A stretch of 64,000 bases of DNA. Source: Bacteroidota bacterium (GTDB taxonomy: Bacteria > Bacteroidota > Ignavibacteria > Ignavibacteriales > Ignavibacteriaceae). The notes beneath the pieces are model-generated. The model saw only the letters and a program-made list of their open reading frames with translations. It did no database searches and had not been told where the DNA came from. How positions within the stretch are numbered: position 1 is the first letter of the stretch; every line of letters starts with the position of its first letter. The position numbers and the translations under genes are program-made. The DNA lies in assembly GCA_021824145.1 (NCBI GenBank), contig JAKALM010000004.1, positions 124,001 through 188,000 on the forward strand. The letters are read 5' to 3'. Shown here piece after piece: positions 1 to 64,000 of the stretch.

Positions 1-42
1 AATTGGGTGAATAAATATGAAGAGCTCTCCAAAGCTCATTAA
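1..42 (+). CDS. 3' end of an unidentified gene (partial)
   Basis: Frame 1 is open from the window edge and ends at TAA 40-42 after 13 codons reading NWVNKYEELSKAH. The other two plus frames hit stops within 12 nt. The composition (Trp, Tyr, Glu, Lys) looks like a protein C-terminus, but it is too short to identify. It would lie about 135 nt upstream of purF on the same strand. Confidence 0.4.
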   Translation, partial: NWVNKYEELSKAH

Positions 43-120
43 TAAATTTCTAGAATTTCTCTAACTATTTTATTAATGTGAGATAAATATTCTCGTTTAT
101 TGTTTATTTTTTCTTACGTT

Positions 121-149
121 TTGTAATAAAGTATTTATTTTTATTTTTG
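121..149 (+). promoter_or_regulatory. Bacteroidota-type promoter candidate for purF
   Basis: TTG at 121-123 is followed after 18 nt by TATTTTTG at 142-149. This fits the Bacteroidetes -33/-7 pattern TTG and TAnnTTTG. It lies about 28 nt before the purF start codon. The match is seen in the sequence. That this organism's sigma factor uses this pattern is inference, and in such AT-rich DNA chance matches are common. Confidence 0.4.
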
Positions 150-177
150 CACTAAAATTTATTTAGAATGTGAGTTG

Positions 178-1662
178 ATGGAAATAATTTCAGACAAACC
201 TAAATGTCATTGCGGAGTTTTTGGCATCTTTAATAATGAGACTGCTGGAGTAAATACTTATTATGGCTTACATGCTTTACAACATCGTGGTCAAGAAGCT
301 AGCGGCATTGTAACTAAAAGTATAAACGATAAAGGGAACTCGATTTTTAATTTGCATAAAGGCGATGGACTTGTCTCTGAAGTTTATGCAGATTCTAAAA
401 TATTTAAAGATAAATTAATTGGTTTTTCTGCAATTGGTCATAATAGATATTCAACCACTGGTTCGTCAGATTCACAAAATAATATTCAGCCATTTGTAGT
501 TCATTATAGATTAGGGAATTTAGCCGTTGCGCATAATGGAAATTTAACTAACGCCAAACAATTACGCGAAGAATTAGTAAACGAAGGAGCAATCTTTCAA
601 ACAACTAGTGATACAGAGGTTATTCTTCACTTAATTGCCAGAAGTAAATTGGATGATCAAGTTGAGCAAATAAAAGAAGCTTTAGAAAGAATTGAAGGTG
701 CGTTTTCTTTAGTTATATTAACTGATGATAAACTAATTGCGGCAAGAGATCAATATGGATTTCGTCCTCTTTCAATAGGAAAAGTAAACGGTTCTTTTGT
801 CGTTGCTTCTGAAACTTGCGCCTTTGATATTATTGCTGCAAAATTTATTCGCGAAGTTCAGCCTGGCGAAATAGTTGTAATTGATGAATCCACAAAAAGT
901 GAAAATGAGATTAAATCATTAAGGATAAAGGAAAATCAAATTTTTCCAAAGAAACATTGCATATTTGAATACATTTATTTCTCTCGACCTGATAGTTTTA
1001 TTTTTGGTCATAATGTTGATAAGATGAGAAGACGTTTAGGAAAAACTCTAGCAAGAAAATATCCAGTCGAAGATAAAGATAATGAAAAAGTAATTGTTAT
1101 AAGCGTGCCAGATAGTTCCAATACAACTGCGCTCGGTTATCAAACTGAACTTGAGAAAGAAGGAATTAATTCAAAATTAGAAATTGGATTGATAAGAAGT
1201 CATTATATTGGCCGTACTTTTATTCAGCCAGGACAAGAAAAAAGAAAGATTGGCGTAAGAATAAAATTTAATATTGTTAAAGGAGTTCTGGAAGGAAGGA
1301 CTGTAGTAATTGTAGATGATTCTATTGTTCGCGGTACAACATCCAAGCAATTAGTAAATTTAATAAAAGAAGCAAAACCCAAATCTATTCATTTAAGAAT
1401 TTCCTCAGCACCAATAATGCACCCATGTTTTTATGGAATGGATTTCCCAAGTAAAGATGAACTAATTGCATGTCAGATGAACGGTGATGTAAAAAGTATT
1501 GAAAAATATTTAGGTGTTGATAGCCTAGAATATTTGACTATTGATGAGATGTTGGAAGCAGTATCTGAAGCTGGTATTAATAATTTTTGCACGGCATGTT
1601 TTTCTGGAAATTATCCAACTGAAGTTGATGTTGCTTTTAAGAAAGAAATGTATGAATTGTAA
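178..1662 (+). CDS. purF: amidophosphoribosyltransferase
   Basis: First committed enzyme of purine synthesis: PRPP plus glutamine gives 5-phosphoribosylamine. The 494-residue protein has an N-terminal class II glutamine amidotransferase domain with CGVFGIF at residues 12-18. Cys12 would be the nucleophile exposed after removal of an 11-residue propeptide, as in the B. subtilis type. Further motifs are LQHRGQEASGI, the HNG site and the PRPP loop VIVDDSIVRGTT near residue 380. C-terminal cysteines (CFYGMDFPS, CTACFSGNYP) resemble the [4Fe-4S] ligands of the B. subtilis class. A TTG at 175 directly precedes the ATG at 178; I chose the ATG. The last 11 nt overlap the next gene. Confidence 0.96.
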   Translation: MEIISDKPKCHCGVFGIFNNETAGVNTYYGLHALQHRGQEASGIVTKSINDKGNSIFNLHKGDGLVSEVYADSKIFKDKLIGFSAIGHNRYSTTGSSDSQNNIQPFVVHYRLGNLAVAHNGNLTNAKQLREELVNEGAIFQTTSDTEVILHLIARSKLDDQVEQIKEALERIEGAFSLVILTDDKLIAARDQYGFRPLSIGKVNGSFVVASETCAFDIIAAKFIREVQPGEIVVIDESTKSENEIKSLRIKENQIFPKKHCIFEYIYFSRPDSFIFGHNVDKMRRRLGKTLARKYPVEDKDNEKVIVISVPDSSNTTALGYQTELEKEGINSKLEIGLIRSHYIGRTFIQPGQEKRKIGVRIKFNIVKGVLEGRTVVIVDDSIVRGTTSKQLVNLIKEAKPKSIHLRISSAPIMHPCFYGMDFPSKDELIACQMNGDVKSIEKYLGVDSLEYLTIDEMLEAVSEAGINNFCTACFSGNYPTEVDVAFKKEMYEL

Positions 1663-4600
1663 AGCAATAATTGCTTTCGTTTTAATTTTTTTTATTCCTT
1701 TCATTACATATTCTCAAACAACCTGTTTTATTAAATATAAAAATTCAATTAACCCTTTCGTTATTGAAAATAAATTACAAACAAAAAATTTCTTTTCTTC
1801 TAAATCGTTACAATCCATTAGTAATAAAATAATCACGGCAAATTATTTTGCAAGAAATTTAGGTAAAGATGATTTTAATTTATCAAGAATAATAAAGGTA
1901 ACTTTTCCCGATCATAATTCTGAGCAAGAATTTTTAGATCAGATTAAAAATGATCCATCAGTTGAATATGCACAATCTTCAAATTTGTATAAGATTGATT
2001 CTATACCTAACGATAGCCTTGTAAGCCAACAATGGGCGCTTCAGAAGATTAGAGCTTTTGATGCATGGAATATAACTCAAGGATCCGATTCAATTATAAT
2101 TGGGTTAATTGATACTGGTATTGATTATCTTCACCCAGATCTTAAAAATAAAATTTTTTATAATCCCGGTGAAATGGGGACTGACCCAAAAGGGAATGAT
2201 AAAAAAAATAATGGTATTGATGACGACGGTAATGGATTTATTGATGATTATATGGGCTGGGATTTTACTGATGAAAAAGGATTTCCATTCGATTCTACGA
2301 GCGGTGATTATCTAAATTGGGATAATAATCCGATGGATGAAAATGGTCATGGGACTTATATTGCTGGCATATTAGCTGCGGAAACTAATAACCATATTGG
2401 AATTGCTGGTGCAGCACCCAAAATTAAAATACTAAATGTTAGAGCGTTTGATCCTTCTGGTTATGGGCAAGAAGATGATGTTGCTTCTGCAATTCTATAT
2501 GCAGTTAAAATGGGCGCAAAAGTCATTAACATGAGTTTTGGTGATACTCAATATTCAAACGTATTGCGAGACGTTATTAGATACGCATATAACGAAGGAG
2601 TTGTTCTTGTGGCTAGTTCCGGGAATGATGGTTCAGATGAACCTCATTATCCATCGGGTTATTCTGAAGTAATTTGCGTAGGCAATTCTACTGAAAATGA
2701 TTATGTTGCTTCAACTTCAAACTATGGTTCAACTTTAGATTTGGTTGCACCAGGTACTGACATTCTAACTACAGAAAAGGGAGGAGGCTATGGAGAAGTT
2801 AGCGGAACTTCAGCTTCTGCACCATTTGTTTCAGCAACAGCTGGTTTAATTTTATCACTTGGTAATTTTACAAACGAAGAAGTAAAGCAGATATTAAAAT
2901 CAACTGCAGATGACATTGATCAGCCAGGCTGGGATATTAAAAGCGGTGCAGGCAGACTTAATATCTTTAGAGCTTTAAGCTCGCTTGCACCTTCAACTAT
3001 AAAATTTAATTCTCCCACTCAGGATTTTTCTACTTTATCAGATACCGTTAATATTAACGCAACCATATTATCTGCTTATTTTAACAGTTATAGTTTATAT
3101 CTTGGTGTTGGAAAAAATCCGAATTCATGGACTAATTTAATTCAAAATGGGAAATATCAAGTCGAAAATAAAAATATTTACAATTTAGACATATCTTCCT
3201 TAGCAGATTCAACTTATTGTCTAAGGTTAGTTGTTCAATTTAGTAATGGTAAAACTACTGAAGAAAGGGTAAATTTTAATATTATAAGGAAACCACCAGA
3301 TGCAAGTTTAGTCTTTGTTGGGCCAGCTTTTTATGGCGATAAGTCTACTGTACTAGCATCATTTTATACCGATCAGTTAAGTATTGTAAAAATGTATTAT
3401 AGAAAATTAGGAGAGAAAGATTTCAACTCATTGTCACTTGATGGATTTTCCACTAATACTTTATCAGTTAATAATTTGCATTATGGATTTATTCCTTTAG
3501 ATATTGTTAATCAAAATTCAAATTATGAAATATATTTTGAGGCTATAAATCAAGTAGGATTAAAATCAATTATTAATAACAATGGTTCTAATTTTATTGT
3601 CTCAACCGCTTTCCCTTTGTATCCTGCATATAAAACAGAACTTCCATATTCTTTGCCTCCTGGAGAAATTTATCAAAACCCATTAAGCTTAACTTCTAAT
3701 GATTCAAATGAAGTTGCATTAAGAAAAGCAGACGAACCTCAAAATACTTATTTCTATAAATTGTCTGGTAATAATTTTTTGAAATTTGATTCCTTGCAAA
3801 ATATGATTGTTAAAGATAATGGTGATTTCAACAACAATGGTAAAAAAGATTTGCTTACTTATTTTGTTTATAACGGATATATCTTTGAACAGTCAAATCC
3901 ATCTTCTACAAATTTAGTAAAGGAATTTTCGGATACTTCAAAAAAGTTTTGGCCTGTTCTAGCAAAAGATATTGACGGCGATGATAAAACTGAAATTCTT
4001 GCAATTGATAGCGATACTTCAATTACTGTTTGGAAAGTTCAAAATAATTTAAGTTTGTCTGATTCAGTAAGATTATTTAATTTTTCTCAAAATACTTCTA
4101 ACAACAAAATATTGGACGCACCAAATGCAGTAATTGCAGATCTAAATGGTGATGGCAAAAATGAAATTTGGATGGTAGATCAAGGCGGAGATATTTTCAG
4201 TTACAATATTATAAGTCCCAATAATTATCAAAAGGGAAGAGTTATTTCCACTGAATTTGAAAGTTCATCGTCTTATTTAACAGCCGGTAAATATCTTGGT
4301 AACGGAACTACTGAAATGGCTGTACTGCTTCATTCAATCTCAAATCTTGATATTGCACCTTATTACAGATTAGTTGTTTTTAATTTTATCGCTGATTCTC
4401 TAAATATAATTTTTGATCAAGCATTTATAGATCCAACGACAGAATTTAATACTCAGTTCCATCAAATTGATAATAGTTTAAGATTTGCTGATATTGATAA
4501 TGACGGCAGTGACGAACTTATATTATTTATTTATCCTTATTCATATATATTTAAATATGAACAAGGTAAAACATCAATAATTTCATATAAAAAAAATATT

Positions 4601-5869
4601 AATTCGAATACAATTTTTGTCGGAGATTTAAATAAGAATGGTGTTCCAGAAGTTGCATTTCCAACAAGCACTGGAATAAATTTTTATGAATTTGCTGTAT
4701 CAAGTTCTCCAACTACGCCTACTAACTTGACTGGTTACAGTATTGATACTTCAAAAATTACATTAAAATGGATGGGGTATTCAAATAAATATTATATTTT
4801 TCGAGGCAATCAAGAAAATAATTTAGCCCTATTCGATTCGACAAATTCAAATAATTATATTGATAATTCTTGCACAAATAATAATTACTATTATTATGCA
4901 GTAAAATCTTTTGACGAAACTAAAAAAATACCTTTATCTAATCTTAGCCAAATAATTAATGTTTATTGCCATAAACCTGCTGAAGTTAAAAGTGCAATTA
5001 TAAAATCGTCTAATTCTGTATTGCTTACGTTTAATGGTATGATAAATAATACTTATGAAAACCTCAACTCATTTGAATTACTTCCTTCAATTTTTCCATC
5101 ATCAGTATCGGCTGAAAGCCAATATTCATATTTAATAACATTTCCAGTCCAAATTAAAATTGGAGAAAATTATTTGGTAGTTAAAAATTTATCTGATTAT
5201 TATGGTTCACCGATAATAAATGATACTGTAGGATTTAGGGTTGATAGTGTTGCTTCGCAGTTAAATTTTTATGTTCAATCCTTTAAAATTATAAATCCAT
5301 ATAAAATAAAATTATCATTCAATTTAAATGTTGATTCTGTTTCAGCAATGAATGTGAATAATTACATTTTTACTCCCAATAATTTTGTTAATTCCGTACA
5401 AATTGATGCAGATGATCCCAAAACAATTTATTTGAATTTAGATGGACAAAAACCAGTTGGATCCATAGGGATTCAATATAAATTAAGAATTGAAAATGTA
5501 AGTTCATCAGTTCAATCAGGATTCATAAAAATTAATTCAGGTTCGGGAAGTTATATTATGTTAGCAAAAACAGCAGATAATTTATCTGATGTTTTTGTTT
5601 ATCCAAGTCCTGTTAGAATTTTAACTGGAAATGAAAAAATAACTTTCGCTAATTTACCAGAAAGAGTTAAGATAACAATTTTTAATTTGAGCGGAAGGAA
5701 GGTAAATGAAATTGGGGGGATAATTGATAATGGAGGATTAGACTACAATCTTTTGGATAATGCTGGAAGGTTGCTTAATAGTGGTATTTATATTTACAGA
5801 ATAGCAAGTTATGATAATTCTAATAATGAAGTTGAGCAAAAAATAGGTAAATTTGCCGTAATAAGATGA
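1652..5869 (+). CDS. secreted subtilisin-like serine protease with VCBS/FG-GAP-like repeats and T9SS sorting domain
   Basis: 1405-residue exported S8 protease. The start ATG 1652 overlaps the purF stop; it directly precedes a signal peptide (NCKAIIAFVLIFFIPFITYSQ). An upstream in-frame ATG would place a long extension inside purF and is rejected. Residues about 30-120 resemble an I9-type inhibitory propeptide. The catalytic triad is Asp154 (IGLIDTGID), His233 (NGHGTYIAGIL) and Ser387 (SGTSASAPF). The middle has several Ca-binding-like FG-GAP/VCBS motifs (DIDGDDKTEIL, DLNGDGKNEIW, DIDNDGSDELI), then a fibronectin III-like stretch. The end is a type A T9SS sorting domain (VFVYPSPV... GRKVNEI... 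SGIYIYRI). An outer-surface or secreted protease is inferred. Its place between purF and pgsA is unusual. Confidence 0.92.
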   Translation: MNCKAIIAFVLIFFIPFITYSQTTCFIKYKNSINPFVIENKLQTKNFFSSKSLQSISNKIITANYFARNLGKDDFNLSRIIKVTFPDHNSEQEFLDQIKNDPSVEYAQSSNLYKIDSIPNDSLVSQQWALQKIRAFDAWNITQGSDSIIIGLIDTGIDYLHPDLKNKIFYNPGEMGTDPKGNDKKNNGIDDDGNGFIDDYMGWDFTDEKGFPFDSTSGDYLNWDNNPMDENGHGTYIAGILAAETNNHIGIAGAAPKIKILNVRAFDPSGYGQEDDVASAILYAVKMGAKVINMSFGDTQYSNVLRDVIRYAYNEGVVLVASSGNDGSDEPHYPSGYSEVICVGNSTENDYVASTSNYGSTLDLVAPGTDILTTEKGGGYGEVSGTSASAPFVSATAGLILSLGNFTNEEVKQILKSTADDIDQPGWDIKSGAGRLNIFRALSSLAPSTIKFNSPTQDFSTLSDTVNINATILSAYFNSYSLYLGVGKNPNSWTNLIQNGKYQVENKNIYNLDISSLADSTYCLRLVVQFSNGKTTEERVNFNIIRKPPDASLVFVGPAFYGDKSTVLASFYTDQLSIVKMYYRKLGEKDFNSLSLDGFSTNTLSVNNLHYGFIPLDIVNQNSNYEIYFEAINQVGLKSIINNNGSNFIVSTAFPLYPAYKTELPYSLPPGEIYQNPLSLTSNDSNEVALRKADEPQNTYFYKLSGNNFLKFDSLQNMIVKDNGDFNNNGKKDLLTYFVYNGYIFEQSNPSSTNLVKEFSDTSKKFWPVLAKDIDGDDKTEILAIDSDTSITVWKVQNNLSLSDSVRLFNFSQNTSNNKILDAPNAVIADLNGDGKNEIWMVDQGGDIFSYNIISPNNYQKGRVISTEFESSSSYLTAGKYLGNGTTEMAVLLHSISNLDIAPYYRLVVFNFIADSLNIIFDQAFIDPTTEFNTQFHQIDNSLRFADIDNDGSDELILFIYPYSYIFKYEQGKTSIISYKKNINSNTIFVGDLNKNGVPEVAFPTSTGINFYEFAVSSSPTTPTNLTGYSIDTSKITLKWMGYSNKYYIFRGNQENNLALFDSTNSNNYIDNSCTNNNYYYYAVKSFDETKKIPLSNLSQIINVYCHKPAEVKSAIIKSSNSVLLTFNGMINNTYENLNSFELLPSIFPSSVSAESQYSYLITFPVQIKIGENYLVVKNLSDYYGSPIINDTVGFRVDSVASQLNFYVQSFKIINPYKIKLSFNLNVDSVSAMNVNNYIFTPNNFVNSVQIDADDPKTIYLNLDGQKPVGSIGIQYKLRIENVSSSVQSGFIKINSGSGSYIMLAKTADNLSDVFVYPSPVRILTGNEKITFANLPERVKITIFNLSGRKVNEIGGIIDNGGLDYNLLDNAGRLLNSGIYIYRIASYDNSNNEVEQKIGKFAVIR

Positions 5870-6438
5870 AAATTAATTTTAACGAAATAAAAACGAAGTC
5901 TAATTTACTTAGTTTAATTAGATTATTAACAGCAATACCATTTTGGTTTTTATTGGATGATTTTAATTCTTCACAAACTCGAATAATTATTTTTGCTCTA
6001 TGCATCTTTGCAGCATTAACAGATATTCTTGATGGATTTCTAGCCAGAAAATACAACGAAGTAACTGAGTTAGGCAAAATAATTGATCCTTTTGCCGACA
6101 AAATTGTAATTGCTTCAATAATTATTAAGTTATTTTCAATTGGTAAAGTAGATTTGTTCTATTTTATATTAATAATCAGTAGAGACATATTAATTTTTAT
6201 TGGGGGAATAATAGTTTCATCAAAAATAGGAAAAGTTTTACCTTCTAATATTTTAGGTAAAATTACAGTAATTAATATCAGCTTAGTTATACTACTTATT
6301 CTATTCAATTTATCTGAAGATAATGTTGTTTTTAATCTATTGTATTATCTCAGTATTACACTTATTATTATTTCAATCATAGCATATACATACAGAGCTA
6401 TCGAATTTATTAAAAAGAAAGATTATGGGACTATTTAA
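5866..6438 (+). CDS. pgsA: CDP-diacylglycerol--glycerol-3-phosphate 3-phosphatidyltransferase
   Basis: Makes phosphatidylglycerophosphate in the inner membrane, the first step to phosphatidylglycerol and cardiolipin. The 190-residue protein has several membrane segments and the CDP-alcohol phosphotransferase signature D-G-(x2)-A-R-(x8)-G-(x3)-D-(x3)-D, read here as DGFLAR...LGKIIDPFAD around residues 50-73. Length is normal for PgsA. The start ATG overlaps the protease stop by 4 nt (ATGA), and the end overlaps ftsY by 14 nt. Other CDP-OH-P enzymes (PssA, cardiolipin synthase) cannot be fully excluded, but the short N-terminus and motif spacing favour PgsA. Confidence 0.9.
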   Translation: MKINFNEIKTKSNLLSLIRLLTAIPFWFLLDDFNSSQTRIIIFALCIFAALTDILDGFLARKYNEVTELGKIIDPFADKIVIASIIIKLFSIGKVDLFYFILIISRDILIFIGGIIVSSKIGKVLPSNILGKITVINISLVILLILFNLSEDNVVFNLLYYLSITLIIISIIAYTYRAIEFIKKKDYGTI

Positions 6439-7357
6439 AAATCTAAATTTCGAAAAACTAAAAAGCGGATTAGCAAAAACTAGAAATAAAATAATTAATT
6501 CTATCACAGAGACGATTAGCGGTAAAGCAGTTTTAGATGAAAAAACAATTGAAGAAATTGAAGAAATTCTAATATCTTCGGATATCGGTTTTGAAACATC
6601 GGAACGAATTATTGAAAAATCTAGAGAATTATTAAAGAATGATAAAAATCGAACTTCACAAAATATAGTTGATATTATTAAAAAAGAATTGACCACAATT
6701 TTATATAAAGAAAATTCCAATCAAAATAATTTTGATAAATATAAACCCTATGTAATACTGATTGTTGGAATTAATGGAGTTGGCAAAACTACAACAGTTG
6801 GTAAATTAGCTTATAATTTTAAGAAATCTGGATTAAAAGTTATTGTTGGCGCAGCAGATACTTTTCGTGCTGCCGCAAATGAACAATTAGATATTTGGGC
6901 AAATAGAGCTGAAGTTCAGATAGTACAAAATAAAAAAAGTTCTGATCCTTCTTCAGTGGTATTTGAAACAATAAATGTTGCTATTAAAGAAAATTATGAC
7001 ATTGTATTAATTGACACAGCCGGACGTCTTCACAATAAAGCTCATTTAATGGAAGAATTAAACAAAATTAAACGTGTTATAAAAAAACTTATTTCATATG
7101 CTCCAAATGATACTTTACTTGTTATTGATGGGAATACTGGACAAAATGCAATTATGCAAGCCGATGAATTTTCAAAAGTAACAGATTTAACTGGCTTAAT
7201 TATTACAAAGTTAGATGGAACAGCTAAAGGCGGAATTGTTTTTCAAATATATGACAAATTAAAAATTCCAGTTAAATATATTGGTGTTGGGGAAGGGATA
7301 GATGATTTACAATCATTTGAACCAAATCTTTTTGTAAATGCTATATTCGAAAATTAA
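6425..7357 (+). CDS. ftsY: signal recognition particle receptor FtsY
   Basis: SRP receptor GTPase that delivers ribosome-nascent chain complexes to the Sec translocon. The 310-residue protein is an N-domain helical bundle (about 1-100) followed by the G domain: G1 GINGVGKTTT near residue 115, the SRP-specific DTFRAAANEQL, DTAGRLHNKAHLMEEL, TKLDGTAKGG and the closing GVGEGIDDLQSFEP, which separates FtsY from Ffh. There is no acidic A domain, so it is the short form found in many bacteria. It overlaps pgsA by 14 nt and ends the plus-strand set. Confidence 0.96.
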   Translation: MGLFKNLNFEKLKSGLAKTRNKIINSITETISGKAVLDEKTIEEIEEILISSDIGFETSERIIEKSRELLKNDKNRTSQNIVDIIKKELTTILYKENSNQNNFDKYKPYVILIVGINGVGKTTTVGKLAYNFKKSGLKVIVGAADTFRAAANEQLDIWANRAEVQIVQNKKSSDPSSVVFETINVAIKENYDIVLIDTAGRLHNKAHLMEELNKIKRVIKKLISYAPNDTLLVIDGNTGQNAIMQADEFSKVTDLTGLIITKLDGTAKGGIVFQIYDKLKIPVKYIGVGEGIDDLQSFEPNLFVNAIFEN

Positions 7358-7363
7358 AATATT

Positions 7364-7407
7364 TATTAGTTTACATAATATACATTATCGGACTAATATT
7401 TTATTTT
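7364..7407 (+). terminator. possible terminator between convergent ftsY and the hydroxyacyl-CoA dehydrogenase gene
   Basis: TATTAGT at 7364-7370 pairs with ACTAATA at 7392-7398 across a 21-nt loop, and TTTTATTTT follows. The stem is AT-rich and the loop long, so it is a weak candidate. Its position just after the ftsY stop supports it. Confidence 0.3.
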
Positions 7408-7473
7408 CAAATTACAAGTTAAAATTATAAAATTTCTTAAAATTCTTTGATATTAAATATCTATAAAATTTAA

Positions 7474-8322
7474 TTAATACTTAAAAAATCCTTCTCCAGA
7501 TTTTCGACCTAACTTATTTGCAGCAACCATTTTCTTAAGTAATGGGCATGGACGATATTTGGGATCATTGTAACCATTATATAATACTTCCATTATAGCT
7601 AGACATACATCGAGGCCTATGAAGTCGGCTAAAGTTAAAGGTCCCATAGGATGGTTCATCCCTAATTTCATTACAGTGTCAATATCTTCTCTAGATGCCA
7701 CACCTTCCATCAGAGCAAAAATTGCTTCGTTTATCATAGGCATTAAAATTCTGTTCGATATAAATCCTGGATAATCAAAAACTTCAACTGGCACTTTACC
7801 TAATTTCAAAGCAAGATTTTTGATTGTATTGAATGTATCATCACTAGTAGAATAACCACGAATTATTTCAACTAATTGCATGACAGGAACAGGATTCATA
7901 AAATGCATACCAATAAATTTTTCTGGTCGATTTGATACAGACAGCTCTGTTATTGATATTGAAGAAGTATTTGAAGCAAATATAGATTCAGGTTTAACAA
8001 TATTTTGTATTTTATTAAATATATTTAGTTTAGCCCCTCTATTCTCATAAATTGCCTCAATAATTAAATCAGACTCAGAAGGTATGTTTTCTACACCGAC
8101 AATTTTTGAAATATTGGATAAGGTTTCTGCTTTATCACTTTCAGTTATACTTCCCTTTTTAATTTGTCTATCTAAATTGTTTGAAATATTTGATAAAGCT
8201 TTTTCTAATAAAGCATTATTAGTTTCAATTAAATTTACTTTGAAATTTTTCATAGCAAAAACATGTGCAATACCATTACCCATTGTTCCTGCTCCAATAA
8301 CTGAAACAGATTTTATTTCCAT
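7474..8322 (-). CDS. hbd: 3-hydroxybutyryl-CoA dehydrogenase (3-hydroxyacyl-CoA dehydrogenase family)
   Basis: NAD(P)-dependent interconversion of acetoacetyl-CoA and 3-hydroxybutyryl-CoA. The 282-residue protein starts with a Rossmann dinucleotide site (VIGAGTMGNGIAHVFA), has the catalytic region FIGMHFMNPVPVM around residue 140, the DYPGFISNRILMPMINEA stretch, and the C-terminal helical domain (GMNHPMGPLTLADFIGLD). This is the usual length for the single-domain Hbd/PaaH type. It lies 15 nt downstream of a thiolase gene, so the pair carries out consecutive steps of fatty acid/butyrate metabolism. Direction in vivo (oxidation or synthesis) cannot be told. Confidence 0.93.
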   Translation of the reverse strand: MEIKSVSVIGAGTMGNGIAHVFAMKNFKVNLIETNNALLEKALSNISNNLDRQIKKGSITESDKAETLSNISKIVGVENIPSESDLIIEAIYENRGAKLNIFNKIQNIVKPESIFASNTSSISITELSVSNRPEKFIGMHFMNPVPVMQLVEIIRGYSTSDDTFNTIKNLALKLGKVPVEVFDYPGFISNRILMPMINEAIFALMEGVASREDIDTVMKLGMNHPMGPLTLADFIGLDVCLAIMEVLYNGYNDPKYRPCPLLKKMVAANKLGRKSGEGFFKY

Positions 8323-8337
8323 GATATTCCCTATTAT

Positions 8338-9519
8338 TTAATTTTTAATATTTTTTATTATTAAAGCAGAGGCTTCTCCTCCACCAATGCAAAGTGAAGC
8401 TAATCCATATTCTGAATTTCTTTTTTTCATTTCATATATTAATGTGGTTAAAATTCTTGCTCCACTAGCTCCAATTGGATGTCCCAATGCAATTGCTCCG
8501 CCGTTTACATTTACTTTTTCAGAGTTCAAATTTAACAGTTTGTTTACGGCTAAGGAAACTACTGCAAATGCTTCATTAATTTCAAATAAATCTATATCAT
8601 TTTGGGTTAAGTTGGCTTTTTTCAAGACTTTTTCAATAGCAAGAGCCGGTGCTGTTGTAAAATCTATTGGAGCTTTCGCGGCAGAACTTTGAGAAACAAT
8701 CTCAACTAGAGGATTTAATCCTAATTTATTTGCCGTTTCTTCGCTTGTAATTAATAATGCAGCAGCTCCATCATTTATACTTGAGGAATTAGCAGCAGTT
8801 ATAATACCATCTTTTTCGAAAACTGGTTTTAATTTCGGAATTTTTTCAAAATTCACTTTTGAAGGTTCTTCATCTTTATCTACTAAAATTTCTTCATTTC
8901 TTGTTTTAATAGGCACTTTTACAATTTCATCATCAAATTTACCACTTTTCTGAGCTTCAAGAGCTTTTCTGTATGAGTTTGCCGAAAATTCATCTAATTG
9001 TTCTCGTGAAAATTTAAAATCCCGAGCACATGATTCTGCGCAGCTTCCCATATGGATGTTATTATAAACATCCCATAAACCATCTTTTATCATAGAATCT
9101 ATTAATTCACCATTTCCTAATTTATAGCCTGTTCGTGCATTTTGTAATAAATAAGGTGCATTTGACATACTTTCTTGTCCACCAGCTATTATAATTTCTG
9201 AATCGCCACATTTAATAGCCTGTTCTGCTAACATAACAGCTTTTAAGCCGCTTCCACACATTTTATTTATAGTTAAACATTCAGTTTTATTTGGTAGCCC
9301 AGCAAAAATGGCAGCTTGACGTGCTGGTGCTTGTCCTTGCCCTGCAGTTAAAACATTTCCCATAATAACTTCATCAACAAGATTTGCATCAATATTCGAG
9401 GATTTTAAAATTGATGTAATAACTATACTGCCTAATTTCCCAGCACTTAAAGATGATAATGAACCATTAAAAGATCCTATCGGTGTTCTTTTCGCAGCAC
9501 AAATTACTACTTTTTTCAT
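8338..9519 (-). CDS. acetyl-CoA C-acetyltransferase (thiolase)
   Basis: Condenses two acetyl-CoA to acetoacetyl-CoA, or splits 3-ketoacyl-CoA. 393 residues, the normal thiolase length. Catalytic residues are visible: the nucleophilic Cys in NKMCGSGLKAV (near residue 88), His in GGAIALGHPIGASGAR (near 349) and Cys in SLCIGGGEASA (near 378). A GGGAG Shine-Dalgarno sequence precedes the start. It is co-directional with the dehydrogenase gene 15 nt downstream. AtoB/ThlA-type biosynthetic and FadA-type degradative thiolases cannot be separated from sequence alone. Confidence 0.94.
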   Translation of the reverse strand: MKKVVICAAKRTPIGSFNGSLSSLSAGKLGSIVITSILKSSNIDANLVDEVIMGNVLTAGQGQAPARQAAIFAGLPNKTECLTINKMCGSGLKAVMLAEQAIKCGDSEIIIAGGQESMSNAPYLLQNARTGYKLGNGELIDSMIKDGLWDVYNNIHMGSCAESCARDFKFSREQLDEFSANSYRKALEAQKSGKFDDEIVKVPIKTRNEEILVDKDEEPSKVNFEKIPKLKPVFEKDGIITAANSSSINDGAAALLITSEETANKLGLNPLVEIVSQSSAAKAPIDFTTAPALAIEKVLKKANLTQNDIDLFEINEAFAVVSLAVNKLLNLNSEKVNVNGGAIALGHPIGASGARILTTLIYEMKKRNSEYGLASLCIGGGEASALIIKNIKN

Positions 9520-9621
9520 GTTATACTCCCAGACTTTTAATTTTGATAATAATTAAACAAATAAATTCAACAGTATTAAATTAAACATATTCTGATATTA
9601 AAAGAAAAAATAATTAGAATT

Positions 9622-10740
9622 TTATTTAAGTGGTGTAGTTAAATAGGAAAGTTCATAAATAAGATTTAATACAATTAAATTTAGATTAACATTTTTACCA
9701 ATTAAGTTTGAAAAGTGCTCTAATTTTATTATTAAATTATTCAAAATTAAATTAGGAAATTTCGAATTAAATTTATCTAAAGTGTCAAAATAATCTTTAA
9801 AATAATAATCATTCATTTTATATTTTAATCTTTGTAGATCACTTAACCAAATAATAATCATACTAATAATAAGTTTAATTGAATTTGAATTGCTTTCTTT
9901 TAAATATGAAGCGAATTGATTCAATGCTGAATTATACTTCCTTCCAAATGAATATCTTAGAATCTGAATAGTCTTCTCAAGCAAATCCTCAAAATTATTG
10001 TCTAATAAGTTCATAGCATTAACAACTGAACCTTCTGAAAAAATTGAAAGTTTTTCTGCCAAGTTGGAATCAATTTCAAAATATTTTATCAATATATTCT
10101 TAACATCTGAATTCATAAGCGGTTTAAAATTTATTTCCCAGCATCTAGAGCGAATTGTTTCTCTTAATAAATTTGGATATGAAGTAGTCAAAATGAATAT
10201 AATGCCTTGCGGCGGTTCTTCTAGCGATTTCAATAAAGCATTTTGAGCAGATTCATTCATCAAGTGTGCATCTGAAATTAAGATGATTCTGTAAATTATA
10301 TCAGAAAAATCAAATGATAAAAATTTTTTAATATCTCTTATACTGCTAATTTTTATAATAGAAGACTTGGGAATAGAAATTTTATAATAAGGGTTAGTAG
10401 ACTTTTTTTTAATTTCTTCTTGAATAAATTGAATTTCATCATTTGATAATTTTTCAGTTGGCCCGCTGTTTTCAGTTTCATTTTTCCCCCGTGGTAATGG
10501 AAAAATATATTTGATATAAGGCTCAGAATAATTAGCAATCTGCCTATTAATTTCTAAAGCTTTATTATTATCTAAATATTTTAAATTTAAAGCTTGAGCT
10601 AATTTTATTGCAAAAAAATCTTTCCCGATTCCGCTAATTCCTGAAAACAATAAAGCGTGAGGAATCTTAGATGAATTAATCAATTGTGAAAAAATTTCTT
10701 TTACCGGCTCTTGCCCATAAATTTCATTGAATATTTTCAT
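9622..10740 (-). CDS. holB: DNA polymerase III subunit delta'
   Basis: Clamp-loader subunit of the replicative polymerase. The 372-residue protein has the AAA+ fold of the DnaX/HolB group: LFSGISGIGKDFFAIKLAQ near residues 30-48 (Walker A-like), ISDAHLMNESAQNALLKSLEEPP around 155-177, FILTTSYPNLLRETIRSRC (sensor 1 and arginine-finger region). The zinc-binding Cys cluster of E. coli HolB is absent, as in many Bacteroidota. The start has no clear Shine-Dalgarno sequence and lies only 9 nt after a strong terminator-like hairpin, so expression may depend on read-through or a promoter inside the upstream gene. Confidence 0.9.
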   Translation of the reverse strand: MKIFNEIYGQEPVKEIFSQLINSSKIPHALLFSGISGIGKDFFAIKLAQALNLKYLDNNKALEINRQIANYSEPYIKYIFPLPRGKNETENSGPTEKLSNDEIQFIQEEIKKKSTNPYYKISIPKSSIIKISSIRDIKKFLSFDFSDIIYRIILISDAHLMNESAQNALLKSLEEPPQGIIFILTTSYPNLLRETIRSRCWEINFKPLMNSDVKNILIKYFEIDSNLAEKLSIFSEGSVVNAMNLLDNNFEDLLEKTIQILRYSFGRKYNSALNQFASYLKESNSNSIKLIISMIIIWLSDLQRLKYKMNDYYFKDYFDTLDKFNSKFPNLILNNLIIKLEHFSNLIGKNVNLNLIVLNLIYELSYLTTPLK

Positions 10741-10743
10741 AAA

Positions 10744-10766
10744 TAAAAAAGGCGCTCAAGGCGCCT
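10744..10766 (-). terminator. rho-independent terminator after the DUF2795 gene
   Basis: Perfect 6-bp GC-rich stem AGGCGC/GCGCCT (10750-10755 and 10761-10766) with a 5-nt loop, followed on the minus strand by TTTTTTATTT. It lies 6 nt after the DUF2795 stop and 9 nt before the holB start codon. Confidence 0.8.
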
Positions 10767-10772
10767 ATTAAA

Positions 10773-10994
10773 TTAATAATCATCTTCATTATAGAAGAAA
10801 TCTTCATCTGATGGATAATCAGGCCAGATATCTTCAATTGATTCGTACGGCTCATCAGAATCTTCTAATTCAATTAAATTTTCAACGACCTCATAAGGCG
10901 CCCCAATTCGTTCGGCATAATCAATCAACTCTTCCTTAGTTGCTGGCCAGGGGGCATCATCTAAATATGAGGCTAGCTCAACTGTCCATATCAT
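10773..10994 (-). CDS. DUF2795 domain-containing small acidic protein
   Basis: 73 residues. The core ELASYLDDAPWPATKEELID and the following stretch to ENLIELED match the DUF2795 family, a small helical domain of unknown function often found in actinobacteria and Bacteroidota. The C-terminal third is very acidic. I chose ATG 10994 because a GGAGAG Shine-Dalgarno sequence stands 5 nt before it. A GTG at 11000 in the same frame is the other choice. The gene lies 20 nt after the M23 peptidase gene and is closed by a strong terminator. Confidence 0.8.
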   Translation of the reverse strand: MIWTVELASYLDDAPWPATKEELIDYAERIGAPYEVVENLIELEDSDEPYESIEDIWPDYPSDEDFFYNEDDY

Positions 10995-11014
10995 AATCAC
11001 TCTCCACTTATAAA

Positions 11015-11941
11015 TTAATTCTTACTTGTTAATTCGAAGAAGCCTAAATTTCCAAAGAAAAATTGGTCTGGATTTAAAGCTACTCCATTTTGATGCACTT
11101 CGTAATGTAAATGGGGACCAGTTGATAATCCCGTATTTCCAGACAGTGCAATCTCTTCTCCACGTTTAACTTTTTGACCTTCATGTACTATTGATTGAGA
11201 CAAATGTGCGTAAACTGTTTGATAACCAAAACCATGATCAATTTCTACTACTAAACCAAATCCTTCCTTATATCCAACAAAATCAATTTTTCCATCGCCA
11301 GTGGCGTACACTGGTGAACCAGACTCCATCTCAAAATCAATTCCTTCATGCATTCTCTTAATGTGAAGTATTGGATGAAGTCTCATACCAAATCCATCCG
11401 ATTCCACTCCATTACAAGGCTTAATTGCAGGTATTGCTTTATATAAAAGCTTGTTTTCTTTTAATTTATTAGAAATTTCTAAATATTGATTCTTTTCAAA
11501 ATTTATTTTTCTGGAAACATCATCTACATAAGAAAGTACTTGCTTTAATTTTTCTTCAGTTGGACTTGTTAAAAAATCTAGTGAATTATTAAAAGATCCA
11601 CCACCAATTCCAACCGTTTTTTCTCCATTTGATATGGGATCCAAATTAACTGCAATTCTTAAATTGTTATTGCTTTGAGCAAGACTATCAACTTGAACGT
11701 TTAAACTTTTATAAAGTGATAACATTTTATTAAGATTATCTTTTAACTCCCTATTTTCAGCTCTTAAAGAAATAATATCTTTAGATGAATTTGCAAAAGA
11801 AGAAATAAAATAATAAGCTCCAACAATTATTGAGCTAAAAATTATTAGAGAAAATACAAAATATAAAGCTAGTTTAGATTTATAATTTCTAATCTCTACA
11901 AACTGAAGCTTTGGCTTTGAAAAGTAATATAATTTTTTCAT
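11015..11941 (-). CDS. M23 family metallopeptidase (membrane-anchored murein hydrolase)
   Basis: 308-residue cell-wall peptidase. An N-terminal membrane anchor (residues about 25-50) is followed by a coiled-coil (about 55-105, SLRAENRELKDNL...) and a C-terminal LytM/M23 domain. Zinc ligands are His and Asp in RMHEGIDFE and the HLH pair in GPHLHYEVH; GFGMRLHPI and VVEIDHGFGYQTVYAH are also typical. Such proteins cut peptidoglycan cross-links or, if inactive, activate amidases; all ligands are present, so activity is likely. A near-consensus sigma70-like promoter lies just upstream and implies a very short leader. Confidence 0.9.
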   Translation of the reverse strand: MKKLYYFSKPKLQFVEIRNYKSKLALYFVFSLIIFSSIIVGAYYFISSFANSSKDIISLRAENRELKDNLNKMLSLYKSLNVQVDSLAQSNNNLRIAVNLDPISNGEKTVGIGGGSFNNSLDFLTSPTEEKLKQVLSYVDDVSRKINFEKNQYLEISNKLKENKLLYKAIPAIKPCNGVESDGFGMRLHPILHIKRMHEGIDFEMESGSPVYATGDGKIDFVGYKEGFGLVVEIDHGFGYQTVYAHLSQSIVHEGQKVKRGEEIALSGNTGLSTGPHLHYEVHQNGVALNPDQFFFGNLGFFELTSKN

Positions 11942-11953
11942 AATCGAGAGCCG

Positions 11954-11982
11954 AATGTAAAAAATAAAGGTTTATTTGTCAA
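11954..11982 (-). promoter_or_regulatory. sigma70-like promoter for the M23 peptidase gene
   Basis: On the minus strand TTGACA (11977-11982) is separated by exactly 17 nt from TACATT (11954-11959). Transcription would start around 11946-11948, only a few nt before the start codon at 11941, so the mRNA would be nearly leaderless. Confidence 0.5.
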
Positions 11983-12000
11983 TAGGATTTTTATTATATT

Positions 12001-13011
12001 TTATTCGAAATCATGTTCAAAATAATTAACTCCTCGAATATTATCAGAATTCTCACCTCTTAACCTTTTATTAAGTCTTTGTTGAAATTGACTAGCTGCA
12101 TCATATCCATAGTGTTTAAGTAAATAATTTAGACTAATAACTTCAGAAATAACTGTAATATTTTTACCAGGTAATATTGGAAGTTTAATATAAGGAATTT
12201 CTACATCTGATATAACTACATTATTTCCATCCAAACCAGTTCGTGTATACTCTGCTTTATCATCCCAAACTTCTAATTCTACAATAACTTCAAGCCTTTT
12301 TTGATATCGAATTGCTCTTATGCCAAAAGTTTTTTCTACATCAATTAAACCTAGTCCACGAATTTCCATAAAATGCTTGACAAGATTAGTTCCAGAACCA
12401 ATTAAAATTCCTTCTCCCTTTTTAGTTAGAATAATTATATCATCTGCAACTAAACGATGACCTCTTTCAATTAAATCAAGTGCTACTTCACTTTTTCCAA
12501 TTCCAGACTTTCCAACAAACAACATCCCAACTCCATAAACATCTACAAATGATCCATGAATCGAAATTTTTGGTGCAAACTGATCGTCTAAAAAATCACT
12601 AATAAGATAAATTAATTTTGTAGTTGCAAATTCTGAACTGAAAAGTGGAATATGATACTTATTTGCTAGATCAATTAACTGTTGAAACGGTTTGTTATTA
12701 TCTGTAAGTATTATACATGGAATATCGAAATTAAAAAGCCTATTCAAAGTTTTTTGTTTTTCTTCATCTGTTAAATGGTCAAGATAACGCATTTCAGTAT
12801 TCCCAAAAACTTGAACTCTAGAATATGTGAATAAATCTAAAAAACCAGCTAAGGCAAGCCCTGGTCTGTAAAGATTTTGATCGAGAATTTTTTTCCCAAA
12901 TCCAGTTTTATCAGAAAATAATTTAAGCTTGAACTTATCTTTTATACTGTTATATAAAAATTCAACTGTAATATATTCTTTTCTTGAAATTGATTTTTGA
13001 TCAATCTTCAT
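12001..13011 (-). CDS. hprK: HPr kinase/phosphorylase
   Basis: Bifunctional enzyme that phosphorylates and dephosphorylates HPr on Ser46. The 336-residue protein has the N-terminal domain (1-130), the Walker A GKSGIGKS at 167-174 and the family signature MEIRGLGLIDVEKTFGIRAIR near 216-236. No HPr or PTS gene is in the window; in Gram-negative bacteria HprK often serves a reduced regulatory PTS. It follows hpf with a 4-nt ATGA overlap. A link of hpf and hprK with nitrogen/carbon status is known in Proteobacteria and only inferred here. Confidence 0.95.
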   Translation of the reverse strand: MKIDQKSISRKEYITVEFLYNSIKDKFKLKLFSDKTGFGKKILDQNLYRPGLALAGFLDLFTYSRVQVFGNTEMRYLDHLTDEEKQKTLNRLFNFDIPCIILTDNNKPFQQLIDLANKYHIPLFSSEFATTKLIYLISDFLDDQFAPKISIHGSFVDVYGVGMLFVGKSGIGKSEVALDLIERGHRLVADDIIILTKKGEGILIGSGTNLVKHFMEIRGLGLIDVEKTFGIRAIRYQKRLEVIVELEVWDDKAEYTRTGLDGNNVVISDVEIPYIKLPILPGKNITVISEVISLNYLLKHYGYDAASQFQQRLNKRLRGENSDNIRGVNYFEHDFE

Positions 13012-13313
13012 GCTTTTACTCTAGCAGACCTTTTTGTTTTTAATTTTTGTAATTGCTTAGAAAGTTTTTCTACAACAGCTGCTGCTGATTTCTTAAAGTC
13101 ATCAGATGATTCTGTAGCCGTCATTAATTGGCCCGGGACTTTTAAAATCATTTCTACGGTTTTTACGCTATTGTTAGAATTTTGAAAGCTTAATATTACA
13201 TCAACATCAAGAATATTGTCATTATATTTGTTTAATGTTTCAATTTCCGAAGTGATAAAATCTTTTAATGTACTATGAGCCTTAAATTTTCTTGCCGTTA
13301 TTTTCACGTTCAT
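13008..13313 (-). CDS. hpf: ribosome hibernation promoting factor, short form
   Basis: 101-residue protein of the RaiA/HPF family that binds the decoding centre and inactivates ribosomes in slow growth. MNVKITARKFKAHSTLKDFI, the DVDVILSF strand and the basic C-terminus (KQLQKLKTKRSARVKA) fit. It lacks the dimerisation domain of long HPF. It lies 16 nt after xerC and overlaps hprK by 4 nt. Confidence 0.9.
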   Translation of the reverse strand: MNVKITARKFKAHSTLKDFITSEIETLNKYNDNILDVDVILSFQNSNNSVKTVEMILKVPGQLMTATESSDDFKKSAAAVVEKLSKQLQKLKTKRSARVKA

Positions 13314-13329
13314 AATAAACCTCCCAGTA

Positions 13330-14211
13330 TTAAGATTTTGGATGAGCTTTTTTATATGTAGATTTTAATCTTTCAATACTCACATGAGTATAAATTTGAG
13401 TAGTTGATAAATTTTCGTGTCCAAGTATTTCTTTAACTGCTCTAATATCAGCTCCATTATCGAGCATATGAGTTGCTGCGCTATGGCGTAATATATGTGG
13501 ACTTTTTTTCTCTATATCACTCACTTTTGCTAAATATTTTGAAATAATTCTATGTACAAATCGTGGATAAATTCTTTTCCCTTTTTCATTAACCAATAAT
13601 GCGTTGCCAAAGTTTTTAAACGTTATTGTACTAAGGTATTCCTTTATAACTGGAATCGATTTATCGCCAACTGGTACGATCCTCATTTTGTTTCCTTTAC
13701 CAAGTACTTTTATAACTTTTTCTTTTAAATCTATATCAATTCTATTAAGCTGGCAAAGTTCTGATACTCTAAGTGCACATCCATAAAGAAGTTCAATTAT
13801 TGCTTTAGTTAATTTAGGATTTTTATCCTCTTTGTCAACTATTTTATAAATTTCTATTATAGCATTTGTCGAGATTACTTCCGGCAATTTTCTTTTAGTT
13901 TTAGGGTTGGAAATCATCACAGTTGGATTCATATTTAAATAATCTCTTTGATATGCAAACTTAAACATCCCTCTTAATGTTGAAAGTTTTCTTGAGATTG
14001 ATTTCTTATCTAGTTGCTTTTCACTCAAACTCATCAAAAAAGATTTTATGAATTTATCAGATATATCAGAAATTTTAGTTTTTGAATGTATATTACAAAA
14101 ATTTATAAATTCTTTTAAATCTTCTGCATATGATTTAAGTGTATTGAAAGAATATCGCTTAATGTTTTTAAGCTCTTCCAAATATTCATCGGCCAATTTG
14201 TCGATGTTCAT
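13330..14211 (-). CDS. xerC: tyrosine recombinase XerC/XerD
   Basis: Site-specific recombinase, most likely the one resolving chromosome dimers at dif. 293 residues: N-terminal SAM-like core-binding domain (1-105) and catalytic domain with Arg148, Lys172, His239, Arg242, His265 and the nucleophile Tyr274 (QIYTHV). The full catalytic set is present. Its start codon overlaps the topA stop by 1 nt (TAATG), so it is part of the housekeeping operon and not of a mobile element. XerC or XerD cannot be told apart here; xerC is given by convention. Confidence 0.88.
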   Translation of the reverse strand: MNIDKLADEYLEELKNIKRYSFNTLKSYAEDLKEFINFCNIHSKTKISDISDKFIKSFLMSLSEKQLDKKSISRKLSTLRGMFKFAYQRDYLNMNPTVMISNPKTKRKLPEVISTNAIIEIYKIVDKEDKNPKLTKAIIELLYGCALRVSELCQLNRIDIDLKEKVIKVLGKGNKMRIVPVGDKSIPVIKEYLSTITFKNFGNALLVNEKGKRIYPRFVHRIISKYLAKVSDIEKKSPHILRHSAATHMLDNGADIRAVKEILGHENLSTTQIYTHVSIERLKSTYKKAHPKS

Positions 14212-16538
14212 TATTCTTCTTCTACTTCTTCAACTTCTTCAGGAATTAATTCTTCTCCACAAACAGGGCATTTTAAATAATTTCCCTTTTTAACAGAATA
14301 TCTTTGTTCCATAAATATAGAATCTTCATTTGGACAAGATTGCGGAACAGGTTTGTACCAGCTTACAAAATCGCAATCAGGAAATCTTGAACAACCATAA
14401 AATAACTTACCTCGTTTTGATTTCCGTTCAACAATGTCCCCTTCTTTACATTTTGGACATTTTACGCCAAGTGTAATATTTTTTATGAAATCACAATCTG
14501 GATACCTTTCGCATCCAATAAATCTTCCGAATTTACCATTTCTATAAACTGTTTTAGCTCCGCATTTTTCGCAAGTCTCGCCGGTATATTCTGGCTCTTG
14601 ATTTTGGATAACCATATCTTTTAGTGATTTAATATTTTTGCACTCAGGATAATTACTGCAAGCTAAAAATTTTCCAAATCTCCCAACCTTAATAATCATT
14701 TCATGGCCGCATTGATCACAAATTATTTTTTCAACTTTATTTTCAACATGTTTTAAAGATTCTGCAAAAGGTTCATAAAAATCATTTAATACTTTTACAT
14801 AATCATTTTCACCTTGAGCAATTTGATCAAGTTCATTTTCCATGCTAGCTGTAAAATCTTCATTAATAATTTTTGGAAAATTACTAACTAAAATTTTATT
14901 TACTTCTTTTCCAAGAACTGTAGGTATTAGTTTACGATCAACTTGGTCAACATATTTTCTGTCTTGAATTGTTCCAACAATCAGCGAATAAGTACTTGGT
15001 CTTCCAATTCCTTTACTCTCAAGTTCTTTAATTAGGGTGCTTTCTGTAAATCTTGCAGGTGGTTTTGTAAAATGTTGAGTTTTCATTAATTCATTTAAAT
15101 TTAATTGATTTCCCTTTTCCAAACCCAAAGGTATAGTTTCATTTCTATATTCTTCTTTTTCTTCTGCGTTTTCTTTCTTCTCCAGAATTTCTTCATATAC
15201 ACGAAGAAATCCATTTAACTTAATGGCATTTCCAATAGCTTTGAACAAAAATTCATCGGCAGTTATTTCAACAACGGTTGTTTCCATTAAGGCTTGCGAC
15301 ATTTGAGAAGCTACAAATCTATTCCAAATTAATTCATAAAGTTTAAATGATTTGTTGTCTAAAAATTCTTTTACGAATTTTGGATTGTATTTAAGCGAAG
15401 TCGGGCGAATGGCTTCATGTGCATCTTGAACATTTATTTTTTTCTTTTCAAAATTATTTGGAGTATTAGGAACATATTCATTTCCGTAAGAATCTTTTAT
15501 GTATTCTCTTACTGCACTAATCATTTCATCACTTATACGAGTAGAATCGGTCCTCATATAAGTAATTAAACCTTGCAGTCCTTCTTTACCTAATTCAATG
15601 CCTTCGTATAATTTTTGAGCAATTGCCATTGTTTGTTTTGGCCGCATTTTTAATCGCTTTGATGCTTCAGCTTGTAATGAACTTGTAATAAATGGCGCCG
15701 CTGGATTTCGTTTAATGTTTCTTTTCGAAATGTTTGAAATTACAAAATTGTTTTTAACAAGTAATTGGTTATAATATTTTGATGCTAAATCTCCATTTAT
15801 CAATGCAATATTTTTTTCTAAAAATTCTTTCCAATCTTCCTCATTCATTATTGGCTTTGGCTGTACTTTAATATCTTTACCATTTATGCTGAAAAGTTTT
15901 GCTTTAAATAATTCGTGCTTTTCAGTTTCAAATACTGCCCAAATTGACCAATATTCTGTTGTGATAAACTTTTCGATCTCAACTTCTCTATCACAAATTA
16001 ATTTTAATGCCACTGACTGAACTCTTCCAGCAGATAATGAACTATTTCCAGAAATCTCAATTATTGCTTTCCATAAAAAAGGACTAATTTTATAGCCAAT
16101 TATTCTATCCATTACACGCCTTGCTCGCTGAGAAGAAACTAAATTCTCATCAATGCTGCGCGGTTCTTTCATTGCTCTTTCAACACCGGTTTTTGTTATT
16201 TCATTGAAAAGTACACGGTAAATTTTGGGCTGTGTTTCCAAACTTAAAATATCTGCTACATCTTGTGCTATGGCTTCGCCTTCACGGTCAGGGTCAGTTG
16301 CAATAAATATTTTGTTACTTTTTGTAGCAAGATTTTTTATTTTTTTAATAACATCGCCTTTGCCGCGAATTGTAACATATTGAGGAAGAAAATTCTTCTC
16401 AACTTCTACACCAAGCTTTGTCTTTGGTAAATTTCTAATATGTCCGACTGTCGCTTCAACAATGAAATCTTTACCTAAATATTTATTTATTGTTTTTGCC
16501 TTTGCTGGAGATTCTACTAAAACAAGATTTTTACTCAT
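14211..16538 (-). CDS. topA: DNA topoisomerase I
   Basis: Type IA topoisomerase that relaxes negative supercoils. The 775-residue protein starts with the Toprim domain (LVESPAKAKTINKYLG; DPDREGEA), has the active-site Tyr327 in LITYMRTDSTRIS, and ends with four zinc-ribbon units: three C4 units (CDQCG...CSNYPEC, CEKCG...CERYPDC, CPKCKEGD...CSRFPDC) and a last C-x(n)-CPVC unit, closed by an acidic tail (EEVEEVEEE). smg lies 17 nt upstream, as in many bacteria. Confidence 0.97.
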   Translation of the reverse strand: MSKNLVLVESPAKAKTINKYLGKDFIVEATVGHIRNLPKTKLGVEVEKNFLPQYVTIRGKGDVIKKIKNLATKSNKIFIATDPDREGEAIAQDVADILSLETQPKIYRVLFNEITKTGVERAMKEPRSIDENLVSSQRARRVMDRIIGYKISPFLWKAIIEISGNSSLSAGRVQSVALKLICDREVEIEKFITTEYWSIWAVFETEKHELFKAKLFSINGKDIKVQPKPIMNEEDWKEFLEKNIALINGDLASKYYNQLLVKNNFVISNISKRNIKRNPAAPFITSSLQAEASKRLKMRPKQTMAIAQKLYEGIELGKEGLQGLITYMRTDSTRISDEMISAVREYIKDSYGNEYVPNTPNNFEKKKINVQDAHEAIRPTSLKYNPKFVKEFLDNKSFKLYELIWNRFVASQMSQALMETTVVEITADEFLFKAIGNAIKLNGFLRVYEEILEKKENAEEKEEYRNETIPLGLEKGNQLNLNELMKTQHFTKPPARFTESTLIKELESKGIGRPSTYSLIVGTIQDRKYVDQVDRKLIPTVLGKEVNKILVSNFPKIINEDFTASMENELDQIAQGENDYVKVLNDFYEPFAESLKHVENKVEKIICDQCGHEMIIKVGRFGKFLACSNYPECKNIKSLKDMVIQNQEPEYTGETCEKCGAKTVYRNGKFGRFIGCERYPDCDFIKNITLGVKCPKCKEGDIVERKSKRGKLFYGCSRFPDCDFVSWYKPVPQSCPNEDSIFMEQRYSVKKGNYLKCPVCGEELIPEEVEEVEEE

Positions 16539-16555
16539 TCTAAATTTTTACTTTC

Positions 16556-17014
16556 TTAATTTATAGTGTCTGATGAATATAGCATATATCTGCTTCCCGG
16601 TGTTGATACTTTTTCCATATCAAAAAAAACAGATAAAATTAACAAGTTAATATTTTCAATTGTTTTTTCTTCATCGGGGAACATTTTTACATCGTCTAAA
16701 ATCAACTCGAAATCATTATTATTTATCATTCCAATGTTGTAGAAATGTAAAAGATAATTATATGTTTTTAACCCAATAGTGCTAATTTCTTTTTCCGATA
16801 AAATCCTAAAACTTTGAGATGGTTTTGGATCAAGTTTTTTAATTCTATAAAGTTCTCTCAATTTTTTTTCATAGATCCAACTATATGCTGCAGCAATTGT
16901 TGATTTATTATATTTTTTATCAATTTTTATAAATTTTTCAACTTCTTCAAATGAAAAATCATTATTTATAGCTTGAACTATTGTCTCTAATATTTTAACT
17001 ATTTCACTTGTCAT
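16556..17014 (-). CDS. smg: Smg / DUF494 family protein
   Basis: 152 residues. The N-terminus (SEIVKILETIVQAINND), the segment SFRILSEKEISTIGLKTYNYLLHF and the position directly in front of topA match the DUF494/Smg family, which neighbours topA and dprA in proteobacteria as well. Function is unknown. It abuts ybeY (the stop and start codons touch), suggesting coupled translation. Confidence 0.82.
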   Translation of the reverse strand: MTSEIVKILETIVQAINNDFSFEEVEKFIKIDKKYNKSTIAAAYSWIYEKKLRELYRIKKLDPKPSQSFRILSEKEISTIGLKTYNYLLHFYNIGMINNNDFELILDDVKMFPDEEKTIENINLLILSVFFDMEKVSTPGSRYMLYSSDTIN

Positions 17015-17458
17015 TTATTTTGATCTCATTTTCATCTGATTTACAAATTTTTTCAGAAAATTATTTTCCAATCGTTTCATTACTAATTTAGCATTTTTAT
17101 TTTGATCATCATAACCCAAAAGATGTAAAATTCCATGAATTACTAATCTAAAATATTCATAACTAATTGGAACTTTAAATTTTTCTGCATTTTTTTCAGC
17201 TTCTTCGAATGAAATGTAAAGTTCTCCATCTAAAATATCAGTCATTTCTGAATAATTAAATGTAATAATATCTGTAAAATAATTATGTCCTAAATATTTT
17301 ACATTTATTTCTAAAATCCTATCTGACGAAATAAAATTTATTAATAATGAATTTATCTCAAAATTCAATTCATTTTTTAAATATTTTACTAAATCATGAA
17401 TTTGAATTTTCGAAATCTTAATATCATCTGTGAAATTTACTTGTAGGTTTTTTATCAC
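17015..17458 (-). CDS. ybeY: endoribonuclease YbeY (rRNA maturation factor)
   Basis: Single-strand-specific metallo-RNase needed for 16S rRNA 3' maturation and ribosome quality control. 147 residues. The metal site motif reads HGILHLLGYDD with His108 and His112, but the usual third ligand His is Asp118. Related Bacteroidota proteins, as I recall them, also lack this His, so the enzyme may still be active. The conserved TDIITFNY and GELYIS stretches are present. It sits between the MBL hydrolase gene (31 nt) and smg. Confidence 0.9.
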   Translation of the reverse strand: MIKNLQVNFTDDIKISKIQIHDLVKYLKNELNFEINSLLINFISSDRILEINVKYLGHNYFTDIITFNYSEMTDILDGELYISFEEAEKNAEKFKVPISYEYFRLVIHGILHLLGYDDQNKNAKLVMKRLENNFLKKFVNQMKMRSK

Positions 17459-17489
17459 TTATCTATAATTTTTATTAAGAATAATTGAA

Positions 17490-18357
<868 letters not shown>

Positions 18358-18368
<11 letters not shown>

Positions 18369-18954
18369 TTGTAAATTTTAAATTTTTTAATGATTCTTTT
18401 GTTAATTCAGTATATTTTTTATATCGTAGTGCTGAATTTTCAAATTCATCTATTTCTTGATCTGATAAGTCTCTTACAATTTTTGCTGGAACTCCTGCAA
18501 CTAGAGTTCCCGAAGGAACAACAAAACCAGGTTTTATTACTGATCCAGCAGCAACCATAGCATTTTGCCCTACAATAGCACCATCTAGAATTACAGCACC
18601 CATTCCAATAAGGCACAAATTGTTTATTGTACATCCATGCAATGTTACAGAGTGGCCAACTGTAACTTTATCTCCTATGGTTAATGGAAATTTTCCATTA
18701 GTTACATGAAGCATAGAACAATCCTGAATGTTTGTCATAACGCCAATTCTAATATAATTAACATCTCCTCTTACTACTGTGTTATACCAAACACTTGAGT
18801 CTTTTCCTATCTCTACATCACCAATTATCTTTACACCAGATGCAAGAAAAACACTTTCATGAAGCTTTGGAAATAAATCAAGATAAGGGAAAAGTTTTAT
18901 TTCTTCTTCTAATCTTTTTTGAATTTCGGCGGTGTCCATCCTTCTCTTTTCCAT
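18358..18954 (-). CDS. gamma carbonic anhydrase family protein
   Basis: 198-residue left-handed beta-helix protein with hexapeptide repeats (YrdA/PaaY/CaiE group). The three zinc-ligand histidines of the family are visible as His83 (SMLHV), His101 and His106 (GHSVTLHG). Carbonic anhydrase activity is possible but not certain, since many members lack it. Two start codons are possible, ATG 18954 and ATG 18939; both overlap the end of the DUF3108 gene. An AGAAGG sequence abuts the second ATG, so it does not decide the start. Confidence 0.87.
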
Positions 18955-19736
18955 GATTTTAGTTCAACTTTAACATTTCCAATAATTACTTTTAATTTTG
19001 CAACAATCGGAATTGCTGCATCATCATTTGAAAACCAACCTTCAAAATAGCCAGTTAATCCAAATACACTTATAAAATTCATGTTGCCGTCTATTTTTAC
19101 GCAAGCTATATCATAATTAACTGCATCAATTGAAACTCCAGAAACTTGAGTGTAAGAATTGATTGTTGTATACTCTTTCTTTTCATTTACAAAACACGGA
19201 ACGTTAATAGATTTACCGCTGCCGCTGAACATTCTAGCAAAATATAAAATTGATAATCCATCTTGATATTCTTTTTTTGCTGTTGTAGTGGAATCAGTCC
19301 ATAATTGATAAGGTTGAATCTTTCCTTTTTTGATTTTTATAATCGACTTAGGATAATCAAAAGTATAATCGGTAAACGTGGTGTATTCATCTTTTTTAAC
19401 AATTCCTCTGAAGAATTCGGAATAATATTGCGGGTTTAAAGTACTTTGATAAATCATGTGAAGACTGACGAATGGAATTCCAGAATAAGAATCCATATAA
19501 GCAATTGTACTGTAATAAATTTTCCCGTCAATCACTTTTTTATTCTTTACTATAATTTTAATTTCTCCAAGTTTTATAAATGTATAACTAACTACATAAG
19601 TTAATTCTTCGCCAACTTCCAAATGTTTGTTTGAGGAAAAATTTACTTCATAAAATTTTTCTGCCGTGTTATTTTTGAATATTGAAAAATAAAATACAAA
19701 TGGGACAAAAAATAAAACAATTATGGTGTTTTTCAT
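18909..19736 (-). CDS. DUF3108 domain-containing exported protein
   Basis: 275 residues with an N-terminal hydrophobic signal (MKNTIIVLFFVPFVFYFSIF). The stretch LEVGEELTYVVSYTFIKLGEIKI, and later FFRGIVKKDEYTTFTDYTFDY and the closing region, fit DUF3108, a periplasmic beta-rich domain of unknown function common in Bacteroidota. It is joined to ctpA by a 4-nt overlap and overlaps the carbonic-anhydrase-like gene by 46 nt, so all three are probably translated from one message. Confidence 0.8.
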   Translation of the reverse strand: MKNTIIVLFFVPFVFYFSIFKNNTAEKFYEVNFSSNKHLEVGEELTYVVSYTFIKLGEIKIIVKNKKVIDGKIYYSTIAYMDSYSGIPFVSLHMIYQSTLNPQYYSEFFRGIVKKDEYTTFTDYTFDYPKSIIKIKKGKIQPYQLWTDSTTTAKKEYQDGLSILYFARMFSGSGKSINVPCFVNEKKEYTTINSYTQVSGVSIDAVNYDIACVKIDGNMNFISVFGLTGYFEGWFSNDDAAIPIVAKLKVIIGNVKVELKSWKREGWTPPKFKKD

Positions 19737-21346
19737 TTTAATTTTGCCAGTTCTTTTGCTTCATTAAACAAAGTAACTGCTTTTTGAAATTGATTATCCT
19801 CTTTTAACATTACTTTATACCAGCCTTGGTTTTTCCAAAATATCCGGGCAATTTCAGCTTTTAATCTAGTGGATATATAATCTTTGTCATTATTAAAATC
19901 TTTCTCAGAAAACTTTATATTTTTTGATTCTGAAAATTTAATAAAATTGTTTAAGTCATTATTTGTAAAAGAGAAATTATCAATAAATTTTTCCAAATTA
20001 TTTCCATATTCATTTTTGATTGATTTTTTATTGTTGTCTAAATAATCTAGAATAAATTGGTAGAAAATATTATTCTTCAATAAGTTCATTGTAAATTCTG
20101 AAACATTATCCATCTTAACAATATAATCTGGAGTTATTCCACCGCCGCCATAAACAGTTCTTCCATCAAATGTTTTATATTTTGGTAGTGCTGAATCTTT
20201 TTCGGCAGTATGTTCAAGATTATTGCCGGAAGGTTCATTAGAATTCCCTGCATCAGCAAAATATTCTTCTCTATTTTTTAAATCTTTATAATCCCTTTGA
20301 ATTAATCGTCCCGAGGGAGTATAATACCTTGCTATTGTCAATCTAAGAGCAGAGTTATCAGGCAAAGTAAATTGCCGCTGAACTAAACCTTTGCCAAACG
20401 TAGTTTCTCCTACTATCAATGCTCTATCCCAATCTTGCATTGCGCCAGAAACAATTTCACTTGCTGAAGCGCTTCCTTTATTCACTAAAATAATTAATGG
20501 TAAATCTTTATAAGGCGCAGGATCATTTGCATCATACTCTTCATCAAATTCTGATCTTCTTCCTTTTGTATAGACTATTTTCTTATTATCTCCAATAAAT
20601 AAATTTGCAACTTTAACAGCTTGATTAAGAAGTCCGCCTGGGTTTCCTCTCAAATCAAGAATCAACTGTTGCATGCCATCTTTTTTTAAATCTTTTAATG
20701 AACTATTTACTTCGTCAAATGTAGTTTCGGAAAATCTTGATAAACTTATATATCCAGTGTTATCGTTATACATGAAATGAGCATCAACAGAATATAAAGG
20801 AATCTTAGCTCTAGTAATGTCAAAATTAATTGGATTTTTAACTCCATATCTTAAAATTGTTACATTTACTTTTGTACCTGCTTTACCGCGAAGCTTATTC
20901 CTTACATTATCGTCAGTTATTCCAATTGCAGATTTTCCATCAATCTTTACAATTCTATCACCAGGTTGAATTCCTAATGCTTCACTTGGGCCTCCGCTAA
21001 TTGCAGAAACAACTGTTAACGTATCATTAATTATTTGAAACTCAATTCCGATTCCATCAAAATCTCCTCTAAAAGAATCTTCAACACTTTCCATCTGATT
21101 TGCAGGAATGTATACTGAATGAGGATCAAGCTTATTCAGCATTCCGTTGATTGCTGCATTTACAAGCTTTTGAGTATCAACATTATCTACATAATATTTT
21201 TGAGTATAAGTTAGAACATCATTAAATTTTATTATACTGTCACGGAGGTTATCATCAGAAAATACCTTTTGAATTTGAGTTCCTAGGATTATACCTAAGG
21301 TTAGTAATAAAATTGAAAATGGGATTTTAAACTTTCCGAATTTCAT
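19733..21346 (-). CDS. ctpA: C-terminal processing serine protease (S41 family, CtpA-like)
   Basis: 537-residue periplasmic protease that degrades or trims envelope proteins. It has a signal anchor (residues 1-30), a PDZ domain (about 85-165, GIGIEFQIINDTLTVVSAI...), and the S41 domain with the catalytic Ser in GSASASEIVSG (around residues 291-298) and Lys in TFGKG about 25 residues later. The start ATG 21346 is preceded by a GGGGAG ribosome-binding site; a longer reading from 21364 lacks one. Downstream it overlaps the DUF3108 gene by 4 nt. Confidence 0.93.
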   Translation of the reverse strand: MKFGKFKIPFSILLLTLGIILGTQIQKVFSDDNLRDSIIKFNDVLTYTQKYYVDNVDTQKLVNAAINGMLNKLDPHSVYIPANQMESVEDSFRGDFDGIGIEFQIINDTLTVVSAISGGPSEALGIQPGDRIVKIDGKSAIGITDDNVRNKLRGKAGTKVNVTILRYGVKNPINFDITRAKIPLYSVDAHFMYNDNTGYISLSRFSETTFDEVNSSLKDLKKDGMQQLILDLRGNPGGLLNQAVKVANLFIGDNKKIVYTKGRRSEFDEEYDANDPAPYKDLPLIILVNKGSASASEIVSGAMQDWDRALIVGETTFGKGLVQRQFTLPDNSALRLTIARYYTPSGRLIQRDYKDLKNREEYFADAGNSNEPSGNNLEHTAEKDSALPKYKTFDGRTVYGGGGITPDYIVKMDNVSEFTMNLLKNNIFYQFILDYLDNNKKSIKNEYGNNLEKFIDNFSFTNNDLNNFIKFSESKNIKFSEKDFNNDKDYISTRLKAEIARIFWKNQGWYKVMLKEDNQFQKAVTLFNEAKELAKLK

Positions 21347-21369
21347 ATTTTTTCTCCCCCCCAAATAAA

Positions 21370-23022
21370 TTAAAGTTTTAAAGACAAAGTAAAATAGCTT
21401 TGAAGTTGATTATTTTTCACAGAATTCTGTAGAGACTCATTAAAATATATAAAATTAATCGTAAAATAATATTGCTTTATAGGTTCATAACTTAACAAAG
21501 CAGAGAAAATTCTTGAGTATTCCAAATCACCGTCCAAAATTCTTGCTCCAGTTGCATCAAAAGTTCTGTGGCCTAAAGCTTCATCTCCGCCTACATTTAT
21601 GATAGTTCCGTCTGGTTTAATAGGATTTGCACCATGAAGTATATAAGAAAATTCAGCTTTTAGATTAATTCTATATGTAAATCTGTAATTTAAATTGATG
21701 TTATACATCAGACTGTTCGGTTTCAAAATAGAACCAAGATTGAAACCTAAATTGGTAAAATTGCTGTTATCTGTGCGATGCGTATGAACATAAGGATCTA
21801 CCTTTGTAAATTCTAATCCAAAATCTAATGGTAAGTATTGGTATAGATTTGAAGAAAATATTCCAACATCAAAAAGTGTTTGGTTGCCGTACCAGCCGGT
21901 ACCAAGCTTACCAAAATCAATATCATCAATTAATAAAGTAGAATAAATATTTAGACCTTTAATCGAACGATCTTCTGCATCAAAAAACAAAAATGAATTA
22001 TCTCTATCTTGCCCAGAATGTTCAACAGATTTATAAAAAGCGAAAGGATTTAAATATGATAAATCTAAAGGGCGATCGCCATAAATAATCATTTCACCTG
22101 CTCCAAAATTAAATTTTGGAGAAATATCAAAACTTATTCTATGATATCCAATATATTTTTCTGCAACTACATTTATTCCACCATGAATTGAATCTTGCTG
22201 AAAATAAGTTTGTCCCAAAAGTTTACCATGGAAATATGAAAAATGGAAGAAGTCATAATCTATATTCATTCCCAAATAATCGAACTCTGGTGAATTGTCA
22301 TCGATAATTGATTTAATTGGTCCATAACCAATTTGCATCTGGTCTCTGCCAAATTTCAATCTCAAATATTTGAAATCTGCTGTAGCATAACCTTCTGTTT
22401 CATCAAAGAATCCAGCGGCTTGGTCTAATGAATATTTAAAATTGTAATTTATATCCGGCCTTAATTTTGCAACAGTTTTATTGCCGAATACATTGCCATT
22501 TGTCCCTCTTAAATAAAAACCGAATTTATCAAATAAAGTTCCGCTGATTTCTCCGCCTATTACTCCAATTTCAGTATGTAAATTAGATTTGTTCTCAAAA
22601 TCGCTTTGGTTAATTACTTGACCTTCACCTAAAATATTAACAAATAAGTTGAATTTTTTCGGTTTCACATAAGAATAAAAATATTTTGCGTTTTGAGAAA
22701 TAAAATCATAAGTGCTATCAATATACGATTGAGAATTTTTCAAAGTGCCATACATTTCAAATTCAAATTCTTTTTTTAGATCATCTAAAATTTGGTGATC
22801 AATTTTATCCAGGTGCGATTCGTTAGCATCAACTTCTTTAAGATAATGAGCAATTTCTTTTCTGGGTTTTGGAATCTCGAAAGAATTAAAGTCATGAATT
22901 ATATGTAGAGCTTCCATCCTATCAAGGAATTGATAAACATTATTATCAATTCTCACATAGTCATTTTGAGCATATAATGAAGCACAAAGAATAAGGGCGA
23001 CAAAAAATATTTTTTTAGTCAT
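21370..23022 (-). CDS. outer-membrane beta-barrel protein, Wzi (capsule assembly)-like
   Basis: 550 residues with signal peptide MTKKIFFVALILCASLYAQ. The N-terminal helical segment (VYQFLDRMEALHIIHDFNSF) and the barrel stretch FKYLRLKFGRDQMQIGYGP are typical of proteins annotated as capsule assembly Wzi family in Bacteroidota. Aromatic alternating strands run to the C-terminus (YFTLSLKL). A role in surface polysaccharide attachment is inferred from the family and from the upstream glycosyltransferase gene, which overlaps by 4 nt. Confidence 0.75.
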   Translation of the reverse strand: MTKKIFFVALILCASLYAQNDYVRIDNNVYQFLDRMEALHIIHDFNSFEIPKPRKEIAHYLKEVDANESHLDKIDHQILDDLKKEFEFEMYGTLKNSQSYIDSTYDFISQNAKYFYSYVKPKKFNLFVNILGEGQVINQSDFENKSNLHTEIGVIGGEISGTLFDKFGFYLRGTNGNVFGNKTVAKLRPDINYNFKYSLDQAAGFFDETEGYATADFKYLRLKFGRDQMQIGYGPIKSIIDDNSPEFDYLGMNIDYDFFHFSYFHGKLLGQTYFQQDSIHGGINVVAEKYIGYHRISFDISPKFNFGAGEMIIYGDRPLDLSYLNPFAFYKSVEHSGQDRDNSFLFFDAEDRSIKGLNIYSTLLIDDIDFGKLGTGWYGNQTLFDVGIFSSNLYQYLPLDFGLEFTKVDPYVHTHRTDNSNFTNLGFNLGSILKPNSLMYNINLNYRFTYRINLKAEFSYILHGANPIKPDGTIINVGGDEALGHRTFDATGARILDGDLEYSRIFSALLSYEPIKQYYFTINFIYFNESLQNSVKNNQLQSYFTLSLKL

Positions 23023-23747
23023 CTAACTTGTTCCCATTCCTTTGAAATTGATTTATCTTTTAAAAAAACAGAAAAACCATTTCGCAGCCAAGATAAAGAT
23101 ACATTTTTATAACCAAGTTTTCTAAATCTTCTTGGAGATTCATATACACAAATTTTCATTGTATATAAAACTTTACCAAGTTTTCTAATTTTTCTAAATA
23201 AATCAAAGTCTTCGCCTGCTGCAAGTTTTTCATTGTAGCCTTTAACTTTTTGAAAAATATTTTTTTTAATAACCTGACACTCACCCCTTCCCATTCCAAT
23301 TCCAATATTATTTAATAAACGGAAATATGAATTATAAATAAAATGGAAAAATTTATCCGAAAATATCTCTTCTTCTGGAAAAACTTTTACTTTACAAGTC
23401 ATTGCTAAATATTTGCTTCTGTAAAATTTATTATTCAAAAAATTAAAAAAAACATCAATCTGAGGAATGATTATATCTCCATTGATAAAAATTAATATTT
23501 CTCCATGAGCGAAACTTGCACCACTATTTCTGCCGGCAGCTATGTTTTGCTTGCAATTTTCTACATGAACTTTTACAGAATCTGCATATTCTAATGCAAT
23601 ATCTACTGTTTTATCAGTACTCCCGCCATCAGAAACAATAATTTCATAATCAAATTTTTTTTTAGTATTTACATCAGATAGCTGCTTAAGAAGATTAGGC
23701 AATAATTTTTCTTCATTCAGCGTTGGAATGATTATGCTATACTTCAA
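23019..23747 (-). CDS. family 2 glycosyltransferase
   Basis: 242-residue GT-A fold enzyme: SIIIPTLNEEKLLPNLLKQL at the N-terminus, VSDGGSTDKTVDIA, and the nucleotide-sugar/metal region LIFINGDIIIP, followed by GRGECQVIKK and the acceptor-side GEDFDLFRKIRKLG. It resembles membrane-associated synthases with a hydrophobic C-terminal half. The start is TTG at 23747, supported by AAGGGG 7 nt upstream; no in-frame ATG is nearby. The acceptor is unknown. It overlaps the Wzi-like gene by 4 nt. Confidence 0.88.
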   Translation of the reverse strand: MKYSIIIPTLNEEKLLPNLLKQLSDVNTKKKFDYEIIVSDGGSTDKTVDIALEYADSVKVHVENCKQNIAAGRNSGASFAHGEILIFINGDIIIPQIDVFFNFLNNKFYRSKYLAMTCKVKVFPEEEIFSDKFFHFIYNSYFRLLNNIGIGMGRGECQVIKKNIFQKVKGYNEKLAAGEDFDLFRKIRKLGKVLYTMKICVYESPRRFRKLGYKNVSLSWLRNGFSVFLKDKSISKEWEQVR

Positions 23748-23824
23748 ATCTCATCCCCTTTATGATTTAAATAGATTCTTTCTAATTTTATACTTTCCCA
23801 AAATGTTATGAATAATTACAATCA

Positions 23825-25333
23825 TCACTTCACTTCAGGTTTCATTTGTGGAAAGAAAATAACATCGCGAATTGAAGTCTGATTTGTAAGAAGCATTACC
23901 AATCTGTCAATACCAATTCCAAGTCCGGCAGTTGGTGGCATTCCATATTCAAGTGCTCGAAGGAAATCTTCATCAATTTGATGAGCTTCTTGGTCTCCTT
24001 CTTCTCTCATCTTGCCTTGTGCTTCAAATCTTTCTCTTTGATCGATTGGATCGTTTAATTCTGAAAAGGCATTACAGATTTCTCTTCCAGCTACATAACC
24101 TTCAAATCTTTCTACAACTCCATTTCTTGTGCGGTGTTTTTTGGCTAACGGAGATAATTCTACTGGATAATCAATTACAAAAGTTGGTTGGATTAATTCT
24201 GGCTGCACAGCAACGCTAAAAATTTCATCAATTAATTTCCCTTTTGTCTCAAGTCCTTTAATATCAATTCCTAATTTCATTGCAGATTCTTTTAACTGCT
24301 TAACATCCGCAGATAAAACATCAATTCCTATTTTTTCTTTCAGTTCGTCTATCATAGAAACTCTTTTCCAAGATGATCCAAAAGTTATATTCTTCCCATC
24401 GTACTCAAACTCAAGTTTATTAAAAACATTTTTGCAGATATTATGAATCATCTTTTCAACAAATGTCATCATCCATTCATAATCTTTGTAAGGAACGTAC
24501 AACTCCATCATTGTAAATTCAGGATTGTGTGTTTTGTCCATTCCTTCATTACGAAAATCTTTCGAAATTTCATATACGCCATTGAAACCACCGACAATAA
24601 GACGTTTTAGATATAACTCATCAGCAATTCGCAAATAAAATGTTGTATCCAAAGTATTATGGTAAGTTGTAAAAGGACGTGCCGCAGCACCGCCATATAG
24701 AGGCTGTAAGATTGGCGTTTCAACTTCAAGATAACCTTCAGAGTCAAGAAAATTTCTCATCGCACTAACTATCTTACTTCTTTTTATAAATACATCTCTA
24801 ACTTCAGGATTAACTACTAAATCAACATACCTCTGGCGATATCTTAATTCTTTATCTGCAAATTGATCATGAATAATTTTATTGCCAGCTTCATCAACCG
24901 TTTCTTTTGCAATTGGGAGAGGACGCAATGTTTTGGATAATAATTTCATTGAGGTTACATGAACTGATATTTCTCCAGTTTTAGTTTTGAATACAAATCC
25001 TTCTACACCAATTATGTCTCCAATATCAAGTAATCTGAATGCGTCGTAAGAATCACCAATATCATCTTTCCTTAAATAAATTTGTATTCTTCCTTCATGA
25101 TCTTGAATATGTGCAAAGGAAGCTTTGCCCATCCTTCTAAGCGCCATAATTCTACCAGCAATTTTAACAACTCTTTTTTCATCTTCCTTAAAATTTTTAA
25201 TTATATCTTCTGAATTAGAATCTATGTCATATGAATAAGCAAATGGTTCAAATCCTTTTGACTTTAATTCTGTAAGTTCTTCAAATCTTCTTTTAATTAA
25301 AACGTTAACATCCTGCTGAACGTTGTTATCCAC
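23825..25333 (-). CDS. lysS: lysine--tRNA ligase, class II
   Basis: 502-residue class II LysRS: an OB-fold anticodon-binding domain (about 55-150, [23 protein letters not shown]), then the catalytic domain with motif 2 ([20 protein letters not shown]) and motif 3 ([16 protein letters not shown]). Length and motifs are normal. It is 11 nt downstream of dacB; a 77-nt gap separates it from the glycosyltransferase gene. Confidence 0.97.
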
Positions 25334-25344
25334 GTAACCTCCGA

Positions 25345-26847
25345 TTATTTTCTTTTAAAGTTTGCAAGTCGCAAACATACTAAATCTTGAATATTTTCTG
25401 CCAGCTTTACCGGCACGTTAAAATTATTTACTATTATTGAAAAAGCAATTGGTTCATTATCTCCAGTAAAAGCATATCCAGATAAGCTTCTCACACCTTC
25501 AAGAAATCCTGGTTTTGCACGAATTTTCCCTTGTGCCTTAGTATTTTGCATTCTATCGCCTAATGTTCCATCAACTCCTGCTATTGGCAATGAATTAAAG
25601 AAAGGAATAAAATTTTTATTTTTGTACATGTAACTTAATAATGAAACAATTTGTTTTGGTGTTACAAGATCTAAACGCGACAGCCCGCTGCCATCAACAA
25701 TATTTAAACTTTCCGGATTTATTCCCATTTCTCTAAACACTTTATCTTCTGCGCTAACTCCATTTTCAACACTTCCATAACCTTTTGTTTCTAAACCTAT
25801 TGTTTTCAATAATTGTTCAGCATAAAGATTTTGACTTGATTTATTAATGACTTTAACAATTTCTTTAAGAGGTGGTGAATCTTGAGTAAATAAAATTTTC
25901 ATTTTGCTATAATCAAGATTTGTAGTCATATCATTAATATCAATTGGATAGCCGTCTATAACAATTCCTTTTTTTCTTAATACATCTTTTAATGCTACCA
26001 TTGCAAATTGAGTTGGATTGTTAACTGTAACATAAGTTTTTACAGAATCTGAATTATCGCGAATTGTACCAAATACTGTTATTACGTTCGTTCCCAATTC
26101 TCTGTATGCATCAATGGATGTTGCAGAATCTTTAGGGACTGTACTAACTTTATTAATTATTATTACATATTTTGTATCTGGATAAACACTAATCTCTGGT
26201 TGATGAGTTTTTTTATTTACTGTAACAACTAAATCAACACAATTATCATTAAAACTAATAGCACTTGATGGAGCTGCAAACCAATTGCTTTCATAATCCC
26301 AAGCCCAGCCGGCACCAAGGCCTACTTCATCAAAAGCATTATCATCACCAATAATATTGCCTGTAATTTCATCAATTCCATCATTAACTAGTGAATCTGC
26401 CCAATCATTATAAACTTTCAACATGTTTCCGTCATAAAATCTACTAGAAATTGATGGATCACCTCGTCCTTGAATTACTAAATCACCTTTAAGAACAGAA
26501 CCATCAACTATTCCATTCATATATACATTTGTTTTAAATCTATAATCACTTCCAAGCAGTATCAAACCAGCTGAGGTAGTAAACAATTTTAAATTTGAAG
26601 CAGGAATAAACAATTTATCTTCATTTCTCTTATAAAAATATTCTCCAGTTTCAAGCGATTGAATAACCACTCCCCACTCAGCATTACTGAAATTTGGATC
26701 ATTAAAAATATCATTCATCTGAGACCAGAATTCTTGGATTGTTGAATAAGAAAATTTTTGCACAGTATCTTTGGGAATTTCCTGTGCATAATAAAATTCA
26801 GATAATGATATAATGCAGATTAAAATAAGAGAAAGTCTATTGGCCAT
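25345..26847 (-). CDS. dacB: D-alanyl-D-alanine carboxypeptidase/endopeptidase (PBP4, S13 family)
   Basis: 500-residue periplasmic penicillin-binding protein with signal peptide [22 protein letters not shown]. It has SxxK as Ser84-Asn-Leu-Lys87 (PASNLK) and the second motif in [13 protein letters not shown]. The third motif, normally KTG, reads KPG at residues 445-447 ([17 protein letters not shown]). The domain inserted between SxxK and the second motif is that of the S13 family. Whether the Thr-to-Pro change weakens activity cannot be judged here. It overlaps rluB by 11 nt. Confidence 0.9.
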
Positions 26848-27550
26848 AATTTTCGATTACTCCAGATATTTCCTCTTTTCTTAATACTCTATATTGCCCG
26901 ATTGGAATGTCAGCTTCAATACCGGCAAAACTTTTTCGATTTAACGAAAGCACAGTATAACCAAGTGCGCCGAACATATTTTTTACAAAATGATTTCTGC
27001 CTTCAACAGCAGTTACACTTACATATTTTCTATTATTTTTTAATGGAAAAATTACTTGCTTAAATTTTCCTTTTAATCCTTTAATGAAAACGCCATGTAA
27101 AAATTTTTCTTTATCTTCTTCAAGAAGCGGCCTATCAATTTTTACCTCATAAATTCTTGGAACATTATGCTTAGGATGAGTGAGTAAATTTGAAAAATCA
27201 CCGTCATTTGTAAGGATTATAGCGCCGGTTGTATCGTAGTCTAATCTTCCGACAGGAAATATTTTCTCCTTAGTTTGTATTAGGTCAACAACTGTTTTTC
27301 TGTTCTTCTCATCATTTGTTGTTGTCACTAAGCCTTTGGGTTTGTTCAATAAGAAATATAAATGCTTTTTAGGAGATATTTTTTCACCATCTAAAAATAC
27401 TTTGTCTTTATCAGAATCAACTTTAAATGCTAAATCGGATATTACTTTTCCGTTGACAGTTACTCTGCCTTGTAAAACCAATTCTTCCGATTTTCTTCTT
27501 GAAGTTATTCCGCTTTCTGAAAGGAACTTGTTTATTCTAATCTGTGTCAT
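26837..27550 (-). CDS. rluB: 23S rRNA pseudouridine synthase, RsuA/RluB family
   Basis: 237 residues: N-terminal S4 RNA-binding domain (IRINKFLSESGITSRRKSEE... VTVNGKV) and the catalytic domain with GRLDYDTTGAIILTNDGDF containing the catalytic Asp. It is most like RluB but the RsuA/RluE/RluF paralogues cannot be fully excluded. scpA-scpB-rluB is a widespread gene order. It overlaps scpB by 14 nt and dacB by 11 nt. Confidence 0.92.
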   Translation of the reverse strand: MTQIRINKFLSESGITSRRKSEELVLQGRVTVNGKVISDLAFKVDSDKDKVFLDGEKISPKKHLYFLLNKPKGLVTTTNDEKNRKTVVDLIQTKEKIFPVGRLDYDTTGAIILTNDGDFSNLLTHPKHNVPRIYEVKIDRPLLEEDKEKFLHGVFIKGLKGKFKQVIFPLKNNRKYVSVTAVEGRNHFVKNMFGALGYTVLSLNRKSFAGIEADIPIGQYRVLRKEEISGVIENYGQ

Positions 27551-28190
27551 TTATATTTTCTGAATCTTCTTGTGTTTCATTCTCAATATTTTCTTCAATC
27601 ACATTCATCATTATTTTTTGTTTCTGTTCAATAAAATCTTCGTCTTTCATTATTTCTTCAATCTCTCGTGGTTTAGGTAAATCGCTTAATTTATCTAAGC
27701 CAAAATACTTTAAAAATTCAACTGTAGTTCCATAAAGCAATGGCCTGCCAATGCTTTCAGCCCTTCCAGAAATTGTAATTAAATTTTTTTCAAGAAGAGT
27801 ATTCAAGATATAATCTGAATTAACTCCTCTAATTGTTTCCAATTCTGGTTTTGTTATTGGCTGTTTATATGCTATTATAGCTAATGTTTCTAGCGCAGCT
27901 TGACTTAATCTTCTTTTGCTTTTTTCCGATGAAAGATAGCCAATATATTTTGCATATTCGGGTTTGGTTGCAAACAAATATCCACCGGCTATTTTTATAA
28001 TTTTAAATGCAACATTATTTTCATCATATGTTTTATTTAAAACATTTATACTTTCGTCAACATCTTCAGTTGAAATTTGAGTGTCTTCTCCGTCAATTCC
28101 TTTTATTGCTTTTACAAGGTCAGAAGAAGCTATAGGTTCGTCAGAAGCAAATATTAATGCTTCAATAATTGAATTATAGATATTATCCAT
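27537..28190 (-). CDS. scpB: segregation and condensation protein B
   Basis: 217-residue winged-helix partner of ScpA in the SMC condensin complex. IIEALIFASDEPIASSDL, RLSQAALETLAIIAYKQPITKPE and the IRGVNSDYILNTLLEKNLI stretch are the family hallmarks. An acidic Asn/Glu-rich tail follows (about 195-217). It overlaps scpA by 8 nt. Confidence 0.95.
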   Translation of the reverse strand: MDNIYNSIIEALIFASDEPIASSDLVKAIKGIDGEDTQISTEDVDESINVLNKTYDENNVAFKIIKIAGGYLFATKPEYAKYIGYLSSEKSKRRLSQAALETLAIIAYKQPITKPELETIRGVNSDYILNTLLEKNLITISGRAESIGRPLLYGTTVEFLKYFGLDKLSDLPKPREIEEIMKDEDFIEQKQKIMMNVIEENIENETQEDSENINDTD

Positions 28191-28902
28191 TGCTTAACTT
28201 ATATAAAATGAAGTCATTAAAATTAGGCGATTCTTTAATTCCAATCATACCCATTTTGGTAATTTCCAAAAGCGCAACAAAAGTAATTACAATTCTAATT
28301 TTTTCATTCATGCCATCAATTAAACTTAAAAAATCGATTTCGTTAAATTCATCTAATTTTTTCAAAATATAAGTGATTTGCTCATCAATAGTAATATTGA
28401 TTTTTTTAATTTCATGAAATACTTCAGGTTTAATACTGTCTATTGCTTTTTTAAATGCCTTAGCTAAATCATATATAGAAACATTTCTTAAAAGCGTTTC
28501 ATATTCAGGAGGCGCAATTTTTTCATCTTCAGAAAAATTTCCGCGATAATTTATTTTCCTCTGACTAGATTCCATGAAGGAAAGTTCGTCAGACATTTCT
28601 TTATATTTTTTGTATTCTAATAATGCTTTAATTAAATCTGCGCGTGGATCTATTTCTTCTCCCTTTTCGTCCAATTCTCTTGGCAGAAGCATTCTTACTT
28701 TTATATGCATTAAAGTTGATGCCATCAAAATAAAATCGCCGGCAATTTCAAGATCAAGCATTTTTATTAAATAAACATATTCAAGAAATTCTTTTGTAAT
28801 TTTTGAAATAGGAATATCGTAGATGTTTAATTCATCTCTTTTAATGAAAAATAAAAGAAGGTCTAATGGTCCTTCAAATTGATTTAATTTAATTTTGTAC
28901 AA
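28183..28902 (-). CDS. scpA: segregation and condensation protein A
   Basis: 239-residue kleisin subunit of SMC condensin. The N-terminal signature FEGPLDLLLFFIKRDELNIYDIPI and the ATLMHIKVRMLLP region are characteristic, and the C-terminal winged helix is present. It lies 5 nt after trpS and overlaps scpB. Confidence 0.95.
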   Translation of the reverse strand: MYKIKLNQFEGPLDLLLFFIKRDELNIYDIPISKITKEFLEYVYLIKMLDLEIAGDFILMASTLMHIKVRMLLPRELDEKGEEIDPRADLIKALLEYKKYKEMSDELSFMESSQRKINYRGNFSEDEKIAPPEYETLLRNVSIYDLAKAFKKAIDSIKPEVFHEIKKINITIDEQITYILKKLDEFNEIDFLSLIDGMNEKIRIVITFVALLEITKMGMIGIKESPNFNDFILYKLSNG

Positions 28903-28907
28903 TATTA

Positions 28908-29888
28908 TTATCCCAGTTTCATTGTTTCTCGAACTTCTGCCATTGTTTGTTGCGCAATAATTCTAGCTCTGCTTTCTCCGTCATTTAAAATATTTTTAAC
29001 TTCATCAATTCTTTGTTCATAATATTTTCGTTTTTCAATTATTGGAGCTAACATTTCAGAAATTTTTGACGCGCATCGTAATTTACAATCGACACATCCA
29101 AGAGCACCTGAACGGCAATTTGTATCAATTTCTGGAGTTTCACTTAAATTAAATTTTTTATGATACATGAAAACTAAACAAATATCCGGATTTCCTGGAT
29201 CTCCCTTTCTTATCTTTTGAGGATCAGTAACTGCTTTTTTAATTTTTGCTTTTACTATATCTGGGTCATCAGAAAGTAAAATTGTATTGTTGAGCGATTT
29301 GCTCATTTTTGCTTCACCGTCTAATCCTGGAAGTCTGGCAAAATTTGTTAATAAAGGTTCTGGTTCCGGAAATACATTCCCATATTGATTATTAAATTTT
29401 CTTGCAATTTCTCTAGACATTTCAACATGAGGAACTTGATCTTCACCAACTGGAACAGCATTTCCTTTATATAGAAGTATATCGGCAGTTTGAAGAACGG
29501 GATAACCTAAATGCCCATAAATTATTTGTTCGATATGCAAATCTCTAACTTGATCTTTCAAAGTTGGATTTCGTTCCAACCGATTTACAGTTACTAACAT
29601 ACTGAATATTAAATGTAATTCTGTATGTTCTTTTATTTTAGACTGCCGAAACATTGGACTTTTTACTGGATCCAATCCGCATGCTAGCCAATCTATAAGC
29701 ATGTCTATCGAATCATTGTAAATATTTTCCGTTTCAAGTTTTGTTGTTAAAACATGATAATCGGCAATAAGATGATAATTTTCAAATTCATTTTGTAATT
29801 TAACCCAATTTTCTAAAGCACCAACATAATGACCAATGTGCAGTTTACCTGTTGGTCTCATTCCGCTTAGGATTCTTTTTTTAGCCAT
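28908..29888 (-). CDS. trpS: tryptophan--tRNA ligase with iron-sulfur-type Cys motif
   Basis: 326-residue class I synthetase with HIGH (GKLHIGHYVG, residues 15-23) and KMSKS (residues 194-198). In the C-terminal part Cys237, Cys258, Cys265 and Cys268 have the spacing C-x20-C-x6-C-x2-C, close to the C-x22-C-x6-C-x2-C that binds [4Fe-4S] in Thermotoga maritima TrpRS; a further Cys272 follows. Cluster binding is an inference from this spacing. It is the first gene of the trpS-scpA-scpB-rluB-dacB-lysS run. Confidence 0.95.
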   Translation of the reverse strand: MAKKRILSGMRPTGKLHIGHYVGALENWVKLQNEFENYHLIADYHVLTTKLETENIYNDSIDMLIDWLACGLDPVKSPMFRQSKIKEHTELHLIFSMLVTVNRLERNPTLKDQVRDLHIEQIIYGHLGYPVLQTADILLYKGNAVPVGEDQVPHVEMSREIARKFNNQYGNVFPEPEPLLTNFARLPGLDGEAKMSKSLNNTILLSDDPDIVKAKIKKAVTDPQKIRKGDPGNPDICLVFMYHKKFNLSETPEIDTNCRSGALGCVDCKLRCASKISEMLAPIIEKRKYYEQRIDEVKNILNDGESRARIIAQQTMAEVRETMKLG

Positions 29889-30035
29889 ATTTTAGAATAA
29901 ATTTTAGAATATTAGTCAGAAAAATAATAATATTGATGTAAATAATCTTGTTTTATCTTACGAAATTTTATAGAGTACAACTAATGGTCAAATTATGAAA
30001 TGATAATTAGTTAATTATTTTATTAAATAAAACAT

Positions 30036-30350
30036 TTATGAAAGATAAAGATATGGTTTCCAGTTATCGTCTAATTTTCCAACAACATGTTTAATAAACA
30101 TGATATGGCTTGGTTTGAAAGGTCTATTTAATAAGTTCATTTTAGCTTCATCCGGTGTTCGGTCTCCTTTCTTATTATTACAGAAAGTACATGCACAAAC
30201 AAGATTTTCCCAGGAATCACTTCCTCCTTTAGATTTTGGAACAACATGATCAATAGTTAATGGTAAATCACTTCTGCCGCAATAACCACACTTATATGCA
30301 TCTCTTCTTAAAATATTTTTTCTAGTAAGTACAACTTTTTTATAAGGCAC
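30036..30350 (-). CDS. HNH endonuclease (conserved N-terminal part lies upstream without a usual start codon)
   Basis: The part from GTG 30350 is 104 residues with a full HNH domain: CGYCGRSDLPLTIDHVVPKS, then CTFCNNKKGD, with four zinc-binding Cys and the DH pair. The same frame stays open upstream to a TGA at 30615-30617. Its translation, including KVLILNQSYEPLTVCNIKK and FPWPSIIRLNYFINVPYKK, agrees with the usual N-terminal half of this Bacteroidota HNH family as I know it. That extension has no ATG, GTG or TTG. A GGAGG at 30574-30578 looks like its ribosome-binding site. It may start at a near-cognate codon (ATA 30521 has AAGG 5 nt before it) or be damaged. Its role (defence, mobile or housekeeping) is unknown. 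Confidence 0.75.
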   Translation of the reverse strand: MPYKKVVLTRKNILRRDAYKCGYCGRSDLPLTIDHVVPKSKGGSDSWENLVCACTFCNNKKGDRTPDEAKMNLLNRPFKPSHIMFIKHVVGKLDDNWKPYLYLS

Positions 30351-30570
30351 ATTAATAAAATAATTTAAACGGATAATGCTCGGCCATGGAAAGCTATTGT
30401 TAATACTCCGAATTTCTTTTCGGTTATCATTTAAGACTAATTCAGCTTTGCCTAAATAAATTAAAATTATCGCTTTTTTTATGTTACAAACTGTTAAAGG
30501 TTCATAGCTTTGATTTAATATTAAAACCTTAGCATTTAATTTACCATTAACTCTTTTCGCAGTTTCGAAG

Positions 30571-30774
30571 TCAGCCTCCGTTACTATTATTATTTTGTTT
30601 AAAATAAATAATTCTCAATAAAATTCTTCCAAACAAAAGTAGCACTGAAATAATTAATAAAAGAAGATTTGCATTTGGCGGCACTGCTTGTGTAAAGATT
30701 AAAACAATAATCAGTGTGACTAAAAGTAATGAAACGTATCTTAAAATTCTAAATGTTGATTTAGAAATTATCAT
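30571..30774 (-). CDS. hypothetical small membrane protein
   Basis: 67 residues with two predicted membrane helices (about 11-28 and 36-53) separated by TQAVPPNAN, and a polar Asn-rich end. I do not recognise a family. The hydrophobic pattern with flanking Arg/Lys looks real, but no ribosome-binding site is visible. Its last codons and stop (GGA GGC TGA) overlap the likely ribosome-binding site of the HNH gene, so the two may be coupled. Confidence 0.5.
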   Translation of the reverse strand: MIISKSTFRILRYVSLLLVTLIIVLIFTQAVPPNANLLLLIISVLLLFGRILLRIIYFKQNNNSNGG

Positions 30775-30898
30775 AATTTATCGATGCTAAAATTTGCTTC
30801 GAGATATTTTAATTGGCTAAATCTATAACACTCTTATTTTAGCTGCGATAATATAAAAAAATGGTGACGGATTTTCCAATCAATAAATTTCTGAGCAC

Positions 30899-31276
30899 TT
30901 AAATTTCTCTAAAAATTATAGCAACACAAGTAACATAATCTCTAGAATGACTCATAGAAATTTTCAAATTTTTTCCGTTAGATAGAAATGATTCAAGTTC
31001 CCCCTTAAGTTTTACTAAAGGCATCCCGTTTGGCTCATTATAAATTTCAATATCCTGCCAGCCTACATCTTTGTTCCAGCCAGTTGTAAGAGCTTTAAAT
31101 ACCGCTTCTTTAGCTGCAAAACGTGCTGCTAAATGCTGATACTTATTTCCTTTGCTCATACAATAATTAAGCTCTGTTTCTGTGTAAACTTTATTTAAAA
31201 AATGGTCTCCATATTTTTCAACACTTTGCTGAATTCTCTCTATTTCAATTATATCAACACCAATTCCTAAAACCAT
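30899..31276 (-). CDS. acpS: holo-[acyl-carrier-protein] synthase
   Basis: 125-residue phosphopantetheinyl transferase that activates ACP for fatty acid synthesis. GIGVDIIEIERI with the Mg-binding Asp8, and the second motif FAAKEAVFKAL, are complete. Length is normal. It is 55 nt downstream of the ggt gene on the same strand. Confidence 0.95.
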   Translation of the reverse strand: MVLGIGVDIIEIERIQQSVEKYGDHFLNKVYTETELNYCMSKGNKYQHLAARFAAKEAVFKALTTGWNKDVGWQDIEIYNEPNGMPLVKLKGELESFLSNGKNLKISMSHSRDYVTCVAIIFREI

Positions 31277-31331
31277 TTTAAATTTCCTTAAATATCGTTC
31301 TATAATTACTCATTTTTTAACTAAAATTTTT

Positions 31332-33041
31332 TTAATATCCTATTGCGGCACCAGGTCCGCGCGGATCTGAAGCACCGAATATAATATCATCTTTATTATC
31401 TATCATTATTCCTTCAGCTAAACCAAGTGTTCTTTCTTCTCCTAAATTATAACCCATCTTGATCAAATTATTCCTAACATCAACAGGCAGTGCGAATTTT
31501 TCATAGTAAATTTCATCCGGCATCCATTGATTATGTATTCTTGGTGCATCGATCGCCTGCTGAATATTCATATGGAAATCAATACAATTTAAAATTACTT
31601 GAAGAACAACAGTTATTATTGTGGATCCGCCTGGAGATCCAATAACAATGTAAGGTTTATTATTTTTTAAAACTATTGTTGGTGTCATAGAACTTAACAT
31701 TCGTTTTTCAGGTTGAATGGAATTTGCTTCACTTCCCATTAATCCAAACTGATTAGGAACTCCTGGCTTTGCACTGAAATCATCCATCTCATTATTAAGT
31801 AAAAATCCAGCACCATTAACAACAACTTTACATCCATATCCTGAATTAAGAGTAGTTGTTGTACTTACAGCATTTCCAAATCTATCATAAACTGAATAAT
31901 GTGTAGTCTCCGAACTTTCATTATATTTTTTGGGATTGCCAGGTTTTATTTCTTTAGCTGGAATTACAGTACTTTTAATCTTATCGAAGATTGATTTTGC
32001 GTATGATTTTGAAATTAATCCATTTTCAGGAACTGGATAAAAATCAGAATCTCCCAAATATTCAGTTCTATCTGCATAAACAAATTTCATTGCTTCCACA
32101 ATATTGTGGATGTATCCACTGCATCCCCAATCATTTTTCTTGAAATTATAATTTTCTAAAATATTTAACAATTCTACTAAAGCTATTCCACCGCTGCTTG
32201 GTGGAGGCATAGAAACTATTTTGTATCCTCGGTAAGTACCAATAACAGGTTTTCTTTCAACTGGTTTATATTTTAATAAGTCTTCCTTCGAAATATAACC
32301 GTGTAATTCTTTAATTTGTTTGATTAAAAGTTCGGCAATTTTTCCTTTGTAAAATCCATCTAGTCCATGTTTTTGAATTTCTTTTAGTGTTGATGCTAAA
32401 TCATGCTGCTTAAAAATATCTCCTTCTTTGTAAGGTTCTCCATTTTTGGAAAATATTTTTATTGTTGATGGATATTTTTTAAAATCATTAAAATATTCTT
32501 TAAAAGATTCGACAGTAAAATGGTCCAATTTAAAACCATTTTCAGCTAAATTAATTGCAGGTTGAATAACTTCTGAAAGTTTCATCGTTCCATATTTTTT
32601 TAAGGCATAAATCATTCCTGCAACACTGCCAGGAACTCCAACCGATGTTGCTCCTTCTTGACTTAACTTAGGATCAAAATTTCCGTTTTTGTCAAGAAAC
32701 ATATTTCGTGTAGCTTTTAATGGTGCTTTTTCTCGATAATCTATTGTTGTATTAATTCCGCTTTTTAAATGAATAACCATGAATCCGCCGCCGCCGATAT
32801 TTCCGGCAAATGGATAAGTAACTTCTAATGCAAATCCGACAGCAACAGCAGCATCAATAGCGTTGCCGCCTTTTTTTAATATCTCTATCCCAACTTTCGA
32901 AGCAATTTCACTAGCGCTAACAACCATTCCGTTTTTTGCTCTTACGGGTTCTTTTGATGCAGCAGCTAAAAATTTGTTATTTGTAATGACAAAAAATATA
33001 ATAAGGAAAATGATAAGCTTAGAAGAGATGTATTTTTGCAT
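31332..33041 (-). CDS. ggt: gamma-glutamyltransferase
   Basis: Exported Ntn-hydrolase that transfers or hydrolyses gamma-glutamyl groups of glutathione and related compounds. 569 residues from ATG 33041, which has AAAGGA upstream and begins a signal peptide (MQKYISSKLIIFLIIFFVI); a longer reading from 33095 would hide it. The autoprocessing and nucleophile Thr is in TTHYSVYDRFGNAVSTT; GYGCKVVVNGAGFLLNNEMDDF and SMPPPSSGGIALVELLNIL are also conserved. The N-terminus overlaps the MCE gene by 23 nt. Confidence 0.95.
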   Translation of the reverse strand: MQKYISSKLIIFLIIFFVITNNKFLAAASKEPVRAKNGMVVSASEIASKVGIEILKKGGNAIDAAVAVGFALEVTYPFAGNIGGGGFMVIHLKSGINTTIDYREKAPLKATRNMFLDKNGNFDPKLSQEGATSVGVPGSVAGMIYALKKYGTMKLSEVIQPAINLAENGFKLDHFTVESFKEYFNDFKKYPSTIKIFSKNGEPYKEGDIFKQHDLASTLKEIQKHGLDGFYKGKIAELLIKQIKELHGYISKEDLLKYKPVERKPVIGTYRGYKIVSMPPPSSGGIALVELLNILENYNFKKNDWGCSGYIHNIVEAMKFVYADRTEYLGDSDFYPVPENGLISKSYAKSIFDKIKSTVIPAKEIKPGNPKKYNESSETTHYSVYDRFGNAVSTTTTLNSGYGCKVVVNGAGFLLNNEMDDFSAKPGVPNQFGLMGSEANSIQPEKRMLSSMTPTIVLKNNKPYIVIGSPGGSTIITVVLQVILNCIDFHMNIQQAIDAPRIHNQWMPDEIYYEKFALPVDVRNNLIKMGYNLGEERTLGLAEGIMIDNKDDIIFGASDPRGPGAAIGY

Positions 33042-33933
33042 CAACTTTAAATCCTTTGTTTTGTAATTGTTCGATGAGGATTTTGGTAAGTTCATTTACT
33101 TGTTTTATTGATTGAGTCAGATTATCGTACAATTTATCATCGTACATAATTTTACCTAAATTATTTTTTCTTGAGTTTATATCATTAGTAAAATCATTAA
33201 GCTTTGTAATTAAAGTATCTGTTTTTTTTAGTATCCCATTCGCTTCTGAAATTGAAGAAGAAATATTTTCTTTATTTTGAGCAATAAAATCTTTAGCTTG
33301 ATTTGTAACATCAACACTGTTTTGAGTAAGCTTTCTTAAGTTAGTTCGATTTTCATCAATCATCAAATTTAATTTTTCAGTAATCTGGCTTAAATTTGAT
33401 AAAGAATTTTTAAGATCGTTATTAAGTTTTTGATTTGTTAAATATTTGTTTGCAGAGTTTAAAGTAATATTCACATTTTTCAGCGCAACTACTAAGTCAC
33501 TTTCTAATGACCCTACAAAAGACATTACTTCAGGTATATCCGAATAAAAAATTCCATTTTGTATTTTAGAATAGTCTAATGGTTCAGATGAATTGCCAGG
33601 TTTAATATCAATTTTTTTCCCGCCCATTAAGTCTACCATAGCAATACCAAATACAGCATCACTTTTTAGATCAACATCTTTGTTCACCGAGAGTGTAACT
33701 AAAACATCTTTATCTTCTACTTTAATATCTTGTACATTTCCCTTTTTTACTCCATTAACAGTAACATAATCACCAATTTCTAATCCAGCGACATTGTCAA
33801 ACCGAACTTTCACAAAATTTTCTTTTTTAGTAAAACTAAAATTTTTTGCCCAGCCTAAAATCCAGAAAAAAATTATTAGTGCAATAATAACTGTAATACC
33901 TACTTTTATTTCTACTTTTCTTTGGTCTTTCAT
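33019..33933 (-). CDS. MlaD/MCE family lipid-transport protein
   Basis: 304 residues: one N-terminal membrane helix (about 11-28), an MCE domain (about 37-115, VRFDNVAGLEIGDYVTVNGVKKG) and a long helical region with Asn/Ser/Lys-rich coiled coil. MCE proteins bind lipids for transport between the membranes. No MlaE permease or MlaF ATPase gene is in the window. It overlaps the upstream small-protein gene by 1 nt and ggt by 23 nt. Confidence 0.88.
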   Translation of the reverse strand: MKDQRKVEIKVGITVIIALIIFFWILGWAKNFSFTKKENFVKVRFDNVAGLEIGDYVTVNGVKKGNVQDIKVEDKDVLVTLSVNKDVDLKSDAVFGIAMVDLMGGKKIDIKPGNSSEPLDYSKIQNGIFYSDIPEVMSFVGSLESDLVVALKNVNITLNSANKYLTNQKLNNDLKNSLSNLSQITEKLNLMIDENRTNLRKLTQNSVDVTNQAKDFIAQNKENISSSISEANGILKKTDTLITKLNDFTNDINSRKNNLGKIMYDDKLYDNLTQSIKQVNELTKILIEQLQNKGFKVDAKIHLF

Positions 33934-34280
33934 TATCTTTTTTTATGTTTTAATATTTTATAAAGTTTGGCATAATCAACACTGTCTATCGTGCTGTCTT
34001 TCAATGCATCCTTTAATGTATCAATAAATTCACTAATAGTATTTTCTGGGATTTCATCTATTTTTTTTACTCCTGAAATATAACCTTTTATTAATATTTG
34101 AAGCGAATCTTTTTGAGGAGTTTCTTTTACATAGTTTAAATCGCGATAAATTTGATTTATAATTAAACTTTTACTTGGATTTAATAATACATCATTAAAT
34201 CTTCGATTAACTATATAAAGCAGCACGGCAGTAAAAATTGTAAGTACAACTATTGTTTTTACAAAACAGCCTTTTTTCAT
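33933..34280 (-). CDS. hypothetical membrane-anchored protein
   Basis: 115 residues with one N-terminal membrane helix (about 8-24) and a soluble, probably helical and acidic remainder. No family recognised. It overlaps the CNNM gene by 4 nt and the MCE gene by 1 nt, so it is in the same transcript. In Bacteroidota gldD often stands here, but this protein lacks a lipobox and GldD features. Confidence 0.7.
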   Translation of the reverse strand: MKKGCFVKTIVVLTIFTAVLLYIVNRRFNDVLLNPSKSLIINQIYRDLNYVKETPQKDSLQILIKGYISGVKKIDEIPENTISEFIDTLKDALKDSTIDSVDYAKLYKILKHKKR

Positions 34281-35572
34281 TTAGCTTCTTCCCCATTAAG
34301 TAATTTTTCTATTAACACTTTCTTAATTCGTTTGTTAGTGACTTCTTTGACTGTAAATTTATAATTTTCTAATAGAAAAGAATAACCTTCTTTTGGAATA
34401 TGTCCAGTATAATTTAAAATTAAACCTCCAAGTGTTTCATATTCTCCTTCATGAAAAGTAACATCATCTCCAATTATTTCTTTTAGAGTTTCTACCGGCA
34501 GCTTACCTAAAGCTAAATATTTATTTCCTTCTAATTTTGAAATTAAGCTTTCATCTTTGTCATATTCATCTCTAATTTCACCAAGAATTTCTTCAAGAAT
34601 GTCTTCAAGTGTAATCAATCCAGCCGTACCGCCGTATTCATCCACTACAATAGCAATATGCATTTTCTTTTCTTGAAACTCATGCATCAAGTCATTTATC
34701 ATTTTTAACTTTGGAACAAATAAAGGTTTCCTAATAATTTTAGATAAAGATAATTTATTTTTCAATTCAATATTTTTAATATAAGGAAGTAAATCTTTGG
34801 CATAAATTATCCCGCTAATTTTATCCAAATCATTTTCATATACTGGTATTCTGCTGTGCCCCGATGATGTAATTACTTTTAATATTTCATCAAATTTTGC
34901 ATCCATAGAAATACAAGTCATGTCAACTCTTGGTGTCATTACTTCATGAACATGAATAGATTTAAAACTTACAATACTATTAATCAATCCATGTTCTTCT
35001 TGAATTAGTGCACCTCTTTCGTGACTTAATTCTGCTAACTCGTTTAATTCTTCCGGTAAAACTGCGGTTTTAGATTTATCAATTTTTATTTTTGAAACAA
35101 ATAATTTAATTAGCTCGGTTATGGTTTCAGCTATCGGAAATAATACAACACTAACCCAGTATAATGGAAATGCAGCAAATTTTGCGAATGAAATCGGCCT
35201 TTTAGATGCCCACACTTTTGGCGCTAATTCACAAAAAATAACCATTAAAAATGTAAGTAGAATTATTTGAATAGGAAGAAGAATATTTAAAGAAATATTT
35301 GAAAGTTTTGCGTAATCAATTACGAATGAAACAGCTATTATCGATGCAGCAACATTAACAACAGTATTTCCAATTAAAATCGTAACTAATAATCTTCTTG
35401 GATGATCCAACAATTGCGAAAGATACCTTCCCGTAATTGGATGCTCTTCAAGATGATCTTTTATTTTCTTTCTATCTATTGAAAATAAAGATACCTCAGA
35501 GCCAGAAAAAAATGCTGAAAAGAAAAATGCTATTATTAATAATATAAATTTGTAAGGCCAATCAATGTGCAA
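34277..35572 (-). CDS. CNNM/CorC (HlyC) family protein, GldE-like
   Basis: 431 residues: N-terminal DUF21/CNNM membrane domain (about 1-180, with FFSAFFSGSEVSLFS), a CBS pair (about 210-330, VHEVMTPRVDMTCIS, DEYGGTAGLITLEDILEEILGEI) and a C-terminal CorC_HlyC transporter-associated domain (about 345-425). Such proteins are linked to Mg or Co transport. In Bacteroidota the paralogue next to ssb is GldE, involved in gliding/T9SS function; the ssb gene is 46 nt upstream here. Confidence 0.88.
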   Translation of the reverse strand: MHIDWPYKFILLIIAFFFSAFFSGSEVSLFSIDRKKIKDHLEEHPITGRYLSQLLDHPRRLLVTILIGNTVVNVAASIIAVSFVIDYAKLSNISLNILLPIQIILLTFLMVIFCELAPKVWASKRPISFAKFAAFPLYWVSVVLFPIAETITELIKLFVSKIKIDKSKTAVLPEELNELAELSHERGALIQEEHGLINSIVSFKSIHVHEVMTPRVDMTCISMDAKFDEILKVITSSGHSRIPVYENDLDKISGIIYAKDLLPYIKNIELKNKLSLSKIIRKPLFVPKLKMINDLMHEFQEKKMHIAIVVDEYGGTAGLITLEDILEEILGEIRDEYDKDESLISKLEGNKYLALGKLPVETLKEIIGDDVTFHEGEYETLGGLILNYTGHIPKEGYSFLLENYKFTVKEVTNKRIKKVLIEKLLNGEEAK

Positions 35573-35618
35573 AAATTACTTTTTCCCTCTGCATTATTAA
35601 ACATACATTTAAACAAAT

Positions 35619-36044
35619 TTAAAAAGGAAGATCATCATTTTCTTCAGTTTGGATTTCTGGTTCAGTTACACTTCCGCTCGAGCCTGCATCTTCTTGTATT
35701 ACGGCTTCTCCACCAGTCGAATCTAAAGGTATGATTTTTTCAGAAACTACTTCAGTAGAGTATCTTTTGATTCCGTCTTTATCAGTATAATCACGTTTTG
35801 TTAATCTGCCTTCAATATAAAATTTCTTTCCTTTTTTCAAATTTTCTTTGAAATAATCTGAAAGATTAAAAGCTACAATATTATGCCAGGTTGTTTCATT
35901 TACCCAGTTACCATCTTTTCCTTTATAACTATTTGATGTAGCTAAAGTAAAATTAGTTACTGATAAATTGTTCGTTGTAAAACGAGTTTCTGCATCTTTG
36001 CCTAAATTTCCAATAAGCATAACTTTATTAAGTGAAAAAGCCAT
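35619..36044 (-). CDS. ssb: single-stranded DNA-binding protein
   Basis: 141-residue SSB with one OB fold (VMLIGNLGKDAETRF... TTWHNIVAFN... YIEGRLTKRDYTDKDG) and the acidic tip DDLPF that binds partner proteins. A strong GAGGAGG ribosome-binding site precedes ATG 36044. It is upstream of the GldE-like gene. Confidence 0.96.
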   Translation of the reverse strand: MAFSLNKVMLIGNLGKDAETRFTTNNLSVTNFTLATSNSYKGKDGNWVNETTWHNIVAFNLSDYFKENLKKGKKFYIEGRLTKRDYTDKDGIKRYSTEVVSEKIIPLDSTGGEAVIQEDAGSSGSVTEPEIQTEENDDLPF

Positions 36045-36218
36045 AGAACCTCCTCTTTGAAATATTTTTTGAATTTAAATTTAATTTAGTAATTCTTTTA
36101 TTTAATTTCTATACGATACAATAAAAATAATTTTATCTCCAACTCTCTTGATCATAAACTTGAACTAAATCTAATACTTAAACTTGAACTTGAACTATTA
36201 CATTTACTTACTATAAAA

Positions 36219-36704
36219 TCACTTCTGTTCTGTAACAATCCACGCATCTTTGAATTCTTTATCATTCCATAATTCATTGCGAACTTTTTCAGCTTCTTCA
36301 TGAGATGCAAAATGAGTGGCGAGTTGTACAACATATAAATTTACAGTTGGATTATAAAATACATTTAGTTCATCGCTCACTTTATTTTTATTTTTATTAG
36401 CAAATTCATCAGCACGACTTTTTGTTGTAAAAGCACCAATTTGTACAATGTAAAATGTAGCAGTTGTATTTTGTAATTCAACTTGCTGCTTCTGATTAGT
36501 TTTATTTTGCACTTTCGCAGGTTGTGTTGGAGGAACTTCATCAAAAATATAAAGTGAATCTTTATTGCTCTGCTTACTTGCTTGTTCATTTTGTGTTGCA
36601 TCATTCTTCGAATTATTTTCAGTTGCTTTTTGGGAAGTTGAACATGAAGCAAATACTAATGAAAGAATAATAAAAATACCATAATAATATTTTCGTATTA
36701 TCAT
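36219..36704 (-). CDS. SPOR-domain lipoprotein
   Basis: 161 residues. A signal peptide ends in a lipobox (LVFASC; Cys20), followed by a Ser/Lys/Gln-rich linker (21-85) and a C-terminal SPOR domain (ATFYIVQIGAFTTKSRADEF... VNLYVVQLATHFASHEEAEKV). SPOR domains bind denuded peptidoglycan at division sites, so this is likely an outer-membrane lipoprotein with a septal or cell-wall role. Confidence 0.85.
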   Translation of the reverse strand: MIIRKYYYGIFIILSLVFASCSTSQKATENNSKNDATQNEQASKQSNKDSLYIFDEVPPTQPAKVQNKTNQKQQVELQNTTATFYIVQIGAFTTKSRADEFANKNKNKVSDELNVFYNPTVNLYVVQLATHFASHEEAEKVRNELWNDKEFKDAWIVTEQK

Positions 36705-36785
36705 ATTAAAACCTAAGAATTAAAAAGAAATTTTTTGATGATGAGAAAATAATAGTTAAAAAATTTTAAGTTCAAAATAAAATAA

Positions 36786-36816
36786 TTTGAAGGGATGAAT
36801 AAATCATCCCTTCAAA
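36786..36816 (-). terminator. terminator after the GDSL lipase gene
   Basis: A perfect 13-bp stem (36786-36798 and 36804-36816) with a 5-nt loop, 8 nt after the lipase stop on the minus strand and followed by ATTATTTTATTTTG. The stem contains GGGATGA/TCATCCC. Confidence 0.75.
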
Positions 36817-36824
36817 ATTGTTAA

Positions 36825-38240
36825 TTAAAACAATAAATTATTAAAAGTTCCAGGTGCAAAATATGGAATGTTTGATCCTGAAATCAAATTTCGTTTGCTA
36901 AGAACAAAGCTTCCTGGTATTGTAGCAACATCTATCAAGGGGATGCTAGCACCAAATTTACTATTAATAACTTTTATAAATTCATTCGCAATGATTGCTT
37001 GACCTTGATTTGTTGGATGAATTCCATCAAGACTAAATACTCCGCCGGTAACAAATGTTGTATAAAAAGTAATTCCATTTATTACCGTTCCTCCCTTGAA
37101 GTCGTTCTTCCTAACATTTGATAAAAATGAATTGATATCAACTAAACCATAACCATGAGCTGTAGCTAATGCTGATATTGAAGAATTAAAAGCAGCCGTT
37201 GCTGTTTTTGCAGTTTGAATTTCGCCCGCGTCAAGAATTAATGCATCCGGCCATGGATTTTTTGGACTTAATCCAAAAGGCTGTGTTGTATCAATAATTC
37301 CACCTGCAATTAATAAAGAAATATCAGCTTTATTATCTCTATAAAACTTTCCAGTTGGTGTTCCTATTAAACCAGCATAAGTTTGCCCAACTAATGTAAT
37401 TAAAACAGTACCATCTGCTAATGAAGATACTGGTAATGCTGTTCCGCTGTACTGGCCATGCTGTTGATAATACATTCCGCTTATTTGCAGAGAGCTAAGT
37501 TTTTGTGCAATCATTGGTCCAACGGTTGTAAAGAATGGTATAGAAGTAACATCAGGAATATTAGCAACAACGACTTTAGCTCCCAAAGAATCTATACTAG
37601 TACATAGTTGAGAATAAAGATATGCAAAGGTTTGCGCATCTGTAGGTGTTTTAGGTGAATAGCCGCCGCTGGCTGCAAAACCAAGTACATCATTATTTCC
37701 GATCCACAATGTTAGGAAAGTTGGATGAAGAGCTTTAGCTTGAGCAAATTGAGTACCTTGCCCTCTTAAAATAATATCAATGAATGGACTCTTTGAATAT
37801 GAGTTTGAAGTGCTAGTAGAGTTCATTACATCTGCTAAAACAACTCCAGGAACTCCTAAATTATTATATGGTGCAGGGTAATTTAAATTTAAAGGAGCAC
37901 CGCCTAAAACAGGTTCTGTTTTTGTTGTAAATGGGTTTAGTGTAGCTATTTCAATTTGTCCGCCAATTCCAGGATCTGCAATTAAAGGTTGAACAAATGT
38001 TGTATTAACCTGTTTGGCAATTAAATTTGGATATGAGTAAGCCTGTGCGCTTGCATATAGTGCGCTTGATTGGTATCCTGATGTTAAACTATTTCCAATC
38101 GATACATATCTTGTTAAATCAACATTTCCACTTTTGGGGGTTGGCGTTGGAGGTGCTGTTAAATCTGTCTTATCCTCGCATCCTGAAAAAATAAAAATAG
38201 TAACAAATAATCCTAAAATTAAATTAAATATCTTTTTCAT
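36825..38240 (-). CDS. SGNH/GDSL-type lipase/esterase lipoprotein
   Basis: 471 residues. Lipoprotein signal (FSGC, Cys21). Catalytic block I is ISGN-like in YVSIGNSLTSGYQ (Ser nucleophile near residue 52); block III is WIGNNDVLG; block V is DGIHPTNQGQAIIANEF with the Asp and His. It is therefore a probable outer-membrane-anchored hydrolase of esters or lipids. Directly upstream (17 nt) is a FadL-like barrel gene, so release and uptake of fatty acids is a likely joint role. Confidence 0.88.
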   Translation of the reverse strand: MKKIFNLILGLFVTIFIFSGCEDKTDLTAPPTPTPKSGNVDLTRYVSIGNSLTSGYQSSALYASAQAYSYPNLIAKQVNTTFVQPLIADPGIGGQIEIATLNPFTTKTEPVLGGAPLNLNYPAPYNNLGVPGVVLADVMNSTSTSNSYSKSPFIDIILRGQGTQFAQAKALHPTFLTLWIGNNDVLGFAASGGYSPKTPTDAQTFAYLYSQLCTSIDSLGAKVVVANIPDVTSIPFFTTVGPMIAQKLSSLQISGMYYQQHGQYSGTALPVSSLADGTVLITLVGQTYAGLIGTPTGKFYRDNKADISLLIAGGIIDTTQPFGLSPKNPWPDALILDAGEIQTAKTATAAFNSSISALATAHGYGLVDINSFLSNVRKNDFKGGTVINGITFYTTFVTGGVFSLDGIHPTNQGQAIIANEFIKVINSKFGASIPLIDVATIPGSFVLSKRNLISGSNIPYFAPGTFNNLLF

Positions 38241-38257
38241 TTTTATATTCTCCTTCC

Positions 38258-39496
38258 TTATAAACTATATGATAAATCTAATGCAATAAGATTTGCGTAA
38301 GCATTGTAAGTGCCATTGAAAGGAGAAAAACCGGATGTATAACTTTCTTGAGAATCTGTTACAGTTAATTGACTGTTTCTTATGAATAAATAAGCTGCAT
38401 TAACAGATAAGTTATTAGTTAATTTATAACCGGCTCCAAAGCTGAATCCAAGTCGATTAGCTTCTGGCAATGAAGGGTTTACATACTCTGGCTTAACAGG
38501 ATTTTTATCGTAATAAATTCCAGCTCTCAAATCTAAATCTTCAGTTAAATTATATTCTGCACCAAATCGAATTATATATGAATTATTATACAATCTTGGA
38601 CTTGATACAGTCATATTTTGTTGTGTAAATGTTATAGATAAGGTATCATAACTTTTCCAACCAACGTATTGAAAATCAGCTGATAATAATAATTCTGGTA
38701 AGACCCTATATGCTGCACCAATTGCTAAATTAAAAGGAGTTGTCAATCCTGCCGAAGCACTACCATTAGGTAATTCGGAAGCTAATTGAGAAGATCCTGT
38801 TGTTGTAGCTGTTCCTTTGAATGTATATTTAATTTGGCTATGAAATGAAACACCAAAAGATAAGTCATCAGTTGGTTTGTACATAAGTCCTAAGTTATAA
38901 CCCCATTCAGAATTATCTTTACCATCTAATGAAGTAAATGCATCTCCAGCAAATGGAGTTAGAGGTGTCTTTTTAGATATTTTTACATTTGCAAAACTAT
39001 AAACTAATGCAGCACTAACGGAGAGTTGATCTGTTAATTTGTAAGCAACAACTGGAGAAATTGTGAATACTTGCAAGCTAGTTTCAATTGCTAAATATTT
39101 TCCAACCCAGTTATCATCCCATTTAGAACCTAATCCAAAAGGACTTGTAAACCCTAAGCCAAATGCTAAATCGGGATTATATCTATAACTTGCAAAAAAA
39201 TGAGTCGGAAAAAATGATTGTTTTGTTGCATCATATTCTTTAACTGCTGGATAAACTCCTCTAAAAGAGAATACAGGAGCAATTAAAGTAGACCCTAAAA
39301 TAAAATTTGTTCCGCTTAATTGTGTTAACCCTGCACCATTAAAATAAATTGCAGAAGGATCGTTTGATATTGCTGTGAAAGCACCGCCCATAGCCATTGC
39401 ACGTGCGTTGTGCTCATTTAGTTGAAAACCACCGGCAAATACTTTTGAATAAGTCATTGCCAGGAAAACTACGAAAGTAATAAATTTTACTTTCAC
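38258..39496 (-). CDS. FadL/OmpP1-like outer-membrane transport protein
   Basis: 412 residues with signal peptide (MKVKFITFVVFLAMTYSKVFA) and the family N-terminus GGFQLNEHNARAMAMGGAFTA, NDPSAIYFNGAGL. The beta-barrel ends in IALDLSYSL. These proteins take up long-chain fatty acids and other hydrophobic compounds. The start is GTG 39496, with GGAGG 4 nt upstream; no in-frame ATG is near. A TATAAT-like box lies in the gap to the BCCP gene. It pairs with the downstream lipase gene. Confidence 0.9.
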   Translation of the reverse strand: MKVKFITFVVFLAMTYSKVFAGGFQLNEHNARAMAMGGAFTAISNDPSAIYFNGAGLTQLSGTNFILGSTLIAPVFSFRGVYPAVKEYDATKQSFFPTHFFASYRYNPDLAFGLGFTSPFGLGSKWDDNWVGKYLAIETSLQVFTISPVVAYKLTDQLSVSAALVYSFANVKISKKTPLTPFAGDAFTSLDGKDNSEWGYNLGLMYKPTDDLSFGVSFHSQIKYTFKGTATTTGSSQLASELPNGSASAGLTTPFNLAIGAAYRVLPELLLSADFQYVGWKSYDTLSITFTQQNMTVSSPRLYNNSYIIRFGAEYNLTEDLDLRAGIYYDKNPVKPEYVNPSLPEANRLGFSFGAGYKLTNNLSVNAAYLFIRNSQLTVTDSQESYTSGFSPFNGTYNAYANLIALDLSYSL

Positions 39497-39559
39497 ATTA
39501 CCTCCATTTTATGATTTGTTCTAGTATGTTAATTATTATATAGTTTAGCATAAATAATT

Positions 39560-40060
39560 TTATTCAATTGTAAATAATGAGGCTCCCTTTTCTACGGCAG
39601 TTCCTTCTTTAACAAAAATATTTTTTATTAAGCCCGAATTAGGAGCTCGTAAATCATTTTCCATTTTCATAGCTTCTAAAATAATAATAGTTTCTCCTTG
39701 CGAAATTAATTCGCCTGCACTTTTTTTAATTTTCAATATCATTCCCGGCATGGGAGCTTTTACTTCGGTTTTATGATGTGCAGTTGATTTATTTCCTAAT
39801 AATTCATTCGCTTTTTCCTGTAATAATGATCGTACAAGCGTTTCAAAATTATTTCCTTCTATCGATATTGAAAATTTCTCACTATCAATTTTGGATGCAG
39901 TTACTTCTAAAAAAATATTGTTTAATTTAAGTAGATAGTTTAACCCTTTTAAATGAATTAATTCATACTCATATTTTTTATTATCAACAATTACTTTCGA
40001 ATTTTCAGAAACAGAAATCTTTTTTTTCTTTTCGTTTATTGTAACAACAAATTCATTCAT
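39560..40060 (-). CDS. biotin carboxyl carrier protein of an acyl-CoA carboxylase
   Basis: 166 residues. The C-terminal biotinyl domain has the biotinylation motif EAMKMEN with the modified Lys, after KAPMPGMILKIKKSAGE. The N-terminal half is an Ile/Lys-rich linker of the type found in acyl-CoA carboxylase carrier proteins. I chose ATG 40060, which overlaps the biotin carboxylase stop (ATGAATGA); a longer reading from 40090 would lie within that gene. It works with the upstream carboxylase; no carboxyltransferase gene is in the window. Confidence 0.9.
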   Translation of the reverse strand: MNEFVVTINEKKKKISVSENSKVIVDNKKYEYELIHLKGLNYLLKLNNIFLEVTASKIDSEKFSISIEGNNFETLVRSLLQEKANELLGNKSTAHHKTEVKAPMPGMILKIKKSAGELISQGETIIILEAMKMENDLRAPNSGLIKNIFVKEGTAVEKGASLFTIE

Positions 40061-41549
40061 ACTGTAAGCTTGTCCAATAATTGTTGTCATTCTTTGAGGG
40101 CGAATAATAAGAATCTTCTTTCTTTCTTACAAGTGATTTTTCTTTAATTAGTGCCGAAATAATTGCGGCAGCATCTTCAACTAATAATTCATTTTCTATT
40201 TTAGTATTTAAAAGATATTCTCTTTCTAAATAGTTTATATCAATCTTTCCTTCTGCAAAATTTTTATTATTAAAAATTGATTTAAGAAATGGAATGTTTG
40301 TAATTAATCCAGTAATCTGGTATTCGCTCAAAGCTAAATTCATTCTCTGAATTGCACTTTCTCTATTCTTAGCCCAAACAACCAATTTAGAAATTAGTGG
40401 ATCGTAATAAACCGATATCTCTGAACCTGCGCTGAATCCATCATCAACTCTTACACCGGGTCCGGAAGGAATTTTATATTCTGTAATTATTCCTGTTGCT
40501 GGTAAAAAATTATTATTTGGATCTTCTGCATAAATTCTGCTTTCAAAAGCATGCCCATTAATTTTAAGGTCTTCCTGCTTGAAGGAAAGTTGTTTGCCTA
40601 AAGCAATATTTATTTGCTCTTTAACCAAATCTATGCCGGAAATTAACTCGGTAACAGGATGCTCTACCTGAAGTCTTGTATTCATTTCAAGAAAATAAAA
40701 TTCTTTTTTTGAGTCCATTAAAAACTCAATAGTACCAGCGTTATAATATCCACAGGCTCTTGCAGCATTCACAGCTGCTTGAGTAATTTTATTCCGTGTT
40801 TCGTCATCAACAAATGAAGATGGTGATTCTTCAATTATTTTTTGATGTCTTCTTTGAATTGAACATTCTCTTTCAAAAAGATGTGTATAGTTTCCATGTT
40901 TGTCGGCAATTACTTGTACTTCTATGTGCCTAGGATTTTCAATATATTTCTCAATGTAAATTGAATCATCGCCAAATGCTTTCATTGCTTCTCTTTTTGT
41001 AGCTTCAAAAGCATCTTTGAATTCTTGAACAGATGAAATTTTTCTCATTCCTTTGCCGCCGCCGCCTGCTGCTGCTTTTAGCAGAACAGGAAATCCAATT
41101 TTATTAGCAGACTCAATTCCTTCTTCAACTGCTATAATAGGCTTTGTTGTACCTGGAACAATTGGAACCCCGCTTTTAGTCATCAATTCTCGTGCAGCGG
41201 TTTTGCTTCCCATCATTGCAACAGATTTTGATGATGGACCGATAAATGTAATTTTTTCGTCCTCTAGTGCTTTAATAAATTCTGAATTCTCTGAAAAGAA
41301 ACCGTAACCGGGATGAATGGCATCAGCGTTTATTTTTTTTGCAAGTTCAATAATTTTTGTTTTATTCAGATAGGATTGAGATGCAGTAGGTTCTCCGATA
41401 TAATATGATTCATCAGCAAGTCTGGTATGTAAAGAAGTTTTATCTGCGTCCGAATAAATTGCTGCAGATTTAATTCCCATCTCTCTGCAAGCACGAATTA
41501 TTCTAACAGCTATTTCACCTCTGTTTGCAACTAGAATTTTTTTGAACAA
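40053..41549 (-). CDS. accC: biotin carboxylase (acyl-CoA carboxylase subunit)
   Basis: 498-residue ATP-grasp enzyme that carboxylates biotin. FKKILVANRGEIAVRIIRACREMG, the Gly-rich loop LLKAAAGGGGKGMR, FEREC SIQRRHQK and EMNTRLQVEHPVTE are all present. A C-terminal extension (about 445-498) beyond the usual AccC length resembles the PccA/acyl-CoA carboxylase type, so the substrate may be acetyl- or propionyl-CoA. It is coupled to the BCCP gene by an 8-nt overlap and follows mutS2 by 19 nt. Confidence 0.92.
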   Translation of the reverse strand: MFKKILVANRGEIAVRIIRACREMGIKSAAIYSDADKTSLHTRLADESYYIGEPTASQSYLNKTKIIELAKKINADAIHPGYGFFSENSEFIKALEDEKITFIGPSSKSVAMMGSKTAARELMTKSGVPIVPGTTKPIIAVEEGIESANKIGFPVLLKAAAGGGGKGMRKISSVQEFKDAFEATKREAMKAFGDDSIYIEKYIENPRHIEVQVIADKHGNYTHLFERECSIQRRHQKIIEESPSSFVDDETRNKITQAAVNAARACGYYNAGTIEFLMDSKKEFYFLEMNTRLQVEHPVTELISGIDLVKEQINIALGKQLSFKQEDLKINGHAFESRIYAEDPNNNFLPATGIITEYKIPSGPGVRVDDGFSAGSEISVYYDPLISKLVVWAKNRESAIQRMNLALSEYQITGLITNIPFLKSIFNNKNFAEGKIDINYLEREYLLNTKIENELLVEDAAAIISALIKEKSLVRKKEDSYYSPSKNDNNYWTSLQYE

Positions 41550-41568
41550 TTCTTTGCCTTAAATTATT

Positions 41569-43917
41569 TTAGTTCAGCTCAGCTATTGTTATTCCATCAC
41601 CACCGAATTCAATCGGTGCAAAATAATATTTTTTAACACCGGAATGTTTCTTTAGTATTTCTTGAACCATTTTCTTCAAAACTCCGGTTCCTTTTCCGTG
41701 CAAAATTTCTATTCTATCAAGTCCTGATGAGTATGCTTCATCTACAAATTTAATTACTTCAAATTCCGCTTCTTCAGGTTTCTCTCCTCTAATATCTAAA
41801 CGATATTTTGGAGATGAAACGCTAAAACTATCAGCCGAAATTGTTTCAATTTTTTCTTTTATTTTTTTTGTAAGAACAAGATTCTTAAATTCAACTTGCA
41901 TTTTTACTTTGCCTACTTGAACCGTTGCTTTCTTTTTATCTTTAGAAATTTCGAGAATTTCTCCAATAGATTGTGTGTCCTTAATAGCAACAGAATTTCC
42001 GACAACAAAGTTATGGTTTTCTAAATTCAAATCAATATCTTCTTTAAAAAGAACTTTATTTTTTTCTTTTATTTCTTTTACAATATTCTGCGACTCTTTT
42101 ATCACTTCACTTTTTGCCTGCGACTCTTTTAGTTCTTTTATTACGTGTTCAATCTTTTTATTTATTCCTTTCAGATAATCATCCGCTTCTGATTTTGCTC
42201 GCTTCAAAATTTCTTTTTTCTCACGATCTAACTTTTCTATATTTTGTTTATATAAATTAGAAAGCCCGGCTAATCTGGAATTCTCAATTTCCATTTTTTT
42301 CAACTTCTCTTCCAGTTCCTGAGATTTCCTTTCAATTTCAACTAGAAAGTTTTCAACCTTATGTTTATCCTTATCAAGATATTCAGAAGCCAATTTTAAA
42401 AAGTCATCATTAAATCCGATTCTCTTTGCTATTTCAAAAGCATAGCTTGAACCTGGTATTCCTTGTTTGAATATGTAGGTCGGTTTTAAATTTTGAGTAT
42501 CAAATTCCATTGCTGCATTTTCAAATCCCGGAAGATCATGAGCTATTAATTTTAAACTGCCGTGATGTGTAGTTGCAAAAACTGTTGCATGCTTATCCCT
42601 CAAAGTAATTAATATTGAAGCAGCTAGCGCTGATCCTTCCGCTGGATCAGTTCCCGTTCCTATTTCATCTAATAAAATTAATGAATCCGCATCTGCATAC
42701 TTTAATATCAAATTAATATTTGAAAGATGCGAACTGAAAGTCGAAAGGTCATCTTCAATTGATTGAGTATCCCCAATGTCTAACAAAATAGTTTTAAAGA
42801 AATGAAAATTCGAATCTGGACTTGCTGGTATGTGAATTCCGGTTTGAACTAATAAAGTTAGCAAGCCAATTGTTTTAAGAACAACAGTTTTACCTCCGGT
42901 ATTTGGGCCTGTAATTAAAATAATATTTTTATCTGTTATTTTTACATTTAGAGGAATCGTGTTTTCTTTTCCAAATTTTTTAAGAAGAATTGGATGCCTG
43001 GAATCATGAATTTCAAAAGGTTTCTTTTTGTCAATCTCTGGAAATGATCCGACAACTTCAATTGAATAATTTGCTTTTGCAAAAATTGAATCAATCTCTG
43101 CTATTGTTAGTAAAGATTCTTTTAATTGGCTGCTTACTTCACCAATTCTTTTTGTAACTTCCCTAAGCAGTCTTTCTATTTCTCTTCTTTCGGCAAATGA
43201 TAATGAAACTATCTCATTGTTGAGCTCCAGTGTTTCTTCAGGCTCAATGTAAACAGTTTGCCCAGTTGAAGATTCTGAGTGGATAAATCCTCTAATGTGC
43301 CTCTTATGTTCTGCTTTTACAGGAATTACAATTCTTCCATCGCGCAGCGTCAGATACTCTTCACGCACAATATCTTTTTCTTCAAGAGATTTTATTATTC
43401 TATTTACTGACTTTATCAAATCATCATTTTTTATCCGAATATCTTTTCTAATTTCGGAAAGTTTTGCGCTTGCACTATCCTTAACTTCGCCGTTTTCATT
43501 AATTATTTTCTGAATGTAATGTTCAAATAGTTTATCAGTGAACAATCTTTCTGAAAAATCTTTTAGAAGCGGTGCTGTTTCATAATTTTGTTTTATATAA
43601 TGAATTAAATTTCTTGATATTATAGCAAGCTTTAGAATTTCTAAAATCTTCTTTACTTCTAAAATTGCACCTTCAATATTGCTGGTTGATATTGCTTCAT
43701 CAAGGAAAGGTAAATATTCTATTGGTGGCAAAGTATGCTTAATTAAAATTTCTTTTGCCTCACTTACTAGCTTGCCTTCCAATTCAATTTTTGATATTTC
43801 TAAAAATGGTTCAGAAGAAAGAATTTTTTCTTTGCCTTTTTCAGTTATGCAATACTTGGCAATGTATTGTAGAATTTTATTGTATTCTAATTTTTCAAGT
43901 ACGGTTGGAGAAATCAT
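41569..43917 (-). CDS. mutS2: endonuclease MutS2
   Basis: 782-residue MutS-family ATPase without the mismatch-recognition domains. Walker A ITGPNTGGKTVVLKTIGLL near residue 335, LLDEIGTGTDPAEGSALA (Walker B region), then a long coiled-coil (about 510-640), and a C-terminal Smr nuclease domain (LDIRGEKPEEAEFEVI, ILHGKGTGVLKKMV). MutS2 suppresses homologous recombination and acts in ribosome rescue in some bacteria. It overlaps cvpA by 1 nt. Confidence 0.95.
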   Translation of the reverse strand: MISPTVLEKLEYNKILQYIAKYCITEKGKEKILSSEPFLEISKIELEGKLVSEAKEILIKHTLPPIEYLPFLDEAISTSNIEGAILEVKKILEILKLAIISRNLIHYIKQNYETAPLLKDFSERLFTDKLFEHYIQKIINENGEVKDSASAKLSEIRKDIRIKNDDLIKSVNRIIKSLEEKDIVREEYLTLRDGRIVIPVKAEHKRHIRGFIHSESSTGQTVYIEPEETLELNNEIVSLSFAERREIERLLREVTKRIGEVSSQLKESLLTIAEIDSIFAKANYSIEVVGSFPEIDKKKPFEIHDSRHPILLKKFGKENTIPLNVKITDKNIILITGPNTGGKTVVLKTIGLLTLLVQTGIHIPASPDSNFHFFKTILLDIGDTQSIEDDLSTFSSHLSNINLILKYADADSLILLDEIGTGTDPAEGSALAASILITLRDKHATVFATTHHGSLKLIAHDLPGFENAAMEFDTQNLKPTYIFKQGIPGSSYAFEIAKRIGFNDDFLKLASEYLDKDKHKVENFLVEIERKSQELEEKLKKMEIENSRLAGLSNLYKQNIEKLDREKKEILKRAKSEADDYLKGINKKIEHVIKELKESQAKSEVIKESQNIVKEIKEKNKVLFKEDIDLNLENHNFVVGNSVAIKDTQSIGEILEISKDKKKATVQVGKVKMQVEFKNLVLTKKIKEKIETISADSFSVSSPKYRLDIRGEKPEEAEFEVIKFVDEAYSSGLDRIEILHGKGTGVLKKMVQEILKKHSGVKKYYFAPIEFGGDGITIAELN

Positions 43918-44435
43918 TATATAGAATCTTTTTCATTTATATAATCTTTAATTATCTCTTTAGTTTTAGGTGTATAGTCATTAAGATAATTTATAGTGTC
44001 CGGGATTATATCATAAACTTTGTGATAGAGAAAAGATTTTTGAGTAATGTTTTTAGATGGGGCATTGAAAACGTTCATTAAAAAAAATATTGCGCTTAAA
44101 AAAAATAAAATTTGAACTGATCCAAATAGTCCGCCAAGCAGTTGATTAATCCAGTTATTAACTTTATCAAATGGATGAACTATCCTTTTAATAACAGCGA
44201 ATATTATAATAACAGCAATAAAGATCATTATACCGGCAATTATTTGGGACAAGTAAAATTCTATTCCAAAATTATTTTCAATTATTTTTCCTAAAGCGGG
44301 AGCAAACTTTACGGCAAGATAAATCCCTAATCCGAATCCAATTAATCCTATAAGTTTTCTAACAAAACCATCTTTGTAACCAAGTACAAAACCTACAAGT
44401 GCTACAATTACAATTATTAGATCTAAAATATTCAA
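43917..44435 (-). CDS. CvpA family membrane protein
   Basis: 172 residues with four predicted membrane helices: LDLIIVIVALVGFVLGYKDGFVRKL at the N-terminus, then two central helices and a further one near residue 110. CvpA is required for colicin V production in E. coli and is linked to envelope stress; its exact job is unknown. It is coupled to yqeY by a 4-nt overlap and to mutS2 by 1 nt. Confidence 0.88.
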   Translation of the reverse strand: MNILDLIIVIVALVGFVLGYKDGFVRKLIGLIGFGLGIYLAVKFAPALGKIIENNFGIEFYLSQIIAGIMIFIAVIIIFAVIKRIVHPFDKVNNWINQLLGGLFGSVQILFFLSAIFFLMNVFNAPSKNITQKSFLYHKVYDIIPDTINYLNDYTPKTKEIIKDYINEKDSI

Positions 44436-44884
44436 TTCATTCCTAAAATTTTTTCAACAGCTGCTTTAACAATTTTGCCATCTGCTTTCCCCTTTAGTAC
44501 TTTCATAACTTGAGGCATAAGTTTGGGAAAATCTTCTTTTGATTTTGCACCAATGCTTTCGGCAGTTTTCTTTACTTCATCGTATATTTCTTCTTCAGTT
44601 AATTGTTTCGGAAGATATTCTTGAATAATGTTCAATTCTTGTTCTTCCTTACTTGCTAAGTCTTCTCTTTTTGCAAGCTTGTATTGTTCAATTGCGTCTT
44701 TTCTTTTCTTTGCGGCTGTGCTTAATAATTTTAATTCTTCTTCAGCATTCAACTCTTTGCCGGTTCCGCTTTTTTCAAATTCAAGTATCAGTGCGCGGAT
44801 TGATCTTATAGTTTCAAGTTTTAATTTATCTCCTGATTTCATTGCTAATTTTAAATCTTCATTAATTTTATCTTTAAGACTCAT
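44432..44884 (-). CDS. yqeY: GatB/YqeY domain-containing protein
   Basis: 150 residues. SLKDKINEDLKLAMKSGDKLKLETIRSI, EEELKLLSTAAKKRKDAIEQY and the last segment MPQVMKVLKGKADGKIVKAAVEKIL are the YqeY hallmarks, resembling the tail domain of the GatB amidotransferase subunit. It may act in tRNA-dependent amidation but the role is unproven. It is the first gene of the yqeY-cvpA-mutS2-carboxylase set; GAGGAG precedes the start. Confidence 0.92.
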   Translation of the reverse strand: MSLKDKINEDLKLAMKSGDKLKLETIRSIRALILEFEKSGTGKELNAEEELKLLSTAAKKRKDAIEQYKLAKREDLASKEEQELNIIQEYLPKQLTEEEIYDEVKKTAESIGAKSKEDFPKLMPQVMKVLKGKADGKIVKAAVEKILGMN

Positions 44885-45069
44885 TTGCTCTCCTCAAACT
44901 AGAATTTCTCAATTTGTATTGTATTAGTTAAAATCGTATTAAAGTTTTGTTCAAATATAAGAAACCAGTATTTCAATTTCTATTTCAATTTATTTTAACT
45001 ATGTATTAAAAAATCTTTTAATAACCGTATTTCAAAAATATTTATTTTTTTATTTTCATTATTCTTAAA

Positions 45070-45077
45070 TTAGCCCC
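45070..45077 (+). repeat. TTAGCCCC element upstream of the C1 peptidase gene
   Basis: TTAGCCCC 34 nt upstream of the C1 peptidase start. The same octamer occurs twice in front of the OmpA-type gene at 56777 (see 56930-56970). It may be a regulator site. Confidence 0.2.
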
Positions 45078-45110
45078 GAAAAATTTCAGTACTCAATTCA
45101 AGGAGTTAAA

Positions 45111-46247
45111 ATGAGTTTTAGAAATACTTTAATTGCAGTTTTTCTGGTAATACTTTTTGTAGGTTCAATATTCCCGCAGAAAGACACAACAAAAAATGGT
45201 AAAAAAGAAAGACATATTTTTACCATGATTTATGATGTTAACGCAACATCAGTTAAGAATCAAGCAAATACTGGCACTTGCTGGGATTTTGCTACTCAAT
45301 CTTTTTTAGAAAGCGAATTATTAAGAATGGGCAAAGGCAATTATGATTTGTCCGAAATGTTTAATGTGCGATACACTTATCCTTTGAAAGCCGAAAGATA
45401 TGTTAGATACCACGGCAAATATCAATTTGGCGAAGGCGGTCAAGCACACGATGTTTTAACAATCTTTGATAAATACGGCGCTGTTCCTAATTCAGTTTAT
45501 CCCGGACTTGAACCTGGAGACTCTCTTTATGATAACACTGAAATGGATGCAGTACTAAAATCAGTTCTTAATACCATTGTTGAAAGGAACAAAATAACTT
45601 CTCATTATGAAGATGTGGTAAATGCTATTTGCGATATTTATCTTGGGAAAGTTCCTGAAAAATTTGAATATAATGGCAAGGAATATACTCCAAAATCCTT
45701 TGCCGCAAGTCTTGGTATAAATACTAAAGATTATGTTGAGATAACTTCTTTTACTCATCATCCATTTTATAAAAAATTTGTTCTTGAAGTCCCAGATAAT
45801 TGGGAAGAAGGTGAATATTATAACGTACCTCTTGATGACTTAACTAAAATTATGGATAACGCAATTAAAAATGGTTTTTCAGTCGCTTGGGATGGAGATG
45901 TTGGAAAAGATAATTTTTATAGAAAAGAAGGTTATGCTGTTGTTCCGCTTGATGGTGATACTTCAAAGACTGGGCCGGAAAAAGAAAAAACTATTACTCA
46001 GGAAATCCGACAAAAAGCTTTTGATGATTACACAACAACAGATGATCATCTAATGCACATTACTGGAATTGCTAAAGACCAGGCTGGTACCGAATTTTAC
46101 TACACAAAAAATTCTTGGGGAACAAAAGATAAAAAGTATGATGGCTACTGGTATCTATCAAAACCATTTGTAAGGCTTAGAACCATTGCAATTCTTGTCC
46201 ACAAAGATGCAATTCCAAAGGATATAAAAGAAAAATTGGGATTGTAA
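45111..46247 (+). CDS. C1-family cysteine peptidase, bleomycin hydrolase-like, exported
   Basis: 378 residues with signal peptide (MSFRNTLIAVFLVILFVGSIFPQ). The papain-like active site has Gln51, Cys57 (NTGTCWDF), His316 (HLMHITGIAKD) and Asn334 (KNSWGT), arranged as in aminopeptidase C/bleomycin hydrolase (C1B). An AAGGAG ribosome-binding site is 5 nt before the ATG. It is the only plus-strand gene in the middle of the window. Exported members may degrade peptides in the periplasm or outside. Confidence 0.9.
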   Translation: MSFRNTLIAVFLVILFVGSIFPQKDTTKNGKKERHIFTMIYDVNATSVKNQANTGTCWDFATQSFLESELLRMGKGNYDLSEMFNVRYTYPLKAERYVRYHGKYQFGEGGQAHDVLTIFDKYGAVPNSVYPGLEPGDSLYDNTEMDAVLKSVLNTIVERNKITSHYEDVVNAICDIYLGKVPEKFEYNGKEYTPKSFAASLGINTKDYVEITSFTHHPFYKKFVLEVPDNWEEGEYYNVPLDDLTKIMDNAIKNGFSVAWDGDVGKDNFYRKEGYAVVPLDGDTSKTGPEKEKTITQEIRQKAFDDYTTTDDHLMHITGIAKDQAGTEFYYTKNSWGTKDKKYDGYWYLSKPFVRLRTIAILVHKDAIPKDIKEKLGL

Positions 46248-46296
46248 AAGAATCTGTAAAATATTTTTTATATAATCCTTTTTCTAACATTTTTAA

Positions 46297-46328
46297 GGCA
46301 GTCATCCAATTTTATTCAGATGACTGCC
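46297..46328. terminator. bidirectional hairpin between convergent genes
   Basis: A perfect 10-bp stem GGCAGTCATC/GATGACTGCC (46297-46306 and 46319-46328) with a 12-nt loop lies between the C1 peptidase stop and the stop of the lipoprotein gene on the other strand. Neither side has a clear T-run, so position is the main support. Confidence 0.5.
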
Positions 46329-46344
46329 GTATAATAAATAATTA

Positions 46345-46923
46345 TCAATGCGATTTGTAAAAACCTCCGCCACTGCCAAACCAGAATGTCGGTAAAACAG
46401 ATTCTCCACTCGTATATACTGTAAGCTGAACTTCGCTATATACCTGCATTCCATCAATTGTACCGCCCTTGCCATGTCCAACTAATTTAAGCGGTAATGA
46501 ATAAACATTTGGCACGTCTGTTTTTGATCTATATCCTTGGTAAATCCCTTCCCAAACTCCTCCGCCAACATCACCAGTCGGAGTTAATGTCCAAGATCCT
46601 TGAACCGGGCCTTCACCGGTTACAGCATTAATTGATGTACTTAAATAATGAACCATCGTTCCATTCACGATGGGATCGTCTGAAACAATTTTTTCATAAA
46701 CTCCATATTTTTGTATTTTCCATATTCCACCTGGAGTAAGTTTTATCTCACCTTCGTTTGTGATTCCCTTTATTGTGTCTGACATATTAAAATTATGTAT
46801 TACTGCCTTTTCCATACTTACTTGATCAGTAGGATTATTAGGCGACTGCGTGTTTTCATTACAACCGATTAAACTTAACCCTACGAACGTTATTATAGCA
46901 ACTGCAAACTTCAGGGTCTTCAT
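46345..46923 (-). CDS. hypothetical lipoprotein
   Basis: 192 residues. Signal peptide ends in a lipobox (SLIGC; Cys21). After a short Asn/Pro-rich linker the remainder is rich in Gly and beta-strand residues (GSWTLTPTGDVGGGVWEGIY, LPLKLVGHGKGGTIDGMQVY), suggesting a small beta-barrel or lipocalin-like fold, but I do not recognise a family. A strong ribosome-binding site (GGAGGTAATT) precedes the start. Confidence 0.75.
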   Translation of the reverse strand: MKTLKFAVAIITFVGLSLIGCNENTQSPNNPTDQVSMEKAVIHNFNMSDTIKGITNEGEIKLTPGGIWKIQKYGVYEKIVSDDPIVNGTMVHYLSTSINAVTGEGPVQGSWTLTPTGDVGGGVWEGIYQGYRSKTDVPNVYSLPLKLVGHGKGGTIDGMQVYSEVQLTVYTSGESVLPTFWFGSGGGFYKSH

Positions 46924-47237
46924 ATAATTACCTCCGATTTTTAATTTAGTAATGCCCTTAACGTGGTAAATTTGTCACTTATGCTGCAGGCTCTAATGGC
47001 TGTTTGTGAAATGTCTTTCTAAAAAGAAGAATCGTTACTGAAATGATATTATCCGTTTGTGAATTACTCAGCCTCAGCAAATGGCTAAATACCACGAAAG
47101 GATGAATTTATTAATTATTAACTTAAGATTTAAGTATTAGCTTATCTACCATATTTGCGGAATTAAATATCAATTTTGCGTATTAACAGTTTGCTGATTG
47201 AAGGAAGCTCTAAATGTAATTAGTGTTTGCCAATTTC
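46924..47237. other. intergenic region upstream of the lipoprotein gene
   Basis: 314 nt with no open reading frame or RNA gene recognised. It holds the leader of the lipoprotein gene and a 20-nt sequence (46942-46961) that recurs with two changes at 48104-48123, upstream of the AraC-type gene. No promoter that I would call with confidence. Confidence 0.5.
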
Positions 47238-47981
47238 TTAATGATATTGTGAAGGAATAACACCAAACTGCTTTTTAAAGCATTCGGCAAAATAAGAAGG
47301 ATTACTAAATCCCACTTCTAAAGCAATCTCAGCAATATTTCCGAAGTTATTCTCAATTAATTTGGCAGCTTCATTTAATCTAGTAATTTTTATTAATTCT
47401 TTTGGCGGTTCACCAACAAGTGTCTCAAGTTTCTTTAATAGAAGTGATCTGCTGACAGCCATTTCTCTTGCTAACATTTCAACACCAAAACTGCCATCCG
47501 AAATATGCTCATGTATTATAGCAAGCGTTTGCTGTACAAAACTTGTTTCGTTATTTAAATTAATTTGGTTATTTACTTTATTGATTTTATTTCCTCCGAT
47601 ATTATCGTATTTAAAATATTCTTTTTTAGTATTATTAGACTCACCTTTTTTCAGTTGCTCTTCTCCATGGAGAAAACAAATTTTAATAATTATTCCCTTT
47701 CTGCCGTTGTTATTTATAACAATCTTCCCATTATTTATTATAATTATTTTATTAGTCATCAAAGGATTTGTTTTAATTTTCTTATTCTCTTGAAATCGGC
47801 TATTAACTTTTTTATTTAAACTATTCAATATTCCTGGAATGATTTCATTTGTAATTTCACTTCCCGAAATATTAATAACCATATTTATATAATTTTTATT
47901 TTTTGAAATGCTAAACTTAAACGTTCCTTCCTTTAAATGTCCCCCTTTCATTTTAAATTGTGAGATTAATTTATCATTCAT
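47238..47981 (-). CDS. AraC-family transcriptional regulator with HTCS-like N-terminus
   Basis: 247 residues. The C-terminal third (about 150-247) is an AraC/XylS double helix-turn-helix (GVEMLAREMAVSRSLLLKKL, NIAEIALEVGFSNPSYFAECFKKQFG). The N-terminal part is not a usual ligand-binding cupin. Its segment ending GIIIKICFLHGEEQLKKGE resembles the tail of a histidine-kinase ATPase domain that precedes the regulator part in Bacteroidota hybrid two-component proteins, with Lys/Ile/Asn-rich sequence before it. It may be a shortened relic of such a hybrid. A strong ribosome-binding site (AAAGGAGGG) precedes the start. Confidence 0.85.
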   Translation of the reverse strand: MNDKLISQFKMKGGHLKEGTFKFSISKNKNYINMVINISGSEITNEIIPGILNSLNKKVNSRFQENKKIKTNPLMTNKIIIINNGKIVINNNGRKGIIIKICFLHGEEQLKKGESNNTKKEYFKYDNIGGNKINKVNNQINLNNETSFVQQTLAIIHEHISDGSFGVEMLAREMAVSRSLLLKKLETLVGEPPKELIKITRLNEAAKLIENNFGNIAEIALEVGFSNPSYFAECFKKQFGVIPSQYH

Positions 47982-48407
47982 ATCTTTTCCCTCCTTTATA
48001 ATAAACCATCTAAAATTATTTACATAAAATCTTTTCCTACAGAATTTAGAATAATATCCCTTACATTTGATTCATTGTTTCCAAAGGCATTCGTTGAATG
48101 TAGTAATTTAGAAATGCTCTTAATATATTAATAAAAAAAATATTTAAAATATTGTAGTGCAATAATTTATCTACTTCGTTAATCACAATAGTAAACTGTA
48201 ATTCGTAATTAAAAACTTGATTGATTTCATATCGATAAGTCTGTATGTAGGTAATATATTACTAAGTTTTAGGAAGAAAATGCGTATGTAAATCCTAATT
48301 TAGATTTTGCAATTCATAAGAATGAAAACGCGTTTTATAATTAGAAATCCCTAATTCTTTATTTTTAATTTACAATTTTATTATCAGTAATTGCCTTCTT
48401 AAAATTT
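47982..48407. other. intergenic region upstream of the AraC-type gene
   Basis: 426 nt, AT-rich. It contains the 20-nt repeat at 48104-48123. On the minus strand a frame of about 35 codons without ATG ends at TAA just before 48020; its reading (HSTNAFGNNESNVRDI) looks like protein but cannot be assigned. No RNA gene or convincing promoter seen. Confidence 0.4.
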
Positions 48408-49253
48408 TTATATTTTAACTATCTCAACTCTTCTATTTTTTGCTCTGCCTTCTTCCGTTCTATTGTCCTCAATTGGTTTGCTGGCTCCCCATCCTTTTGA
48501 AGTTAATCTAGATTTATTAATGCCTAATTTTACTAATTCAGTCAATACAGTTTTTGCTCTGTTTTCAGACAAAGTTTGATTAGATGCATCGCTTCCAACA
48601 TTATCAGTATGACCTTCAATGCTGATTTTTAAATTGCTGTTTTGTTTTAACATTTCAGCAATCTGATTAACAATTTCCTCTGACTCAGGCTTAATATCAG
48701 CTTTGCCGGTTTCAAAATTTATATATAATGCGATGAAACCATCCTTAGTTAAAGCATCCATCATTTCGCTTGCTTGAATTTCTTGCTTCATTGGTTCCAT
48801 CTCAAGAATGTAAAGCGAGTAATGTTCAACTTCGTTTGCTGTCCCTCCAAAGCTGCCAATCTTTACCCAATAATCTTTTTCTTTTGTTGAAAGGTGAAAT
48901 GTGGCTTCCAGTTCCGCGCCTAAAGGATCGGTATTTTTATAAATCATTTTGCCGCCGTTTTTATTAATTGCATTTTCATAATTCTTAATTATTTGAAATG
49001 GACTTTTTGCTTTTTCACCGGCATCCGAATTAAAATAATAAGTAATCGTAAAAAGATTTCCTTCCTTATTTTCAGTTTTTTCACTGTTAATCCGAAGTGT
49101 AAGTTCATTATAGTTTTGTGAGCACTCTGAAATATAAAAGTTAGAAAGTCTTGTAAATAAAGGATGATCTTTACATCCCTCGGCATCATTTTGAGCAAAA
49201 GTTAATGATTTTATGGAAATTAACACTGCGAAAGCTATAATTATTTTATTCAT
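48408..49253 (-). CDS. OmpA-family protein
   Basis: 281-residue exported protein (signal MNKIIIAFAVLISIKSLTFA). The N-terminal domain (21-165) has HPLFTRLSNFYISECSQNYNELTLRI, seen in a group of Bacteroidota OmpA proteins. The C-terminal OmpA peptidoglycan-binding domain (about 172-281) has INFETGKADIKPESEEIVNQ, IEGHTDNVGSD, LSENRAKTV and NRRVEIVKI. It is the last gene of the exported-protein cluster and anchors to cell wall non-covalently. Confidence 0.9.
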   Translation of the reverse strand: MNKIIIAFAVLISIKSLTFAQNDAEGCKDHPLFTRLSNFYISECSQNYNELTLRINSEKTENKEGNLFTITYYFNSDAGEKAKSPFQIIKNYENAINKNGGKMIYKNTDPLGAELEATFHLSTKEKDYWVKIGSFGGTANEVEHYSLYILEMEPMKQEIQASEMMDALTKDGFIALYINFETGKADIKPESEEIVNQIAEMLKQNSNLKISIEGHTDNVGSDASNQTLSENRAKTVLTELVKLGINKSRLTSKGWGASKPIEDNRTEEGRAKNRRVEIVKI

Positions 49254-49296
49254 TTATCGACTTCCGATTAATTTAAATTAATTGAATTATATTTTT

Positions 49297-50313
49297 TTAT
49301 TTATCAATAACCGATAACAAACTATTTACATCAAACTCTCTCAAAAATCTTCCGATATGATACGTGCCGTCATTATTTTTAAGCTGTTCTTCCATTTCAT
49401 TTTCTATTATTCGCTTATCCACCGGACATTTGAAAGAAATTATTTGTATTGCTGATCTAGGTAAATTTTTATTCCAGTATTCCGGGTTTATTCGCATTAC
49501 CGGAACATTTGTATTTATCGAAATGCAACCATCAATTGAAGTCCCATCAAGATATTTATCTTTATCACTTTCAGATACATTTGAATATTCATCCTCTAAA
49601 AATTTAGTCATAAATTCCGATTGAATTTTATCCGGATGAAGTTTCCAAAAATCAATAAGCAAACTATAAACCTCTTTAACTTTCACAAGCAGCCAGTAAG
49701 CTGATCTATCTGGATTATAAACTATATAAACTTCATCAGCATATCTATCAATACCTCGAGCGATTGCTTCTTTATTTTTGGAAGTATAAAATAAGTCGCG
49801 AAGCCTTTCACCCGCTTTATTCCATTCATCATAATTGAAACCTGGCTTAGTTTGGTCTGTCGGCTTTGCAGTCGAATAGCCGAATCCATTATTCATAGAT
49901 GGTGGTACAATCCTGTTTACTTCTATGTCCCAGTGTGGTGGTTCGATTGTCCATTTGTATTCTTTGTTTTTCCTTACAGACCAAGAACAAAAATTAAAAG
50001 CAAGTTGACAAGGAATTCCATAACCGTTTCTTTTGTCATAAGATCTGCCGTACAAAGTAGCATCGCAATCAAATCCTTTTAAATCTTTCATTACTGGATT
50101 TTGATGAACAACTTCTGCAATTGCACAAAGCTTTTTGAAATTAGCATCTTTTTCTACTTTAGTAAAATCGCTTCCTCCCAATCCATATACGCTCCAATTT
50201 ACTATTTTGAATTTACCTGGTTTATCAAGAAGAAGTTTTGAATCTTGTGCAAAACTATTCAGCGAAAAAAGAATTAGAATGATTCCAGTGGCTCGATTGG
50301 TTATGTATCTCAT
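49297..50313 (-). CDS. hypothetical exported protein
   Basis: 338 residues with a signal peptide (RATGIILILFSLNSFAQ). No family recognised. The mature part is rich in aromatic residues and has several Cys (CAIAE, FDCDATL, GIPCQLAFNFCSW, DGCISI, FKCP), which could form disulfides. It lies between the OmpA gene (43 nt) and the DUF4412-like gene (53 nt), on the same strand and with a similar codon choice. Confidence 0.75.
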   Translation of the reverse strand: MRYITNRATGIILILFSLNSFAQDSKLLLDKPGKFKIVNWSVYGLGGSDFTKVEKDANFKKLCAIAEVVHQNPVMKDLKGFDCDATLYGRSYDKRNGYGIPCQLAFNFCSWSVRKNKEYKWTIEPPHWDIEVNRIVPPSMNNGFGYSTAKPTDQTKPGFNYDEWNKAGERLRDLFYTSKNKEAIARGIDRYADEVYIVYNPDRSAYWLLVKVKEVYSLLIDFWKLHPDKIQSEFMTKFLEDEYSNVSESDKDKYLDGTSIDGCISINTNVPVMRINPEYWNKNLPRSAIQIISFKCPVDKRIIENEMEEQLKNNDGTYHIGRFLREFDVNSLLSVIDK

Positions 50314-50366
50314 ATTTTTTTTTCATAAAATAAATCTAAAAAATGAAGTTTAATAAATTTCATTAT

Positions 50367-51077
50367 TCAGTTCTGATTATTTTCATTCTTCAGATATCCT
50401 TCTGAAACTTCAAATAAAGATGTTGCTGGTTTTTCCAAACTGAATTCAGCGGCTTCCATAATCTCAGTTAATTTACCGTTTTGCCAAAGCTCTGTCTTTA
50501 AAATCGCATTTAGATTCTTAGCAACAAATAATTTAGATGCCCACGTTTCCTTATTAAATGTTTGAACAATTTCATAAATATCACAGTCATAATTTAACAG
50601 CTTTGTTTCCCCGATTATTTTTGAGTGAGGTATACTGTCTGCAAAGACTATAGAACATGAGTGTTCCCAAGGTTCTTGCCTCAGTGGAACTTCAAAATAA
50701 GTTTTAGAAGGAGGATCCATTGACCAGACGAGTTTTTTATCATTTCTTAAAATCTCAATTGTATAAGGTTCCGGATTTGTAATATTTTCTGCCTGCATTT
50801 TTACTTCGCTGTTTACTTGGCCGGTAGAATTTGCTCTGTCACTTAAATCAGCATTAGATTCTGCTGTCGCGCTTATTTTGTACTGGACGGTTGAAATATA
50901 TTCAGACCTGAATTTGTCACCGTCGCGCATATAATATTTTATCATTCGGAAAACTGTACTATCGGGATTTTTATAGGTATAATTGATCATGTAGTTCTTA
51001 GGTTGAGCATGACCTGCTATAATGTAAGACATCAGCATCAATGAAATCAAAAACAAAAATAACTTAGCATTAGACAT
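50367..51077 (-). CDS. DUF4412-like exported protein
   Basis: 236 residues with signal peptide (AKLFLFLISLMLMSYIIAGHAQ). The arrangement YYMRDGDKFRSEYIS, then IEILRNDKKLVWSMDPPSKTYFEVPL, and later LLNYDCDIYEIVQ and LFVAKNLNAILKTEL, fits DUF4412, a LolA-like fold for exported proteins of unknown function. Assignment is from pattern memory only. Confidence 0.75.
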   Translation of the reverse strand: MSNAKLFLFLISLMLMSYIIAGHAQPKNYMINYTYKNPDSTVFRMIKYYMRDGDKFRSEYISTVQYKISATAESNADLSDRANSTGQVNSEVKMQAENITNPEPYTIEILRNDKKLVWSMDPPSKTYFEVPLRQEPWEHSCSIVFADSIPHSKIIGETKLLNYDCDIYEIVQTFNKETWASKLFVAKNLNAILKTELWQNGKLTEIMEAAEFSLEKPATSLFEVSEGYLKNENNQN

Positions 51078-51156
51078 TTAAAACCTCCCGTAAATATTTT
51101 CCCATTTAAATTGAATAATTATTTCCATGCCAAATCTTTCAGATAAATCAGATCAG

Positions 51157-52314
51157 TTAATCTCTTGTCAAATTAAACTCATAAGTTATGGTAGATTCTT
51201 CATTGGTATTCGGATTAGTTCTTTTTATAGTTTCTTTTTGTGATAATATTTTATCATGAGCATTTCCTGTAAATGGGCCAAATATTTCATTTACACCTTC
51301 ATCAATTTTATTTGTAATAGTTTCTGGATTATTGTTAATGTTGTTGCAAACACCTTCTGCATGAACTTCTTTTTTTGTTTTCTTCTCACCTTGGGTCGAT
51401 GCCGCTTTAACTCTAATTGTATATGTGCCATTATCAAGAAATGTAATTTCTGCACGCGCATCATCTACTTTTATTCCGTAGCTTTCACTCTCATTCGAAA
51501 GTCCTTGCAGCGTGGAATAAGTCGTAGTCTTTGCGGAATAAGTCCTTGGGCCTTGTTTATTCGGTGAACATTCATAACATGAGTTTTGTTCTTCAATTTT
51601 CATTTCTTCCGAAAGATTGAAATTTACATTACCCTTAGCCGCATATTTATCTGTCTTCTCAATCGTCCAGTTATTTTCTGAATAATTATTTATGTCGATC
51701 GTCTTACGGTACATTCCATCACTTTCATTGCAGTATACTGGATACTCTTCTTTTTTATTATCCTTCAACGTAGATATTATATTTATGGTAATCGGTCCGG
51801 TGAATGGACAAATTTCGAATGTCTTCAAACCATCTATCAACTGTTTTGAAATATTTTCGCAGGAATTATTGTCAATGCTATTTAAAGATAGGCTTGCAGT
51901 CGCTATTGACAATGGTTTAGCATTCCTTGAATCCATAATTGTTATTTTGATTAAAGTATTGTCTTTAAATACTTGCATTTTTAAACTAACCAAATAATCG
52001 CATGACATATCTTTTGCAATGTTGCCTATTGAGGCTTGCAATTCATCATTAGGAATATCGTTCAATAAACATATTTTTCTCAAATCGTCAAGTCTTTGAG
52101 TTATTGAATTAAATGTATTTATTTCAGCGCACGAATAAACTTCTTGGATCTTTTTTGCAACTATATCTTCAAGCAAATACATTTTATCATTTGCGGTCAA
52201 TATTAAAGATGAATCGCAGATAACATTGTATGTTAAATAAAACCGCGGCTTCTTAGCTTGTGTTACTTCTGAGCTGATTAGTATAAATAACAGAATTATA
52301 AATATTTTTTTCAT
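51157..52314 (-). CDS. hypothetical exported protein, TolB/CsgG-like N-terminus suspected
   Basis: 385 residues with signal peptide (KIFIILLFILISSEVTQA). The first half (20-170) alternates helices and strands; the stretch ELQASIGNIAKDMSCDYLVS resembles the N-terminal domain of TolB/CsgG/LpoB-type periplasmic proteins, but this is only suspected. The second half is beta-rich, with Thr, Asn and a C-terminal strand pair. A CSPNKQGP Cys pair (CYEC) stands near 250. It overlaps the LRR gene by 4 nt, so the two are translationally coupled. Confidence 0.75.
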   Translation of the reverse strand: MKKIFIILLFILISSEVTQAKKPRFYLTYNVICDSSLILTANDKMYLLEDIVAKKIQEVYSCAEINTFNSITQRLDDLRKICLLNDIPNDELQASIGNIAKDMSCDYLVSLKMQVFKDNTLIKITIMDSRNAKPLSIATASLSLNSIDNNSCENISKQLIDGLKTFEICPFTGPITINIISTLKDNKKEEYPVYCNESDGMYRKTIDINNYSENNWTIEKTDKYAAKGNVNFNLSEEMKIEEQNSCYECSPNKQGPRTYSAKTTTYSTLQGLSNESESYGIKVDDARAEITFLDNGTYTIRVKAASTQGEKKTKKEVHAEGVCNNINNNPETITNKIDEGVNEIFGPFTGNAHDKILSQKETIKRTNPNTNEESTITYEFNLTRD

Positions 52315-53213
52315 TGCAATAATATTTTACAGTTAGGTAATTGTTGTTTAATTTGATCGATTTCGCTTTGGGCAATGCTTGTTTTCCCAATACCAAGTGT
52401 ATCCAGTTGTTTCAGCTTACTTATCGTTGGTAGTAATGTTGTAATTGGATTAATATCAACATAAAGAGTATTTAATTTGATAAAAGTACCGACTTCAGAC
52501 GGAAGCATCTTTAATTGATTATTTATAATTGAAAGTAGAGTAAGATTCTTAAACTTACCGACTTGTTTAGGTATTTCAGTAACAAAATTTTTGAAATTAA
52601 TTATGTACAGTTCTTGAAGTGGATAATTTTTTGCTCTAGTTAATAAGTCGTCAAGATTTACCGGGGCACCGAATTTTCCACCTGTTATTACTAAGGTTTT
52701 AATCGACTTAAATTTATCCATTTGATCAATCGTCCGCTGGACCGTATTTAGCGACATATCAATAACAAGCAGCGTCATTTCATCTAGATAATCCTGACTT
52801 TTTATATTCGGCGATTCATCATCTTTATATTCTTCAATAATTTCTTCTCTTACTGGCTTGCCTAACAAAATATCTGCATCTTCTCCTTTTGATGCTGCTT
52901 CCATCATCTGTTTCCAAAGTCCAAGTTTGTAATCAACATTTTTTTCTTCCTCGCTTTTATCTATTTGTTGATCTTTTTGAGTATTTTGATTTTTCCCTGA
53001 CAACATTAATTGTCTTGCCAACTTTCTAATTTCTTCATTAGCTTTTTTTGCTGCTTCTGCATTATCCCAATTTGTACTTTGCCTTATTTTCGCCATCTTT
53101 TGCCTAATTTGACTTGGAGATAACTGCTGGGCAGCCAAACTTCCCAATAAGATAAAGCAGAGCAAAAATATTTTTCCACAAATAGATTTTTTATATTTAT
53201 TTATGCTTGTCAT
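52311..53213 (-). CDS. exported leucine-rich-repeat protein
   Basis: 300 residues. Signal peptide (KIFLLCFILLGSLAAQ), then a charged helical segment (about 34-115) and leucine-rich repeats from about residue 165: KSIKTLVITGG, PLQELYIINFKNF, KNLTLLSIINNQLKMLPSEV, IKLNTLYVDINPI, KQLDTLGIGKTSI. LRRs commonly bind protein partners. It overlaps the next gene by 4 nt. No enzymatic domain is visible. Confidence 0.85.
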   Translation of the reverse strand: MTSINKYKKSICGKIFLLCFILLGSLAAQQLSPSQIRQKMAKIRQSTNWDNAEAAKKANEEIRKLARQLMLSGKNQNTQKDQQIDKSEEEKNVDYKLGLWKQMMEAASKGEDADILLGKPVREEIIEEYKDDESPNIKSQDYLDEMTLLVIDMSLNTVQRTIDQMDKFKSIKTLVITGGKFGAPVNLDDLLTRAKNYPLQELYIINFKNFVTEIPKQVGKFKNLTLLSIINNQLKMLPSEVGTFIKLNTLYVDINPITTLLPTISKLKQLDTLGIGKTSIAQSEIDQIKQQLPNCKILLQ

Positions 53214-53236
53214 ACTGTTTAATATTTTTTAAATAA

Positions 53237-54214
53237 TTAGTCTTTTAACAAATTGTACTTGAACACTCCTTGCAGTAAATGGACATAATCAGCAATTTTT
53301 CCAATTCCAACCAAACCAGGTTCATGTTTCAAATCAACACCGGTTTGCAGTTTAGTTAATCTTGAAGAAATGGCTTCTATTCTATAGCAAACTGGCATAG
53401 AAGATTTTGTATACGACTCATATTTTTTTAGAATATCTATATACTTGGGAGTATATTTGCTGCAATATTTGTCCTTTTCTGTTTTTATTTTATTTTCAAG
53501 TTCAGTCATTTTCTGCATGCCTTCATTATCTGTTTCTCCCATCAAGTCTAAAGCTTCCTTATCCCATTTGGCAATATTATCCAGCATTACTTTTGCGTCT
53601 GGGTCATTATCGATGTCTGATATTTGTTGAGCAAATTTAGATTCAATGGCTTTAAGGCTATCGATAATATGTTTTTGAATATTAGTAAGTTCATACAAAC
53701 TTTTATTCTGATACTGCTCTTCTTGACTTTTTTGAGGATCTGTTTGTACATCTGCCATTTTCTCAGTACCATAAGCTTCACCCCATGACTTTTTTCCCTC
53801 TTTGGTCATTTTATCAAATTTTTTTGTTTCATCAAGAGTCATGTTATGTTTGTTTTGAAGCGCTTTATTGATTATTTCATTTTTTTCTTCTTCAGTCATT
53901 CCTTCTTCGTTTTGTAATTTTTTTATGTCATCATTCGAAAGCCCATACTGCGATGCTACATTATTCAATGCTTGCTGCTCTTCGGTAGAAGAATTAGCGT
54001 CTATTTCTTCGTTTCGCCTTGCAATTTCATTATCAATTAATTGCATTATAGTATCAATGCGGCTTATGTATTGATTGCGTTCAGCCATTTTCATTGAACA
54101 TACATTATTAGGAATAGCTGGAAGTATTCCGATAAATGCCTCCGGGGTAACCTGTGCAAAAGAAACTGATGCCCCTAATATTAAAACTGCTGCAAGCATA
54201 AATGTTTTTTTCAT
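53237..54214 (-). CDS. exported coiled-coil protein, paralogue 1
   Basis: 325 residues from ATG 54214, where the signal peptide MKKTFMLAAVLILGASVSFA begins; an upstream ATG at 54250 would add 12 residues before it. The mature part is almost wholly helical and charged. It shares with the neighbouring gene the blocks IPNNVCSM (near 35), YGLSNDDIKKLQ, KMTKEGKKSWGEAYGTEKMA and YCSKYTPKYIDILKKY. The fold and function are unknown. It lies 23 nt before the LRR gene. Confidence 0.8.
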   Translation of the reverse strand: MKKTFMLAAVLILGASVSFAQVTPEAFIGILPAIPNNVCSMKMAERNQYISRIDTIMQLIDNEIARRNEEIDANSSTEEQQALNNVASQYGLSNDDIKKLQNEEGMTEEEKNEIINKALQNKHNMTLDETKKFDKMTKEGKKSWGEAYGTEKMADVQTDPQKSQEEQYQNKSLYELTNIQKHIIDSLKAIESKFAQQISDIDNDPDAKVMLDNIAKWDKEALDLMGETDNEGMQKMTELENKIKTEKDKYCSKYTPKYIDILKKYESYTKSSMPVCYRIEAISSRLTKLQTGVDLKHEPGLVGIGKIADYVHLLQGVFKYNLLKD

Positions 54215-54311
54215 TTTATAATTTTCCAATTGTAATAAAATATTTCTCATTTAATTAATTCTTAGTTCTATTTTTACTTAATAATTATTTGAAGTTCTTC
54301 CATTATTTATT

Positions 54312-54401
54312 TTAATGTCCAAAATCCCACTTATAATTACCTTCGATTTTTTCCCAACGAATTTCTATTCTGTACTTTACTATTTGATCATTGCAAATCA
54401 T
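54312..54401 (-). other. out-of-frame coding-like tail behind paralogue 2
   Basis: A 29-codon frame opens inside the end of the paralogue-2 gene and runs to TAA at 54312-54314. Its reading (IVKYRIEIRWEKIEG then NYKWDFGH) looks like protein. It is one nt off (+1) from paralogue 2, so the gene may carry a frameshift, use programmed frameshifting, or the tail may be chance. Confidence 0.35.
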
Positions 54402-55395
54402 GTTCTGGGAAAGTATAATTAACATATTTAAAAGAATTTAACAGCAAACTTGCATATGATTTAACTGCACTTAATTGATATAATCCAGGCGAGGTAAATC
54501 CTTTGGTCGTTTCTAAAGTTGTTTTGTTCAATTCATCATCTATTTCTTCTAACCGCTTATAATCCGGCATAAACTTATTTAAAGATGATAAACACTCTCC
54601 AAGAATATCCATATAAATTGGCGTAAGTTTATTGCAATATATTTTTTCGTAACTCCGAATTTCATTTTGTATGTTTTTTGCTTCTTCTTCGGAAGGGCCA
54701 GGTACATCATTTAGCTTTTTCAATAATGGCTCTCTTTGCCGTTCAAGTATAACCGTTGCAGTTGAATCTTCTTTGTCCAATTCTGCAAGTCTGTTCATGT
54801 ATTTTTTGTCAGAAGCATAAATTCTATCAAGGATCTGTTTTTGTTCTTGAACTAGATCAAACATTTTTTTATCCTTTACCATTTTTTTCTCCGCCTTTAT
54901 CTGCTCTTCTGTTTTACTTGAATCCGAATTACTGCTCATGATTGCCATCTGTTCAGTCGAATAACCTTCAGCCCAGGCTTTTTTCCCTTCCTTGCTCATT
55001 TTTTTTAACTTTTTTACTTCATCCATGGAAATTCCGGTTTTCTCCCGAAGCATTTTATCTGCAATTGCTCTTTTTTCTTCCTTACTCAGTTTTTTCTGTT
55101 TTAGCTTTTGTACATCAGAATTAGTCAAGCCGTACTCTTCAGCCATATTTTTTTCAATCTGACTTTTGGAATTTTCTATATCACTCTCAACAGATTTTTT
55201 CTTAGAAGAGATTACCTTTTGTATATCTTTTAATACTAGATTTATCTGATTCAGATATTTCTGCTTTTGTTCGTCCCTCATAGAACAAGCATCAGAAGGA
55301 ACGCCGGGAATTCTGCCAAGAAACTCATAAGCACTTTGCGCATTATTTTGTGAAGCAAACAAAATTATAATTGCAATAACAGAAAAACTTTTCAT
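54388..55395 (-). CDS. exported coiled-coil protein, paralogue 2
   Basis: 335 residues with signal peptide (SFSVIAIIILFASQNNAQ). It shares IPSDACSM-type, YGLTNSDVQKLKQKK, KMSKEGKKAWAEGYSTEQMA and YCNKLTPIYMDIL blocks with paralogue 1 in the same order, so the two arose by tandem duplication. Most of the sequence is predicted helix/coiled coil, Lys/Glu-rich. The final residues (YTFPEHDLQ) are followed by a coding-like tail in another frame (54312-54401). The two conserved Cys could form a disulfide. Confidence 0.8.
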   Translation of the reverse strand: MKSFSVIAIIILFASQNNAQSAYEFLGRIPGVPSDACSMRDEQKQKYLNQINLVLKDIQKVISSKKKSVESDIENSKSQIEKNMAEEYGLTNSDVQKLKQKKLSKEEKRAIADKMLREKTGISMDEVKKLKKMSKEGKKAWAEGYSTEQMAIMSSNSDSSKTEEQIKAEKKMVKDKKMFDLVQEQKQILDRIYASDKKYMNRLAELDKEDSTATVILERQREPLLKKLNDVPGPSEEEAKNIQNEIRSYEKIYCNKLTPIYMDILGECLSSLNKFMPDYKRLEEIDDELNKTTLETTKGFTSPGLYQLSAVKSYASLLLNSFKYVNYTFPEHDLQ

Positions 55396-55484
55396 AATAC
55401 AATTCCCTATTTCTGTTTATGAATCTAAAATTTTATCTCGGGATACTATTATTCTGCGTTAAATTTCAGTATCCAGAATCCAGA

Positions 55485-56777
55485 CTATATCTTTATAAAT
55501 TCAACTCTTCTATTTAAAGCTTTGTTAACAGCTGAATCGTTTTTCGCAACCGGTTCATTTTCGCCTTTACCATCAGTTTCAATTCTTGCTTCTTCAATAT
55601 TAAAATCTTTGACTAAAGAATTTTTAACAGATGCGGCGCGGCGCTTAGATAAATCTAAATTTGAATTATTATCTCCGTCAGAATCTGTATGCCCGACTAT
55701 TTTAATCTTGACATCAGGATTGTCTTTTAATATTGTTGCAATTTCTTTTATAGATGGATATGATTCTGGTTTAACAACATCTTTATTCACATCAAAGTAA
55801 ATTCCGTAGCTTATCAGCTTGCCTTCTGTAAGAAGCTTGCTTCTCATATCTGGCGCGCCAACAGCAATTCGAATATTACTAATCATTGCAGCACCATTTT
55901 CAAATCTAATCCTATCAATTTTTACACAATCTGTTGGTAAACCCTTAGGAAGATCGAACAATTTATTCTGATCTTGATATAAACGAATTCTTGACTTCTG
56001 AATCCAAATTGCAATATGATATTTTTTGTTTTCTTTTTGATATACTTCTTTATCATTTGAATAACTGCTTAAATCTACACCACGGCATTCACTCTTTAAA
56101 AACCATGTATTAAAGGATGGCCTTCCAATTGATTCAACAGCAAATTGAAATCCGCCCATACCTGGAGCAGTACCAGCGTCCCATGCTCTTACATTTTTTG
56201 CTTGCATTAATCGCATATGCCAGCCTGCCATTCTTTTGTCATTCCCTTGAATTGGTATAACATCATATTCAATTGTGTAATTATCTGGTAGTTGAAGTAA
56301 AGCATCTGTCCAAATTGTTTCTCTGCAATTAAATCTCATCCAATGCCCGGGAGCTAAATTTGTAGTTACAACTTCAGCTGATCCGTTTGTATTCCATAAA
56401 GCCGGAAAATCACCAACTGCATCCTGACTGAAATCCTCAAAGAAGATGACTTTTTCTCCCGGTATAAAATCAAATTTTGAATTAATTATTGCTTGCGGAG
56501 TGTTATCAATCTCTTTAGTGGTAGTAATATTTTTTTGTTTTTCAATTGAATTTGTGGAATCAGCATTTTTCTTTTCACCTTTACCGGTAAGCTGCTTTTC
56601 AACTTCATCATAAGCCTTCTCAACACCTTTATTTATTTTATCTCCTGCTCTTTTCTCCCCTTCTTTTTTAACTTTCTCTTCTGCTTTCTTTTTCAATTTA
56701 TCTAAAAATTGTGCTTGCGCTGTTTGAGTTAACCCGAATGCAAATATTAATGCGAAAATAAATAATAACCTTTTCAT
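55485..56777 (-). CDS. OmpA-family protein with N-terminal coiled coil and lectin-like domain
   Basis: 430 residues from ATG 56777, chosen for its GAGGAG ribosome-binding site 7 nt upstream; the signal peptide follows (KRLLFIFALIFAFGLTQTAQA). Residues about 20-75 are a Lys/Glu-rich coiled coil. Residues about 105-300 include VIFFEDFSQDAVGDFPALW and YTIEYDVIPI, a concanavalin/LamG-like beta-sandwich pattern. The C-terminal OmpA domain (about 315-430) has IYFDVNKDVVKPESYPSI, IVGHTDSDGDNNSN, LSKRRAASVKNSL and NRRVEFIKI. It is the first gene of the exported-protein cluster. Confidence 0.88.
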   Translation of the reverse strand: MKRLLFIFALIFAFGLTQTAQAQFLDKLKKKAEEKVKKEGEKRAGDKINKGVEKAYDEVEKQLTGKGEKKNADSTNSIEKQKNITTTKEIDNTPQAIINSKFDFIPGEKVIFFEDFSQDAVGDFPALWNTNGSAEVVTTNLAPGHWMRFNCRETIWTDALLQLPDNYTIEYDVIPIQGNDKRMAGWHMRLMQAKNVRAWDAGTAPGMGGFQFAVESIGRPSFNTWFLKSECRGVDLSSYSNDKEVYQKENKKYHIAIWIQKSRIRLYQDQNKLFDLPKGLPTDCVKIDRIRFENGAAMISNIRIAVGAPDMRSKLLTEGKLISYGIYFDVNKDVVKPESYPSIKEIATILKDNPDVKIKIVGHTDSDGDNNSNLDLSKRRAASVKNSLVKDFNIEEARIETDGKGENEPVAKNDSAVNKALNRRVEFIKI

Positions 56778-56929
56778 ATTGCGACTCCTCATTTTAGTTA
56801 AAGCCTTATTCTAATTACTAAACTTTATATTGAATTAATTAATTCCACTAAAAGTTTTCAGAAACTTTCATAATAAAAATATTTAATACAATCATTGGCT
56901 ATAATTGAATTTATTCAAATTTAATTTTC

Positions 56930-56970
56930 TTAGCCCCTATATTGAAAAGTTCGCCCTGAGATTAGCCCCT
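56930..56970. repeat. paired AGGGGCTAA direct repeats upstream of the OmpA gene
   Basis: On the minus strand AGGGGCTAA occurs twice, 32 nt apart (three helical turns), with a partial third match (AGGGCGAA) between. They lie about 155-195 nt upstream of the OmpA start codon. Confidence 0.4.
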
Positions 56971-57075
56971 AAACTATTGATACAAAATCATTCGAACAAA
57001 TTTTTATTTTTTTATATCAATGAATCCTATTGTCAACTTAATAAAATTATTCATTTAAGTAAATAAAAAAATAAT

Positions 57076-57116
57076 AAAGCCGCTGTATTTTTTTGTAACT
57101 TAAAAATATAGCGGCT
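57076..57116 (-). terminator. terminator after the BNR T9SS gene
   Basis: AGCCGCTGTATTTTT (57077-57091) and AAAAATATAGCGGCT (57101-57115) form a 15-bp stem with one mismatch and a 9-nt loop. On the minus strand TTTATTATTTTTTTATTT follows, about 70 nt after the BNR gene stop. Confidence 0.7.
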
Positions 57117-57184
57117 GTTCTGTTAAAAAATATAATTTAAATAATTATAATTTTATTTTGACAATCATAGTTTCATCATATTTA

Positions 57185-60100
57185 CTATTTTAAAAGCAGC
57201 ATCTTTTTTACTTCACTAAATCCTTGGTTTGAGCTTTTAGTAATACTAGAAGGTTCTACATTTAATTTATAAAAATATATTCCGCTTGTAAGTTGGTATT
57301 TATCAGCTGATAGTTCTACACTATAAGCCCCAGCTTGCTTATTTTCGTTAACAAGCGTTGCTGCTTCTTGCCCAAGAATATTATATACTCTAAGTGTTAC
57401 ATAGCCTGCATATGGAATTTGGTATTTGATGGTTGTACTTGGATTAAATGGATTTGGATAGTTCTGGGACAATTCAAACTTCAGTGGTTGATTAAAGTCA
57501 ATCATTACAATATTAGAATATTTATAATTACCGGTGTTATCAATCATCTTTAATCTATATTCTACAACCCCAGAGGATTCTCCATTAAGCGGATCATTGT
57601 CTACAAATGAAAATTTCTCTGGTGTATTACTATTCCCAGCGCCTTTAACAAACCCAATATTCTCCCATAGAACATTCTGATTGCTGCCTTCTATCATCCG
57701 ACCTCTTTCAATATCAAATCCATAATTATTCACTGTTGTTGCAGTTTGCCATAACAAATTAACTTTTCCATCCAAAGAAACACCTGCAAACGAAACAAGT
57801 TCTACTGGTAGCGTCGAATTTACAACTGCAGAAAAAACTCCTCTGCCGTGAGTAGCAACAGCAAGTGTATTATCTGAAGCTCTATAATTCAACATTGAAC
57901 AAACGGCATTTCCAATAGTAGTTGTTGCTTCCTGTGTCCATACTGTAGACCCGCCGTTTAATGTAGTGGCATAATATACACCTGTACTTGTTGCTAATAG
58001 ATAATCTGTCGTTCCGCTGATAGTAAATATTTCGGCTGATCTTACCGAAGGACCTGTAGCCGCATTAAGATTGCCGGATTCGTTAGTCCATGTGGAACCT
58101 CCATCTGTAGTATACCAAATCCTATCAACATTATAATTACTAAATAATAACATTGCATTATTCGAGTTAGTCGGATCAACAGCAATCCAACTTACATAAG
58201 CGCCTGATGGGAAACTGGCACTGGTAATCTTTGTAACAGTTGGACTGGAACCCGTATTTGCATTATCAATCCTATATGCATTTCCCGTAGATGTTCCATA
58301 GTAAACTACATTTGCACTGTTCGCTGTTGAAATACCAATTGCGCTTACCTGTGAGCCATCCGTTATAAGAGTGCTTGTCAATTGAGTCCATGCATTTTGT
58401 ATGTTTGTATAATTTGAGTCTGCCGCATCACTGTTTCTCCATACACCGGAATTTGAAGAACTGCTTCCCCCTGCATAATAGAGAAGTGAAGAATTGTTTG
58501 GATCCAATGCATAAGGATTAATAAATAATTGATTAACCTGATTTGACGTACCTGAAGGTGGCGCAAAATCAAACAAATATGTATTATCTCTTTTGATTGA
58601 AAATATACCTCCGTTTTGAACTTCAGCATAAATCCTGTTGTCTGCTATTGGTGCGACAATATCATATCCACCATCACCTCCATCTGGCTCAACTGTCCAA
58701 CTAGATAGGCCTGCGCTCGACGTATATACATTGCCGTTATCCTGTGCTCCACCCGAAATCATATTGCTTCCGCTTTCCGGTGCTAGAGAAACTGAATAAA
58801 ATTGAGTAACATCATATGTGCTGTCAAGATCCACCCATGTAACAGGAGTATTACCGCCGTTATTAGCAGTTATATCATATGTTTCACTTATCCCGCCGTC
58901 ATGTCCTGAATAAGCTATAATATTACTTCCCGGCTGGAATATTAGTGTATGACAATCAGGATGATGATTTGGATAAGAACTAGCATCATTAGCCAAAGAG
59001 TAGCCACCTATCCATGTTGTTGCAGTGTTGTCTGCAAAACCGTTGGTCGATCTGTACATATTAGTTCCGCCAATTATTACTGTATCAGAATTATTGGGAT
59101 CTACTTTTACGAACAGGTCATAAGATTGTTGAGAATCAAGTCCTCCAACTAATCCGTTTACTGAAGGAAGATTTGAACTCAAATCAGTCCACGTAGAATT
59201 AGAATTATCATACTTAAACAGGCTCAAATAGTCGCCCTCTTGTCCTAATTTACCAACGCCAGGGGTTTCACCAAAAAAGTAAACTATATTTTCATTTGAT
59301 GGGGATATACCAATAACAAATCGTCTAAAATTAGTAAGTCCTGTAGGAGTAATTTTTGTCCAAGTACTGCCGGCATCAGTTGATTTCCAGATTCCCCCAT
59401 TCGCTGATGTACTGTCAAGTGTTGCATAAACAATTCCAGTTGGAGTTACTGCAACTTCAGAATAAAAACAAGAAATACCATTATATAAAGATGAATTCCA
59501 TGTTGAACCTCCATCTGTGCTTTTAAAAATGCCGAAAAGGGTAGCTGCATATACTACATCTGTGGAACTGTTCGAGGGATCTATTGCTAAGCCATTAACT
59601 AAGCTGAAATTTGATGCACCTGGAGTCTGGGGCTGCGTTACAGCAGTGCTGCTAAGAAGCGACCAGGTCTGTCCATCATCTGTTGATTTATAAATTCCGG
59701 ATCCAAGATAAAGATTTGTAGCTCCTTTGTCGTTAAATTCTCTTCCCCAAAGTTCGCCAGTTCCTGCATACCAGGTGTTCTCTTTTCCCGATCTTGTATC
59801 CTGCACAATGCTAGTAACTGCAAGTGTATTTGATGGTGAGGAAACCAAACTCCATGACATGCCGCTATTTGTAGATCTCCATATTCCGCCGGAAGTTGCC
59901 CCAGCAATAATAATTGATGTGTTCTTTACATCTATTCCAATCGCACGTGTTCTTCCTCCAATATTGTTGGGCCCTCTCTCTGACCAAGTTAAAGACTGTA
60001 CGTTTTTTACTGCCTTCCCTTTCATCATTGTATATTCTTGTTGTTTAGGAAGAGTCTTTGCATATTTGAGTTCAAGTTTACGTATGTTAGATGGAATCAT

Positions 60101-60283
60101 ATTTGTCTTTGGATCCCGCAGCATTAAAAAATTTTGAAGTTGTTTCGCTTGCTCGTTTTCTTTATCAAGCCTTTCGTAATTTTTAAATGAGTTGGATTGA
60201 GAGTAAGTTTTATTTATGCAGCTTCCAAAAATAATTGTTAATATAATAAATATAATTGTGTTAATATGTAGAATCTTTTTCAT
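57185..60283 (-). CDS. T9SS-secreted BNR/beta-propeller (sialidase/VPS10-like) protein
   Basis: 1032 residues with signal peptide (IIFIILTIIFGSCINKTYSQ). Many BNR/Asp-box repeats are visible, e.g. GGIWRSTNSGMSWSLVSS, GIYKSTDDGQTWSLLSS, GIFKSTDGGSTWNSS, GIWKSTDAGSTWTKI, RIWYTTDGGSTWTNESG, forming two beta-propellers (about 85-500 and 500-830). The last ~90 residues are a type A T9SS sorting domain (SQNYPNPFNPSTTIKYQIP, GYVTLRVYNILGQEA, SGIYFYKL). Enzymatic residues of sialidases are not evident, so a binding or adhesion role is possible. Confidence 0.9.
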   Translation of the reverse strand: MKKILHINTIIFIILTIIFGSCINKTYSQSNSFKNYERLDKENEQAKQLQNFLMLRDPKTNMIPSNIRKLELKYAKTLPKQQEYTMMKGKAVKNVQSLTWSERGPNNIGGRTRAIGIDVKNTSIIIAGATSGGIWRSTNSGMSWSLVSSPSNTLAVTSIVQDTRSGKENTWYAGTGELWGREFNDKGATNLYLGSGIYKSTDDGQTWSLLSSTAVTQPQTPGASNFSLVNGLAIDPSNSSTDVVYAATLFGIFKSTDGGSTWNSSLYNGISCFYSEVAVTPTGIVYATLDSTSANGGIWKSTDAGSTWTKITPTGLTNFRRFVIGISPSNENIVYFFGETPGVGKLGQEGDYLSLFKYDNSNSTWTDLSSNLPSVNGLVGGLDSQQSYDLFVKVDPNNSDTVIIGGTNMYRSTNGFADNTATTWIGGYSLANDASSYPNHHPDCHTLIFQPGSNIIAYSGHDGGISETYDITANNGGNTPVTWVDLDSTYDVTQFYSVSLAPESGSNMISGGAQDNGNVYTSSAGLSSWTVEPDGGDGGYDIVAPIADNRIYAEVQNGGIFSIKRDNTYLFDFAPPSGTSNQVNQLFINPYALDPNNSSLLYYAGGSSSSNSGVWRNSDAADSNYTNIQNAWTQLTSTLITDGSQVSAIGISTANSANVVYYGTSTGNAYRIDNANTGSSPTVTKITSASFPSGAYVSWIAVDPTNSNNAMLLFSNYNVDRIWYTTDGGSTWTNESGNLNAATGPSVRSAEIFTISGTTDYLLATSTGVYYATTLNGGSTVWTQEATTTIGNAVCSMLNYRASDNTLAVATHGRGVFSAVVNSTLPVELVSFAGVSLDGKVNLLWQTATTVNNYGFDIERGRMIEGSNQNVLWENIGFVKGAGNSNTPEKFSFVDNDPLNGESSGVVEYRLKMIDNTGNYKYSNIVMIDFNQPLKFELSQNYPNPFNPSTTIKYQIPYAGYVTLRVYNILGQEAATLVNENKQAGAYSVELSADKYQLTSGIYFYKLNVEPSSITKSSNQGFSEVKKMLLLK

Positions 60284-60724
60284 TTGGCTACCATTTTTTA
60301 ATGTGAAATATTGTATGAGTAATTGTTGGCAAATAGATTATTTTGGAATAGTATTGCCTAAGTGCGGGTTTTTTCATGTCAGTAAAGAAATATATTAACA
60401 GCAAGTCATTAATACTTTTAGTAAAATTTTCCATCATAATATTTTCTGAAATATTTTTAGAATTGTTAGTAAAATTTAGTCCGCAGTAAATTTTACAATT
60501 ATATTAAACTATTATCAACTTGCTTATGTATTACAGATAATAGTTAAAAGTTCTGTTTGTTACTAATCACATAAGTCAAATGTCTTTTTTAGTCTAAGAG
60601 TCTATCAGAATAATTTAATTGATAGGATATATAACAATAACGTTATTATTTATGTCAAAGTAATGATGTTTATTTTTTGTTTAGCAGATCGATTAGAATA
60701 AAAAGTATTCAAAGCCGAATAAAA
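60284..60724. other. intergenic region between the BNR gene and the radical SAM gene
   Basis: 441 nt, AT-rich, holding the upstream region of the BNR gene and downstream region of the radical SAM gene. A 12-bp palindrome AATAACGTTATT lies at 60636-60647 and a short hairpin CTATCA/TGATAG at 60602-60625. I see no open reading frame, RNA gene or clear promoter. Confidence 0.4.
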
Positions 60725-62281
60725 TTATTCTGCTTCTTGTACTGCGTTTATTGGTAGCGCACTGGAATATATGTTTAATCCCTTATTCTCTTTTTTCAAA
60801 AACTCTCTTAATAAATTATTGTACTGCGACATCAAAGCAGCCTGGAACACTGCGTTATCAAGTAAATTAATATTGTTGCCAATTGTCATTAGAATTATTT
60901 TCCAGAAGTATTTTCTTTCCTCAGAAATTATTCCTAGCTTAAAAATAATTTGAAATACGATGAATATATCTTTGATTGATATTCTTCTTTTTATTGGAAA
61001 TGAAACTTTATATAAATTGTTTTTATCCATTTGGAATTGTTTTATTCTTTCTAAAACCTTATTGGGCGAGTAAGTATTAATTAGTATTTTCTTAAATCCT
61101 TCGTATAATACTTTAGAATCCATCATCGGAATTATATTAGTCCTATCCTCATCGAATTCAAATTTTGTAAGCAGCCTGTTTTCCCTTTTCATTCTTTCAA
61201 ATAATTCCGTACCCGGTGGCGCTTTTAAAACATTTACAATGATATAAACAATTCCGCTTTTCTGAATAAATGAAATGATATCATCAAAAACTGTTTCTTT
61301 ATCGGTATCTAGACCGACGATGAAGGTTCCTATTATAATAAAGCCTATGCTTTGAAGATATTTCACGACATCCAAAATATTTCTTCCGGCATTTTGTTTT
61401 TTCCTCATCGCAATAAGTGAAGCATCGTCAATTGATTCTATTCCAATAAGAACATTTCTAAATCCAGCTTCAAGTAATAATTCACATAACTCGCGGTCAT
61501 CGGCAAGCGTTATAGTAAGCTGAGTTGTAAATCCCGGCGCGTAAGGATTTTTCTTTCTCCATTCTATAAGAGTTGGAAGCAATTCTTTTTTTAGAATATT
61601 TTTGTTGCCGATTAAATTGTCATCAGCAAAAAGTATAGTCTCTCCTGGTCCTTTTTCTAATAATAGGTCAAGTTCGGTAATTATCTGCTTCGGAGTTTTT
61701 ACTCTTGGTATTCTTCCGTAAAGAACAGTAACATCGCAAAAATCGCAAAGATATGGGCATCCACGGGAATATTGCACAATCGAATAAAGATAATTTTTCA
61801 TGTCTACCAGTTCCCACATTGGAGTAGGAGTTGCATGCACATTCGCATATTCAGTTGATGTATAAATATCTTTTGGCGTGCCTAGTTCTAAATCTTTAAG
61901 AAACATCGGCAGAGTTATTTCTGCTTCATTCAGTACAAAATGCGTTACGCCTGGAAAATGTTCATGCTCATGCGTGAACATTGGCCCGCCGGCAACTATT
62001 TTTACATTATTTTCATTACATATTTGAATAACTTCCTTTGCGCTTTTTGCTTGTACATTCATCGCACTTATAAAAACATAATCAGCCCACTTAAGGTCTT
62101 CTTTTGCTAGTTCTTCAAAGTTTAAATCAACAACTTTTTTATTCCATTCGGATGGAAGCATTGAGGCAACTGTCAAAAGCCCAATTGGTGGAAATGTTGC
62201 CTTCTTTCCTAATAAATGTACAATATAAAGACTGTTTGTTATATTGTCTGGCATTTTAGGATAGACCATGAGAATATTCAT
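60725..62281 (-). CDS. B12-binding radical SAM protein (DUF4070 type)
   Basis: 518 residues: N-terminal cobalamin-binding domain (about 1-130, with PPIGLLTVASMLPSEW), a radical SAM domain with the [4Fe-4S] motif CxxxCxxC in SRGCPYLCDFCD (around 175-182), and a C-terminal region with DUF4070-like sequence (about 370-500). Members of this group carry out B12-dependent methylations or rearrangements, as in hopanoid or bacteriochlorophyll pathways; the substrate here is unknown. A SAM methyltransferase gene stands 184 nt upstream on the same strand. Confidence 0.88.
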   Translation of the reverse strand: MNILMVYPKMPDNITNSLYIVHLLGKKATFPPIGLLTVASMLPSEWNKKVVDLNFEELAKEDLKWADYVFISAMNVQAKSAKEVIQICNENNVKIVAGGPMFTHEHEHFPGVTHFVLNEAEITLPMFLKDLELGTPKDIYTSTEYANVHATPTPMWELVDMKNYLYSIVQYSRGCPYLCDFCDVTVLYGRIPRVKTPKQIITELDLLLEKGPGETILFADDNLIGNKNILKKELLPTLIEWRKKNPYAPGFTTQLTITLADDRELCELLLEAGFRNVLIGIESIDDASLIAMRKKQNAGRNILDVVKYLQSIGFIIIGTFIVGLDTDKETVFDDIISFIQKSGIVYIIVNVLKAPPGTELFERMKRENRLLTKFEFDEDRTNIIPMMDSKVLYEGFKKILINTYSPNKVLERIKQFQMDKNNLYKVSFPIKRRISIKDIFIVFQIIFKLGIISEERKYFWKIILMTIGNNINLLDNAVFQAALMSQYNNLLREFLKKENKGLNIYSSALPINAVQEAE

Positions 62282-62465
62282 TAAATCTTTTTCTTTTTAT
62301 TATTAATAAAATTAAAAGTAATAATTACTTTTATAATACTTGTGAATTTCCCTTTTATAATAACAAAATAGTCAATTCTTTCAAAACTAATTCTAAGGCT
62401 TAGAAAAGATAATTAATTTTAATCACGCTTTGTTAAATAAGATTTGTCTTATATAGCTTTCACGC

Positions 62466-63230
62466 TTATTTTTTTTCTGCAATAACCAGCATTTCAAAAT
62501 CTTGTGTGGTTAACTTATCACTTCGGCTAAATGCGCCTAACTTAGCACCATATATATCGATATTTTTATAATTAAGTGATTTCAGCAGCCAAGTTATTTC
62601 AGATGGTACATAATAGCGTTCATTGCATTCTAAGATTTTCTCCTTACCTGAGTCATCTTCAATTGTAAGTGTAATATAATTTCTAAATGACATTAAATCG
62701 AAAGTGTTATTTTCAAATTTTACTTTATTATCTTCATCATGATCGGCAAGAAAATCTTTTACTGAATGGAATAATGTAAATAATCCGTTCAGTGTTGTAA
62801 AAATAAATTTCCCATCTTCTTTCAAAGCTTTGGTTGCATTCTGAAGAATTTGAAAATTCATTTCGTCAGTTTCCATTAGCGGAAATGATCCTTCGCAAAG
62901 CATAATTGCTAAATCAAATTCATTTGAAAAATTTAGTGACCTTGCATCTTGAATTTGGAAATTGATATTCAATCCTTGGCTAATTGATATTTCTTTAGCT
63001 CTGTTTAAAAGTGATTTTGATAAATCAATACCAGTTACATCGTATCCTCTTTTGCTAAGTTCGATTGAATGTCTTCCTGTTCCGCAGCCAATGTCTAGGA
63101 TTTTTAAATTCTTGTTAAATGAAATTTCCTTTTCAATAAAATCGCATTCGCCTTTAGTCCCTTTAGTGTAAATCTCTTCTTCATATTTCTTTGAGTAATT
63201 TTCGAATAGTTCCTCATACCATTGTTTCAT
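62466..63230 (-). CDS. class I SAM-dependent methyltransferase
   Basis: 254 residues. SAM-binding motif I is KILDIGCGTGRHSIELSKRGY near residues 45-65 and motif II DVTGIDLSKSLL; LAIMLCEGSFPLMETDEM lies in the usual motif III/IV position. Substrate unknown. A GGGAG site precedes the start. The 184-nt gap to the radical SAM gene holds a weak AT hairpin (62314-62332). Confidence 0.85.
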   Translation of the reverse strand: MKQWYEELFENYSKKYEEEIYTKGTKGECDFIEKEISFNKNLKILDIGCGTGRHSIELSKRGYDVTGIDLSKSLLNRAKEISISQGLNINFQIQDARSLNFSNEFDLAIMLCEGSFPLMETDEMNFQILQNATKALKEDGKFIFTTLNGLFTLFHSVKDFLADHDEDNKVKFENNTFDLMSFRNYITLTIEDDSGKEKILECNERYYVPSEITWLLKSLNYKNIDIYGAKLGAFSRSDKLTTQDFEMLVIAEKK

Positions 63231-63349
63231 AATTCTCCCATTTGATTTGTGCTTATAAACTTTCGGTTAAATAATTATTTTTTGTATCAATAGAAAATAA
63301 CTTTATTAAAAAGTTTTTTTGATTGCTTCAGGATAAATTTAATATTCTT

Positions 63350-63752
63350 TCAGGTATTAGCAACTAAAAATACTTCCCCGCTTGCAGGTAATAAAATTTC
63401 TGTCCTATTTTCAAAATAATATTATTCCATATCTTTTGTAGAAATTGTTTTTACACTTTTAAAACCTGTATTAACAGCAAGAGATAATATTTCATCCTGA
63501 TTAAAAAAACTTATCATTGGCGTTCCGGCGGCACGAGCGCCTTTCTTTGCTATTCTTGCGTTGTTGTTTCAATAATAATGTATTGAGTAATCCTTTTTTT
63601 TACTTTCTTCAATTACTAAATCCTCAATAAAACGTGTACGAGCAATTATGGAAGCTCTTAACCGTTTTGTAAATTTCATATCTGGGCGTTGTTTTAAATC
63701 TGTATCTGCCTTGCTTTATATTTCAAGTTTTAACACTTTAGTTCCCATCCAT
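63350..63752 (-). pseudogene. decayed TIGR00027-type SAM methyltransferase
   Basis: Minus-strand remnants in order: MDGN then a TAA where Lys is expected, SVKT then TGA, then, after a frame change, KFTKRLRASIIARTRFIEDL, then a stop, then RIAKKGARAAGTPMISFFNQ and DEILSLAVNTGFKSV, a TAA near STKDME, and YYFENRTEILLPASGEVFLV ending at TGA 63350. These match the start, the ART-R-FIEDL segment and the C-terminus of the TIGR00027/LCMT-like methyltransferase family as I know it, but the central SAM-binding part is deleted. About 400 nt remain of a gene usually near 850 nt, with at least three in-frame stops. Confidence 0.7.
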
Positions 63753-63820
63753 TGTTCTGTTTAATTACGCAGCGTTTTTTTATTATAAATTTTAACAGTA
63801 CAGCTTCTGGTCAGGTGATA

Positions 63821-64000
63821 CTATTTTAATAGTAACATTTTCTTAGTTGAAAGATAATCTCCAGCAGTTAATCTATATAAATAAACTCCGCTTGATAACT
63901 GAGAAGCATTGAAGTTTATTTCGTGGCTTCCTTTATTTTTATACTGATTAATAAGCGTCTTTACTTCCCTTCCTAATTCATCGTAAATCTTAAGAGTTAT
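63821..64000 (-). CDS. C-terminal end of a T9SS-sorted protein (partial)
   Basis: 59 residues up to the window edge, ending at TAG 63821-63823. The reading (ITLKIYDELGREVKTLINQ, then LSSGVYLYRLTAGDYLSTKK and MLLLK) is a type A T9SS sorting domain, very like the end of the BNR protein. The start is beyond the window. Frame and stop are unambiguous. Confidence 0.85.
   Translation of the reverse strand: MTLKIYDELGREVKTLINQYKNKGSHEINFNASQLSSGVYLYRLTAGDYLSTKKMLLLK

Follow-up and report, generated by a model that had tools for sequence, protein, structure and literature searches.

The question raised by this locus was whether eight neighbouring genes for exported proteins form a unit and what such a unit might do. 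The window, which is the whole 64,000-nucleotide stretch that was analysed, contains all eight on the minus strand, co-directional, as the earlier note had described. In order of transcription, they are g1 (55485 to 56792, 435 aa), the head gene of the core defined below, encoding an exported protein with a C-terminal OmpA domain; g2 (54388 to 55395, 335 aa), encoding a helical exported protein of the coiled-coil (CC) family and the first of two paralogues; g3 (53237 to 54250, 337 aa), the second CC paralogue, which adjoins the leucine-rich-repeat (LRR) gene; g4 (52311 to 53213, 300 aa), encoding an exported LRR protein whose N-terminal segment, about 45 residues long, is conserved; g5 (51157 to 52314, 385 aa), encoding a two-domain exported protein; g6 (50367 to 51077, 236 aa), encoding a DUF4412 protein; g7 (49297 to 50313, 338 aa), encoding an exported protein of a family without a Pfam entry; and g8 (48408 to 49253, 281 aa), encoding an exported protein with a C-terminal OmpA domain. 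The position given earlier as the start of g1, 56777, falls on an ATG inside the frame and is plausible as a start; the full open reading frame extends to 56792. A type IX-sorted protein is encoded directly upstream of the cluster, and a relative of it adjoins g1 in genome G009.

A crude signal-peptide rule called 8 of the 8 proteins as exported versus 10 of 44 other scored ORFs, in agreement with the proposed export of the whole set, and by the same rule none of the eight had further membrane helices. The intergenic gaps from g1 to g8 are 89, 137, 23, −4, 79, 53, and 43 nt, the −4 being an overlap of g4 with g5. The shared direction, short gaps, and 4-nt overlap that had suggested one transcript were thus present; however, neither promoter-like sites (63 versus 62.0 expected) nor terminator-like sites (5 versus 5.2 expected) were in excess between 46 and 59 kb, so these signals lend the single transcript no support.

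Comparison with other genomes showed the order g1 (OmpA)–CC–g4 (LRR)–g5, headed by a g1-type gene, in 11 genomes: three from the window's family (two genera), six from one Bacteroidales family, and two from Chitinophagaceae. Because this order recurs outside the genus, it is more than chance, and the suggestion that the genes belong together was upheld by a conserved order where none might have been found. In all 19 testable copies g4 was the gene immediately ahead of g5, a CC gene preceded the LRR gene in 15 of the 19, and the 4-nt g4/g5 overlap was present in 15 of the 19 (14 of 18, plus G1494). This count excludes L087, in which g5 begins 224 bases into the contig; the first g5 of L086, which is truncated; L094 and L095, with the g5 N-domain only; L097 and L098, two distant g5-like genes without LRR and CC; G590, a 150-aa frame; and weak profile matches. 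The four copies of g5 without CC were the second clusters of L085 and L096, together with L092 and L093.

The CC, g4, and g5 genes also largely shared their relationships. One locus (L051) contained three tandem CC–g4–g5 triplets, each of which paired with a different outside set, consistently across all three genes; from this we conclude that the trio was inherited together. The nearest unit was the same for CC, g4, and g5 in 10 of 13 units, a comparison that left out L088 (CC split) and L160 and represented the window by g3 rather than g2. Mantel correlations among the three were 0.71–0.77 (0 of 5000 permutations), permuting being a procedure that does not remove shared ancestry. The suspected pairing of LRR and coiled-coil proteins fits this co-inheritance of CC and g4. 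Judged from sequence, the conserved core is g1–CC–LRR–g5, often followed by g7. The window's cluster is an extended copy of this conserved module, to which g6, g8, and the second CC gene seem to have been added locally. The eight-gene group is a real unit and an apparently undescribed one; no description of the gene set was found in the open-licence PMC literature, as judged by title and abstract start.

Within the genus the module interior was variable, with remnants. The distribution of the module is patchy, and it has probably been moved laterally. The g1 protein is up to 62% identical to its distant homologues (L085; 68% in a partial frame of L090), whereas a housekeeping protein at 41569 to 43917, which we take to be MutS2, is 33–36% identical in the same distant lineages and 68–87% identical within the genus. 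The patchy distribution and this greater likeness of g1 are the grounds for lateral transfer. Base composition was rejected as a sign of transfer: the cluster had a GC3 of 0.262 versus 0.190 (sd 0.035) for other ORFs, but this rise is not specific, because flanking genes at 45–63 kb were raised too (0.217–0.286). Against transfer, the seven g1 sequences of the genus formed one supported clade, and the four units of the window's family grouped together (support 93/94), so repeated recent transfers gain no support.

The OmpA domains at both ends of the cluster were confirmed by Pfam in the window (g1, E 8.4e-23 and 81.0 bits; g8, E 1.9e-26 and 92.7 bits; gathering cut-off 27.2 bits), and g1 also had a weak DUF6250 match below the Pfam cut-off. 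As a general design, however, the OmpA brackets were rejected. Of the 36 loci searched, only the window and five others, all of the same genus, had the N-terminal part of g8; bracketing is therefore a local trait. Orthologues of g8, 71–77% identical, occur in 5 other genomes of the genus, and orthologues of g1 in 7 of its 13 genomes. Both genes were also found without the rest of the module, g8 being present without the module interior in G012 and apart from g1 in G004.

The g2 and g3 proteins, which had been taken for tandem coiled-coil paralogues, are 33% identical. The CC family alignment (n = 19) contained two invariant Cys, residues 51 and 263 of g3. No Pfam family matched g2 at cut-off, Pfam matches of g3 were weak and scattered, and a search of the PDB by sequence gave just two weak CC matches. 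The CC profile also had matches in three further genomes of the class (E 2.4e-5 to 9.9e-4), which covered the N-terminal third only and lay at loci without other module genes. The LRR assignment of g4 stood in that LRR_14 matched with E 1.1e-8, yet the LRR models remained below their curated cut-offs. The N-terminal segment of g4 (family alignment, n = 18) is also borne by a TPR protein that replaces the LRR protein in L152. Carriage by a plasmid or virus was rejected: plasmid matches to g4 were only partial and of generic LRR type, no relative of g4 was found on viral contigs, and g5 had no plasmid match. The DUF4412-like assignment of g6 held at 21.8 bits, just over the Pfam gathering cut-off of 21.6, with 32.4 bits for a same-genus orthologue. 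Of the fetched loci, just the window and G001 carried g6, with an orthologue in L039. The g7 gene (family alignment, n = 29) commonly follows the core elsewhere, in up to several copies. The fold search with its predicted model (pLDDT 87.2) gave a best Z of 3.9, which is no proof of a new fold, and the PDB by sequence gave one weak match. Remnants of g7 occur in G011 and G006; it accompanies only a g1-like gene in L145, and no other core gene was seen with it in L146 and L147. The window's CC, g5, and g7 proteins reached no Pfam cut-off.

For g5, which had been left unrecognised, fold matches indicated a TolB-N/LpoB/CsgG-like domain. In the predicted model (pLDDT 89.9), residues 20–167 form a domain of TolB-N/LpoB/CsgG/PelC type, and residues 172–385 are Cys-rich and all-beta. 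The structural matches of the N-domain were HpaA (Z 10.4), TolB (10.1), FlgT (9.1), PelC (8.6), CsgG (8.2), and LpoB (7.2), and Foldseek matched g5 to TolB with E 9.7e-6. The superfold is common to ribosome hibernation factors (Z 8.8), and thus the fold of g5 gives no function. An outer-membrane barrel was rejected for the C-domain, because barrel matches had Z of at most 8.4, near the tool's stated background, the last residue was aromatic in 0 of 21 members, and Cys were conserved. No lipobox was seen by eye (the signal ends TQA-KKP, and the first Cys is residue 33), the 21 members had no PD40 repeats in a Pfam scan at E up to 0.1, and the PDB by sequence gave 0 matches.

The known systems tested each failed a defining feature, and the newness would lie in the gene set rather than in the mechanism. 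The TolB-N-type domain of g5 and the OmpA-domain partners g1 and g8, as in Pal (TIGR02802 match), resemble Tol-Pal; however, g5 lacks TolB-type propeller repeats and a lipobox, the LRR and CC proteins are extra, and the eight ORFs include no TolQRA motor. The predicted superfold likewise links g5 to LpoB, CsgG, and PelC, from which it differs in the missing lipobox, the all-beta Cys-rich domain, and the LRR and CC partners. In the PelBC export complex, TPR domains of PelB touch a ring of PelC (PMC12141448), so that there, too, a superfold protein adjoins repeat proteins (TPR/LRR), but the eight include no large barrel protein, the largest being 435 aa. The Vibrio-type flagellar H/T ring shares the superfold through FlgT, and its MotY was matched by g1 and g8 via the OmpA domain, well below family cut-offs, but no flagellar gene was recognised in the neighbourhoods read.

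We propose with moderate confidence that the products of this module, whose conservation is a result of the comparisons above, form a wall-anchored periplasmic complex in which the repeat protein can be exchanged. The OmpA domain of g1, and here of g8 too, would tie it to peptidoglycan, and g5, by its TolB-N/LpoB/CsgG-type domain, would be the platform on which partners dock and might itself oligomerise. As the repeat protein, g4 would bind the variable ligand and be kept in place by its own N-terminal segment together with the cognate CC protein. In 7 loci a divergent histidine kinase is the neighbour of g1; in Bacteroidales and Chitinophagaceae such a kinase, with a LuxR-type regulator, often adjoins the head gene, whereas the window is without the pair. 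This arrangement makes it likely that the complex is produced when needed, for instance to reinforce or remodel the envelope. Counting against the complex are the g5 copies without CC, the distant g5-like genes of L097 and L098, the occurrence of g1, g7, and g8 away from the rest, the promoter and terminator signals at chance level, and the lack of the kinase pair in the window. A bolder version, which we offer only tentatively, is a wall-anchored envelope machine with a TolB/PelC-type g5 ring or scaffold and interchangeable LRR or TPR proteins with cognate CC, under two-component control, its sets being stackable per locus and exchanged among distant lineages.

The complex might instead act outside the cell, as an OmpA-anchored or matrix-like surface assembly with LRR, TPR, MORN, and Ig-like parts for adhesion or ligand binding. 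We give this reading a modest chance. The Bacteroidota gene runs also hold TPR and MORN repeat proteins and a type IX-sorted protein, and the type IX-sorted neighbour in the window and its relative in G009 point the same way; against it, none of the eight proteins gave a Pfam match, at E values up to 1, to a type IX C-terminal sorting domain, which distinguishes them from type IX substrates, and periplasmic proteins are among the nearest folds of g5.

The periplasmic complex is also preferred to an export device, in which a g5 ring like that of PelC or CsgG, with the repeat proteins as guides, would deliver a secreted polymer or protein. The superfold and the PelC–TPR contact cited above argue for such a device, but the lack of a lipobox, a C-domain unlike an outer-membrane barrel, and the failure to recognise a polymer synthase among the neighbours scanned make it improbable. 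Equally doubtful is a conflict cassette, in which the duplicated, diverging CC–LRR–g5 sets would be competition or recognition factors: tandem divergent triplets, multiple g7 copies, and the patchy distribution fit it, but PADLOC matches, those to ZorB included, were confined in g1 and g8 to the OmpA part, no ZorA-like multi-pass partner is among the eight, and no toxin-like domain reached the Pfam cut-off in them. That unrelated envelope genes came to lie together by chance is very improbable, since, although g1, g7, and g8 also occur away from the trio, the order is kept in other genera, Bacteroidales, and Chitinophagaceae, the triplets are co-inherited, and the overlap recurs; for the core, to which this verdict applies and not to g6 or g8, conserved order rules it out.

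With the wall-anchored periplasmic complex as the preferred reading, eight hypothetical exported proteins become a defined module that has a fixed core, a recognisable docking-type domain, and three families (CC, g5, and g7) whose window members fall below every Pfam cut-off. This opens partner choice, anchoring, and regulation to testing. Cognate sets in tandem, with a repeat protein that can be exchanged, would, if true, be an unusual design for a Gram-negative envelope.

The eight ORFs called on the minus strand at 48408–56792 are, in order of transcription, g1 (OmpA), g2 and g3 (paralogues of each other in CC, the helical, coiled-coil family), g4 (LRR), g5, g6 (DUF4412), g7, and g8 (OmpA), with successive intergenic distances of 89, 137, 23, −4, 79, 53, and 43 nt. 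Pfam searches identified OmpA domains in g1 and g8; g4 matched LRR models under the cut-off, g6 matched DUF4412 barely over it, and g2, g3, g5, and g7 matched no Pfam family at the cut-off. Scans of every family member gave weak, scattered matches, the best being E 1.7e-4 for the 21 g5 proteins (Y_Y_Y, three members), 7.8e-4 for the 19 CC proteins (ZnuA, two members), and 0.025 for the 29 g7 proteins (one member). By a crude rule, a signal peptide was present in all eight cluster ORFs versus 10 of 44 other ORFs. Promoter-like and terminator-like sites around the cluster were no more frequent than expected by chance. GC content at third positions was raised (0.217–0.309) across 45111–63230 relative to most of the window, a region extending past the eight genes. 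Immediately upstream of g1 lies a type IX-sorted repeat protein (57185–60283); in G009, a genome of the same genus, a relative of it adjoins g1 and shares its strand (locus L041, 9865–12486; 31% identity over residues 1–817).

A g4 profile scan of 84,980 species yielded six loci: G001 and G011 of the window's genus, two from Bacteroidales, and two from Chitinophagaceae. Three of the four outside the genus had the order g1-CC-g4-g5 (the core, or module); in the fourth, g1-CC was present and the sequence stopped within the LRR gene. With the g5 profile, hits were obtained in 11 of 16 genomes from the same family as one Bacteroidales genome (a single hit being weak and partial), in 3 of 244 from the family to which a Chitinophagaceae genome belongs (two of them weak), and in 2 of 395 sampled across that Bacteroidales genome's phylum (one of them weak); a smaller version matched 1 of 296 sampled across the window's phylum. 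Matches were found in 7 of 80 genomes of the window's family, full-length in G000, G001, G011, and G1494. The last, from another genus, contains g1-CC-g4-g5 alone and, judged by this gene content, is a minimal version of the module. The core order with a same-strand g1 ahead was present in 11 genomes (the window, G001, G1494, G330, G331, G333, G578, G579, G581, G582, and G587), counting G330, G331, G333, and G587 despite one to three other genes separating g1 from CC, G581 with CC split over two frames, and G579 with a partial g1 frame.

Upstream sequence was available for 19 full-length g5 copies; in all 19 the gene immediately before g5 was a g4-family LRR gene, and CC preceded that gene in 15. 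In the four copies lacking CC (L092, L093, and the second clusters of L085 and L096), g7 adjoined the LRR-g5 pair. A 4-nt overlap between the LRR and g5 genes occurred in 14 of 18 copies and again in G1494. Locus L051 carried three CC-LRR-g5 triplets in tandem: for each of the three genes, the nearest relative was one or other of two Chitinophagaceae units for the first triplet, L086 for the second, and L085 for the third. The nearest unit was identical for CC, LRR, and g5 in 10 of 13 units, the exceptions being L089, L091, and the first unit of L051. Between-gene distances in the trio were correlated (r 0.71–0.77; 0 of 5000 permutations), a value to which shared ancestry contributes. A tree of concatenated sequences placed the four units from the window's family in one group (93/94) and paired the window unit with G1494 (99/97) instead of with its congeners; the first G330 triplet joined Chitinophagaceae (100/100). 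From these sequence comparisons we conclude that the trio is co-inherited.

In G1227 (L152), g1 precedes CC, and CC is followed by a 757-aa TPR protein (589–2862) and then a g7 fragment. This protein bears the g4 N-terminal segment (E 1.4e-17) and is its sole non-LRR carrier among 911 ORFs. It occupies the place of g4, which suggests, from this one locus, that the repeat protein of the module is exchangeable and that the segment is its connector.

Within the genus, g1 orthologues were present in 7 of 13 genomes (59–100% identity), CC in four, and full-length g5 in three. Neighborhood reading gave g1-CC-g4-g5-g6-g8 in G001; CC-g4-g5-g8 in G011 and CC-g8 in G009, each with g1 on a separate contig; g1-g8 alone, separated by 97 bases, in G012; g1 and g8 on separate contigs in G004; and g1 with no adjoining g8 in G006. 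Remnants were found: G011 retains 34 residues of g7 between its g5 and g8 genes, G009 retains 32 residues of g5 between its CC and g8 genes, and in G006 a 45-residue stretch following g1 matched g7. Among six genus genomes, G012 was closest to the window by the product of 41569–43917 (87%). In G012, a hybrid kinase/AraC regulator comes after g8, and then a 32% relative of 46345–46923, an order identical to that in the window; the sites therefore correspond, and the interior g2–g7 differs. By these gene comparisons, the module interior is variable within the genus, with signs of loss, and g1 and g8 are often kept. The AraC-type ORF downstream of g8 in the window (47238–47981) aligns solely with the final 100 residues (74%) of the 793-aa G012 regulator and is probably a shortened copy at the same site.

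In seven loci (L052, L054, L085, L088, L091, L096, and L152), a histidine kinase of the L091 type (TPR, HisKA_3) was divergent from and adjoining a g1-type gene, and five of these loci also had a LuxR-type regulator; the L096 and L152 sequences stop shortly behind the kinase. A search of 29 further loci gave no match to this kinase, and the window lacks the kinase/LuxR-type pair. Gene runs in Bacteroidota also contained TPR proteins, one MORN-repeat protein, and one type IX-sorted protein, with an fn3-like match and a second MORN match under the cut-off. In L094 (1419–2363) and L095 (7402–8343), the g5 N-domain alone is fused to a different C-terminal part, and g7 genes adjoin. In L145 (9542–11591), a g1-like gene is adjacent to g7, with CC, LRR, and g5 absent from the stretch read. 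Other genomes of the class encode a separate exported family (313–335 aa; L148, 8618–9559; L149, 8088–9095; L150, 8747–9688) with a weak N-terminal match to the CC profile.

The g5 model (mean pLDDT 89.9) was built from 21 sequences. Residues 20–167 matched HpaA (Z 10.4, rmsd 3.5, 117 aligned), periplasmic CadC (10.3, 4.2, 121), TolB (10.1, 3.8, 112), FlgT (9.1, 4.8, 124), PelC (8.6, 3.5, 108), CsgG (8.2, 5.2, 137), and LpoB (7.2, 4.5, 100). Because ribosome hibernation factors also matched (8.8, 3.2, 99), the fold by itself gives no function. Foldseek ranked TolB first (E 9.7e-6) and gave LpoB probability 1.00 (E 2.8e-3). Beyond this domain the predicted model is all-beta. Cysteines 62, 169, 195, 246, 249, and 323 were each present in 17 to 21 of the 21 members, and none of the 21 had an aromatic C-terminal residue. 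For g7 (pLDDT 87.2), no chain reached Z 5 in the fold search; Foldseek gave weak leads to PelC and CsgG.

Compared with Tol-Pal, with the LpoB/CsgG/PelC lipoproteins, with type IX substrates, and with Zorya, the module in each case lacked a defining feature that the analysis examined. A search of open-licence PMC literature by title and abstract start, with subscription journals mostly outside its scope, found no paper on this gene set. OmpA domains bind peptidoglycan. Our results demonstrated the core order, the co-inheritance of the trio, the OmpA domains, and the predicted g5 superfold. In PelBC, a ring of PelC is reported to contact the TPR domains of PelB (PMC12141448). Rival explanations are that the genes encode a surface assembly, an export device, or a conflict cassette, or that they are grouped by chance. 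In the reading we propose, the module products would form a wall-anchored complex in which g5 would be the platform, g4 the repeat protein binding a ligand, CC the cognate partner of g4, and g7 a frequent accessory.
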